This document shows, piece after piece, positions 1 through 64,000 of a stretch of 64,000 bases of DNA (the first letter of the stretch is position 1; each line of letters begins with the position of its first letter). Location of the stretch: positions 13,284,211-13,348,210 of the forward strand of contig CM075104.1 of assembly GCA_037576195.1 (NCBI GenBank). The letters are read 5' to 3'. Under the pieces are notes generated by a model, which saw only the letters and a program-made list of their open reading frames with translations, made no database searches and was not told the DNA's origin. A program made the position numbers and the translations under genes. This stretch comes from Phytoseiulus persimilis (lineage: Eukaryota; Arthropoda; Arachnida; Mesostigmata; Phytoseiidae).

Positions 1-613
1 ATCCGACGAATTCATGGGGTTAATGGGGGCTTCTTCCGTGAGTTCGCTGCGTTCCCGGGAATACAAAAAGAAATCAGTCCAGCACAAATGAGTGTTTCGA
101 AACGGAACCGAGCCACAAATGTCGTGAGCATGAATGTCGAACTATCATACGGGTGAGCTACAGCTCCAGCTGGAGAAGATCGAAGGTGAGCATCACTTTT
201 GCCTCCATGTACATCTCACGAATGATTTTCTCCGATTCGACCCGAAGAGGATCCCTCCGAAAGAACCAGGAAAAGCATCGGAAAGAGGATCAGCAGAGAG
301 AGACCATCCTTCAGTGATGAAGGTTACTCCATGTTCTCGATGTTGTGACCTACTCCATGGAAGGTTCGGCGACCGCTCGTCTAAGTCGTGTGGGGTCTGC
401 TGTCATCGGATACCCCCAAAAAAAAGAATTGTTGGTGGTTCCGACAGATCCGTGAAATCGGAAGCATGCTCACTAGGGCTCTCCTATGACGTTATGGGAA
501 AGGGAACTCCGGCTGAACAACATTCCAGAATCGATGAAGTCGAAGGCCAATGGAGAGGACCGAGCGTTGCGCTTCGCTCGGCGAGTTGCGCCAGCCGTCA
601 AAACAACGAGAAT
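1..613. other. 5' flank of P450 gene 1
   Basis: No independent gene is seen. An open frame runs from about position 134 into the P450 frame, but its first 160 codons do not resemble any P450 and are treated as untranslated or flanking sequence. The last ~110 bases resemble the flank just before P450 gene 2. Both contain GGGAACTCC, then CCAGAATCG, then CGAGTTGCG close to the ATG. The duplication that made the two genes therefore included some upstream DNA, which may hold promoter or 5' UTR sequence. No TATA box or start site was identified with confidence. Confidence 0.5.
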
Positions 614-2670
614 ATGTTGACGATCGCATTCGTGTTGGTGTTTGTTGGCCTTTCGTTCGAGTGGCTCCGTCAGCGATGGAGCAGGTTCCAGATTTTCAAG
701 CGGATGGGAGTTCCCGGCCCCAAGCCCAGTTTCCTCTGGGGTCACTTCAAGCAGCTTCGCGAGAACCATGTTCTGTGGCAACAGAGGTGGAGGGCCGAAT
801 ACGGTCAAACGTTCGGCGTGTTTTGGGGCGATAAACCATTCCTCATAACATGCGACCTCGAAATCGCGAAGCAGGTGATGGTCAGCCGCTTTTCGAACTT
901 CGTTGACCGCTCGGAACAATTTGCTCTCGAGAGTGCGCATCCTGTTGCTAAGCACATCATCACCATTGAAAAAGGTCAACGATGGAAGCGGAGTCGGATG
1001 CTCCTTAGCCCCGCTTTCTCAACTGGCAAGATGAAGAACATGACTCCACTCATTGAGAAGTGTGTCGACGAGTTCGGAGAGATCTTGCAAAAAAACGCGT
1101 CCGGGAACCAGTTCGACGTCTACCCCCTCCTGAAACGGTTCTCCATGGATAACATCTCACGCACAATTTTCGGAATCGAGACGAATATACAACAGAATCC
1201 AGAGAACAGCTCGAAGCTACTCAGATCCGCCTTGTCATTCATCGAGCTTAATCTCACCGGCTTCATGGATTTGCTCTGTAACAGCTTCTCGTCAATCAAC
1301 TACGGCTTCAGTTCGATTCTTTATATCCTCCTATCTGCCAGATTCATCCCAAACCCGGTCAATGATTTGGCTGATGAAATGAACGTGATCGTCAGAGCTC
1401 GACGGAGCGCGCCTCCACGGAATGATCTTCTGCAGTCTTTGCTGGATCGTCAACGTGAGTGTTTGCAGGAGGGGAATCCGACCGCAGCAATGCGAAAGTG
1501 TCAACCCAGGTGACGTTTCGAGAACGACCATCATAACATCCATCTCTCTCCACAGAACTGAACTCTGACGAGAACTTCCTGACGGCCAGCGATTCTGCAG
1601 AAGAGCACACGACGACTTCTCACACAACAACATCTTCCATGCTGACAGACGAAGAGGTGACCGCGAGTGCAATCGCCATGTTCGCCGCAGGATACGAGAC
1701 GACGAGTACTGCCGCTGCATTCGTCTTCAGCTGCCTCGGTTTGCACCCGGAAGTTCAGGCGCGACTCCGCCAGGAAATCCTTGATGCGGCAAACGACAAA
1801 CCGCTGCGCTACGAGACGATTATGACCCTGCCGTACCTCGATGCTGTTATCCGCGAATCTCTTCGACTTCATCCCCCGGTTACGAAGTAGGTTCCCCCTC
1901 TCGGCTCGGCGACCATGGCCCGGAACTTATGGAGTTTTCCTCGTCTCGAACTGCTCTCCCACACACTCAAGCCATCTCCTTCTCGTTACAGTTTCAATAC
2001 TCGCATAGCTGTTAAAGACACAGAGATCAACGGCTTGGAAATCCCGGCAGGACTGAGCATACTCTTCCCGGTGAAACTGATACACTCAGATGAGAACTTC
2101 TGGGAGAACCCCTCACTTTTCAACCCTGATCGCTTCTTGGAGAAGAATTATAACCCGTCGGCGTACCAGGTGGGTTTCGAACGGAGAACTCTTAGATTTA
2201 GAGAGAGGGAGAGGGTCTCACGAGGATGTTCGATCTCGATCGAATTTGCAACTGCCGACACGACGAACAGTCCAGGAGAGCTCAACGTTTCTGTGCGCCA
2301 TCGGAGATATAGCTGATGGCGAAAAGCTCAATCGCAGAACTCCGCAGGAAACCCGCTCCTCTGTTGCGCATGAAGTTGCCTGTGGCCCAGAGAGATCGAA
2401 ATTTCACGAAAAACGCTCTAAGATTCTATGGAGTGTGCACTTCGGCTCGATCCTCTCCGATTATAGTATCGCATCAAATTCCAGGCGTTCGGTGATGGTC
2501 CCAGGAACTGCGTTGGAATGAGATTCGCTTACCTTACCATCAAGACGCTCTTGTGCAAAACCCTTATACGCTTCAATATCGTCGCTACTGAGGAGCCTCG
2601 GATCAGGAATGTCAGTGTTCTGTCTCAACCTGTTCAACTGAATATTTCTGTTGAGGAGATCAGCTCCTGA
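614..2670 (+). CDS. Cytochrome P450, gene 1 of the array (four exons)
   Basis: Exons are 614-1454, 1556-1886, 1992-2169 and 2485-2670, with GT-AG introns in phases 1, 2 and 0, giving 511 residues. The start at 614 is chosen because it begins a hydrophobic microsomal anchor (residues 1-20, MLTIAFVLVFVGLSFEW) followed by the hinge GVPGPKP, and because gene 2 starts at the same place. All P450 landmarks are present: I-helix AGYETTS (about 325-331), ExxR as ESLR (381-384), NPDRF, and the heme loop FGDGPRNCVG with the axial Cys at about 459. The family uses NADPH and O2 to oxidise lipophilic substrates at the ER membrane. The overall style suggests the CYP3 clan, often linked to xenobiotic metabolism, but the substrate cannot be read from sequence. 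It is the closest relative of gene 2 in the window. Sure it is an intact P450; family assignment is inferred. Confidence 0.95.
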
Positions 2671-2735
2671 AGCATCCGCAGAGCTGCCGAAATCGAAACT
2701 ATGATCGGGGGAACTAGAGGAAACTCGCCTCGATC

Positions 2736-2960
2736 TCAACGTTCGGAAGTCATACGCATCTCACCCATTCCTATCGGATCAAATCTGAGGCCGATCATTG
2801 CTGGAAGCAATGCGTCTTCAAGTGCGTCATGCATCAACATTTTTTGGGAAAGTATTGGAATCGGCCGCGAACAACTGAGTCTGCCATCTTGATTAAGCAG
2901 GCGGAGAGCTTGGAGAATCATTTGAATTACTCTCGGAGGAATTTTCCGATTCTCGACCGT
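2736..2960 (-). pseudogene. Unidentified minus-strand coding-like segment behind P450 gene 1
   Basis: The minus strand carries an open frame ending at a stop at 2736. Its last ~75 residues look protein-like: a helical stretch near VIQMILQALRLL followed by ALLPAMIGLRFDPIGMG. A similar sequence, including the codons for MIGLRFD, lies at the matching place behind P450 gene 2 (minus strand, around 14.93-14.96 kb), where the frame is broken by stops. It may be the 3' end of a small convergent gene that was duplicated with the P450, or an old repeat. No family is recognised. Confidence 0.25.
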
Positions 2961-3424
2961 TAGACACACGGAGTCACGTGGGACACCCTGTCCAGAACAA
3001 CATGGAGCAGAAATATTCCAAATGACGCCTCCTACAACGGATCGGTGGTCATGAGGTTCTGTCTCCCGAAAAATTCTGAAATAATCATCGATGCCACTTC
3101 GACTGTGTGCAGATGATGCCAATGAAGGATTCCGGTGACGAATTTGGCTGGAATGTGCTGTCGGTCGAGATCCGGCGTTCTCATCCATCAGCTGATGACT
3201 AGAGCCCGCACTCTGAAGCAATATCCATCAGTCCTCCTAGGGATGCCCACAGGAGTCATTGGTTCATGGATGTATAGTGCTCCTAAGTCCGGTCTTCAAT
3301 GGAAACAATTGAGACGATACTCTGGCGGTAGGAACGCACATCGGGATCGGCTCCTACTTTTGGTTCTAGGAATGGCCACTGTATATCGCACAGAACAGCA
3401 ACTGCTATACAGGGTGATTCCAAT

Positions 3425-3615
3425 TAAATAAACTCTCGATTATCTTAATTCTCGACTCTCATGACTTTGATAATATCAACATCGATAGAATGAATTCTCG
3501 ATTACCATCTGCTCTCAACAATCTCCAATCCGATTGCATCAACTTCCGTTCATGTTAACTCTGAATCATGACAACTTTGATTGAACCAACCTCGACTACA
3601 TGAACTCCCGGTTTC
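3425..3615. repeat. Degenerate ~16-bp tandem array
   Basis: About ten to eleven imperfect units of roughly 15-24 bases, each opening with AAC or AAT. Many contain CTCGATTA or CTCGACT-like cores and ATG near the end (for example AACTCTCGATTATCTT, AATTCTCGACTCTCATG, AACCTCGACTACATG). The array is AT-rich compared with its surroundings. No mirrored partner was found nearby, so it may be a minisatellite or one surviving end of an element with repeat-built termini. Confidence 0.5.
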
Positions 3616-5871
3616 ACCTTGGATAAGGGATACACAAGATCGTCCTTTCGTGTGTCAGTTCGCTTGGCAATTACGCGGAGGAAGAGCTGAGGTTTGGATA
3701 GCTCAGGGGTCAAGGCCGCATCTTCGCTGCCGTCGAGGGGCTTTAGCGATGACGGCCTCATACCCGATGTCGATGAGAACTTTTGGGGTGCTTGAGTGGT
3801 AACATCATATAGAATTATCATAGCCCGTTCGACTCAGATTTCGCGGAGACCAGCTCCACCGATACGACTCATACTGATAAACAGTTGACAACCGGGGTAT
3901 AACGTACGAATGTAACGTTGGAAGGAGCGCTCACCATGGGAGGCGAGTACACCTCATGTCGCTCCGAACGGATGACGGTGAATTATTATTTTCCGTTAGA
4001 AAAATAACAGAGAGTACTTCCTGCGAGAAAGATAACGGAATAATGGATTTCCCTTGCGGTGACTTCCACTGGGAGCATTCCCGTTGCTTTCTCAGACGGA
4101 TTACCGTGAATTCACCTTCATTCGTTTAAGGGATAATGTGAATTATCAACCGTTATCCACTGAACGGGGAATGAGGTCTGTGCGCGAGTGGAGTGCTTGT
4201 ACAACGACATACATGCAGAATATTTCTCACTCGAAGTTGACCTGAAGCTTTGACCGATGTCTCCAGAGCCTGCTCGACCTCGAAATGAATGTGCCAGCCG
4301 CAGCACACAGGCTCTCCTAGTTCAGGCTTCCCGGCGAGCAATTGTGACGACGTTGAAAAGTTAGATCAGCCTTCGCAACCAAACCGAAAAATTGAGCGAG
4401 TAAATTCCCTTCCATGTTCGCCGAGAGTTCACCTGCCGTGACCAAATACGCAAACAAGATCATATATGTATGTTTGGCGCGGTCTGTCTGTCTGTCAATA
4501 GGAAGCTTGTCAGATTCAGCGAAAATCCACATGGATAAACTTCGCAGCCTCGGGTCGAGCTCACTCTGATTCGCAGAAAATGTGTTTCTGGGACCGAGCC
4601 AGAGCCCTTCCATCATTGAAAGTTGGAGTTCCAGGATCGGATAGGGTGTACCAATCCACAACGTGTACAGCGCTCCAAGGTCTAGCGCGGACGTATCCGC
4701 TTGTCGCCTGACGCTACTCTCCCGCCTGCGCTTCTCGTCGCCTCTGGCAGCGGTTAGCATGCATGATGGCTAAACTCCGCTGAGCCTGTCGGTAGGCGAA
4801 CCCTGGTGGCGCGTTGATGCTCGCTAGCTCAACTCGCCGGGCGCCAAACGAAATAGAACCGGAACTTCCAATAGATTGGATGGGAGGAAGAATAAGCACT
4901 TTGGAATGGGGTCCGTCACCACAAACCAGTTTTGTGGCCAACACAAAACCAAGAGGTACGGAGTTCTCTTTAGTCGAGTTTCAGAGGTTCCGCGGCACCT
5001 GCTTTTTTGGCGACATTTTATGTTTTGTCTCGTGGTTTCTACGCAGTTTAGAGCGAGATGCTGGTGACGCCAGGCACTCTGTGTCAGATGGACAACCTTC
5101 TGTATCACACCGAGCCAGCTCAGCTGCGGCGCCGCTGGAAAATTGGGGAGCCCTTTGAATTCGAGAGGAAAAAATCTGTCTGACTTCCCTAAAATGAGGA
5201 TTGGAATGGAACGAAGACCAAAAGAGGCGATTGGTGATTGGAAAGAAATCCGAAATCCGCCCTCTAAGCACCGAAAAACAGTCGGGACGAAAATGACGAG
5301 AGAAATTCCCGACCTGATTTTACCACCCTGTAGACTTTTCGGAGGTTCGAATGATGGGCGGGCCTGCCCTCTCATTGAAGAGAGTGCGATTCCCTTCCTG
5401 GGAACGGTGAATGCACATTGAAGGGATCCCGACCACCCGATCCCGCCTGGAAGGATCTGACTGGTTTCCGTGATGTCTTTATACGTTCGGAAGATCAGGA
5501 ACAAAAGCACTTCCCAATACAGCTTGAGAAGAGCAGTGCTCCCGCTTTTCCAGTCCCCAAATCTCGTTCCACCGGGACCTCCTCCTAAGTTGGGGCTCCA
5601 ACGACTTCGCTTCGGTCACAACAACGCATTGAGTTTTGCTCGGCGTCAAAGGCGCGGAACTCACTGAAAATCGCATTCGTGACGGGGTTGTTACGTTTTC
5701 TGTCAAGTTGGTTCGTAAACAATGAAACACGTTCCAGACTTCCGAACGGCCGGCAGTCCCCGGCGAGAAGACCTTTTTTTCGAGTCCCTTGAAACGGCCG
5801 GTTGTCGCGCTCCGTGGTAACAACGATGGAGAGCCGACTTCCAGAAGTCATAATTATTTATACTCGTCGCC

Positions 5872-6690
5872 GGAGAGCTGGATACGGTCGAGCATTCGAC
5901 GTGTTCCAGGGCGGAACGATTCCTGATAACGAGCGACCTCGACATTGCAGAGTAGGTTCCACTAGGATTCCACCTTCGCCGACCGTTTGCAGCGATTTGC
6001 CCTCGAAATTCGCATCCGTTTAGCGCGAAAAAAAACCTCGAAATTCCACATCACGTGATTTTCCCACAGTGGAACATTCGACATTGTTTTTTCCAACCAG
6101 AAACACGCCCTGATCAGAGTCCGCTTGCGGCTAGTGATTAGGCAGAAGACCAGGAAATATCTTCTTCTCCTCAGCAGCATCCGCAATGCTGACCAACGTG
6201 AAAGTCATCGCGGCTGCGATTATGATGTTCGCCGCTGGGTTCGAGACGACGAGCACCGTCGTCGCATTCATCCCCAACTGTCTCGGATTGCACCCGTAAG
6301 TTCAGGCGCGCCGCCAAGATGTCATCGATGCGACCATCGACGAATCGCTCTGCCACGAGACAGCCATGACCCTGCCGTATCTCGAAGCTGTCAATCGGGA
6401 AGCTCTCCGACTTCATCCTGCCATGACAAAGTAGGTCTCGTCCCGGGTCTTGCCGACCAAACTCTGGACCTCATGGAAGTTGTCATCGTCTAACGTTGCT
6501 CTTCCAAACTCTAAAAATGGCCACATCTCGGTGCGGCTTCATCTTTCCCGAAGGAACTCTAGACACAGAACGGCTTGGAAATTTCGACCGCAGCTTATTG
6601 AAGCATCCTCCTCCGTGCGAAACTGACACACTCTGAAGAGGCCTCACAGGAACCCTACTGCTCCCGATCCGGCTTTTCTCCAAGATGCAT
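5872..6690 (+). pseudogene. Decayed cytochrome P450 copy
   Basis: Three pieces match P450 genes 1 and 2 in order. Positions 5872-6020 match the middle of exon 1 (the EYGxTFGVF to FVDRxEQFALE region). Positions about 6130-6432 match exon 2, still encoding AGFETTS (I-helix) and EALR (ExxR) and ending at a GT donor. Positions about 6560-6690 match a degenerate exon 3. The exon 1 piece has an in-frame TAG at 5953-5955, and exon 2 has TAA at 6297-6299 where the active genes have GAA after CACCCG. The N-terminal half of exon 1, the rest of exon 1 and a convincing exon 4 with the heme loop are missing. It is a dead member of the same tandem array, closest to gene 2 in exon 2. Confidence 0.85.
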
Positions 6691-8311
6691 CGTCTCCAAC
6701 AGAATCTCGGAGAATCCCACTCAGGACCACTCCGTTGATAGAATACAGATAATACCCACAAGAATCACCGAATGACCATTGGGAGGACCTTGAGGAGACT
6801 CTTGTGGATCGTCCACGCAGCTCGAACTTCTCATCGAGAATCGGTGTTTGGAGAAACAGGACGTATCCTTAGTAGGACTAGGGTTTCACTTTGCTCGAAG
6901 AGCGGAAGCATTCCGTGACATCATGTAGGATCTCGTGAACTTTTCTCTACCACGGACCTCGGCGGCTCCTTGGGCTCTGCAGCGGAGCGGTGCTGATGAA
7001 TACGCGGAGAACTGAGCAGAGCTACACTCGAAACACTCTGGTTCACACTGCTGCGGAGGAGACACCACAGGCTCGGCGATTGGACTAATCTTGAATTTGC
7101 TTGATTGTGTTCTCCTCGTGTACGCTGAATGCACTCGTGTGATGTCCTATCGACAACTGCTCGGGCGTGGGAAGGATCCAATGCAAGACACTCGGCACAG
7201 CCTCACAATTCTGGATCCAGAGTTGTAATGGGATCAAGTGAGATACCAAGCTCGAAAACGTTACTCGGATCCGGGGGAGTTTCCCCGTCTTTTTGAGGTG
7301 TCCAGCATGGCTTAGACCAGGGATATATTTGCCGAGTCTCCCCAAACAGGACAAAGGGTCACAGGGTCCTAGCTTCTGGAATCATTCTGGGATATCAGGC
7401 GAGCTCCTTGCATCTGTTTGTAGATGACGCATAGATTGAATTCGAGTATATAGATTTCGGTGGGAGAGTGTCACCGGTCGGAAACTTCAAGAAGTCCAGC
7501 TTCTCATCGGAAAGCTGATGGCTTATCGAATTGAGACGTCGATCCGGAGTCGGTCCTACCAGGTTCGTTTGGGATGGGATACTTCGAGCAATGATATGTA
7601 CTGAGCAATGTTGAGCATCGCTGAACTCTTGTAATAGATGAAACCTTGGATAGTTTTCGAGCATGACCGCTGGTCAATATGTCCGCCTGAGGCGACTGCT
7701 GGCGAGCAGCTACGACTGCTACCGACGCCATGCACCTCCTATCCCCTCGTCGGTTGATGCACTGAACCAATATCCAGGAGAATAAGCGGGGGAGAGTTGA
7801 TTCAACGAAAAAATCCGGAGATGTTTGACTACTGACATTAAAAAAGTAACCTCCCTGCATGCGACGCGTTTTTTAATACAGCGAAGCAGTTGGCCAACAA
7901 TATGATTCTGACATCAACCCGACTGAGAATGCATGTTATGCGACGTTCACGGAGCAGAACGACGAACATGCAGCAGGTGCGTGTGCATCGCTTGACATGC
8001 ATGGTCTTCTATCCAAGTTGGCCCGAGACCGTGAGCGTTATATGCAGAGCTTGTTCGACATGGCATGAACGGGTTATATTTAGATGGCGACGCACAGTCT
8101 AGTCTGGCCAGTCTCTCTCCAGAGTTGTGATGACGATAGACAGCGCGAACTGTATCAAACGGAAGTACTTTTCATGGGAGGTCTGCTACACCGTTCTTCC
8201 TCTCAACGCGCCAACCCGAAGAACTTCCACATTCAGTCAAGGGGGAAATCTGGCAGTATGAAGATGACCTCCCGTTGTTTTTTTCCAGGAACACTGAGTT
8301 CGTCGGGGGAA

Positions 8312-8527
8312 TCAACCTCCCTTGACTTTTACTCGATTCTGGCATTGAATGAGAGCGCTCTGCTGATCTGTCCGGGAAGGGGTCTGGATCTCGGCCTGAA
8401 ACCGAGCTGCAACCTCGTGGAGATTCGCCAAGATCGATCGAGTGAGAGAAAGCTGTGCTTCCAAATAAGCTCGGATGTTTCTCAGGACGTCCGCGTTATC
8501 GAAACAATCGGTGCACCGGGCCTCCAT
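8312..8527 (-). CDS. Small hypothetical open frame, 71 residues
   Basis: Starts with ATG at 8527 and stops at 8312. The product is predicted to be largely helical, with the segment DVLRNIRAYLEAQLSLTRSI followed by an alanine- and glutamate-rich stretch, and two early cysteines spaced CTDC. There is no signal peptide and no family is recognised. Neighbouring frames on the same strand are broken, so this may be the best surviving part of a decayed gene rather than a working one. Confidence 0.15.
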   Translation of the reverse strand: MEARCTDCFDNADVLRNIRAYLEAQLSLTRSILANLHEVAARFQAEIQTPSRTDQQSALIQCQNRVKVKGG

Positions 8528-8798
8528 GCTCCCAATATATGTGACCTAACCTCTGTCTCTTGAACTAAGCCTCCACACAGCGGTTCAAAATCAAGGATTA
8601 CGTTCTCGCCAATCAAGCCCTCCCATCGCTCGCATTGGCCTCAAAGTGAGCCTATGAACTGCTCGATTCTGGCATAGCTCCAGTATCGAAGTGACGATCA
8701 AGCTCATAATACCTGCCAGTGCTCGATCGAGGGTTCGATGGAGCTGTTCGCTGGGAGTTGGTCGCCACGCTCTTCGGATGAGCCGAGAAACTCTCGAA

Positions 8799-8948
8799 TC
8801 ATCGTGTGTGGTCGGAAGACTGATGGTAGCCTCCATGATGCCCACGATGTCCCTTCCCATGATTATGATGTCCATGTCTGCCATTATGTCTCTCCGCATG
8901 CCCTCCTGGATGTTTCTGACTGCCACGATGCTCATACCCTGTATAGCT
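8799..8948 (-). other. Histidine/glycine-rich reading frame
   Basis: The minus-strand frame between stops at 8949-8951 and 8799-8801 encodes about 49 residues rich in His and Gly, with runs such as RHGHHNHGKGHRGHHGGYH. Such composition is seen in metal-binding or cuticle-type peptides and in some antimicrobial peptides of arthropods, but also arises by chance from CAT/GGN repeats. There is no start codon or splice context to prove it is coding. Confidence 0.2.
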
Positions 8949-9740
8949 TCAATGATGGTCACCAGGTTCTCCTGATGTTTCGAGCAGATTGTGGCTTCTC
9001 AATCCTAGCAATCATGGAACCTAGCTGCGCCAACTGTATTTTCAGAAGGATGCTGATAGCCCACCGAAAGCTCCGCTGCAAAGTCTCGTAGGAACGTCTT
9101 CATGGAACAGCGTTCGCGATTCCTGCGTTCCTTCTCGCTTTCAAATGAATACATCCACTGGATTGGCTTCCTCAGCTTCATGATTTGTCGAGAGCATACC
9201 ATGTGTCCGTCAGTTTTGGACAGTGGTTCTCAGAGCGGTCGATATCGACCACTGGTCCGGGCGACCCCCAGGGTACCTCACTGACCTCTGTCGACTCCGA
9301 AAAGTATGGTCGGATCGACCTGTAAATCGTCTCCGAAGACTTCAATGAGTCTGGAATAGGATATAATCGCTCCCGTTTGGGATGAGTTCTCTACACGTTC
9401 AGGTAGCTTCCCGATTCGTTTTATGGGAAATCCCGACGTTTTCAATCGACTTTCGGGAGTTTCCAATGAAAATTCCGACGATGGGGCCATTCGATCGGCG
9501 AAACTGAACACTTCTATTCCGGAACAAGAGCTGGGTCAGCTGTATGAAGCCTGAGAACTCAGCTTCATGAACGCTATGCGTCTTTTTGAGCCGACCCGGC
9601 TGATGAAAGCAATTTAGCATTTTTGCATTCTTCTTCGCATTGCCAACTTTTTGCTCTCGGTGGATCTCGCCCAAGTTCCGCCAGGATTTAGCTCGCTTTG
9701 AGGTCAAGTCTGTGATTCAGTTTCCGTCGAGCGGATCCCA

Positions 9741-9748
9741 CTCAGCAG
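9741..9748. repeat. 8-bp target-site duplication, left copy (CTCAGCAG)
   Basis: CTCAGCAG occurs immediately before the left end of the element at 9749 and again, identical, immediately after its right end (10616-10623). This is the footprint expected of a cut-and-paste transposon that duplicates 8 bp. Confidence 0.8.
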
Positions 9749-9875
9749 GGCGTAGCCTCAGATGCCAGAAACTCAGATGCCAGACTCTCAGATGCCAGAA
9801 ACTCAGATGCCAGAAACTCAGATGCCAGAATAAAACACTCCCCCGACTGCGGATGGGTCCCCGCTGATTCAGCGG
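9749..9875 (+). repeat. Left terminal inverted repeat of element A
   Basis: 127 bp. Five 15-bp units start at about 9757, 9772, 9787, 9802 and 9817. The second unit differs (AGACT for AGAAA). It ends with a near-palindrome at 9861-9875. Confidence 0.85.
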
Positions 9876-10488
9876 GTTATTGGAGGCCGCGAATGAAGTT
9901 AGGCAGAACCGGGGAGCTCGATGGGGAAAGCTACAGCTCCAAAGGTTCTAGCACAGGCTACCTCTGTTACCCTCCTTGGGCCAACAGGATCAGCTTGAGA
10001 ACCACCCCGGACATGTGATTATTGTCGATCGACGTGGAAAACTCAACGACGTCCTCATTGCGGGTCTCCGGACCCGCCTCAATCCTACACTCTCTCCGTC
10101 ACTGGCAGTGATGATTCGCTAGCGACGAGTAGAAAGGAAGGTAGTTCCTCCCATAACTCCGTGCATTGAGTGAGGAATCGCCGAGCTAGCGGCCCAAAAT
10201 CCAAGTTGAGGCCGAGCGAGCTTTCGGCGAAGGGGGCTGCGACCGCTCGGAATGCGCGAAGGATCGCTTTTCTATTTCCCCGGAGCTCGAGTCCCCGAAC
10301 GTCCACGCTGATCGAGATTGAAGACATGCATCGAATGTCCCATCCATTCATCATGATTCATTCGTTGCCATCATCAGCAAACCATCAATAAATCACAGGG
10401 GGTGCGGTGCAGCGTGTACCATATGTACAAAGGGTCTGCCGCATGACTCGCGCTCGTTGCAGACGTCGGAGACGCTTTGCTCCCAAAT

Positions 10489-10615
10489 CCGCTTAATTAG
10501 CGGGGATCTATCCGGGATCGGGAGAGGGTTTCATTCTGGCATCTGAGTTTCTGGCATCTGAGTTTCTGGCATCTGAGTTTCTGGCATCTGAGTTTCTGGC
10601 ATCTGAGGCATAACC
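10489..10615 (-). repeat. Right terminal inverted repeat of element A
   Basis: 127 bp, the inverted partner of 9749-9875. It has five copies of the complementary unit (core CTGGCATCTG at 10535, 10550, 10565, 10580 and 10595) and an inner palindrome at 10489-10503. The unit copies in this arm are more uniform than those in the left arm. Confidence 0.85.
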
Positions 10616-10623
10616 CTCAGCAG
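10616..10623. repeat. 8-bp target-site duplication, right copy (CTCAGCAG)
   Basis: Identical to 9741-9748 and directly abutting the right end of element A. Confidence 0.8.
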
Positions 10624-12492
10624 AACAGTCGGAGAGACTCGGGATGATATCTTTGAAGGCGGATATCCAGAGCTCACGGCGCTCGAATCCAGCAGTGTTT
10701 CCCGAATAGCGTATCACCTGGTGAATTCCATGATTCTGAAGAGGGAACTGGAGGTCGCGATCCCCCCCCGCCATTTCTTAAAGTTCAACCATTTCAGTCA
10801 TTCCTCGGCTGACCAACTCGAGATTCATCGATTCTGCGACGGCATCCGCGCATTTCGCCGACTCCATGATTTCTCCTCGCCTCCTGTAAGCGGAGTTATC
10901 GGCGACCGAGCTTGGAAGAGCAGACCTTTCGTAATCGCTCGATAGAATCTTCGCTTCCCTACGCGCAGACTCGGCATAATTTCTTTCGTTGGATCTTGAC
11001 AGAGGGAGAAATCACGGTTCAAAGACCTGGCGTTGTGTTCGCTTTCCGGAGCCGCTCAAACAAGTCTCCTAGAGAGTCAGCGAATCCAGAACTTCGAGCA
11101 TCTCCGAGTCTACAGAAGCTTCCCGAGACGCTGATTCGATTACTTCGTATGCACATCCCTCTACAACTGAGCGTATCTGAGCGAGGAAGGACGTTGTTCT
11201 TCTGGGCCAGAGCTCTGTAGCCAGGAGTGGTCCCTCTCTTTCTCTGCAGTGTCATCCAACCGCTTTCCATCCTCTGTCAGGACTCTGAGCGAGAGGAGAA
11301 GCATATTCAATCGCTCCGTGCGGTGTTCTGCCTGGAAAACCCTACATCTCAATGATCCCTGCCGCTGACTTCGAGCTGAAGACCGACTTCAAGGACTCAT
11401 TCGCTCCACTCCTACTAATCTTCTCCATCCAGGGAATTTCCGGGGTCTGAACCGGTATAGTATGACGATGGAATGGGAGAAGGGAATGAGGGCGGTGGGA
11501 AGACACCGCCGGTAAGCCAATCTCGACCTAGATCCGCGTCTCACCCGGAGCGGAACGATAGCGCTTTCGCTCTCCATGATTCGATTCGCTTCGGAAATTC
11601 TCGAGGAGGTGGACATGTGAGCGCTCGGAGATGGTAGCATCCTCCTCCTTACAATATCCTCCCTGATTGAGATCTATCCTCCAATGGACGGGTAGCATGT
11701 CTCTCGACCGAAGAAGAAATAGTATTCCGCTCCCCGTGTTCTGGTGGGGACGTATTCAAGGAAACTCCTTCTCCAGAGAGGATACCGCGAGAAGGTCTGT
11801 CCTGGGATGGCCAACGACCCGTGGAGAGCGCCTCTAGACAGTTGAGAACCTGGTCAGCCGGTTGCTCAGAAATCTTTGCGAGCCCTCAGGTGACGGAGGT
11901 ACACGGACCATTTCCGAGGACAGCTTGAAAAAGCAGTCTCCCCGCGCCCCTCCACTCGGAATTCCGTTTACCGTTGCAAATCGGGATGGTGAGGCCGAAC
12001 GGGGCACGTCAGGAATGTGAACACTCACTCTGAAGGAAACCGTGAATTTCATGACCAATAGTTGTCGAACACTCTGATTCCCTTACCCAATACCCTCTCT
12101 CATCCCACATGCCGTTTGGACTTCTTGCGGGTGCGTCCGTTGCGAGCGAGATCCACTGACCATCGAAGACAGCTCATCGCTCGAATCGTCCAACTCATAC
12201 GATTTCAGCTGGATTCAGTTCATCTGAATCGATTGCGGATACATTTGTGTGCGCGGAAAATCTCGTTCCACCGGGTATTGGATACTTGTCGCGGAGTCGC
12301 GTGAAAATCGAGAGCCTGTCCATTCGGGTTCTTCAATCAACTTCCGGGAGAGGGAACTCCTGTTTGACCTTCGTCGCTGTCCAGAATCGCCAAAGTCGGA
12401 AGCCATCTCATTAGAACGAGCTGAGGGCTCCAACGGCGTCGCCTCTGCTGCACCGGTCCGACGAGTTGCGCTCCCCGTCAGAAGTGGGAAAC
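10624..12492. other. Intergenic DNA and 5' flank of P450 gene 2
   Basis: No gene is supported. The last ~140 bases (from about 12352) resemble the flank of P450 gene 1, with shared GGGAACTCC, CCAGAATCG and CGAGTTGCG blocks, and probably contain conserved 5' UTR or promoter sequence. Confidence 0.45.
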
Positions 12493-14356
12493 ATGTTTAC
12501 AATAACATTCGTGTTGGTGTTTGTTGCCCTTTCATTCGAGTGGCTGCGTCAGCGATGGAGCAGGTTCCAGGTTTTCAAACGGATGGGAGTTCCCGGCCCC
12601 AAGCCCAGTTTTCTTTGGGGTCACTTCAAGCAGCTTCGCGAGGATCATGTTCTGTGGCAGCAGAGATGGAGGGCCGAATACGGTCGAACGTTCGGCGTGT
12701 TTTGGGGCGATAAACCATTCCTCATAACATGCGACCTCGAGATCGCGAAGCAGGTGCTGATAAGCCGCTTTTCCAACTTCGTTGACCGTTCGGAACAGTT
12801 TGCTCTCGAAAGCGCGCACCCCGTTGCCAAGCACATGGTCACCATTGAGAAAGGTCAGCGGTGGAAACGGAGCCGGATGCTCCTCAGCCCCGCGTTCTCT
12901 GCTGGGAAGATGAAGAACATGATGCCACTCATTGAGAAATGCATCGACGAATTCCAGGAGAATTTGCGCAAAAATGCGTCCGAAAAACAGTTTGATGTTT
13001 ATCCACTCCTCAAACGGTTCTCCGTGGACAACATCTCACGCATCATTTTCGGAATCGAGACTAACGTCCAACAAGAACCCGAGAGCAACTCAAAACTCCT
13101 GAGATCCGCCCTCCTTTTCGTCGAAATGAATTTAAGCGGCTCGATGGATCTGATTTGCAACAGCTTTTCATCGATCAACACCTTTTTCAGCTCGATACTT
13201 TTTGTTCTACTCTATGCCAGAATCATACCGAACTCGATCAACGATTTGGCCGATGAAGTGAGCTCTATAGTGAAAGCTCGACGAGCCGCGCCTCCGAGAA
13301 ACGATCTCATGCAGTCTCTACTCGACCGTCAACGTTAGTTCTCGTATACGACACAGACGCCGCAGAGCACCGAGAAGAGCGGGATTGACTGAGTTGTTCT
13401 CTCTTCTTTCAGAAATCAACTCAGATGAAAAGTCGTTAGCGGCGAGCGATTCAGCAGAAGATCAGAAAACCTCTTCCGCGACAACACAATCTGACATGCT
13501 GACCGACGAAGAAGTCATCGCGGCCGCGATTATAATGTTTGCCGCAGGCTTCGAGACAACGAGTACCGCCGCTGCATTCATCCTCAACTGTCTCGGCTTG
13601 CACCAGGAAGTTCAGACGCGCCTCCGCCAAGATGTCATCGAAGCGACCAACGGAAAACCGCTCTGCTACGAGACAGCCATGACCCTGCCGTATCTCGACG
13701 CGGTAATACGCGAAGCGCTTCGGCTTCATCCTCCTGTAACAGAGTAGGTTCCTCCTTTTGTTGCCCAAGTAAAATCTAAACTTCTTGGAGGCTCTCACAC
13801 TCCGAAAATGAATGCTTGCCGCCGCAGATTCATCACTCGCACAGCTAAGCGAGACATAGAGATCAATGGATTGGAGATCCCGGCGGGAATGAGCGTCCTC
13901 TTCCCCACGAAACTAATACACTCAGACGAAAAGTTGTGGGAAAATCCATCACTTTTCAACCCTGATCGCTTCCTAGAGAAGAACTACAATCCGCTAGCCT
14001 ACCAGGTGAGGATCGAATCAGAAAATTCTGTGTTTCGTCTTGGGAGGGGGTGACCCAATGGGGGGTCTGATTCTCGATGAAGAAGTTTTCAAGGAGCGAC
14101 TTCCAAGGTAGCAACAATCCGACAGAGAGTATAATTTTCCTCTCCATTTCGCATTCGGTTCGAATTCCAGGCGTTCGGTGACGGCCCGAGGAACTGCGTG
14201 GGGATGAGATTCGCAAACCTCACTCTCAAAATGCTCCTGTGCAAATTACTCCTACGCTTCGAAATCGTCGCCACTGAGAAACCTCGACTCAGGACCGTCA
14301 GTGTGGTGTCTCAACCTGTTCAGCTGAACATCTCCGTCAAGGAGATCAGTCCCTGA
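12493..14356 (+). CDS. Cytochrome P450, gene 2 of the array (four exons)
   Basis: Exons are 12493-13333, 13413-13743, 13828-14005 and 14171-14356, giving 511 residues. Every exon has exactly the length found in gene 1, and the intron phases are the same (1, 2, 0). ATG 12493 opens the membrane anchor MFTITFVLVFVALSFEW. An in-frame upstream ATG at 12466 is disfavoured because it would put charged residues before the anchor and is not shared with gene 1. Landmarks are GVPGPKP, AGFETTS, EALR (ExxR), NPDRF and FGDGPRNCVG with Cys 459. It is a paralogue of gene 1 from tandem duplication, and both keep a complete catalytic core. Expected to be an ER monooxygenase of the CYP3-clan type; the substrate is unknown. 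Introns are short (79, 84 and 165 bp). Confidence 0.95.
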
Positions 14357-14625
14357 GCATTGTGGAGAGTTCCTACGTGACCTCGCTCCGGAGTGATGAT
14401 GGAGAGAACTCGCGCAGATCGGTTCGATCTTCCCATCATCTTTCAAAGTTTCGAAACGGTGTAGCAGAGCAACTCTGATTGAAATGTGATGATGTCCAAT
14501 CTGCACGTCCTCCCATAGCTCGGAGTGGAAGCGTTCCTCACTCAGTTTTCCGGGATTAGCATCGACCTCGTCGCTCTCCATGTCCGCGGTCGTCGATTAC
14601 TGTTAGCTGTCCTCTAACCTTCGGA

Positions 14626-14631
14626 AATAAA
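14626..14631 (+). terminator. Candidate polyadenylation signal of P450 gene 2
   Basis: Canonical AATAAA 270 bp after the stop codon, on the coding strand. Position fits a short 3' UTR; no transcript evidence is available. Confidence 0.4.
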
Positions 14632-15150
14632 TACGGAAATATCAGACCGAGATTGTCGCCATGCGGAGGATGTCGGCGCAGTTTATTCTTCAAATCCGAA
14701 TCGATCCGAATCCGAATCTGGGTCTGCTCCGGGTTCAATTTCGAACTCGAATTCGGAATCGAAAATGCTTCTGACTCGATCTGATCATACTTTCCTCTCG
14801 CTCTGACCGTACTCCGTGAAAGATTACTTGTAGCGGAGCACGGAAGAGGCAAATACGATTTTATGATCCTGGAAGTTCTGTGACTCGCTCAGCCCAAGAT
14901 GGCTCGAATCTATAACCTACGCCGCGCCGCCCTCGATCAAATCTGAGACCTATCATCGAGGCTGAAATCGCTGATCAAGGATCACGATTTCTACTTTGCC
15001 CATCATGTCATCCGCTTTCCACGCCGACGTACCTTAGGTTCGACTACGTCAATCTGATAATTGAGCATCACCAGGCTTTTTTTTCGATATCTATAGGGGA
15101 GAGAGTGATGCTTTCCGCACGCACCAGGAGTTCGTGCGCGTTCCTGGCCA

Positions 15151-15158
15151 GTGTGAGC
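15151..15158. repeat. 8-bp target-site duplication, left copy (GTGTGAGC)
   Basis: GTGTGAGC immediately precedes the left end of element B (15159) and is repeated exactly right after its right end (15576-15583). Confidence 0.8.
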
Positions 15159-15280
15159 GGTTACAGGCCGGGAGCTCGAGAACCCGGGAGCTCGAAAACC
15201 CAGGAGCTCGGAAAAAAAAACCGGGAGCTCGAAACCCCTCTCCCTAAAATTAGGTTCCGTTCGATCCCAACGGACCTTCT
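15159..15280 (+). repeat. Left terminal inverted repeat of element B
   Basis: About 122 bp. It has four 16-bp-type units, the third extended by a run of nine A bases, then unique inverted sequence to ACCTTCT. Confidence 0.75.
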
Positions 15281-15457
15281 ATGCAGACCCTTCGAGTTCC
15301 CGAATAGGACAGCGAACATACTAGGAGGGACATCCAAGCGGATTTGGATACCGATTGTATCTTGATCTCCCTGGGTCGCACTGGGAGATATGTGTGGTAC
15401 CAATCGCGAAAACCTCGAGATACTCTTTTCTCGTATCAGCTTCTCCACTCTCCACCC

Positions 15458-15575
15458 AGAAGGTTCGTTGTGTTCGAATCGGACCCGATTTGGGGAAGTT
15501 TTCGAGATGCCGGGTTTTCGAGCTCCCTGGATTTTTTTTCCAGCTGCCGGGTTTTCGAGCTCCCGGTTGCACACC
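15458..15575 (-). repeat. Right terminal inverted repeat of element B
   Basis: About 118 bp, the inverted partner of 15159-15280. The A-run (T-run on the plus strand, near 15532-15540) sits in the second unit from the end rather than the third, so the units have shuffled or slipped since the arms were identical. Confidence 0.75.
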
Positions 15576-15583
15576 GTGTGAGC
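15576..15583. repeat. 8-bp target-site duplication, right copy (GTGTGAGC)
   Basis: Identical to 15151-15158 and abutting the right end of element B. Confidence 0.8.
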
Positions 15584-16135
15584 CCCTTCGAACTCCGAAG
15601 TCTGAAACAAGCTCCCCTCCCCGTTTACATTTGAAACTCCCGATCTGAACGAGAAGTGTCATGACTCATGAGTGATCCCTCGGTGATGAAAGATCGTTCT
15701 TGTCGAGACCTGAGAACTTCGCAAGATCCAAGTCTAGCTCGTCGTGCGTTTTTCCGTACCCCGGATGGTCCGGCATGACACTTTCTTCTCGGACGCACAT
15801 CTGAAGCAGTCTCATGGCTTCCGTTGGAAACTTTACGACAGAGACTTCACCACAAAACCAGTCGCAAAACCCAAGTGAGCGTGAATCGGCCCCGGCGGGA
15901 CTAATGATTGGTTCACAGATGATAGAGTCGGAAGATTCGGAAGATTCGGAAACTCATTAGTTCGCTGATGGAGATATTGAGTGAGTGAAAGTAGATCATC
16001 ATTGAGCACGACTCGGGGCAAGGGGGCGCGATTCCTCGCTTGTTTTCGGTGACTTCTGCGTGCCCAGATTCTGGGACAGCAGATAGAGTCCGCTCTGTAC
16101 GTCGACGAGCAACCTCACCGTTCTGCTAGTTTGCA
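15584..16135. other. Spacer and 5' flank of P450 gene 3
   Basis: No gene is seen. A small GGAAGATTC tandem lies near 15930-15950. The promoter of P450 gene 3 should be here, but no core element could be assigned. Confidence 0.35.
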
Positions 16136-18027
16136 ATGCTGTCCGTAACTTTGGTCGTGTTCGCGGCGGCTTTTACCGTGGAGCTCCTGCGTCGTCGCTG
16201 GAAGAGGCTGCAGTTTTTCAAAGTCCGTGGAATACCCGGACCGAGACCTCACTTGCTGTGGGGCCACTACCGCGAGCTGAGTTCGGACCACTTCAACTGG
16301 ATCAACCAGTGGAGCGAAGAATTCGGCGGAACGTTCGGCGTGTTCTGGGGAGATAAACCTTTCCTCGTCACCCGTGATTTGGATGTCGCCAAGGAAGTTC
16401 TCATCAAGCAGTTCCCCAAATTCACCAACCGGGGGAAGCAGTTCGCCCTAGAAGATGTGCACCCTCTGGTTCTGTTTGCTTTCGCAGACGAGCCGATATG
16501 GAAACCACTGCGGAGCGCTTTGACCCCTGGATTTTCCTCGAGGAAGATAAAAGAGATGACACCGCTGATCCTGAAGAGTGTCGAAGGCTTGGAAGCGAAT
16601 TTGAGGAGATGCTCTTCGGAGAACGAGGCCTTCGACATCTATCCGCTGTTGAGGAGGTTCACCGTGGACAACATCGGTCGCACCGTTTTCGGAATCAACG
16701 CGAACACCCAGGCCGAGCCGGAGGTCTCCACTCCGCTCCTGAAAGCCGCACTGCACGCGGTTGCATCCTTCATGGGTGGCTTCATGGATTTGTTGTGCAA
16801 CAGCTTCACGTTCGTCAATCAGATATTCGGCGTTCTCCTCCGTTTTCTTCTGCAGCGGCGCATTTTGACCCACGCGTTGAGCGACTTGGAGGTTGAGATG
16901 AAGAAAGTGATCGAGGCCCGGCAGAACTCTGCACCGCGGAGGGACATGCTCCAATCGCTCCTCGAGTCCCAAGGTAATGAATCCCGGAACGGGGAAATTT
17001 CGTTCCTCGTCCTCGGCGGGAACCCGAGATCGCTTGATTATATCGAAATCCGCGGTGTCAAGCCGGTGTTTTGTTTCAATCGCAGAGGTGAGCACCGACA
17101 CCAGCGCCCTAGCTGCCCGGGGGGACGTCGAGGACGAGAAAAAGTCATCTAAAACTGTAGCCGTACAGCTCACCACGGAAGAGATCGTCGGCAGTTCCAT
17201 AACGCTGTTCTTGGCGGGTTACGAGACAACAAGCACTGCACTCGGACTTATCTTCCATTGTCTCGGGAAATACCCCGACGTGCAGCGACGTCTACGAGAG
17301 GAAATTGAAGAGGCACTCGAGGGCGGTGGAGAGCCTACTTACGAAGTTGCTATGAACCTGAAATACATGGATCGAGTCGTCCGGGAAACGATGAGGCTCC
17401 TTCCGCCTGTTACAGGGTACACAGCTCTTGGCATGTTTCACGAGGGATTTGCTAATCGTTCAGCCGGGATTCGCTGCGGAGGCCCGAGATGCGAGAACTT
17501 GAGGCTTTGAAAGCATCTCAGATCGACGCCTTCAGAGGCTCGGAGTTTCGAATCTCGATGTTCAACGCCTTCCTCTCTGCAGATTCACAACGAGGAGGAC
17601 TCTGACCGATGTGGAAGTTTGTGGGACCAAGTATCCAGCCGGGCTCGCGTTCTATTTCCCCACAAAACAGATCCACACCGCCCCCGAATACTGGAATGCT
17701 CCCTTGACATTCGATCCGGACCGATTCCTAAAACCTCTGAAACATCCGCTGGCTTATCAGGTATCCCGCCGACCCACGCATTATTTCTGTTCCGGCTAGT
17801 TGGGTTTGTGCGGGTCGTTCATCGGGATATTCTCGTTTCAGCCTTTCGGTGATGGTCCGAGAAACTGCATCGGCATGAGGCCGGCCCTGCTCTTCATAAA
17901 ACTGGCGCTCTGTAAGATCGTTCCGAAGTTCCAGTTCAGGAGTACGGAAGATCCCAAGTTCAAGGGAGTGATGATTGTTTGTCAACCAAATCGGCTCATG
18001 GTCACTACCAGGATCATAACCAAGTGA
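16136..18027 (+). CDS. Cytochrome P450, gene 3 of the array (four exons)
   Basis: Exons are 16136-16973, 17086-17416, 17583-17760 and 17842-18027, giving 510 residues. Exons 2, 3 and 4 have the same lengths as in genes 1 and 2, and exon 1 is one codon shorter. ATG 16136 starts the anchor MLSVTLVVFAAAFTVELL, followed by GIPGPRP. Landmarks are AGYETTS in the I-helix, ETMR (ExxR), FDPDRF, and FGDGPRNCIG with the axial Cys at about 458. The protein is clearly more distant from genes 1 and 2 than they are from each other, so it represents the older duplication. Expected role is an NADPH-dependent monooxygenase on the ER face; the substrate is unknown. Confidence 0.95.
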
Positions 18028-18113
18028 TATTCCCTGGGCACGAAGAAAAACAGCGGGTTGAACTAGTGAGTGGGGGCGAACGCTCCCAACCTTGGCTCGC
18101 GCTGGGAGATCCA

Positions 18114-18119
18114 AATAAA
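18114..18119 (+). terminator. Candidate polyadenylation signal of P450 gene 3
   Basis: Canonical AATAAA 87 bp after the stop codon at 18025-18027, a normal distance for an arthropod 3' end. Confidence 0.55.
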
Positions 18120-21100
18120 ATGGCAAATATTATATTTGTGAGCAGCGGAAAATAGTGTAGTCTACTTCTTCGGCGAGCGAAATCCGATGACCAGGTTTTT
18201 AGTGTGGGCCAGATCGGCGAGAATGTGTGAGTATGTCGAACTCAAATGAGTTGATGCAAGCTCAGAGATCTCGCTGCTGATTTTCTTTTTCTGGCGAACG
18301 AATTTCGGGAATGATCCCTGTCACGTAATCCTGAGACATTCAATGACACGATTATGAACAACTACGGTTCCGCAAAAAGGTCTCTGGCTCTCCGCCAGGT
18401 TTGAAATCACCAGACGGACAATGCTTGGTTCCAGTCGCTCAAACCGAATTCTCGGGACCAGCCTCCAATTCCAACCCAGAGGAACCGATGGTCGTCATGA
18501 AATAAGCGAAGGTAGCCTGAGTTTCGAGCGATTCATCGATGAAATTGGCATCAGTACTACTGTGGGCATCAATACACGCTGACTCAGTTCCGTTGCCACA
18601 AACGTCAAGGCCGGAGACGATTCTCGCCTGCTTTCCCGCTGGGCTCCCAGAAGAGAGCACTTTGTGTCAGATCCATTGAAATGTGTGCTGTTGTCCTTTG
18701 CGGACTCATATGCGACGCCCCGCGAACGATTATCTCCGTCGGCTCTTGGTTCAAGGTTGAAAGCGATGCGGAAAAACATTCGGTATATTCTGGAACGGCA
18801 CGCTGCTCCAACGAGACGACTGGACTCGGGCCAGACGAGAGGAACAGTTCTTATAGGAAATATTTCGCACATCGCCAATGGAACCTCCAAGCACACCTTC
18901 TCGCGCGATCACCATTCCAGCATCGAAGTCTCAAACTCACTTTGTTCCGCCTTCGATTTGAGAGATCCGGCATCTTTCTGGCAGGAGCTGAGGAGAATTT
19001 CTTCCCGAACCTGAGCGAAGTTTTCGATCCCGTGCTTTCCCTCGAGAAATCCTCCGGTTGTATTCCGAGAATCTCGTCAGAGTTTTCGGCCCTGAACGAC
19101 GCCCGACCCAGTCTCGAGCGCCCGGTTTTGGTCCGTAATTGCATGTTCCGGGATCTCGAACGCTCCCCGATTTCGTTACAAAAGAAACATGGAGCGTGCA
19201 ACGACGGCCGCAGTTTAACGGGTTACGAGGCCTGGTCCGTTCGGCGGAACTGTTTTGTCGAAGCAGTTCCGAGACAGCTGAGCGCACGCGAAGCCGTCGG
19301 AACGACTGCTGCGATGTCGTTGCGGACTACGAAACAACAAGAATGGAAAGCCCACTTCTCGCACTGCTTGGAAGAAGAGCAGCCTCTGAGCCGTTTCTCC
19401 AACTCACGGAACCGCCATGAATCTCAAATAAGCGGACGGAGTTGGTTGGGAGGAGCAAAGGATCCGCTCGTTCTCGAGCCTTTGATCTTCGTTTCAAGTG
19501 GAGTGACTCCTTCCAGACGCCGCCAGCCCGTTACAATCGGATAATGAGAATCCAAGAATGAGAGCGTTCTTGAACCGCGGAGAGATCGAGCCGAGACAGC
19601 CCCGGCCTGTTCTCATTGTTTCAACAGAACCCGGTTTCTGGACTCACAAAAAACTCGACAAGATTCTCATCGGAGGGGGCTTGAGCTAGAAGATTGATAC
19701 ATTGAGGGCGCTCAATTTCGATGAGTCGCGTTGCGAAGGAGTTTGAACGATACGGACCAGGATATATGACCCCGGGATGGGTTTCCCGCGAATCCAGGGA
19801 GAGCAGAGCAGACGATTCGCGGACCGGAGTGACTCCGTCCCTTGGGCCAGTCCAGATGCACCACTGCTTACGGGGAACGCGTGCGTCGAGCCAAGTTGGT
19901 GAGGATGACGATGCCGAAAACGCTTACGGCCAGCATTGAGTGTTGTAAGCCGCTCCTTTTGCCTGGAATCAGACATCTTCATCTGAGTGCTGAGCACCGA
20001 GGGTTCGGTTCAAAGCATGTTCCCAGAGACGTTAAAACTGGCGGCTTCTTGTCAGCCTGTGGCTGTCATCACCCATACGGGCGGTCCAGTGGATCGCTCT
20101 CGAACACGAGAACCCCCGTCAGGGGAAACGCTTTGTCGGCATCTTCAGATTGAACGTCGAGTCGAGTGATACAACTGTCGTGTCTCGGTGGCCTGTTGTG
20201 GCCAATCGACGTTGGAGAGGTAAGCATCAAAGGCGGGGAAATACAGAAATGCCACTTTTTCGTGATGTTGTCAGAAGTATTGGAAGTCGAAGAACATGTA
20301 ACAAAGACTCCGCAACAAAGGACTCGCGGAACAAGAAAGATTTCGTTCTATCGGCAACGGCTGGCCATTCGATACAGATGGGGCGGTTCGCTGTTCTCCG
20401 AACGTAACACCCTTCTGTACCTCTCGAAAACTGTTGCGCGTCAGAATGCCCGCATCATCGAGTTTACCAAAGGCGAGATGGCTTCGAGTTCCTTCTGGTT
20501 CTTGGAAATTGTCTTGTGATTCCGAATCACAGCGGAAGAGCTCGGCGAACAGTGAAGTCGGTTTTCGGGTCTTTCGCCGCTAAATGGGATCGTTTTTCGG
20601 AACTGAGCGAAGTTTCATGATTCACGCACCTCGTTAATGTTCCGGAATCACCCGGACCCCTCGCTGCCTTAGACACATGAAGCGAGGTCACCCTTCATCA
20701 GCTTCGAGGAAGTTGGGTATGCAGCCCGAAACAGTCTCCGCTTCGGCTGAATACCCGCAGGACCTCTCTTCCTGTCCCGGGAAGAAGTCGAAAATTTGAA
20801 AGACTTGTCGAGAGGATGGCTCGCCGCTCGCTCATATCTCCATGTCAGTTCCTATTCGCTCGAGGATCGGAGGGGGAGCCCACGCCGGAAACCGAAATAA
20901 AAATTTCTCTCGTGACTCACATCCGTACGTCTCGGTACGGAGTGGATTCGAGGGAGTCTTCTCTTGCAATTGGAATTCGTATCCGACCCGGCAAACGTGG
21001 GACAGACCCATCGATAACGAGAAAGCCACGGAATGGAATGAGTGAGGAGAGAGGACTCTGGTTCATAGCAATGTATCGAAGGGGAGTGGACTGCTTTGAA

Positions 21101-22815
21101 ATCCGAGACAGCCGACCGGCTCGTCGACAGAGCATGGATCACTCTGCCGTAGCCGAGCTGAAAAAATCGATCAGAAAAGGGCATGGATCACGAATGGTTC
21201 CGTAATTACCCATCCACTCACTGTGTGCTTCCATCGTCCCTGTAATTGAGCAATGGTGAAAATATTTTCTAGGAACTTGATCGTTGGGAAACATTTTCTC
21301 TCTCGCAGCTCGCCCCGGAGCTCAGGCCGCTCATTCGCGACACGAGCCTTGGCGCCCGGAAAACGAATTGAAATTGTCTAGATCAACGTCTTGACGGACT
21401 GTTTCGCTGTCTGAGTGGCCAATCGGGTCTTTCTTATTGCGCTGCCGCTCTCGAAACTGCGACGTAAAGCAAAGCTCGGAACAGGAGTCCAAGGGCGATC
21501 TTTTGATGTCTGACGGCGCGTTTCTTCAGAGCTCTACTTCATCCTATCGGCGAATCGATTTTCTCCAAGAGACACAAAAACAGCTGAAAGGAGGTCGGTC
21601 GGAACCGTCGGATTCCGGACGGAGTGAGAGACCAAGTCGGAGATCGAAGGGAGCTTCGATTCCATCGGGGTCAGTTGATTATCCGGGCCATGGTTCGAGC
21701 GCGTGGAAGATTCCGTTCGTTCTTCGTGCGATGTTCTCGCTTTCCAAGCCCTCAGAGCCCAGAATGCTCCCGATGAACAGCATTTCGCGAGATAACTCCG
21801 AGGGGAAACAGCGAGGGAAAATCATAGATTCTTCTCTCTGAGTGCACAAGTGAGTAGGAGGGAGGTGATCGCGGGCCGTAGATTTTTCCTCCGAGGTTTT
21901 CCGTGCCTTCAAGGCAGAAGGCAAGAAGGGGTTGCAGGGAATGGGTTGAGTAGGCACCGAGAGACTCTGTCAGATCCGACACAGTTCTTCTTTGCTTGAA
22001 TTGAAACACCTATATTGTCGAGAACAGTGGGTTTGAGCTCCGTGCTCTCCGAAAACGTCCTCCGGTCCGCCGTCGAGCTTTCTGAGTACTCAACTGTCAT
22101 TCAGAAGGACCTTCGCGACGCTGGTGCTCGTTTTGTTCCCGACAGCGGAGTCCGTGACGACTCCCCGCGGCGATAGAGATCGCTCCCAACTCGTTATCGA
22201 CACGGATTCTCAGTTTGAATGAAACACGACACTCGGGACCAACTGGCTCTGAGCAGAACAGTCCTCTCAACGATACAGATAGTCGCCTTGTGGGAGCGGT
22301 CGTCATTCTCGTAACGCACGCCGTCTGCGAAGCTGCGTAGTTCCTGGTGCAGTGGTCCGCCGTAGCCGGCTCCGAGTGGTATCGTCAGAACTCCGGAGCG
22401 TCCTTCACAACGGCGATCGTTCCCATCGACTTTTTCTTGCCGATAACATCCTCCGCGGCGGTCTCGTTGTGATTCCGCGCATTGTAATTAGGGTTAAAGC
22501 CCCAATACGCCATAACTTATGGCCTGCAACGGCTCTTAACGATGATTATCTTCGGAAGCTCCAAGAGCATGAGGCCGGGCGGCCTGGGCCCCAGGCTCTT
22601 TGTTCTCCTCGCGTCGTAATCCGACGCCGGTTTTCCAGCGCCTGCATCTTCCATTGGGGACCAGTGGCTCATGACTGGCTCCGTGAGGGAAAATCTCGCG
22701 CGTAAGAATCGTACGTACTCGGGACGAAGAAGCACGACTGTCCGAGTGAATGATTCATGAACTCGTCAAGGAGCAGCGCTCGTAGTGCGACCGGCAGCGT
22801 GTGAAAGCGGCGCCT

Positions 22816-22826
22816 CCCCCCCCCCC
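22816..22826. repeat. Poly-C run
   Basis: Eleven C bases followed by CT-rich sequence. Simple repeat, likely variable in length. Confidence 0.8.
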
Positions 22827-25800
22827 TCTCCCTCGCAGTAACTTAATGAAGGCTCTCTCGGAGTGAGTCGGCTCGCCCAAGCTGCTTTGTCTCGAAACCG
22901 AAACCGCTGCCGCTCTGAGGAACGCAACGAACTTCTGCCAACTCTACCGGGCAGCTCGGTGGAAATCAGAGGTGCGGTCTAAAACGTCCTGCCCATCGGA
23001 TGCACGAAAACTCGCATCATGATTTATCATAATAGTTTCGAGAATCGAACATCCCCGCGCCTCGATGTAGTAACGACGAAAGGAAAGCGAACGCACCGGT
23101 CCCGCTGATGAGAAAGCCGATCTCGTGCAGCAGGCACTCAAGTGCAATCGGCAACGACCACGGCGGCAGGATAGGCACTGGTAGCAACCGCGCAGCCGGT
23201 AAATTCGGTTGGGGGCCGTCAGTTCCAATAACTGCTTGAATTGACTGAAAATGTAATAAGAAGCGAACGATGACATTGGGTCGGTGGCTCTGGTCGATAA
23301 GGATGCGTGGCAGATGTCTGCATCGCAATAAACACTCCGAACGTTCCCGTTCAAAGAGACGGCGCAGGTAAGAATCGGGGAAGGCTGCGAAGACGAATTC
23401 CAATGGCCTCGAATCGCCGTCTCCTCGGTTCCTATTCGATCCTGATGACTTTGATTAGAGAGTCGGAGGAATTCGCTCGATCCGGCCATTCAAGCCGAGC
23501 TTCCTCTGGATGAAGCAGTAGTCGCTGCGGAACGAGTTGGAGCCGAGCCTTTGAAATATGCAGATGGGGTGATTGACTTGGCAAATGGCATTCCTAAGTC
23601 GGGTTTTCGAGCCGTTGAAAATTCAGAGCGGATTGGGACAAATGTCCGCCGGAGAGAAAATCCATCGAACGTATCAAGCTGCCATATAAGCGTTTCCTGG
23701 TACGGAGACCGACCGACCGAGTGAGTGAGGTAAGACGAAGCAGAAGAATCAAGTGAAGCGAATCGCTCAATAAATAAGAACTTTCCCAGCGAGGCTCACT
23801 GCGTTCGTTGGCTTGGTGGCCCGCTCGCTGTAAGTACTCGAGGGCAACAACATCGGTTTTGTTGGCGAAAAAACGCAGGGGTCGAAAACTAGCCTCGTTC
23901 CAGATAGCACTCTTCGGTACTTTCAACTGAGACTTTGCGGGCGTTTCGTTTTTTTTTGTTTTTTTTTTGTCAAAAACCAACTCTCTCCCTTCCAGTCTCC
24001 AACCGGGCTCGGAAATCCTCGTTTCGCTGGGTTCCAAGCTGAATTAGCTAAAATGAGCGATGGGAGAGACTTTTGCAGGGATACGATGGTATCAAACCGT
24101 TGCCGAGCCGTCACTACGGTCTGATCCGGCATTTCGGTGATGGATGGAAGTGGGTGCATTGGAAAACCGCGCTTCGAAATAGCTCGCAGCGTTGTCCAGG
24201 ACTTTCCATTGAAGGCTGTTCAAACAGAAACTCGGCTGGAACGCGGCTATTTGTTCACTTGTTCTCGTCGGCGGCCTCGCCTTCCGAGCTCAGAGGAAAA
24301 CCGACCACGATACGCGTGCCTGAGTCACCGATACTCACCCCGGATTGAGCCCAACCTCGTAAATATTTACATTGAGTTGGTCTCCTGAGCATTTGGTCGC
24401 GAACGAATGTCCATCTATCGGGCACGATCTCTCGCGTGGCCAGCGAGGGACAGTTTTTAGGCTGGGACCCTCCGCGAAAAATAGACTGAGCGACGGAAGA
24501 GCTGAGTAATCACGATCCACGAGCTGGTCGGAGGGACATTCGAGTGGTGGATCGGGAGCTGCACATTCGATTCTCAGTGCTTTTCGACTTCGCTCTCTGA
24601 GGAGGAACCTGAGGAGGATCATCATGGGGTTCACCGAATCAGCTGTTCCGCGATTCGCCGCGAATGAGGGCTTTCTCACTGGGATCATCCCCGTCCTCCG
24701 GAGCAGTGCTGTGGATAGGGCGAGATACCCTCGGTAGGAGGGGACATGCAGAAGGTGTCACAGACGCGGTCACGAGAGATCGAACGAGTCGGGAGTACTA
24801 GATCTCCGAGTCCCGCGATCCCCGCAATTCCCGCGACGCGAATGAGATGCGTAGGATCGAGCCCAAACGGAACACACGCCCGTCTGCATGCGAGCGACGC
24901 TCAATCGAATGTGATAGTTCCTAACTGTAATGGAGAACATCCGCGGTGGGGGAATGTCGAGGAAAGACAATCGTCCTCGGCCCCCTCCCCCGCCGGTTTC
25001 CGAGTCGAGATGCTGTCTGAGTTCGTGCTCACACTCTTCCGAAACTCCCGCGGAGAAGATAGCTGGGTTTCTCTCTTTCGAGCGCGGTGTTGCTGATTCC
25101 AGCTCCCCGAGTTGTCCGTCTGCGGTTCACGACATCTGACCGAGTTCCCCGAGGCCCAAGGTCCGAACCGGCGAGACGGAGGGTGATGAGAAAGCTCGAG
25201 AGGGGCAGACAGGGTGAAGCAAGCGAACATCGACGACGGAAAAGCCGTTACTCGGCCATTACCCTGATTGGAGAACACTTCGTTGACTCGCTGTTGGTGT
25301 TGTTGTTGTCGTCGTTGCCGTGGCTGCAGGAGTTATCGCTGCAAAGGCACTCCCGATGCAGAGTGCTAGCCCATGGTCTACTTTCCGCGTCGCTCGAGGT
25401 GGTCGCGGTGAGCGCAGCAGCAGGGGTTCGGGCTTCCGATCGACGGCAAGTCCTCGCGGGATCACAAGAAATCGAGCGCGTGGAATAGGGGACGAGAAAC
25501 TTGTCTCCTTGATAGAATGCGTCGACCTATCCCCCGTCGGCCGGAGTCTGGCCCCGCAATATCGCGTATATTGCTTCATCTACTGCGAACCTGCGAGACC
25601 CGACGTGGGGGTCGGGCTCTGTTTCGCTGCGGGATTGAGCGGGCGGGTCTGGCGCAGGGATCCGACGAGGAAAGGGCTAATCTCGCCTCGCTAGATTTAT
25701 GTATCGGTTATTACCCAACGCGACCATGATTTTTTATTAGGGCAGTTGAATAGCGACTCTAGAGCTCGCTGTTTACACTCGACTGCTCGCGAGAAGAGGG

Positions 25801-28800
25801 AAGCGAATCAAGAAGGCGTTGACTCCCGGAATCCACGCCGTGAATCTGCGAACAGCGGAACCTCCGGAACACAAACAGAAACTCCCAGAACCTACCGACA
25901 TGTAGAGACGATTCATACGCCTGATTCCTTGGAAACATCGGAGGCGCGCTATCTACGGTCCGAGCTCGAGGAACGAAGCTCACGCCTTGACCTCCCGTCC
26001 GGGATAGCATCAATTTGGTGGCAATGAGGCTCTGCACGTGTCGTGCGGACCGCGTTGACCGTCCCGTCGCAGTTTCGAACAGCGCTCCGAGCCCAGTCCA
26101 CGAATAGACTCCGGCCTCGAGGCGACATGAATCAATAAACCCTCATCGGGAAGACTGAAGATGAGTTTCCTTTCGGTCGTGTTCGGAACAGAATCACAAT
26201 TTCCGTCCAGGCGAAGAAGGCGCTGCCGTGAATCTTGGACGTCCACAATCATTTGTTGCGCTGAGCTTCTTCCGTATCGTAGTGCGGCTTTGTCCGAAAC
26301 GCTCAGAGCAGCTGCTGTTCGAATAGAAATTCCAGCAGTTTCCGCCGGAAGGGCTGGCCACGGCGGCCATCCACACACTTCGTCTACGCTTGACGTGAGC
26401 AGGTTCCCAAACTCGTTTCGGAGCTTTCGAACCCCATGGGAGACGTTAATCCGATTTACATATAGAAGCTCATTTGCTGTTTCGCCATCGCCACATTCGA
26501 GCGACTATTCAACCCGAGAGGTCGCGCCGTTGCCGCGGCGAATTCGGAGCAGACTTTTACGCCATTAGAAACAAAAGCCGCCGGCGCCACCTTCCCGAGA
26601 ACGTGCTATCCAACTCGCGGAAATTTCCAATTTCAGATCGGCGGGCGCCGGGGTTCCGGGAACGAGTGCGCTCCCCGCTGTCCTGACCGATGTGTCCTCG
26701 GTGGGCTCCGAGAAGAATCACGCTCTTTCCCGTCAGGCTCTAAGGTTCCCCGCCTTCGGATTATCGGAGGATCAATTTGGAGTTGACTTCCGTTCTGGTC
26801 TCCCTCCAATCTGGAGGGATGAATGGCGGTTGACAACCTTCAATCAGAGACGCGGCGTACCAACCATGTTGGATGGTTTTCGTGTGTCCTTCAGATCGCT
26901 GCGCCACCCCAGCGGCACGATCGGCGGGAGGATGTTCCTCCGCGCTCTGAGAAACTTCCGATCGTCCCGAGAGAATGAGGCCACCGTCCACGTTCGCACT
27001 GCTTTTGAACAGAGTGAATTCCAAGTGATCCTCTGCCCCGGGTCTCATTCGGGTTGAACTCGCGGATTCTCTGGACGCTGATCCCGGATTGGTTCCACTC
27101 AACGAGATTTCCTCTTCGAGCTCCCGGGGGCTTGCCTTCCGAAGTCCCAAAGCCGTGTGAGAGTTGACCGGGCACGACTCGGCAGCGTAGTTGCTACAGT
27201 GGCCTGATACCGTCCGCCGTTTTAGCGGGGATGGCGGAAAATCGCCGACTCCGAGTATTTGTCGCCGAATTCACAAGTGTCCCGAGCTCGTCCGGTCGTA
27301 ATTCGACGAGCCCACCAATGTTTGAGGCATCGCGTAAACAACGTCGAAGGCGGCTTCTTCCGGGATAAAGGCGGAGTGCTTGAATTCGCAATCGAGTGAG
27401 GCTCTGGAGAGCCACAAACGGACGCCGCAAAGTCCGAGGCTGTAAACCGGTCGGCAATGATATATAATTCCGCTCTCCGCCATTGGCCAAACCTCTCCTC
27501 GTGGTTGACCTTCGCTAGAATCTCGAAAAATCAGTTCTCGACGACACTCGCGCTTTCACCCGCCGCCAGTAGCGCCGGCTCTGGACTAGGGTCGGCGGTA
27601 TTTCCCTCTCTAGGAACCTCAAGGGCCCGTTGTGACTTCGCGGGATCAAGCCTGAAGCGTCAGTCGGGGCGGCTTTGTGCTCTGTTATTGTTTCGGTTTT
27701 GAAGATTGTTCACCGCTGTGAGCGGGAAGCGTGTCTGAGAACTCGGCGAAATTGAAAATGACAAAAGCCGCGTTGTGCGTAAGGATGAAGATACAGCGTC
27801 GTTTCCACGCTTGACAGCGGCCCCGACCGCGCGTGCATGCATGCACGAACATCCGAAGTCGGTGGCTCACGCAAGCGAGCGACCAAGGAAGCCGACGTGC
27901 TCAGAGAATGTCGAAAACCGAGCTGGCAGAGCCTGTATCTATGCAGGCCACAAATTGGGTCCAAATGAAAGAACTTGAGTCAACTCTGCCCCTTATTCCT
28001 CATTAGGCTAATCTAATATCCGCTAACTACTCGGGATTCGTCACAAGCGAGACCTCTCGCGGGGTTGCCAGACGCGACGGTCCCACGGACGGACTGACCG
28101 ATCCAGCCAACGACAGAGCCACGAAGAATGAGAGTACGGTCGTCAAACAACTGCCGTCCGCAGCGGGATGGGTAGCTCTGCCCGTTTTGAGGGTGTCGCT
28201 AGCAACGCTGACAGCTGTGAGTCGATGCAGTTGACAACGTTCTCGCGGAGGAATAGCGGCTGGCTTTCGAAACTTCCTGCCAATGTTACAACCATGCAAC
28301 GCTCGCTCGAAGTGATTGAACCAATCAGGAGAGGATGCTGCGGAGAGACTGCGTTTCAGTCGGTGTCGGGGTTGTCGAGCCAGAACCGATTTTTCCGAAT
28401 CCTCGAATTGAGTTGGACTCGTCATTCACGCCAGGCTTGTGCCTTGGGTGTGGAAGACAGATTTCCAACACTGAGATTTTCAGCTGGCGCGATGGCTCCT
28501 CGAAATCACGACCATCCGTAAAGTGTGCACGCCTGTGTTTACGCAAAACTAAGCGGTCTCCGGCTCCTTTGGCTGAACGAAGCTGGTTGAGCTCAACGGA
28601 GGAGAAGGCCGCTGAAAGAATATTCATCGAGTAACTCGAGCGTCAGACGAACTGCGTGCAACGATGCCTTTGTCTAGGAAGCTGCGACCGATGCTCCAAT
28701 GAGCTCGATGGCCTCGATGAAAAAAAAAATCAGGAGCAGCAACCGGTTTCCTGATTGGGTCCGATGTCGGGAGACGCTAAGCGATGCCGGAGTTCAGCTC

Positions 28801-31800
28801 ACTCAGACGAAGAATAATACCCTCAATCGCTCTAACAAGAACTCCTACAAAAGAGGCTCAGGCGCGTATGAGAAGCACGCGAATATAGTGCGGTTGCGCC
28901 ATCGACGTCCGGCAGAGAACAGTAGACGACGCTATTCAGTTTTGCGCACGGAAAAAGGCGGAGCTGTGGTCGGGTGAATGCTGAGGCAGCAGACGGAGCA
29001 GCAGCAGCGACCAGATAGTGGAGAAAAGGGGCGGGGGGCGGATGGAACATTTTATTCCGCGATATCTCGATGTGCAAGCCAGCACTTTCGAGAATCGGGA
29101 CTTATGAAGCCTTCCTCCGAGCTCCCTCGACGCTGCCAGACTGGACACGAGTGATTAGATCGGGCGAAAGTTCCGAAGCCGCTCGCTCCACGGGCACACG
29201 CGTTGCGGCGACGCGAATGAAGTAGTGAACTCTCCGAGAGCTCCTTCTTGTCGTTGCGTATGAGTATATCAGGTCAGGACTCCGTTCCGATCGGATCGCT
29301 CACGAATTGGCCGCTCGAGCGATCAACATGAGGTTACTTCCGACGCCCAGGCCGGGGACGATGCCGCAGCATTGCCGACAACGAACAGATTCCCGACCGG
29401 CTGGCTGAGGATGAGTGCGGTGGAGATTGTGTCGCCGTTCACCTGATCGTACTTCATTTGTCCTCTTCAGCCTTCCGCGCCCAGGCACTCGACACCATTT
29501 CCTGTGAAGTTTGCCGATAAACGATCGAAGATAAATTGGACGATTTATAGTCTTCCCTCTGCTCGGAGAGCAAGCGGAAGGAATCGCCCCTGAACCTGGG
29601 CTTCGAGAACCTGATTGTCTGACAGGAGCGCAGGAGGTCGAGTATCGCAATCAAGGTGGCTCTCCAAGCTCTTCAAGAAAGGAGCCTCCCCATCAGACGC
29701 TTTCCGAGTGAACTTAATGATTACTCACAGTGGTGTATGCGTATGTGGTTCAAGTCGGAACGAGGATGGACTGATGACCCTCCCTCCCTCGACTCCGAGC
29801 CACAAGAGCGAGACGGCGAGTCCCGATTGAGGAACGCATAGGATCCACATGAAAGAAGCGCGTGAGGGGACCCGGGGTCGAGCTTGAATCTTTTCCAGCA
29901 ACCACTCGCAGTGAAATTCTCGAAATCATCCTCGAAGTGACCCGGAGCCGGGTTTATGATGCGAAAAAACCTCGTCCGTGAATGGTTCACGGAAACAATA
30001 AGTGGAATGCACTCCAGCGAACGAAAGCGGTTATTTTTCCTCGAGGGAAATCCGCGCGAAGTTTTTATTAGCAAGCGGCTCCCGCAGACGTTGAATAAAA
30101 AATCAAGTGGGATAAGGACTAAGCTTCGGACGCTCGAACTCTCCCCTGTGGGTCCCCACTTTCTTTCCCTCGGAAGGAATTCGAGGAAATCAAGATTCCG
30201 TGTCCCCTATTTTCCGGATCTGCGCAGCGTACTGAACCGTGGGAAACTACGGATTCTGTGAGATCCAGAGAGGGATAATCATCGGAATCATCGTGACTGA
30301 AGCCATTGCTGCCGGAATCAGCCAGTGGAAGTCATCTGAAAACGAGGGGATAGTTTCCAGGAATTAGTTTCAAACTGAGTTGATCTCCAACAACTCAGCG
30401 CTTACTTCCCTGCCTCGGTCCAGTGCGGCCTCCCGCCCTGTCTAGCTTTCGGAATCCTGAGGAGACGAAGGAAATATTCTTCCATCTCGAATTATCGAAT
30501 ACTGTTGTCCGGGCGCCAAGTCCATCGTTAGAGAGATCGAGAGTTCAACCAAATTATCGAAGGCCCTGCGGGAACACGGAAACTTCGTTGGACAAGAACG
30601 CCCCGCGACTCGGAGGACAGTTCGTCTAACAGAAAAACGTTCCATTTTTCCGCCCCTTGACGTGGTGTCCTCCGCGGTCCTATCTTGGAGTGCTGGGATT
30701 TCTCTTCGTAGGACGCCGAATAAGCGACCGAGGCGGGAGGACAGCACCGCAGACTTAAATTGCTGGCTTCGTTCGGCCGACGTCCTGACCGATGGCTATC
30801 TTTCCCGCGCCCACCAGGCCGACATACGACCGACGGGCAAAGCCACTGGGTGAACGTATAGATGGACGAACGAACTATCCGACCAACCGAAACTTCGACC
30901 CGGACCTTAGCTGGTCGGTAGCCATCCTGTCCGAGTGCTTTCCTTCTTAGCTGTCGCCACCAACGCCGCCAGCATCACCGAAGCTACCTCGTCCCTCCAT
31001 GGAGCGGCCACAGTTCTCAAAGGAGGCCCCATGCGTGGCAGGCTCACTGGTACAGTCCAGCTGCATCGTTCTCCACCTAAAACGAACGAGGGCGTCCCGG
31101 CCTTGTGATGACTGCTTCCTCCACGGCCTGTTTGTCCCCGTCATCGTCATCATCGTTGTCGACTGCTCAGTGACGACGGGAGCAACCGGCAACAACGTCG
31201 ACGGGGAGCTCCAGTAAAGCGAAAAGTCAAAGTATAGGGAGGACGCGGAGAAGGGTTCTGATTTGCAGAGAGGAGAAACTTTTTACCCCGACGCCATTTT
31301 CGCTCGTCGTCAGGGAGCGAGCGAAACGCGGGGCGTCAGAATCGAGTATGCCTGAGGAGCGGTTTCGGCGACCCACGGCATCAGAACGCACAAGTCTGGG
31401 AGTTCCGCTTCGTTTCGTTGGTTGCTTCTATTGTTTTTGGGGTGGGAAGGGGGCGGGGAGAGCAGCTACAAATAGCTTTCGTTGTTGTTCTGTTCCGAAA
31501 TGTTTATGCTGTTGCAAGAGCTAATCTTGGCGTGCTGCGATCTCAGGATTTTTTCCCGCTCCTTCTTCCTCTATCTTAGGAGACTTACGCGGGCACGTTT
31601 ATGCACGTCAGGCCGTATTCTCGGGAGTCCGTCCTTGAACTAGGGGGAGGATCCACAGAAGGGCCCTCGTGTGGCTCGAGTCCCATGGTGCTATCGGATT
31701 TCACGATATCTTCAGCCTGGAGACGAACTCCTTCTTTGTGTGTAGCTGAGGCTCTTTTTCCATTCTTTACACCTTCAGGAAGGAGCACCTAGAATGTAGA

Positions 31801-34800
31801 CAAGAGGAGTTGAAATAAACGAAGTTGTAGTGAACGGACTGAAATATCAAATGGGGAGCATGCTCGGAGCTTTCGAATGCACTGGAACCCGCAGTACCCT
31901 TTCTTTCGGGAGGAATGAATTTTTCACAATCGGAGCGAGCAAACTATTCAGTCAGGCCTCGTGCGCGTACCTTGCATAGCTTGCTCCTTCGCATTCTATA
32001 CTCTCGATACGTGTCCGGACGCTCAGCCCTGGGATGCAGCCGACACCTCGGCTGACGGCGTGTCTAGTGGACTGTTCTAACCGCATGTTCTCTCGGCATT
32101 CCAGTATTGCTCCTCTCTCCGGTGTCAGAGGGAGGAATAACGGTCCGAAATGGAAGCGATCAAAGACTGATGGCTCGGACGCAGCTCACGGCGTTGGATA
32201 TTCCGTCGAACTGAGAGCTGGACTCTTTGAAAAATCGAGGATCACTTTGCAAATCTTGCTAAGCCCTTCTCTCAGTCGGCCATCCTTATCTGTGGGCCGT
32301 CCGGCCCTCGGGTTGTTGGCAGCGGACGTGCCAAGGACATGATCGTTATCCTGCAACTTCAAGACGAGTTGGATCGATTCGCCGGAGAAATGGAACCAGA
32401 GGCTGAGAGAGGAAGGACTGAGAAGAAATGGTAGAGCGAGGGGAGGACGGTGAAGATTGCGAACGAAGAAGGGTGAGAAAAGACGACGAGACAGATCACG
32501 TCGGAAACGTGGTTCGGCATCCCGCCTTTTCATTCGTCGTTGCTCCTCTCCGACTCATCCGTGCAATGTTTTTATTCTCGCGATGGACTCTGTTTGTGGG
32601 GGAGTGTGTTCCCAAATCTCCATTGCGGATGAATTCCCGAAGTGCTGGCTCTGCTCCCGTGCACAGGAAGATTTGGCAACCGATTTGGTCTGCGTAGGTG
32701 AACGCAGAGGGATTTGGTCGAGCGAGGGAGAAAAAATACCACTAGCGACGGCCAACAACGCCATGTCGTGTGGAAGTTGTGTCGGTAGCCACGCTAAGCT
32801 GCTCAGCCTTATTGACTGTATCTTCGGTGGCAGTCGTCGGTCGGGCATGTTTAGGGCCATCGTAAATGCGTGCGCTGTCGGACGAATTCCTCGTATTTCG
32901 TTCACATAAACATGACCTTCTCCGCAGCGTCTCGGAGAAGTATTCATTTTGTCTGGACGAACTATAAGCACTGGGCATTTCAGGAAGCCGACGTGGGAAT
33001 GAGCTCAGTTCACTATGGTCCCGATTTCTCGTGTGCAGCGATCGACGCCAATGTCCCGAAACGAAGCACACCTTTTTTGCTCCTCGTGGAGTTTTTCAAG
33101 CACGCTCCTGAATAGCGAAGGGTGCGAGAAAAAAAATCAAGTGAATCGCTAGAGAATCGCAGTCAGGGGTTTCTGAAGTTGCTGATTGTTGTGGTAAACT
33201 ACATCTAAGTTCTTCCCTCTTCCCCCACCTTGTTGCCGAATTTCACGAGTCCACATTTCCTTGACCAAAAGTTCTCCTCGTCCGTCATGTGTTCTCTCTC
33301 ATTGTCGGTGGTTTTTTAAGGAACGGGTCGGTCTTGTCCATATAATTTCAGAGACAGTTACGAGGTGCCTTCATTTCGATTTCGCTGCAAAATCATCCAT
33401 CGCGTCCAAACGCCGCCCCGTCGCTTATCGTTCTCCTCAGATTTTTGTTACAGAACAGATGAGCATGCCTGTCGGTGGCGAAATTTTGGCAGAATCGCGG
33501 CGTACTCGACTGTACCATCCCGCTCAGAGAGCGGAGCTGCAACGTCGCTGGCTCTCTACGCGTTTGGAAGTTCAAGTCGTCGGAGCCGGACATCAACGAT
33601 GACGAAGATAATAGTTGAAAGCGCGGCTTGCTTGTTCCTCTGGTTGGTTTCTACCTCCCAAAGCTAAGCGGATGTCAGCGCGAACATTGGCGAGCAATTT
33701 CCGTTTGACGCCAGTTACATCCGGCTCGCTTGGGAACTCTCTTCGGTTGCAGTTGCAATGCCTCGGGCGATTGCGGCCGACCACACATTGACTGTGCCTC
33801 GGTATCAACAGAAGCCCGAGCAGCCGAACCGAAGCTTCGCAAACTCGATGTCATAAACGACACAGACAATTGCTCAGACAATACAGTACTGATCACGTCA
33901 ACAAACTTCGCTCGTCTTGGCACGACAGATGCTCGATCCGCCTCGTCCAGGCAACTCGACGTGCATTCACATTTAGGCCACGCTGGCTTTCCTACGTGCC
34001 GTGGCGGCTTCGATTGATTAATCTGGGACGCTGTTACCATGCGTAGCGTCTGATCCCTCTATGAAGGAAATAAGTGGCTCACATTCATTACGTTCCCCCA
34101 GGCAGCAACGTGCCAATAGAGAGGAATTCTCATGCCTCCGTCAAGCATCCGTTTTCGGTCTTTGGTATTACCTGCATCCGGGAAGGATCAGTACGCCCTC
34201 TCATCACGATCTCTGTTCTTCACTTCAACACCCAACCCGAGCACGGCCGGAGTAAGGGGAGCTTGAGACGTCGTGTTGCCAGAGCGGTGCCATCCTTCTC
34301 GATGCCGGCGGTAATAGCCCTCGACATAAGCCAGTTGTCACACCAATGCTGCGGAAGGGTGTTATCTCGAGCGAGGAAAAATGCTCGCCGCGCTTTCGGA
34401 AACGTTGGAGGGTCCCAGCGATTGAGCCTCATTAACAGCTCTGACAGTCGCTGTAATTACCAGATTGGAAAAATAACACGCTGCATGAGGTGCTCGTTTC
34501 AACAGACGTTTTTCCGTTCTAAGAGCCTGCGCTCGAGGAGGATCGTAATGAGAGGTGACTCAATTTCAAGCCTATATGCTCAGACGAGTGTTCGAGTCCT
34601 TCGAACGCACTCTATCCTCGGGCCGCACTCGTACGAACCATGAGAGGCATAGTGAATTTCTGCGATGATTGGCGAAAAGCACAATTTCACCACCTGGGTC
34701 TGGAACATGGTTGAATCCTCCGAGGACGCAACATCTGTGGGGAATGCCGGTTTTCAGGCAGAAACGTACTTTTTCTCTTGAGTCACTCGTAGGCGAGACT

Positions 34801-37800
34801 TCGAAGTAATTCGCGTCATAAAATAGGAGTAGGTCAATATTGCACTTACAGGCTCCGAAAAACATGCCGGCGCCGCCATTTCCGCAATTCGTTCTCGGTC
34901 TCATATCGACTCCCCTGGGCTCTCTGATAAGCAGCAGCTGCGGCCGGGATAGTTGTTTGATGAGAGCGTTGATCTTGCATCCGAGCTAACTGCCGATGGC
35001 GGTTCGCAGGAAAGTTTGCGGAATTCTCATGGACCGTGGCGTGCCGCCGGTGATAAGAGTCTCTTCGCGCTATCGGCTCAGCCAGTATACTGCTCACAGG
35101 CTTCAGATAGCGCAAGGATGCCGGATAATTGTGCACGTTCGTTTCCAACCTGCATACCCAATCACCCCGATCAACGCGGTTGTGGCGGCCGTGCTGGCGG
35201 CGTTCTCATTGAAGGTATGGCGAGTCGGGACGAGGAGAAAGATCCTGTTCGGAGCCATGAGCGAGAAACGAGACTTGGCGGGCGTCAAGCGCCTACTTGT
35301 TTTGTGGCGAAGGAGAGAGTTGTTCTGCATCGCTAGGATCAGAGCAGAGATCTGTGTTGAATAACGAACTGCTTCTCGTTGGAACAACCTCAGAGAGCAC
35401 CAATAAGAAACTTAAACGAACCGTGGAGAGTAAACACAGAGAACTTCTCCTGTACCCGACAGGAAACGCAGTTCTGCGGAATGCGTTCCGTGGACAGATT
35501 GCGAGACATGCTTGGTCGAGGTCTCAGCACGCGCGGAGGACTCGATGCAACGCGGAGGGGACGAATTTCGCGCGAGCGCTCAGAGGTTCCCGCTTTTTCT
35601 GAAACGGAACGTTGTTTTAGAGGTCTGAAACGAGCCTGGAGCTGAGTCGCAAGAGCTCCGTCATTTCATCGCGCATCCCTCGAAGGAGCTCGATTCACTT
35701 TCCCAACAGATGCTGCCCGCCAGCCCCCGCGACTTCGCACGAAGCCTACTCGCTACGTAGACATGTTCCTTAGTGTCGCCACGCCTCGATCTGGCGAATG
35801 GCCAAGTGGCTGATATCGATTGATCGACGTGTTATTCTTCGTCTGCTTCTGGTTCTGCGACAATGGCGAGGGAGTCGCTTCTTGGGTTTTCTCCTTTTGA
35901 TAGTGCCCACATGCACAGAAGGCGCACGTACACGAGCGCTAGACAGCGCGCAGTCGAATCCCGCAGATGCTTATCGACAAAGTCCGATGACCATAAAAGA
36001 CTTCAGACACAGCTCCCAAGCTCAGGGAAACTCTCGTTCGGAAGCGCATCTGCTCGCACCGAAAGCCCGACATCCTCGAGGTCGACAGGCGCCTTTCTGA
36101 ATTATTCTCGAAACAGAGTTTTCGGTCTTCGAACCTCCGGAATCCCTTTACGGGGATCCGGAGCGTCAGATCGTAAGCGCCTGATGAGCGGGGAACGAGC
36201 GACCAAGAACATTCAACGAAAGAGTCTCGAGGATATCCGGATTTAACAGATTTCTGAGAGGCCATCTGCCGCCCGTTGCGGCCCCGGATTTGAAGTCGAA
36301 AGGTCGGAGAAGTTTCAGAGAGACCGGGTATAGACGAGTTTTCGGGCGAACGTGACTAGCCGATGCTTGTTGACGGACTTCCGGTTTCGATCAATACTGT
36401 CCCTGCAAGTTGCTTGCTGCGTGGAGAGCCCCCAAGCTGTCACGCCCGTTCTCAAAACAGCTCATGGTGGGAATTCGGTGGATTGACCGTTTGGATTTTC
36501 TGACACCACAAAAAACTACTCCCCAAGTCGAACAGCTGATGCCGAGCGATTTCGGAGTCAGCGAAGGAAAAACGAATATTTATTCTTGTGGCATTAATTT
36601 ATTCACGATTTGTCGCCACGTTCCGGGTCATGATCCCTATGTACGTTTTTCAAAAACCCTCTGAGCATAGACTCTATACATTCCCTATCCTTGTGGCATC
36701 TCCTCGTCGAGTAAAAAGTGATCACCATCCTCACCTATACAAACGCACGCACTAATCGCTCCGCAACCATTCCCAAGTTTCGCAGTGGATCGAAAGACGT
36801 AGCAAATTCACTGCTTCCGATCTTTGCTAGATGTAAATCACTCCAGAATCCATCCAGATTTGAGTGTCTCAGATCCTCCTCTCTACGTACTATTTGTTTC
36901 CAAGGGGTCGAAGACCGGCGACAGCCATGGCTCAGCGGAGCTGAGTCTACTATGATTCGAAGCCTAGCTTCGCTCCCCCCACGAAAACCAATAGACCTGA
37001 TCTGTTTCCCCTCGACGCGTGCTCTGAAGCGCCCGAACGGACATCGCAGTGGAATTTTGTGAGGCTCCACGCCTCATGCTGATAACGCGGGAAAGCTAAA
37101 ACACGTTCGTAACACATGGAATCGACTAGATTTAACGCCGTGAGTACGGGACAGCTCTCTCATCGACCGAGGCGGACATCGACGTTGTCGCTGACCAATC
37201 GCCTGAAATCGTTGTCCGATGGTATTTGCTCTTCTTCCAATCGCAGAAATTCCGCGGCACACAAACGAGTGTCAGACAGATTGCCCAACTGCACGCCAGT
37301 CAGTCGACGAAGTATTCGGCAAGAGAGGCAAAAACGACCGCGGAATTCCATCCGCTCGAGACCCCGGGGGCGAATGAACCTCTGAAGCTTCGACGGCTGA
37401 TTAACGGACTTATAATGACCTCTTTTTCGACAACCGAATAGAGAGAGGACGAACCGAAGTCCGTTTACGAGCGGAGTACATCGACACAGGACGTGCCATT
37501 CACCCGGGAGACACTTTCGGCCTGCTCGGTCCTGCGTTCACCGACGCAGAGAGGGAACACTGCGGAAATTATTCAAAATCGAACATTTGTCTGCTTCCCG
37601 AGTCCGACGAGGCTGCAGCGACAAGATCCCTCTGTTTTTCTCCCCTCCCTACCCTAGATCAGTTTCAGTGCGTGGATCTCACCTTCCCCCGTCGACGCTA
37701 TCTTTCATCCCTGCGCGCGCCAAGGTCGCGAGAAATCGTCCACGAGAAAGGTTCGCGCATCAGTGCTGCCACTGTTGGAAGAGTTTCAGCTGAGGCTCCG

Positions 37801-38338
37801 TCGGGGGTCGTTGTGTCCCTTCCGAGGTCCTACGTCGCAGTCTTTTCCAGCAGTAGCGTTGTTGCTCCCGCCGAATGATCTTCGAGGAGCTTGCAGGAAG
37901 AGAGTCCAACGCGCTCCGGGAAAGAGCATCATTTGTTCGCCGCCGGAGGGAGTCGACGCCTTGTTCCTCTCTGATCGATTTGACTTCGTCTCAACTCTCA
38001 TCCTCAAACATCGTTCGGAGGCCCTCGTTGGCGGAGAATTAGACCTGCGGCGCTGTAGTCGCTACCGAAAACAACGAGACGACTTATTTACTTATCGGTA
38101 TCTAAGCCCTGCCAAGAGCTATCACAAAATAGATAGTGGTCCCCACAAGGAATGAGCGACCGGCTTTCGTCTCCCGTCTCATCTTACAACTTTCTTCCAT
38201 CCTCTCGCTCCTTCTCTCAGCGCTCCTCTCCTCATGATGTACAAAGTGTATAAACAGTGAATGCACAAGAATGCAACAACATCGCCCCGAAGTGTTGTTG
38301 AATGACTCTGTACAAATAGGTTCCCGCTCGAGGCGCTA

Positions 38339-41300
38339 TTATAGAAACTTGTAGGCCGGTTCGCGACTCTGTTCCCCTTCAGGTTTCCATGTCCGTGGGG
38401 TGCAGACTTCGGGACCGGCCCACCACGCGTGGATGTCGGGATAAACCTTGCGCGGAATGTCATCGTGCAGCATCGCGCACAGTCTACAGAAAAAATACGT
38501 GTTTATCATCTCGCCTCTCCGACGACTCCGTAAGTAGCTCTCCCAGAGCTCTCGGTCGGCGGAAACTTTCTTGAGGAACTGCGCCAACTCCTTGGTGGAC
38601 CGGAAATCGTCGACGTGGATGAACGAGTTGGTGGGCGAGGACCTAGCATATTCGCTCTTGCGAGCGCCCATCGCTATCGGAACAATGCTGTGGTTGAGGC
38701 CGTTGACGAAGAATTTCTCAGTGATATAGTCTTTGCAGTTTGAGTTTTCGAACGCCAGGTAGAACTTGTAGGTTGTGTCGAGCATTTCGAAACAGTTGCG
38801 GTTGTAACGCGGGCACTTCTTCTGGCTGCACGCGCCGAACACGTCGACATCAATGTAGGCGCTGAGCTTGCGCGCGAACTGCAGGCGGCCGTTGCGTGCG
38901 TTGCAGTTTGAAACAAACCAAGCGACGTTCTTGGTTCTCTTCTCGAAATTGGTTGCCTCCTCTAGTGGGGGGTCCTCCGTGACGTCCGGGAACGGGACCC
39001 ATTTCTCGTAAGGGGCCACGATGTCGCTGTCATGTCGGTAGGTTGCCGTCCAGTTGAACACGGGGCCTAGGTCCCGGAATCCCGGCGTGTGCATGGGGCA
39101 CTCCAGCAAATAGAGGATATAAACTTGGTCGGGTCGCCTTTTGCCAGTGGGAGCCAAATACCTGTCGAACGAAAGAGAAGGCCAAATGAGCGAGGAAAAC
39201 CTCAAAGAATCTGTCGCGGCGGCTTTCCAGGTGGCGGACGTCAAAATCAGGAGAACCAAATGTCATTAGGGGAGGAATTCGAGAACAAAGGACTGTGCAA
39301 GCTGGTCGGAATTCGCGCGGGGAGGCGGTCGGATTCCGCTGAGGCCGCTTCCACTTTAATTAAAAGAAAAAGGACGTTTGACCGACGGGGGATATCGTTC
39401 AAAGCGCCCGCATGAACATCCGCAGCAGCAGACGCTCCATACCAACCTGTCCTTAAAAATGAGCGCGTCCGCTTGCTCGTGGTCATTTGTGATCGAGCAT
39501 CTATTCACGGGACAGTTGTCCCGGAGGAAAATATCCTGCCCAAGAGGGATGGAGCCCCAGGCGGCTTGTCTCAAGTAAATTTTTTTCAGCGGGCCTGACG
39601 TGTTGAGAGGCATGAACATCAATTGTTCGACGATCCGATCGCTGTCCGGGTCTTCATGGGGCCACAAGTTTCCTGTAATAGAAATTCAGACTTGAGTTTT
39701 TATGCAGGGCTCCGCTAGTTCCTCGTACGCTCTGTTCCCGATGCCCGCTTGTCGACTTAGACCCCGAATTCATAATTCCATGGTTCGGCCTCTAGCTAGG
39801 ATCAGCAAGCCCGGCCAAGCTTCGATCAATGTTTGTTCAGCTTCGGTAGCTTAGAATGTTGACCGCAAACCTGGAACATCAACATGACTGGGCAGCTCTG
39901 AACTGAATGCTTCAGAAACCGAATTTGAAATGCTCGGTTCAGAACGAGGATCAGATGAAGGAGTGATGAAATGCTTCGAACAGATGGTTTCCACGAAGCT
40001 CAAGGCGGTTTCGCGCGGTTATATTAGGTAAGTCAAAAAGTTCGTAGCGTTTTTGATCCGACATTTTTGAAATTCCCGCGCTCCGCACAAGAGCCGCCTA
40101 CTACAGTGGTTGTTCGTTTACGTTCTTAGGCGGGCTCTAGAGTTCCTACCGGTGTATCGTTTCAGACTTTATCGTCGAGTTCGTAAAATCAGGAAGAATT
40201 TGCGATGGAGGACCAAAAGCAGCATTTTCGACACATAATGTTGTTCTGCTACCGCGAAGGCTTGAATGCAGTGAAGACCACTCGAAGAATATCTGCAGTT
40301 TACGGGGAGAATGCTCTTCAAAGTTCTACGGTTAGAAAGTGGTTTACCCGTTTCAAGGCTGAAAACTTTAATCTTGAAGATGAGCCCAGATCAGGACGAC
40401 CACAAGTTGTGGAACCCGATGAAATCATTAGCCTGGTAACTTCAAACCCCGGCCTGACCATCAAAGAAATTGAAGACTCGACGGGAGTTTCTCATGGAAC
40501 CGTTTGGAATCGCCTCCATCAAGCTGGCTTCTCAAACAAGAGGAATATCTGGCTGCCTCATGACCTCACCGATCGCCAGCTCGAAAGACGTGTGGATACA
40601 AGCCACACTCTTCTCCGGAAGAATGCCAATGAACCATTTCTGAAGAGACTGATAACCGGCGATGAAAAGTGGATACTCTACAGGAACGCTACGCAAAGAA
40701 AAAGCTGGGTCCCCAAAGGTTCACGGGCCGCAGCCGTCCCCAAACCCGAAATTCATCAAAAAAAAGTGATGCTGAGCTGTTGGTGGGACTGCAAGGGCGT
40801 TGTGTTTTTCGAGCTGCTCCCGCCGGGTCAGACCATCACCACCGAAGTCTACTGCAGGCAGCTTGAGGATTTGAAGACCGCAGTAGCAACAAAGCGCCCA
40901 GAATTGGCGAACAGATGGGGCGTCGTTTTTCAACATGATAATGCGAGACCCCACGTAAGTTTGCGCTCTCGGCAGAAATTGGCGGAGTTTGACTGGGATG
41001 TGCTGCCACACCCAGCTTATAGTCCCGACCTTGCACCGTCAGACTATCACTTGTTCCGGTCTCTTCAAAACTCTCTTGATGGAGAAATATTCGAATCTTT
41101 GGAGGGTATAAAAAATCACCTCAATCAGTTTTTTGGAAAGAAGGAAACCAAGTTCTGGGAGTAGGGAATCTTCGATTTACCTGACCGATGGGCGAAGGTC
41201 ATAGAACAAAACGGCCAATATATCATTCAATAAAAAGACTCTTGTGTACAGGAATTCGGCTCTTGAAAAATAGGTAAAAAACGCTACGAACTTTTTGACT

Positions 41301-44300
41301 TACCTAATAGTTCGGAATCGGCGACGGGACTGACATTTGGTCCGGCAGCGTTACGGCTTATTAGGCAGAACCGACATAGACTCCGATTGGCAGCTCAGAG
41401 GGCGACCAGCGGGTCCGGTGGGCGGCACGCACGAACGAGAGAAAATGGCCCTGTGATGGGAAATCCCGTCACTAGAGAGCACACTGCCCGTAGACTCGAG
41501 CGAAAAGATAGATACCATCTATGCGGCAGGAGTTCTCTCTTCCGTGCGAGCGTGACTGGCGGAGCGTGTTGCCATGCAAGTCAGGTTCCTCTTACCGACG
41601 ACTAACTCTACTCCTCGAGCGAACCGCCTAACTCGCGAACAACGGTGTCCATGTTTGAAGTCATATTTGCAACGTGCTCTCACGCAAGAAACTTTCTGAG
41701 ATAGCAAATCAGAAACTCCGAGTGACCGGATAGCTCCTTTCTTCTTCTGCAGTCCAAACCGCCAAGACGTGGTCCACCGACAGATCCCTTTCCTCGTCGG
41801 AATCAGCCGACCGCGGCACAGGTAGCGATATGCCGAATTCTTTTTGATTGGGATGTGAGCTTTTCACCGGAAAACACGGTCGACGAAACACCCCGCGTTA
41901 CTATCTCGAAACAATCGGCTTTGACTTGTGATACTTGTTCCGTGATATCATACCCGAACTCCTCGTTCGTCGAGGATTTTAGATGAATATGAGTTCTTAC
42001 TGTTATGGCAGGTTGCTTGCCACGATTCATTGCGCCATTTCCCTCCCCATCACCATTCGCTGTGAATTCCGTGGCGCCTGCGAATTTTACATAAAAAAAC
42101 TGCAACCACGCCGCGATGAACGTCTAGCCCTAATGATCACCGGAAAAAAACTTCTAGAATGTCAAAACTTCAGCGGCCATTTTCGAAATTCGTGGTTCCA
42201 TACCCTGGTCGCAGAAACAGCCTACGCGTACGGAGAACTGCCTTTGAGTTTCGTAGGATCAGAACCTCGAATCGAATCTGCCGATTCCATTGTGGATCGA
42301 CCGTTCTGCACCCATCATCTGAAAAATGTACGACGCCCATTTCCAAGCAGTTGGTACAAGATGTCAACTTCTCGCGCTCACTGCAGCGCCCCGATTGTCG
42401 CGTAGCCGCTCGTCATCTGCAGCAGTCTCGTACACGCGAGCCAGGACGGACGTCGGTTCCGTACGTCTGGAAACGTTCCCTCTGACTTCAAACGCAGCGC
42501 TCTATCTCTCTGAGGGCGGAAAAGACCAGCCAGCAGGGCAAATAGATGTTCCTTGACATTATTATCGCTTTATTATATTGCCGATATCAAAAGCGAACCG
42601 AGGCTGGCTCATGCTGCACTGGTGTCTACAACCATCTCGACCACACTGTAGGTATGGGCATTTGGAGCAGCTGCGCGAACCGCTCCTCCGAAAGACATTT
42701 AACTAGCCAGTCGCCCCAAGCGAGTGCGTATAGTAGCTTTCGCTCTCGGTCGTTCGCTGCTTTTTCCAAATCGGTTCCTCTCTATTCGATCAAACGGAGC
42801 GTTTTGTATCTAACTAGAGCAGAATCCCAACTGTGACCTCGCTCAGAGCAAGTGTCTGGGTCGTTAATAAACCTCGCTCTGCGTTTCGAACGTGAGGTCA
42901 TGAACGTAGCCCGGACGGCTGTCGCGAATCCGAGTCGCGGAAAATTGTCGATCGATCGTTTTTCCGAAATGCTGTTCTCGATCTCTGTTCCGGCAACATT
43001 TGTTTCGTGCCCTGAACTCTAATGGTCCATTGATTTCTGTAGTTCTGAACTCTGTGGTGGTGATTTATGCGCCAAAAATCGATATCTCGCTCCGGGGACT
43101 TCTTGTCCCGGACACGCCTTGGAGCGACATCCGCTCCGACCGTGATGGCTGCGTATACCTTGAAATTATTGCGCGCTTGCTCTGAGGAAGAGTAATCCGT
43201 CCGATCGACGCAGATAAATTGCGTGGGAGAAATGGTGGAGTGCAGCGGCTCAACTGTAAAACTTTACAACTGACCAACCCATAAAAGCGGAAAGCTCAAC
43301 CGACTCGGAAGCAGGTCGAACGAAGTCGGGGTCCAAGCAGAGCGGCACAGGAAGTGCAGCCTCTGAGTTCGCGGATGTCCTTTGCATTCGCGCCTTGAAA
43401 AGATATTTCACAGCGATGATGATCGAGTCGGCAACCAAACGTGCAGGGAAATAAGGGCTCCCGTCTCCAAGATGGGGCTAGCCGCTCAACTCACTCTCTT
43501 GCTCACGAAGCGAGTCCTTCCACGTCAACGCATTCTTTTCGAGCGCGACGAATTCTTCGTCGTGAGCGTTTTGACAACAGTTTTCCAAGTGGTGGTAAAC
43601 TGTCCGCCCCGGGTATACGCAATGAGCTCCTCGAATTCAACGGAAAGTGCCGCCTACGTTCTCGGCTTCTCGATAATATTCTCGATTCATTCATTCAGGA
43701 CCACGCAAACAATCTCGGTTTCACTCGCGGGTCAGGCCGAAGAGGAAATCTGCGCGATGCGCTGGTGAATCGCGGTTCATTGGACAGCGGAAAAGAGTTG
43801 CGTCATGGACGTGACCAATGAAGCGAGTCGATAAAACCAGGAAAAACATCGAATCGGTTTGAATTCGAGCAGCGCCTTCCTCGTGCAGCTTTCGTCAGCC
43901 GATTCTTGGAATAAGAACGTACAGTGCATCTCGACATTATAGACCTCAATTCCACATTTAGGAGACCAACGGGAAGAAGAGATGAAGCACAGGGCGGTCT
44001 TTCGTTTTATCCCTGAGAGGGAGCCCGACCTGGGGAAACCCGAAGGGATTTCTTCGTCGAGAGCCGGTGGGACGGCTCTCGCGCACCGATTGGGATCAAA
44101 GTTGCCACGATCGCTGATGTTGTCGCTGTCGTCGACGTTGTAGGGCACATACTCTTCTGAGCGCGCGGCTGTTTTCTATGTTAGCACCGTCTGTCCGCGG
44201 CTTGTTGTTGTGCTGAGTAGATTCGATGACGGCAGAGGTCGCCGTCTCCCAAAATACACAAAAATATGATCTAACCAACTGCTGGTCTCAATCACGACAA

Positions 44301-47300
44301 ATGTCAGTGATGGTGGTCACTATCATCTGCAGCTCGTTCGAGAACGGGCAAAGCTACCGGGAGACAGAAGCCTCCGAGGAACGGGCTTGAAGCGAAACAC
44401 GTATACCTCAATAAATCTTCGTGGGAAATGGAGGCTTGAGTGATATGGTCAAACGCAGATTTTCGCTCCTTCCCGATCTGAATGATGTCCGCGGGAGGAA
44501 AAGAGGTTATTTTTCGGTGTGAGTTGGGGAGAATATTACGGCGACTCACAGTGCCAAAGAATGAGGTTCTAGATTAACCAAAATATTTGAGACCCATGTC
44601 CGACTATCTTAAGCTCCTAAACTCATTTCCGACCGTCAAATTTGAGTTAGAGTGGTCTCTTCGCGGATTTCCAACAATTTCGGCTTTTCTCCGACCGTGA
44701 AGGCCTGCTTTTGTCGAAGAAGGGATGCGAGGACAAGAAACACGGGAAACAGGACACTAGGTTTTCTTCAACTCTTATAACCAGCACAACGGATTCCGAA
44801 CGGCTGAGGGTGAAACAACAGTGAAACCGTTCTGCCTACGGATCAGTTCCTCCTTCCCCCTCTGAACTTGACACATGCGGGCCTTCATGATCCGAGACTT
44901 CGGAGTAAGTTCCGTCTGATGCAACTAATGCATTCAGATCGCAATCGCTGTCCAACTCTATTGTTCCCAGCAAATTCCGGGCATCCTCGCTCTGAGGTTT
45001 CAGCAGAATGTCTATCACAGGATCGAAGATTCCCTTGCGACGCGCTCTCTCACTCTTTGGATGAATACCTTCAAGAGGATGCGATGTCACCAACAGCATC
45101 ACTAGGAGGTCAAATAACGATTTGACTCTCGTCGTTTCCCTCGCATTTAGCAATCTAAGCCGACGACACTCCTTGTGTCGAGCCTCTTGAGTCTCCTTCG
45201 TCAGGAAACCTCGTGGAACCGGATGACTTCGGCGCCATGATCCATAATTTTATGAGCTGAAGGCGTCGTTCGTTTCCTGGAGCGGTAGGTGGTGGATGCC
45301 AGCGGAATATGGAGAGGGTGCGGAAGTTTGGGGATTTCCCCAAATGTCCGCAATCAGTTGCCGGTGCCATTGGGAGCCGGACAGGATGGGCTTAAACATA
45401 GTACCAACTCCGTGCCTTGCAAATTACGGCGAACATGTTTCCCCTGTTCGTCGAGATAGGCGATCTTCGATGAAATTTCACTGATTGTCATATTGCTCAT
45501 ACAAATGCCTAAGCTCTGGCTTCACACAACCTTAGGTACCTGATCCGATTCTCAGAATACCGACTTTCAGCGATGACTTTAGTCCACCCTATTTGGCCAC
45601 AGTGCGACAGAAACCATGAGTGGTAGTCGGGAAGAATAGCTGGTTAGACAGGCGAACTTCACAGGAGACCTCGATTGCATAGGCGGTTCTTGTTATAATT
45701 CCAATCCGTATACCGGGGGTTCTACTACTGGCGGTGAGCCGGACACCGAGCATGGTAGTGGAGAAAAAAAGTGGAATGCCAAGGTTTCGGGAAGCGCCTA
45801 CACGATTTTGCCGCAGAATTCGAGAATACTAACGACACGGCGGCGCATGCTGTGGTGAGCTGAACTCGAGTCCCGGATTTTCCAAGTGAATGAATGAAGC
45901 GCCGAGCCAGGGGAAGGGAAGAACAGAGGAGAGCTGAGTTCGTTGCTGTGTGAAGTCGTACATTATGCAAAAGACGATCTTTCCTCCCATTCTGCGACGC
46001 TCACTGGTTCGCTCGCACTGACAAGGTTGCGTCCCATCACGTGAAAACCCGGATCTCGAGATCTTTCGGGCTCTCGTTATTCTCCGATGTCTCCGAGGAT
46101 TCGGCGACCGGGAGGGTCGTGAGTGATTGTTCAACATCTGTTCCTTTTCCATCTGTTCGACGGGACGTGCAGCGTCTTAAAGGATCGGGCACCCCTCCGC
46201 CGCCCTCAACTCTTTCTCCTGTTCCCTTCTCGCGTGCGGGTTCCGACGCCAGTTACAAACACCGTTCACTAACCTGCCACGGAGAGCAAGCATGTAATCG
46301 ATCAGGCCAGTGGCTGCTCGCCTCCGTTCTCGCGTGTTCCAGTTCGAAAACAAACGTTCCCCCGTAACTCACAAGCAATTAGGCTCGAGCTCCTTGCAGA
46401 GGTCACGGAAGTACCAAGCAAGACGTCAGAACCCACATGAAGCGCCCTTGGGTGCGTTCACGAGCTCGTTCGCCTCCGTTCCTACCGAGATACGGTGCGA
46501 TGCCGCCTGCGGGCGTTCGCGACCGAGGAACGCGATTTCCTCACTGAGGCCTCTCAGGCTCGTAGCGGCGTCGGAAGCGCCGTGAGAGCATCTTCAATTG
46601 ACCGATCGAAACGCTCGAAAGATTGAGTCTCGCAGAGAGCTTCATCGTCTGCGACATCCGACAACGAACGAATGAATGCATCCCTCATTATTCAGCAGCA
46701 TGAGCATTAGCATTCGAATGAGCGCCGGACTAACCCGGCACCGCTTCGTTCATCAGTTCCTCGCATTCGAGCAAAAAGTTCGCTCCCTGCACCTTTTACT
46801 TATATTGTGTATAGATCCAATCAGCCGAGCGATTTCCGAATCGACCCAGCTCAATGACTACTTCCTCAAGCAGTCAGGGGCCAGTTTTCGTTCAGCGCGA
46901 GGTGGATTCACAGTAATGCCACTTTCAGATGAACGACGGAAGGTCCACTGTCGACGAAAGTAACAGCGGCCGCCAGACCCTGGAGTTGTCCCAGATGTCC
47001 GGAAAACAGTCGTTCCTCAGGCTCGAATAGCTCCCCGTGTATTCCTGTTCAGCGTCTGAATCTGATTCGCGGGCTCGAAAAAGTCACTCTGCATCACTCT
47101 CGCAGATTAGCTTTTCATTTCGTCACAGGAAAGCATCGTGGGTCTGTTCAGCTCGTCTCGCCCCCCCCCCCCCCCCTACCCCCCGACATCTGAGCAGAAA
47201 CTTTCAATCACATCCACTTGTAACTCGGTTCCATGGGGACTGTTGCTCGCCGGTTCTCCTGCGTCCATACGAGGACAACGGAAATCTGGCTTTGTCTCGG

Positions 47301-50300
47301 AGACAGGCAATTTCTCCGGAATGCCATGAGCAATCTAGAGGCGGGAGAAGCAACACGAACGGAACAACAAACAACACATTGCAATCACTGCATCGTCTCC
47401 TCTCGGAGTTTTCGACCCCCTCCAACGGGTCTTTTCATTCCCGCCGCAGCTCCTTTTTCTTCGCAGCCGCTTCAATTTCTCTTCCCGGCGCCTCTTTCTG
47501 AGGGCATCACTGCGAAACCCAGAGTCCCTGTTCCACCGAGGGCTAGGGAACAGCGAGGAGAATTCGTTACTTTTGATGACACTGCCGAGGCTGACTACGT
47601 CGAGAGAACAGCGAAAATGGTGCAAGAGCTGAACAAGCCGCACGTTGAGATGGAGGAATCCCGTGGCATCAATCCCGGCCAACTCGCTCTCTTCCCTCAT
47701 GGGACCGAGGAGGCTCAGCAGAGTCAGACGGTTGAGCACACTCGCGATTAGAGGTCTGTTCCAACTCGGAGGTTCATGCCTCCGGCTCACGCCTCGAGGG
47801 GATCGGCGCCTTGGAAGTCCTACTCGAAGCAACAATGCAAGCGGTTGACTCCAATGCAGCTCGTGGGGTTTGAGCTCCTGGCACACCCGCGGACCCCCGC
47901 TGCAGGCTGTCCCTGTGGCTCGAATACCTCGCGCGAAGAGCTGAGACCACTCGGTCGTTTCGTGTCGCCTCTTCAAGGGCCGGGGATAGAAAACCCACTG
48001 CGCTCAACTCCGATGCGGGGCTGACACGGAGATGAACATTACGCGGACCGTGATCGGTCTAGGACGTTGCGAACGGCGCGAGTCATTGCAACCAGAGAGA
48101 ATAAGAGCATTCTACCGCACGGAGGAGAATTTCCAAGAAACAAATTTCTTTAATTTCAGGAACGAATATTCCAAAAGTCCCGTCCCGCACTCCGAAATCG
48201 GGAAGCTGCGAGGATAATGGACGAGGACAGTTTCGGTGATACATCGCTGCTTGCATACGGTTCGGGCGAATATGAGGGAATTATTATCATACGAAATTAA
48301 AATGTTGTTCCCGGCAACCACCGGCGCCACTTCCGCTCCCGCTAACGGCGAGAACGGTTCACTTGGATTTTTCCACTAATATGCAGAACAGCCAGGTAGA
48401 CCTGTCCTTGTCATTTGCACTTTAGTGAGGACACACTCGTCAGGAGAATGGCGCTCTGTGGAACGCTTCGGGAGCTGCTCTCAACATCGAGCGGGAGAGC
48501 GGACAAACGGACGGACCAATGGCTGAACGGTGCGTCGCGTTGAGTCGGGTTGCTCTCGAGCAATCTATTAAGCTCCTTCTCGTATTAAGCTAAATTAGAG
48601 AGAGCAAGTGGCTGGAGGAGACGCTGAGATTCATCCACCGAGGTTCGCTCCACACACATGAACGTGTAATGGAAAGCCAGAACAATCAGCTCAGCCAGGT
48701 CTTGTGGAGAGACGTTTCCGCAGTTCGATGGAGACGCCGGCCGCCAAACCAGCAAACCGCCCTCAATGAAGCGAACAACCGCGATACAACGACTGCTGGC
48801 AACCCTAACGGATAATGAACTTCCATCCTTCCTGAACACATTGCTTGATAGTTGTTCTCTCGTTTTCTCGTGCTCCGTCGGGTCAGTTGCTATCCAGCTC
48901 TGTTTTTACCCCGTCGAGGTCTGAAACGAGTTTTCAGCGGAAACTCACTCCGAAGACATAACAGAGCAAGATCTCCATCTTTCTATCATCAGGAATGGAA
49001 GCCTCCGGATATGGTCGGAATTTCGGACCTTCGAACGGGCTACTCATCCACTACGACGTTTGGTCCGTAGTTACAGCAATGAAACACCACGGCGGTGAGC
49101 TGTTGGGCCAGCCTTTCAGCGACGTCGAGGGGCTCGAATAATGATAGATTGACGCGGAGCGGAACAGCTGTCCGTACCGGGGCACTGCCATAGTATTTGC
49201 TCGACGGGAGGCCATCTTTCTTCATGAGCTCCAAGACGCCTGCGAAGACCACGAAAGTGCCTGCGGGGTCGCTGACATGCACATCCCGCAGTGCCGCCGT
49301 GAGATCGCGAAGTCGACGATCGAAATCCCGGAACAATATAATTCCTGGCCTCCGTGAGGTGCTCCGCGGGGACCGTTCTCTTTGAACTCCTTCCACGGAT
49401 GGTCGAGAGTGCGTTACCTGCACTTCCGTATCACGAACCATGGAATCGTTCCCCAACCGGAAAATACTCTCCTCTACCCCGAAATTTTGTGTCGGTAGGA
49501 AGCGAAACGCTCGGTCAGCAAACTTGCGGAAGGCTTGTCTGGATCATCGTGCGCGAGACGGATCGTGCGAGAAGCGATCGCGCTCATCTTCCGCGAGCCG
49601 CTATAGACTGTCTGGAACGCGATTTGTTCGAACTCCGTGGAGCTTCCATCCATCATCGTTGGCGATCATCAAAAAAGAAAATCATTTTTCACAGAACCTC
49701 GGCCGCAGCTCGAAACAAAGCATCGGATACCAGACGCTTCGCAATCTTGCCCCACGGATACCCCATATAGTGGGGGATTCCTGGGGATCGAGTTCCGGGA
49801 GAACCCAGGCGGAGATCGCGACGTTGTACCGTTCTGCTTCTCGCGACCCAAGCACCGGCTCAGGCGAGTTGAGACTGCGTTCTAGAGACGCGGGATGAGA
49901 ACAATGGCCCTGAGTCGGTTCCCTAACGCACAATCTGAAATTGGAATGACTGATTTCCCGCCAGACGTCGCCACCGCGTGATGGACGCGGAGAGCACTCG
50001 CACTGAACCGATCCGATGGTGGGAATCACGAGACCACAGGGAAGGTCGTTCGTTGACAACTGAGGCGACTCTGATGCCTCAGGAAGCCCCCACCGGGCAG
50101 CTCGGCGAAGAATCGAAGCAACCAATATGGCTCTTAGGGGAATTTCCCAGGTCCGGAATTGGATTCTCATCGCTTCGGGAAAGAAAACCGTTCCTCCGCG
50201 CTGCGTCGCAACAAACAAAAACTGATGCCTGACGGTTCCGCGTAAGGTTCCCCCGAACAAAACTCGGCCTCACGTTCAATCTATTTCACTCGATGGTTCC

Positions 50301-50772
50301 ATGTGGTCTGGTCCCGTGACGTCGGCAAAGTAGGCGTCATCCCTGCGTCGGACTACGAACCGTTTCTCTCTGAACGAGATTCCAGAGATTGGAAAACCCG
50401 GAACGGAGAGTGCAGCTCATAACTCAAAAATCCAAACGACTTCCACCTACCTCTCTCCCCCGGCAAGGGACGCTTGACTCCATTTTGGAAGAACCATGGC
50501 CTTTCGGAGTTTTCTTTCGAGGTCGGTTGTTTGTCTTGCTCCTTGATTCGATCTCCTTCTTCATTCGACTTCGGAATCCCTGAGCGAAGTTTCAGAATTT
50601 GGCTTGATGGGGCAGCTTCCTGCGGTTGTTCGACCGGTGCTTTCGCATCGAGCGGCACCGGAGGCTCCACCAGGTTCGAGTGGAACGTCGGCACCACGAA
50701 GTACAAGTAGGCGCCGCAGAACAATAACGAGGTCACCAGGAGCACCCGACGCAACTTTTTGAAAGTCAACAT
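38339..50772 (-). CDS. Alpha-1,3-fucosyltransferase (GT10), three coding exons
   Basis: Minus-strand coding exons are 50772-50451, 39672-39447 and 39161-38339 (322, 226 and 823 bases), introns in phases 1 and 2, 456 residues. The product is a type II Golgi protein. It has a short basic N-tail (MLTFKKLRR), one membrane span (about residues 10-27), a Pro/Glu/Lys-rich stem to about 95, then the catalytic domain. The GT10 signature lies at about 314-340 (YKFYLAFENS, then DYITEKFF and VPIAMG). It is preceded by CPVNRCSITND in exon 2 and DIVAPYEKW in exon 3. The C-terminal FCRLCAMLHDD and WWAGPEVC resemble arthropod core-type FucTs. It transfers fucose from GDP-fucose to GlcNAc, probably the N-glycan core; acceptor choice is inferred. 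The exon 1 acceptor (TTTCAG, start of exon at 50787) implies an upstream 5' UTR exon. Stop at 38339-38341. Confidence 0.9.
40024..40054 (+). repeat. Mariner 5' inverted terminal repeat
   Basis: 31 bp, an exact inverted match to 41277-41307. The next base differs. Confidence 0.95.
40205..41164 (+). CDS. Mariner transposase, C-terminus cut by a stop codon
   Basis: 319 residues. It has an N-terminal paired helix-turn-helix DNA-binding region (about residues 1-110), then a DDE-type catalytic domain of the D,D34D kind. The first Asp is in TGDEKWILY, the second in QHDNARPHV, and the third exactly 34 residues later in SPDLAPSDYHLF. All three are present. The linker-type WLPHDL and the YSPDLAPSDY block are typical of mariner. 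The frame ends at TAG 41162-41164. The same frame continues without break for 22 more codons (GIFDLPDRWAKVIEQNGQYI...) to TAA, and that tail matches the usual family C-terminus. The enzyme is thus about 22 residues short of the usual ~340 because of one amber codon. It would catalyse cut-and-paste transposition in the nucleus; activity of this copy is doubtful. Confidence 0.93.
   Translation: MEDQKQHFRHIMLFCYREGLNAVKTTRRISAVYGENALQSSTVRKWFTRFKAENFNLEDEPRSGRPQVVEPDEIISLVTSNPGLTIKEIEDSTGVSHGTVWNRLHQAGFSNKRNIWLPHDLTDRQLERRVDTSHTLLRKNANEPFLKRLITGDEKWILYRNATQRKSWVPKGSRAAAVPKPEIHQKKVMLSCWWDCKGVVFFELLPPGQTITTEVYCRQLEDLKTAVATKRPELANRWGVVFQHDNARPHVSLRSRQKLAEFDWDVLPHPAYSPDLAPSDYHLFRSLQNSLDGEIFESLEGIKNHLNQFFGKKETKFWE
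41229..41234 (+). terminator. Mariner internal polyadenylation signal
   Basis: AATAAA overlapping the family stop codon region (TTCAATAAAAAG), a usual arrangement for mariner elements. Confidence 0.5.
41277..41307 (-). repeat. Mariner 3' inverted terminal repeat
   Basis: 31 bp, an exact inverted copy of 40024-40054, followed by the TA duplication. Confidence 0.95.
44836..45243 (-). CDS. Unidentified open segment with acidic C-terminus
   Basis: The minus-strand frame is open from an upstream TAA near 45245 down to the stop at 44836, about 135 codons. It has a basic, leucine-rich first part (around RRLRLLNARETTRVK) and an acidic, serine-rich end (SEVSDHEGPHVSSSEGEGG). The first ATG in this frame is well inside, and no clear acceptor precedes it. 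It could be a terminal exon of an unknown gene nested in the intron, or a decayed element. No family is recognised. Confidence 0.2.
   Translation of the reverse strand, partial: GSWRRSHPVPRGFLTKETQEARHKECRRLRLLNARETTRVKSLFDLLVMLLVTSHPLEGIHPKSERARRKGIFDPVIDILLKPQSEDARNLLGTIELDSDCDLNALVASDGTYSEVSDHEGPHVSSSEGEGGTDP
47161..47176. repeat. Poly-C run in the fucosyltransferase intron
   Basis: Sixteen C bases followed by TA and six more C. The complementary G tract could form quadruplex-like structures and is prone to length error in sequencing. Confidence 0.85.
47480..47751 (+). CDS. Unidentified open segment, possible terminal exon
   Basis: The plus-strand frame ends at TAG 47749-47751. Its last ~80 residues read like a soluble acidic protein (for example FVTFDDTAEADYVERTAK and MVQELNKPHVEMEE) with balanced codon use. 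The frame is also open well upstream, from about 47233, but that part is low in complexity. Possible acceptors (TTCTTCGCAG near 47466) precede it. The opposite strand is open too, which lowers confidence. No family is recognised. Confidence 0.2.
49040..49990 (-). pseudogene. Broken coding remnant of unknown origin, possibly an old viral insertion
   Basis: Going down the minus strand, protein-like reading moves between frames. There is one segment above about 49780, a second from about 49780 to 49700, a third at 49656-49474, and at least two more between 49420 and 49040. Each is interrupted by a stop or frameshift (for example TAG just after 49474 and the stop at 49040). Codon choice inside the segments looks selected and there are no introns. 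An intronless, multiply broken coding stretch fits a decayed endogenous viral element (a nucleoprotein-type gene is one possibility) or a processed pseudogene. I could not assign a family. It lies inside the fucosyltransferase intron on the same strand. Confidence 0.35.
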
Positions 50773-50787
50773 CTTTGCCGGCTTCGC

Positions 50788-53700
50788 CTGAAACAAGATT
50801 CCGCTTAGCGACACCGCGCATGACTGCATCAATGGCTGCCGCCATCGGACACGATCCATATCCTGTCGATGAACGGCTAGTTTGGCGGAGATCACGTGGA
50901 GCAGAGCTCGACGGATTTGTTTTTCCTTTTCGCGGTCGGGGTCAGAGCTATATCAGGCTCCCATCTCACACTTGGAACGCTAGACTCCTGTTCGCCTCCT
51001 TCCTCTGCAGTCTCCTGATTCTTCGCGGGAAACATCGACTGTATTTGCACAAGGCAATAGCAAACGTTTGACTCCAGTCAGCTGATGGGACCGTCGCTCG
51101 CTGAATACCGGCGCTGACACTCAACAGCACATCAATTTGACTCAAGTCGCCAATCTTCCTCCGAAGATGTCCATAATTTATGAGGGCTCGATGACGGAAG
51201 AGTAGCTCAATTGGGAGCGCAACCTAGAGACTAATGGACTGATAACCGACCGCATCAAAAAGCCTCGAAGAAGCTGCGCTCGACTGTGAAGGGAGCTCCA
51301 TACGCTTTTGCGACGGCATAAGATACGCTCGCAGGGCAAACGGCGGAACATAGAAAGGGAACGGAGGGGGAGCGGGGGGAAAACGTTTATTAGATCCCGA
51401 CCAGGTTTCTGCCTTCCGCGGTCTTCAGAGCCCCGTGGACTCGGAGAATAACACAAAAGGAACTTCCTCCTGCGTCCCAACTCCCGGACCTGTGCGTCTG
51501 TTTACGGACTCGTTACCTGGCAGACAGGGCGGAGGGGCTGCATGTGGCATCTAGGGCAACCACGTCGCGCTCTGCCGATCGGATGTGTTAATCGATATTG
51601 CACAGTCGAAGCCTCATTGTCTGGAAACGTAGCGTGACAGCCGGACAGGGCGACCGGGACAGAAATTCGGAGCGCCGACCTACATGACGTTGGCGCACAA
51701 CCCAATCCAGGAGGAGTCAACGCATGGTCGTCTTCCGTGATTCTCATTCATTTTCAGAAGAAACAGAGACTTCTCTGTCTGTGGACGCACGAGTGGGAGA
51801 AGTTTCCCGTTCATGGAAGATTTCAACCGCTTCAGCCGTCATGATCAACGGAAATCGAGCAAACCCCCAATCGCTATCGGACGTTGAAGCTCCTGACGGC
51901 CGATTCTACCATCAGAGGTCTATGGTTGAACACAGTCCTGACTTCAACCAAATCCAGAACAGTATTTTCCTTAGTCTGATGCTCGATGTTCGTCGCCCAG
52001 AACGAAGATCCTCGACAATCCATTGGAACCAAAACTACTCCGCTCGGAGCGCTTTCAGCGGGGCACTCTTCCTCGTGAGTCTCTAAGCGAGAATGGTATC
52101 GCTCCAATAGAACGAGAATGACCCCATGATTACCATGAAACCATGAGAATGGTCTTTCGGAACGAAACCGAAAGTTTAACGGCCACTGTCAGAGTCGGCA
52201 GGGGATGATCAGCAACTACGGATTACGAAGCCCTGTTCTGACGTAGACGTCGACCATGCTGGCTGGGCGCTTTTGGTTGGATTAGACGAGCGCAAACGAT
52301 TTTAGCGTATTCAATAGGCCGACACAAAGCGGCGCTCGAAACAAAGGCTCCGTTCACCCAGATAGGACGCCGAGTTCTTTGAAGCTTGAGCCGGATGGCG
52401 GTCTCAGGCATCCGATTCATGGCCGAGCATGCATGACAAAAGTCAACGGGGAGCCGCTGAATATGGAAAATAATTGAGTCAGTATTTGATTCTGGTTTAT
52501 CGGAATACGGGCGAGCAACCAGATCGAATGACGGCAGGGAATCCAGCTCGTTCGATTGAATCAGAGCGGGTCTCATACGTGTGCTCTGTGTCAGGAGGCG
52601 TGTGAGTTCGAGGATGATAAGGAGAAGAAATTGTCTGAATCCGCTCAGCGGGAAGCCGAAGGGGAGCCAACCGAGACGTCAAGATGGATCGTGAGAGCAA
52701 AACTTCGGATCGAAAACGGTTATTTGCACGAGAACTACCGTTCTCAACGGCTGTAGCCGCCGCTCTTGATTAAAGTCAATTGAACAGCACACCGCCACCG
52801 CACAATAAATGGATGGGCTGGCTGACTAACCGACTGCTTGCTCGACTGACCGGCTTGCGGTCGTCTGTGATGTCGACTATGCTACATTTCCGAACTGAGT
52901 CTGCAAGATCGTTTGTTGACATTCACGCGGAGCCCATTCGAAAGCATCGGATGCGTTTGAGGGTCTAATTCGGATTCCGAAAGTGCCTGCCTATCGTTGA
53001 GGAACCGGAAGAAGCTTGGAAGGCTTCCGATACAGCGAATCTTTTTCTGTGGCGCCAAAAAGCTCGTATGTCGTAGCCGGCACTCGATTGTAGGAGGAGT
53101 GAATTACAACGCCAGAGCTCAGCCCCATCGTAAATTAGTACCGCTTGCTAGGTTGGGGAATCATTCGACAACCGATCTGAAAGCACCATAAGTCAAGATG
53201 AAAGATGGGAACTTTGTCAAAACAGCCGGTACTCTCACCCGGGCGATAATCCACCGATATGAGGCATCGCAGCACCCTCACGCCGTCTTCTACAGAACAC
53301 TTTTGAGTTCACATTGGCGGTTATCGATCTGTTCAGAGAGGACACCGACTTCACTCGTGACGGCGCTTCGCGTAAATAAACTCACGTAGCTCAGTCGGAC
53401 TCATCGTGGAGAGGGCTCGAATAGGAGAGATCTCTACCTTGCGTGACACGCCACGTCAGGATGCCGACTGATAATTCGGCTTAGTATCTCACAGCTGGCA
53501 AAATATGTGTCCTCCTAAGAGTTTACGGCTTTGTACTATTTTGATTTCCGAGCGGACAATCGGAGACAGAAACCACCGACCTTTGTGGACAAAACCCAAA
53601 CGTTTACAATTCCTGTCGACTGCGCTGACAGTGAAGTGAATGAGACGAGTAACCGAGACTATAACATCTTCAACTTCTATTAGTGAGAGGATTCGGGACG

Positions 53701-54534
53701 CGGCGAAATTGTACAGCACACGTGGCAATCTTCAGTCAGAATCGCTTGATTTCGTGAGCTTCCCTCGAGGTATCGAGGTGTTGTTCGACGAGCTCAATGT
53801 CCCTATATAGGACATTAGTGTCGAATCGAAACACATGAACGAATCAGCTGGGAAGGGATACATCCGGTACGATTTCCTTCACGGCGGGGCTTTTCAATGG
53901 GCTTACCACCGAGGGCCAACCTGAACTCGAGCGGTGAATTTCTCGGCCCACAAACGCTAATGACAGCTTTTGGTGACTCGAACAGCGAGTTTCCGGGGTA
54001 AAAGTGTCGATGTGCCGGAATGGGAGGAGTGATTGACTATTTCGTAGCAACAATGGACTTTCCTCAACGACTGCATTGATCGAAAACGTCCCGAGAACGG
54101 TTTTGGCATCACGGATCCGGCGGCGCATAGTCGGCAGCCACGGTCGTAGATCACAAGTGCCAGGAAACTGGAGGGAAGACAGCGAAGGACCTCCCCTTCT
54201 GGCGCAAGCTTCGGTGGGAAGCTTTTCAGAACAGGTGTAGGATTCCTGTCTTCGGCCATTCCAAGGACTTCTTCTTGCAATGCGGTCCCAATAATCCACG
54301 CGGCGTCCTCTGTCTGAACTCACATTGCTGCTCCGATGAAGCACAACTATTATGCTGAACTTCCTAAGGAGTTCCTGCTCCAGGAACCGGGATGCTCTCG
54401 CTCGCAGCCATGAACGTTCTATATCAGCTGCGAGGTTTTCACAGGAGTGAGCGTTGTCTGCTCAGGACGACAACACATCCCATGAAGAGAGAGGGCAAAC
54501 GCGAAGGAGGGAAGCGAGGGAGGAAGGAAGGACT
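50788..54534. other. Upstream flank of the fucosyltransferase and spacer
   Basis: The fucosyltransferase promoter and 5' UTR exon should lie just above 50787, but could not be placed. A plus-strand frame at 52556-52756 has a CALCQEAC motif and a charged tail but no context. Nothing else is supportable. Confidence 0.35.
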
Positions 54535-54605
54535 TCAATCCTCGCGGGGTTTGAACCCAGGGCGCGAGCATGCGCTCTGCACAGTCATTGGCAGGCTGAC
54601 ATTGT
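54535..54605 (-). repeat. tRNA-like SINE fragment (tRNA-Ala-like)
   Basis: On the minus strand, CAGAGCGCATGCT followed by CCCTGGGTTCAAACCCC resembles the D-arm/anticodon-arm and T-arm of tRNA-Ala, including a B-box-like GGTTCAAACC. The anticodon arm is shortened, so it is not a working tRNA. The T-arm flank GTTCAAACCCCGCGAG is shared with 57.67 kb. It is followed by a CT-rich tail, as in tRNA-derived SINEs. Confidence 0.45.
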
Positions 54606-56470
54606 GAGTGTTTCGTTCAGGGTGTGTTCGAGTGCAACATAGTGGCTGCGGGACTCACTCCGGTCCCTCGAAAAGTCCTCCCGAACGGGGTTGGCACTCA
54701 AATGATAGAAAAAGACCTCCAGCATCCCGTTCCTCGCTTTACCAACTTGGTGCTCAGGTAGCGAGCGAGAATAAGGCGGGGTGAAGAATGAACGTGCGAG
54801 ATCATCTGAAACCCCGAGCCATGGAGCGTTGGGTATTCGTATGACAGAGCAACTCGTGATCGCGGGAAACATGACGAGATGCAGGAGTTCATTCCGATAC
54901 TTCTCAACTCCAGGATTCCGTTGTTCACAGATTCGACCCGTCGTCTTGAGTCACTTCCGAACATTCTGGACACGGCTCGATTGCGGGAATCTGACTTGAA
55001 CGACTGCGTCATGACGGGCTCAGGTCGCTGGTTCCGGGACTGGACTTGCGTACAGAGACTTCGCGACCATCGACTAATGGTCCGCGGAAATGTGGTTCCC
55101 CAGTGGGTCGTCATATGATTACTTTCGATCGCTTGAGGAAGCTAACCAGAACCATTCGGTGTATTCCAGGAAAACACACAATTCCGGCAGAAATATGCTG
55201 TTAGATATGTCGTGAATCTCGAAACTCGGGGCTTCACAGCCTGTTCAATTCCGCTAAGATGTTGCCATCCAAAGCAGGTTGGTGAAAAGGAGTGGCAGCT
55301 ATATCTTGAGTTCAATCGCTCCTCCAGCATCTGCCTGACCATCTTCCTCTGGATTCCCAGGGCGACATATCTCCTAAATATCTCACTTTACCTCTGTCTG
55401 ACCCACTGGACAGCATATGGATGCGCTTGCGAATCTGACGTAGTCATGACATGTCGCCGCATGCCAAAGAGATGGCTCCGCTGGGATCTCAATCGATAGA
55501 AACTATCCGCAGGATGCAGAATGAACAAACCAATCGGGGAGAGAAAACCTTTTAGCGATTTCATGGCAGACGTGACCAAATTTCTCGTAAGATGGTGGGG
55601 AATCCATGGAGAAAACCAGAGCACCCCGAGAGCCGAATGCGGAGGACAAATGGATAGTATGAGCATAGTAGGAGCGAAAATTGTCATTTCGAATCATGAG
55701 AAAAGCCCTGAACGGCAGAAGAGTGACAGCGGTCTCGCAGAAAGCTGCCAAGTGTAGGTCGGAAGCCAGCTGAGGGTATTGAGCTCGCTGGATAGATGAT
55801 CCTTGCGGTAGGGCGTCGCATCGAGGCATAACGCTCCGCTGATTGAGCGTCTCAGCCAACGGCATCGGAGTCACATTGTTTTTGCAGTTTCACCATGCCC
55901 TAGATCGGTTACCAGATCTGACCGATTTTTCTGGTTCCAACAGCTTTAGGTGAGATCCACCGCCCTCCAAGTGGTTCCGACAGTAACCCGGACGGATATA
56001 GAGCTCATGTGTCATGTTCTGGAGAAATTTCAGACAACAGAATGCGTTGCGGAGACACTGGCGGTATGCACACCTGGGATGGATACTTTGAATGTAGGGA
56101 CCACCTGTTCCGGGAGCACGATGGGTCACTACTAGCGACTCGCGACATGGGGCGCACCGTGGAAAATTTGCCAAAAACGGCTGACCTAAAGTAATAACGG
56201 AGGGAAGACGCCCGAAACGGAGCTGTGTGTTCACAGAGGACTGGAATATTTCCTTGCATTTCGGGCGATGAATGCCGCAACCTGCTCGTATCGGACTCGG
56301 ATAGGAAACACGAACGTAGAGTGTTTGTCCCCGAATCAGAGCGCGGAAAAAATCGCGGAAATCTCACGAGGAGGACGTAGGAGGACCACCCCTGGCTCCG
56401 GAACATTCGGATTTGCATTCGGAAGAGCCCGCTGAAGCAAGCTGGCAATGCTGAGGCGGTTACGACTCAC
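54606..56470. other. Spacer without a supportable gene
   Basis: Overlapping open frames on both strands, none recognised. This stretch would be the first intron and beyond if the segment at 56471-56862 is a real minus-strand exon. No matching second exon could be identified. Confidence 0.3.
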
Positions 56471-56862
56471 CAGCGGGGAAAGCCAATGACCATCAGCATT
56501 TGAATGAAATCCTGCAATGTCATCTTCAACCATTGGATTCCGCTAATGGTATATCGAGGCGTTGTGGCGTTTGTCAGATCTTCTCTGGATTCCGCTCTGA
56601 TCAGCTCATTGAATTCGGTTTTCAAAGGACAGCCTCTCCGTTTCTCTCGAGCTCGCCCGACATGCGGACATTCCTTCGGCTTAGTCGTTTTACTCATTTT
56701 CCGACGGCTTGCCACTCGGGCCATAGTGGCTGGTGAGACCAATGCTTCAGAATCTTCTTCGTCTTCACTCAAGTCCGCCAGGAAATGATATTGGAGACTC
56801 GCAACATACAGAAACCGAGTGCAACGCTCTGACGAGCAATGGATATCGACGGAGCTCCTCAT
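56471..56862 (-). CDS. Possible first coding exon of an unidentified gene (histone-fold-like end)
   Basis: The minus-strand frame is open from at least 57039. Candidate starts are ATG 56862, 56724 and 56523. It ends at a consensus donor (CCGCTG|GTGAGT, intron from 56470). From 56862 the product has an acidic patch (LSEDEEDSE), then a basic segment starting MARVASRRKMSKTTKPK, then FNELIRAES and RYTISGIQWLKMTLQDF. The order basic tail, FxxLIR helix, and long amphipathic helix recalls core histones (H2A/H2B/H3-like), with the donor falling inside the fold. The resemblance is weak, judged by eye, and no second exon was found. A ciliary IFT38-like start at 56523 was also considered. It may be a decayed copy. 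Confidence 0.25.
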
Positions 56863-57604
56863 CTGGTTGGATAGAGAGCGCGCAGAGGAAAGAATATCCA
56901 GGAACTCTGCCGTGAGCGAATTCGTCCAGATTTGAGGATTCCGGTTGGAGACACGGGAAATTCGATTCCCGGCCGAGAGGGTGTTGCTCCTTGAATCCTG
57001 GGGCGGCATTTGCTTATTGCACCGGGGAATCCAATGCATCGACTGCCGGGATCATCCCCCTCCTCTCTTGCCGACAATCGGTCCTACCATTCCGCCAAGT
57101 TGAAGACCCTGTGTGTCTCTTCGAATAAACTGAATGTGTATCCTACTGACCATAAGTCCAGGAGAACACCTCGACCGTAACGAATCGCGATTCTCAGCGC
57201 TGGAAGCGCATTCTTAGGCCGGATCTTGGGCGTGTATGGCGTGAACGTGATACCAACAGAGCTCATCCAAAGAATGTGTAGGCATCATCGCCTTCGATTG
57301 AATCTATTTTTCAAATCACAGTCATTGTCTTCTTATTTATGAAGTTCCGATCACGGGGAGGCTCCAGCGAATCTGTTATGAGCGAAAAGAATAACTCGTT
57401 TCGGGATCCTTGTGAAGACGCATTCCTCCGCGTTTGTGTGTACAAGATTCTCTCGACCTGGCTCAGGTCTCTCGATACGAGACTCACCGGAGCTCCGTGT
57501 TCTCTTTGCTTCCTGGATTAACATCGTTTACTCTCCAACTCCAATGACGATTTCCACTCAAAGGGATTCGATCGCGTGTGGATAAAAAAATGGAGGAGTT
57601 CCGC
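56863..57604. other. Spacer with tRNA-like scraps
   Basis: Around 56938-56985 the plus strand has a T-arm-like block (ATTCGATTCCCGGCC), and around 57000-57110 the minus strand has an A-box-like TGGCGGAATGGTAGGA. Neither folds into a full tRNA by eye. They may be worn SINE heads. No gene is seen. Confidence 0.3.
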
Positions 57605-57690
57605 AATGGCTGTCGGCTGCTACGCACAGGGTTCTCACCCTGTGGGCCTTCTTCCAGAGTGAGCACCGAGTTCAAACCCCGCGAGTATCG
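57605..57690 (+). repeat. tRNA-like SINE fragment (tRNA-Glu-like)
   Basis: TGGCTGTCGGCTGC (A-box-like), an anticodon-arm-like hairpin ACAGGG-TTCTCA-CCCTGT, and the B-box-like GAGTTCAAACCCC lie in tRNA order. An ~18-bp insertion before the T-arm and poor T-stem pairing rule out a functional tRNA. It shares GTTCAAACCCCGCGAG with the fragment at 54.55 kb, in the opposite orientation. Confidence 0.45.
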
Positions 57691-60600
57691 TCTTTCATGA
57701 AGTCGAGCACTACTGGAGCGTGCTCCTTCCTCGTAGCGTTACCTCTTTTATGAGCGGCTGGCCACTGTCTGCCTCATCAATGCTAGAAGTTGAATATGCT
57801 GGGAGAACAGCTGTCGCCGACACGCGTGAGTCGATAAGTCGGATCTTCCTCGAACACCCGGGGGTCACCAGATGCGGGACCTCAGGAGAACTGCAAAAAC
57901 AACGAAGCTGATAAGAAACCCTGCGTCCCGAGCCAGCGACTTCCCTCACGGACTAGTTCATCAGCCGAGTCGGCGGACCCGTGGCGCCCAATTCTCGTTC
58001 AAATTCCGAATCGCAGAGGTAGTTCTATCTACACAGCTTTCGAAAACAAGCTCTCGTACACCTGCCGGACTTAGTGATACTCCATCATCTCACGCCCAGT
58101 CACCGCGAACCGCGTTCGCTTTCCGTTGCACACAACACTATCGACTACGGTTATTTCGACTGGCAACCAGCATAGCTCTCGGGCTTGCTCTTCCATCGTT
58201 GCCTATATCGGTGTGAATCTCTCCGTCTTCCGGCTCGCCCGGTCCGTGGTACATTCTCCTGTTCAATGATAAAACTGACCGGGAGAAACAGAGGCAATAC
58301 GGTTCCACCAGGAACCTCCATCGGCAGACGTGAAGATGATATCGGGCTTAAGGTGCGGAGATGTTGTGCTTTGTTTTTGATCAATGATGTCTCCGCAACA
58401 TCAAGAGTGAACTGGCCCCTAGATCGCGGAGACCGATCCCGGAAAGCTGACTCATTGCTTCTCACGGCTGGAATGAGCTTTGCGTTGCGAGAAAAATGCT
58501 GATCAAATATGATTCTCAAACCATGTCACCGTAGGGCGAGAGGATCTTCGTCGCCGTTGGATGTTAGCGTGACAGGTTCGTCGCACGTTTCCCATCACCT
58601 CAACGCCAGGTGTCCTGCCGGCTTGTCCAGTGACCCAAATCAGCCTGGAAGGACGGAAAGCCACCTCAAGGGAGCCGCACTCGATCTCCTCTGTGGAATT
58701 TCAAATCGATGACGTTTCCTGCTCTCCGCTCGGGGATTTATTGTGGACTTCTTGAGCTTTATTCCGAGCGCCTGTATTGCTTCCAGCGATTCTCTCCACC
58801 TGGGCCAGAAGCCCAGCACGTCTCCGGACCCAATCAGGGTATCGAAGGAAATCAGAATTGACGAGGGCGAACGGATGATGAGTTCCTCAGGAGCGCAGCA
58901 AACAGTCTCCTGGAAGAGGTCATACCATGGAAAGTAGGGTTGAGATGTCAATCGTTCGTGGTCATGAGCGGCCGTTTAATCCCGAGCAGTGTTCATTTCT
59001 GTCCCATCTAGCAAACTCATTTGTCTGTTAATATGCTCTGATGATGAAAACGACAGAAATGCTTCGCGTGAACCGTTTACGAGTGCCAGTAGCGGATGTG
59101 CTTTGTTAGAGCGCGAATGACTTGGCTATCCAGCGCTCAAATAAACGTTGTTCTGCTTCGGTGAATACCCTCTTCTCGGGCAACGTCAGGGACACCGACG
59201 AACTATCGTTGATTCCATGGCGGCGAAAAAAATTGAACGCTTGGAAAGGACAGACCGCAAGTATGTGGGCGAGTGCAGCTCAGCAGTCGCCTCGATTCTG
59301 ACCGGTCAGTTCAAACAAAACTATCGCGCTCGTGAGCTGCACGCTTTCCAACGACGAAACTCATCCGACAGCTCCTGGCTCAATCAACGACAGGACACAC
59401 TTTTGCACCTTGGTCATTTTAGTGCGTGGGAAAAGGAGCGATCAGTAATCCTTTGATGCTACGGGTCATTTTCGCGCGCAGGCTCATTGAATTAGCGGAC
59501 GCGCAGGATGAAATCTCGAGTCTACGCTCTGAGTGAAGAAGAAGTTGAGGGTTATTTTCATTCAGATGTTGAAGCAGGTGATGGAAGAGACGCACCATGG
59601 TCTTCAACTTCAATCACGAACGATTCGATCTTGTCTTCCACGGATGTGTGAGCTGGGTCTGAAATTGGCTCGTACTCATTGTTCCTTCCGGATCGGAATC
59701 GAAATCGTCCACCATAGTTGGACGAAATCCACACAATGGGAGCGGCCGAGCTCTCGTGCAGCGAACGAAAGGGTTCCGAACTTCGTCCCCTCCGTTTCGC
59801 ACTACGGCTCAACGATTGGCATCAGATGTGGGCCATCCCAATACAGGTTCGTAGTTCCTGCCCTCCCCAAGGTGTTGAATGAGGGAAACATCAACGTCCT
59901 GGAATGAAATCCTCCTGCCCTCTCAAATTCAGCGACAACTACCCGGTGGCAATTGGTTTCCGGGTTCTCCGTTCCTGGAAAAAAATGGTCCGCTGCAGTC
60001 ACTGGTTACAGGGCACGTTGTCAAGCGATCCGAGATATGGATCGAATGCTCGAGGAGTTCCGTTACCCAATCACTCGCGATCATCAAATCATCATCAAAT
60101 CAAGGGGGGAGGGGGTATTAATCCGGTTGGTTCCTGCGAATTTGCCACGAAATACGAGCGACGAAACGCGGTTTAATTAGAGCGGTCGTCACGATGCTTG
60201 TCGGAGGTACTGGACCTGGACATTTTCTTGAGGATAGGTTGAAGTTTTTATTTCCCTGGAAACCCTCGAGATCATATCATATTGAGAACCCTGGTGAATT
60301 TGATTTTTGGGATTGAGACCTCGGTGAAAAACCGCGAGGATGTTTTCTCCAAGTCTTTTCCGGAGTAGCTGATCTGGAGAAGCAGAGTATGTCAATACAT
60401 ATCATAATTAGCAAAAGTTCAGCTTCTCTTCGACGGGCGCCGTTTCTAGGGAGGAGAAAAAAAAGAACAACGCCAGTTCGCTCTGATGATCTATGACGAA
60501 AGGTGATCTTCCATGAATGGACATTCTCTGATGAGCGAGCAGGTTTTGGAGGGTTGCAAAGGAGATCAAGCTCGAGCTGAATCGATCGGGTGGTCAGAGT

Positions 60601-61719
60601 TTATCACAATATCCACGTTTTATCAGGAGCGCCAGTTACACACGCAGACGTTAAATCTCTAGCCGTATTCCTCGAAGCCATGTGTCCATCGTGACTCTAT
60701 TAGTGGGTCCTTCGATCAAACCACGAGTGCACGCAATCGACAACGAAAAATTTCGAAATAGAATCATGGCGAGAATGGATAACAAATGTGTGCGCCGAGC
60801 GCAGATCCGCCGGATTTCCAGACTGACGACGGTACAACTTCACTGTTCCGGGCCAGACCGTAGAATTCGTAAGGAGAATGAAGAGTTGTGCTCAACGGTG
60901 TCGATGTGACCATCGCGATGATGCTCTCCAGACCCGCGCAGAAACACCTCGTCAGAAAGCCACTGACAACCAGTGGCCTAGCCAGGATATTCCCTGGGGA
61001 AAGGAAAAAATTTCTTTCCGTCCGCCAACCTACGACGCGTTCTGAAAACCCTGAAGAAACCTTTCCTTCATCTTCTGCCTAACCATTCATAGAGAATCTA
61101 TGAAGTCTATCCATTTATGGAGTCCAACGAGAGCGGTAGGATCGCCTTGTCAACAACAACAGGAGGGCTTACGTGAGCTCAGAAGCCAGACGTGGAGGTT
61201 CTCGTCCCTCCTGTAATTCCGGAAAGATTGTCTCCATTTGTCATCTCCACCATCTCAAATCACACCAGCCGTCCTCATTGGGTCAGCATCATTTTCAAAA
61301 CTATCTTCGGCTCATCGGCACATGTTGTCAGTTTTCTGTGAAGCAGTTTACTTTATACAGATCAAATTTTCTCACTGGAACCGAGGAATATCGCCGTAGA
61401 CTGAAAAATGTATTTGGCTCTCTCTGGAGTCCCTCTCGTTGGTTCTGCTCCATCCACATCGATATGACATTGAAGCGCTTCAGCTCGTGTTGTGGTTTGC
61501 ACTTCAGCTCCTCGAAGTCGGCGTTGAATCCTTCCTCCGGATGTTTCTGAAGCCCTTCTCATGGATTGCGTATTAGCTCTTTGAATCTGACTCTGAACTG
61601 CTTCTTGTCCCGTAGACGGTCCTCCACGCTCTCGTGGACGCTCGAGGACGGCCTTTTGGATTCTCGAAGACGGTCTCATAGACACTCGTATACGTCAAGT
61701 CTTACCAATAGACCTCAAA

Positions 61720-61809
61720 GAGTATTGTCAGATCGACGCCATGATCAACTCCATAGACCCTGGGGAGTATGGGCAGATCGACCGCGGAGGCAACTCCGTA
61801 GACGATCCC
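61720..61809 (+). repeat. Two tandem copies of a 45-bp unit
   Basis: Copies at 61720-61764 and 61765-61809 share GAGTAT, CAGATCGAC, CAACTCC and TAGAC at the same offsets. On the plus strand they encode 15-residue repeats (EYCQIDAMINSIDPG and EYGQIDRGGNSVDDP) in one open frame ending at a TGA near 61824. The similar spacing and the 3-base periodicity suggest a coding origin, but no gene is recognised. Confidence 0.5.
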
Positions 61810-62292
61810 GAAATCACCTCCTGAGACTGCGCAAAGCATCGAAAGATCGACGTCAAACAAACTGACAGATGAAGCCGATCATATATAGTAAGGCTGGTGA
61901 GGATATTGTTGGTTCCGAAAGGCTAGATTCCTTTCGGAGGTTCTGAGGGAGGGAGGAGGGGGGGGCGAAACCTGCTCAGCCCGCCCCCCAGCTACGCCAC
62001 TGCTAGCAACATCTGAGTGTCCAAGAGCGAATTCTGAGGGGATATTGCTCCGTGAAAAAGGTCCCGTAGCGTTCCCAGCAGGAAGAAGCGTTCAATTTCT
62101 CGCCCGACGAACGCGCTAAGCAGGCGCGATTTCATTCCGCCAGGGAAGAATCCGACTGCCAGACTCCTCCCTGCCGGTTGCCTTCTATTCGGCGATTCTC
62201 ACGAAAACTCTCGTGGCGAGTTCGGCAGCTGAGCCATCCTATGCAGGACATCAACCCATTATTCCAATAACATCGGTGAATGGCTCTGTGAT

Positions 62293-62312
62293 GGAGAGAG
62301 AGAGAGAGAGAG
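62293..62312. repeat. (GA)n microsatellite
   Basis: About ten GA units. Simple repeat. Confidence 0.9.
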
Positions 62313-62639
62313 CTTCGGCACTCGGAGGCTACGGCAAACCAAATTTACTCCACTCGACGCTCAAAAGATGGTGTCTTCCCGTTTCCCCGAACCCGTTGAA
62401 CCGAAACCGTTTCCCCCACCAGAAACCTTCTCCTGATTCCGAGACCTTCCGAGCAGAAGTGGTCTCTATGCAGAGCGCGAAGTCCGAGAAAGCGGACTTC
62501 AAGGGAAGAGAGTCATGTTGAGGATTTCCCGCTGTGCAATCTGATGGATTTTGCGTAGAGGAACACAGTCGCATATCCCGCTATCTCCTAGCCTAGAATA
62601 AATCTTCCAAGATTGGCCCAATATCACAATAACTTACAT

Positions 62640-63500
62640 CAGGGGTTGGCAACCTGGTGCGACCCGCGGGCCGCATAATCTGGTTCGCGGGCCGCGGGGC
62701 AAAAGACCATCGCGACCGTTCATACTCACGGGCCGTTACAGAGAACGTATATCAGCGAGCTAGAACTGTTCATGGGCCTTATGACATGTCTAAAAAGAGT
62801 GACATCAGGCAAAGATGAGGTCCCGAACTCGGGAACTGTTTCCTTGGCGAGAATAAGGGATCTGAGCTCCACAAATATCACAACTCGTCGATTTGATGAA
62901 CGAAAAATGAACACTCGATCCACTCGTCTGCTTCTCGTTCGTCTTCAATAGCTGTTTCGGGGATGGCGTGGGAGCGAACAATCGGTGACCACAATCGGGA
63001 GGTTCCAGCCTGAATTGAAAGAGAACTTTCCCTTCGTGGAGTTCGGAGCAAAACCAACCTGCTTGATTTGTGAGGAAAGCCTGCCCGTCTACAAGGAACA
63101 CAATCTGGGGAGGGGGGCACTTCGGAAGCGCCCAACAAGGTGAGGTGTTCCTCGGAGGATGGAAAAAATTCGACAGAATTGAGGCTCTGAAGAGTGCTCG
63201 CCACAGGTCGTTTCTGATGAAGCATCGAAGCGAGCTATTTAAGTGCCCAAGAAGTTGCATCTGCTGGTCGTCCTCTCCCGGAAAGCGATTTCATCAAAGA
63301 GTGACACATAATCGCAGCGAACCAAATCTGACCTGAGTCCACCGAAAAGTTCACTGATTTGAGCTTTTCAGAAGAATCATAACTAGAAGAACCGGTGACA
63401 TCGCGAAGAATATCGCGGAGCAGCTCAGCCGCGCGGTGGATGACATCGAAGCTGGGAGATACTGCCAAATATTACTCGCCACGCTCCAGCACCGTCATTC
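62640..63500 (+). mobile_element. Decayed hAT (Charlie-like) DNA transposon, left part
   Basis: The left end at 62640 reads CAGGGGTTGGCAACCTGGTG, followed by GACCCGCGGGCCGC blocks, the classic terminal sequence of Charlie-type hAT elements. Downstream, pieces of a transposase can be read in changing frames. There is a start-like MSKKSDIRQR near 62789, then a BED-type region with FVEFGAKPTCLICEESL (about 63036-63084), then a charged linker in another frame (about 63119-63280). After that comes ITRRTGDIAKNIAEQL (about 63375-63425), which in this family precedes the first catalytic Asp. Stops and frameshifts separate them. No right terminus was found before the window end, so the element is truncated or continues beyond it. 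Confidence 0.75.
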
Positions 63501-64000
63501 ATGAAGCCGACCGTTAGCGTCTATGGTCGGCCGACTTCGCATTTCTTCCCGATTTCTCAGCGTTATTCGTCTCGAATCTCGACTCCGTACTTTACATAGA
63601 AGCTCCATGCACTAGGAGGGTCTCGGGCTCATTAGAGGGTTTCTGGTCGGGGAACGGGCTGTAACCCAAGAGATACGTAGAGGCCAATCGCGAGGGACAC
63701 GCCGATAGAATCCAGGAGCCCCTCCGTGACGCAATCATTGATTCGCGATCGCATTGGTTCTGAATTATGACTGCCACCGCGTTTCTCAGCTCACCACAGC
63801 AACTGATTGCACAGCCATCCAGCTCTCGCACTTTCTTCATCGCGTTCTCTCTCCCTTCGTCTCCCGTTCTTCGGAATGCTGTGGATTATCAAGACACGTC
63901 GGACTCCTCGAGTGACAATAATTCAGAAACTAGGTGTTTCCCCGGTCTCAATCTACTCTACGTGGACTCCAGCAGAATTTCGGCTTTCCAACTCGATTAG
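63501..64000. other. Window end, nothing assigned
   Basis: It may include more of the hAT element or flanking DNA. A plus-strand frame (63767 to the end) and a minus-strand frame (63840-63592) overlap. Neither is recognised. Confidence 0.3.

Follow-up and report, generated by a model that had tools for sequence, protein, structure and literature searches.

To which class of mobile DNA does a short element belong whose inverted arms are built from tandem 15-bp units, and by what enzyme is it moved? The question is posed by an 867-bp element within a 64-kb stretch of the Phytoseiulus persimilis genome (contig CM075104.1; here termed the window), at window positions 9749-10615. The first letters of the element are GG and the last are CC, and it is bracketed by a perfect 8-bp target duplication, CTCAGCAG (Table 1); both features had been claimed in an earlier, sequence-only reading of the locus and are plainly legible. 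That reading also assigned the element two arms of exactly 127 bp. The inverted arms are real and come close to that length; they measure 124 nt (9755-9878 and 10486-10609) with 90% complementarity, and the outermost 7 bp of the element, GGCGTAG at one end and GGTTATG at the other, do not form an inverted repeat.

From the outside inwards, each arm consists of a 7-bp tip, five 15-bp units, a spacer and an interrupted palindrome, CCGCTN5AGCGG. The mirror-oriented units and the palindrome that closes each arm on its inner side, likewise described before, were both recovered. The window contains exactly 10 copies of the 13-bp unit core, CTCAGATGCCAGA, every one of them within the arms of the element; with up to two mismatches, 13 matches are found in the window against 1.93 expected, and the maximum over 100 shuffles was 6. 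The palindrome lies at the inner edge of both arms (9861 and 10489), with one additional window match at 33520. Its five central bases are variable among the arms compared, and its start lies 44 bp past the start of the last unit in all six arms considered, namely two each from the window copy and the long relatives L072 and L069.

Table 1. Features of the 867-bp element (window positions) and of three long relatives with an open transposase frame (assembly positions).
Feature	Position	Strand	Basis or remark
Left 8-bp target duplication CTCAGCAG	9741-9748	.	sequence reading
Left tip GGCGTAG (L-type)	9749-9755	+	common to five 4.3-4.7 kb elements
Left-arm 15-bp units, five, core CTCAGATGCCAGA	9757-9830 (starts 9757, 9772, 9787, 9802, 9817)	+	5/5 cores exact
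Left inner dyad CCGCTGATTCAGCGG	9861-9875	.	fixed 44-bp spacing, 6/6 arms
Interior without transposase	9876-10488	.	right part ~81% identical to autonomous element; 9905-10170 without match there
Right inner dyad CCGCTTAATTAGCGG (plus-strand reading)	10489-10503	.	sequence reading
Right-arm 15-bp units, five, mirror orientation	10534-10607	-	5/5 cores exact
Right tip, inward reading GGTTATG (R-type)	10609-10615	-	common to five long elements
Right 8-bp target duplication CTCAGCAG	10616-10623	.	sequence reading
L071	C4:10366782-10371081		both tips, 8-bp duplication ACCGGCCC
L072	C3:33306894-33311208		both tips, 8-bp duplication TGCCCCTA
L073	C4:5722572-5726886		both tips, 8-bp duplication GTCTCGAG

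The host assembly that was searched comprises 181 Mb in 127 contigs, the four copy-richest of which are 28 to 55 Mb in length. In the genome, at least 41 matches are 759 bp or longer, the window copy among them, which leaves no fewer than 40 further related copies; both figures are minima, as 40 of 168 candidates were scored. Exact matches to the terminal pattern GGNNNNGCCTCAGATGCCAGA number 175 in the genome, against 0 for its reversed control. When three mismatches are permitted the same pattern yields 1274 matches against 512 for the control, and is therefore too loose for copy counting. The search for same-ended copies that the sequence-only reading had proposed was thus productive, and these copies end alike with 8-bp duplications of their own. 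Among 30 short loci inspected, 29 possess two exact tips, and the remaining one, L017, is a nested arrangement without them. An exact 8-bp duplication flanks 26 of the 29 complete short copies, with 26 octamers that differ from one another; L025 and L030 have no duplication, and the repeats of L034 agree in 7 of 8 letters. The five long elements described below are also flanked by exact duplications, and all 31 are 8 bp in length. Together, the 31 octamers display a weak palindromic preference, approximately GYYNNRRC, that was equalled in structure by 3 of 2000 random flank draws (7 of 2000 when unsymmetrised).

Empty sites were sought with six of 26 joined sites, the window's own among them. 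The joined flanks of L022 match five places elsewhere at 86-88% identity, straight across the junction. The L037 copy lies inside a 45-bp minisatellite and interrupts one of its units at ATCTGAGC, which is duplicated on both sides of the element and is single and uninterrupted in 20 of the 28 neighbouring unit matches displayed. Both of these empty sites, which concern insertions other than that of the window, carry the single target copy that was to be expected of an unoccupied allele. Besides L022, four joined sites, that of the window insertion among them, found only their own two flanks in the assembly. Those of L020 gave two partial matches, one of which (81%) extends 3 bases beyond the junction, and this locus was left uncounted as an empty site. 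Several of the 867-bp copies are identical and median pairwise divergences are 0.8-1.7% (gaps left out), which points to a recent spread of the short element. Although adjacent or nested copies occur (C2:16355955-16357685, C3:20912727-20914089), a spread by segmental duplication or as a satellite instead of by transposition has practically no chance of being correct, given the sharp ends, the differing 8-bp duplications at the checked sites, the empty sites and the flanks, which differ between copies where they were inspected beyond the tips.

The probable enzyme is indicated by longer elements that share these ends. Among the 100 ends listed of the 175 exact ones, 37 convergent pairs can be formed, of which 35 span 411-990 bp and two span 4320 and 4726 bp. 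The long elements L070 (4320 bp) and L069 (4726 bp) contain broken transposase frames with a MULE domain. As a protein query, this transposase located three places in the genome, each with an open frame of 464 aa and 99% identity, which are L071 (4300 bp), L072 and L073 (4315 bp each). All five share with the window copy the tips, the 15-bp units, the inner palindrome and the 8-bp duplication. L072 and L073 have 0 mismatches over 4315 bp, and L071 differs from either by 1 mismatch and 15 gap columns, equivalent to one 15-bp unit. With open MULE and FLYWCH frames between the same ends, L071, L072 and L073 represent autonomous relatives of the sort that the sequence-only reading had proposed to look for.

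In a Pfam scan, the 464-aa frame of L071 matches MULE (PF10551, E=3.3e-11), and an upstream frame of 67 aa (L071:3455-3655, minus strand) matches FLYWCH (PF04500, E=2.3e-8); the latter frame is uninterrupted, and the call is thus independent of the predicted splice join. MULE domain matches were also found in the fragments of L069 and L070 and, by genome search, in L072 and L073. A predicted 624-bp GT-AG intron joins the FLYWCH and MULE frames, from ATG to stop, into a protein of 478 aa in L071, L072 and L073, for which both the intron and the start codon are predictions. By motif inspection, this protein contains a predicted DDE triad (D198, D264, E389), a C-H motif at 285-286 (H286) and a tryptophan (W374) between the second aspartate and the glutamate. 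Compared by spacing rather than by alignment, this set is close to D214, D283, H307, W401 and E419, residues tested in Muta1 (PMC5225508). In L069 an aspartate replaces the predicted catalytic glutamate. A PDB search with the 464-aa frame returned no match at E up to 1, and a comparison of the 478-aa protein with the 867-bp element gave nothing significant (best E=0.12 over 19 aa).

Because long elements with the same ends encode a FLYWCH and MULE transposase, the 867-bp element is assigned to the non-autonomous Mutator-like elements. Very probably, it is a MITE-like element in a Mutator-like (MULE) family of the Phantom/Muta type known from animals, moved by cut and paste with an 8-bp duplication through the helper transposase of its 4.3-kb relatives. 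Several features of the family agree with this placement. A MULE domain lies between the same ends in all five long elements, and the duplication, 8 bp in 26 of 29 short and five of five long copies, falls within the 8-11 bp range stated for MULEs (PMC6446971). The arms, at 124 nt, exceed the 100 bp given for the long terminal inverted repeats (TIRs) of MULEs, and they contain the subterminal tandem repeats that are reported from 10 of 12 long-TIR Muta families, where they are common and not obligatory (PMC5225508). The N-terminal FLYWCH domain of the Phantom/Muta type is present, joined to the MULE frame by the predicted splice. By its structure the short element is a MITE, as it is 867 bp in length, lacks a transposase, exists in many similar copies and bears the ends of an autonomous family. 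Of the affinities offered in the sequence-only reading, the Mutator-like one thus holds; Foldback-like is apt as a description of the arms only, and nothing points to Galileo. The family is new and well preserved, but it belongs to a known kind of element and does not constitute a new kind. A literature search by text, not by sequence, retrieved no published description recognised as this family, a faint indication that it is unpublished.

The alternative that the element is a MITE from a different superfamily that makes 8-bp duplications (Merlin/IS1595, hAT or P/Galileo), with arms that merely resemble those of MULEs, is very improbable. Merlin was the first suspect, since GG ends and 8-bp duplications would fit that superfamily as well and the genome contains 33 matches to its transposase domain (PF12762, IS1595-type). 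It was abandoned since the same-ended long copies encode MULE, and none of the 33 matches lies between the ends of the five long elements. Tandem-unit arms are characteristic of Galileo (PMC3573991), yet all five long elements carry MULE coding sequence, together with FLYWCH in L071, and P-type transposase is absent from the frames of L069, L070 and L071, for which Pfam scans gave MULE and FLYWCH as the sole significant matches. The end motifs that characterise hAT and P elements were not seen at the element's ends. The Mutator-like assignment has its own points of friction, which are the three of 29 copies without an exact duplication, the nested L017, an interior of only ~81% identity over its right part and 266 bp without a match in the long copies; in view of the last two, the working helper could be another relative.

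These last two points concern the origin of the short element. Relative to the autonomous copy, element bases 9-156 are 88% identical to the left end and bases 423-859 80% identical to the right end, with 254 of 314 positions identical over the comparable interior, and bases 157-422 (266 bp; window 9905-10170) have no match there. On account of this interior divergence and of the 266 bp without a counterpart, L071, L072 and L073 are not its direct parent. The short element would rather descend from a related element by internal deletion together with the gain of sequence from another source. L074 and L075, relatives at 87-88% protein identity, were considered as parents and rejected: L074 has no convincing end, L075 retains a single, old arm of roughly two units, and the 266-bp piece has no match in either. 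When the genome was searched with this piece, 40 places were scored of 109 candidates, and the 39 that were compared with known arms and ends of the family all lie beside one, the fortieth place being C3:16006225. Thus, no captured host gene is identified in the 266 bp.

Further elements of this general design are found in the window and beyond. A second Foldback-like short element, probably also of MULE type, occupies window positions 15159-15575 (417 bp), with arms of 16-bp units, CCGGGAGCTCGAAAAC, and a duplication, GTGTGAGC, at 15151-15158 and 15576-15583. Its end pattern has 122 genome matches against 9 for the control, and at C4:1391306-1395362 a 4.06-kb pair of ends of this family, identified by pattern match, spans two MULE matches. 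A single arm of a third such family is located at 62370-62460, with the tip GGTGTCTT and a 14-bp unit, CCCGTTTCCCCGAA, and resembles the arm of L076; no partner for it was found in 61300-63600. Additionally, the window contains a mariner-type transposase frame of 325 uninterrupted aa (40187-41161, plus strand; Transposase_1 and Mos1 HTH). Among 10 frames scanned of 81 long ones are cytochrome P450 frames (PF00067) on the plus strand at 134-1510, 12415-13335 and 16130-17149, and the 867-bp element lies between two of them, ~1.8 kb upstream of that at 12415. At least 147 MULE domain matches exceed the Pfam cut-off genome-wide (150 of 220 candidates scored), some of them with equal scores and equally long frames, such as five at 55.8 bits that each have a 585-aa frame. 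With these and the 33 IS1595-type matches, the host genome is rich in recent DNA transposons.

In the arrays of 15-bp units, cores are exact in 24 of 24 cases (10/10 in the window copy, 14/14 in L072), and the inner arm parts of the same two elements are identical at 47 of 55 aligned positions on the left and 40 of 57 on the right (70-85%). It is this equality of cores between diverged elements that suggests selection on the unit, since uniformity within one array could come from exchange alone. Exact cores beside drifted arms accordingly lend some support to the view that the units may serve as multiple binding sites of the transposase. Alternatively, the units could be by-products of slippage that unequal exchange keeps uniform. 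Their number is indeed labile: the 29 complete short copies have 3 to 8 per arm (with 2 mismatches allowed in the counting) and the five long elements 5 to 10. Also, L078, of another MULE family (element 1209-4580, duplication CTCTACAA), has 125-nt inverted arms, 85% alike, in which no array of 14-16 bp was found. Moreover, relatedness in the unit and in the protein do not simply track one another, as L077, a MULE relative with 52% protein identity, has a 15-bp unit of about CTCANATGCCAGAAT (L077:1290-1367), close to that of the studied family, and the closer relative L076 (63%) has a different unit of 14 bp. Uniformity within arrays, however, leaves the 24 exact cores unexplained, given that the adjoining arm sequence of the two elements differs by 15-30%, and two other families keep arrays whose periods, 14 and 16 bp, are similar. 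The by-product explanation is therefore considered unlikely, and the units are here treated as candidate binding sites.

The point of greatest interest is the difference between the two tips. All 37 convergent pairs (from the 100 listed of 175 exact ends) combine one GGCGTA-type with one GGTTAT-type tip, in exact letters in 34 pairs and with one or two variant tips in 3. In a tally of the same 100 ends, by a pattern with four unspecified tip positions, GGCGTA was counted 44 times and GGTTAT 45 times. The invariance of tips among the 29 complete short copies is meaningless, since these were chosen by exact 16-base tips. Similar-looking pairs occur in other families. L076 (element 663-3524, duplication GTTCAGAG) has the tips GGTGTCCT and GGTTACAG; the end pattern of its family has 137 genome matches against 5 for the control, of which no letters are readable for pairing. 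The tips of the second window family are GGTTACAG and GGTGTGCA, and are unlike in 12 of 12 readable pairs (34 rows with letters). The published tips of Tm1, an element of root-knot nematodes, are CGGTTAA at one end and CCTACCC (inward GGGTAGG) at the other (PMC3169594), and this pair, too, looks like the GGCGTAG and GGTTATG pair.

It may be that the tips are functionless in their difference and that every copy simply inherits those of one founder, an explanation that stands only somewhat short of an even chance. The 37 pairs are for the most part formed by near-identical short copies and thus not independent, and a founder effect does account for much of the tip constancy within them. Furthermore, the GGTTA tip is situated 5' of the transposase gene in the studied family and 3' in L076, and the tips of L078, GGGAGGCG and GGGTGTAG, are of another look, although L078 is set beside the studied family by its ends and not by its transposase. 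Against a founder effect as the whole cause, the same pair is kept in the long elements despite ~19% interior difference, and comparable pairs are present in L076, the second window family and Tm1 (PMC3169594). A broader and more tentative proposal, which we think has a minor share of the probability, is that animal FLYWCH-type Mutator elements possess two chemically different ends, one GGTTA-type and one GGYGT-type, that are kept across families (perhaps from the present host to nematodes, cf. the A1 and A2 tips of Tm1), while the tandem units change from family to family. If so, the tips would act as a catalytic signal that is conserved and specific to each end, the units would give every family its own address, and the transposase would join only a left with a right end. 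The reversed gene side of GGTTA in L076 and the different pair of L078 argue against this proposal, as does Muta1, which is described with one palindromic terminal motif (PMC5225508).

Under the Mutator-like assignment, the long copies would supply the predicted 478-aa transposase, the FLYWCH finger of which may recognise the 15-bp units (3 to 10 per arm), with the DDE core presumably cleaving at the GG tips and the unlike tips perhaps conferring different roles on the two ends. Integration would then duplicate 8 bp of the target. The short element, having kept the cis parts needed, would be mobilised in trans by the transposase of the long copies. Being young and sharply delimited, with both short and long members present in one assembly, this MULE family offers good material for testing Foldback-like arms. 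As the ten unit cores are identical, the unit number varies and the tips differ, the need for unit number and for the tip difference is open to direct assay, and with at least two further families bearing unit arrays of their own, along with the at least 147 MULE domain matches, the history of unit and transposase could be traced.

Among known systems, Galileo and Foldback of Drosophila share the long, internally repetitive inverted arms, and Tetris is titled a Foldback transposon; however, the transposase of Galileo groups it with the P element, whereas the studied family encodes a MULE transposase (PMC3573991, PMC4079207). The Phantom group of MULEs (group 20, which includes the Muta elements) is characterised by FLYWCH in some members, duplications of 8-10 bp, TIRs of 18-613 bp and hosts that include arthropods (PMC6446971). 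The studied family resembles it in FLYWCH, duplication size, TIR and arthropod host, a placement made by features and not by a tree.

The closest published designs are Muta1 and Muta5 of Aedes aegypti and Tm1 of root-knot nematodes. Muta1 and Muta5 are reported as MULEs with 8-9 bp duplications and TIRs of 145 and 151 bp, respectively, composed of a short terminal motif and nine subterminal tandem repeats of 12 bp (Muta1) or 15 bp (Muta5). Their transposase combines FLYWCH with DDE and is encoded by two exons in Muta1, which is classed as a type 2 Foldback element; derivatives number >300 for Muta1 and >200 for Muta5, often with variable unit number (PMC5225508). The likeness to the studied family, judged by design, extends to the terminal motif with tandem-unit TIRs, the FLYWCH and DDE enzyme and the variable unit number. 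Unlike the Muta elements as described, the present family carries a dyad where each arm meets the interior and exact duplications that are always 8 bp, and it has two unlike tips where the terminal motif of Muta1 is a 10-bp imperfect palindrome (PMC5225508). Tm1, a Mutator/Foldback element, is described with composite TIRs of asymmetric 7-bp tips (A1 and A2), 1-9 units of ~14 bp and an inner motif, and with MITE-like as well as transposase-coding members, the latter for a 496-aa protein of the Phantom subclass with FLYWCH and MULE (PMC3169594). The studied family parallels it in the unlike 7-bp tips, tandem units, inner motif, short and coding members, and domain pair. It differs in its unit and inner motif and in its duplications, which in Tm1 are 8-10 bp and mostly 9 bp. 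Moreover, Tm1 is portrayed as inactive and senescent, with no two copies identical (PMC3169594), whereas the family studied here retains identical copies.
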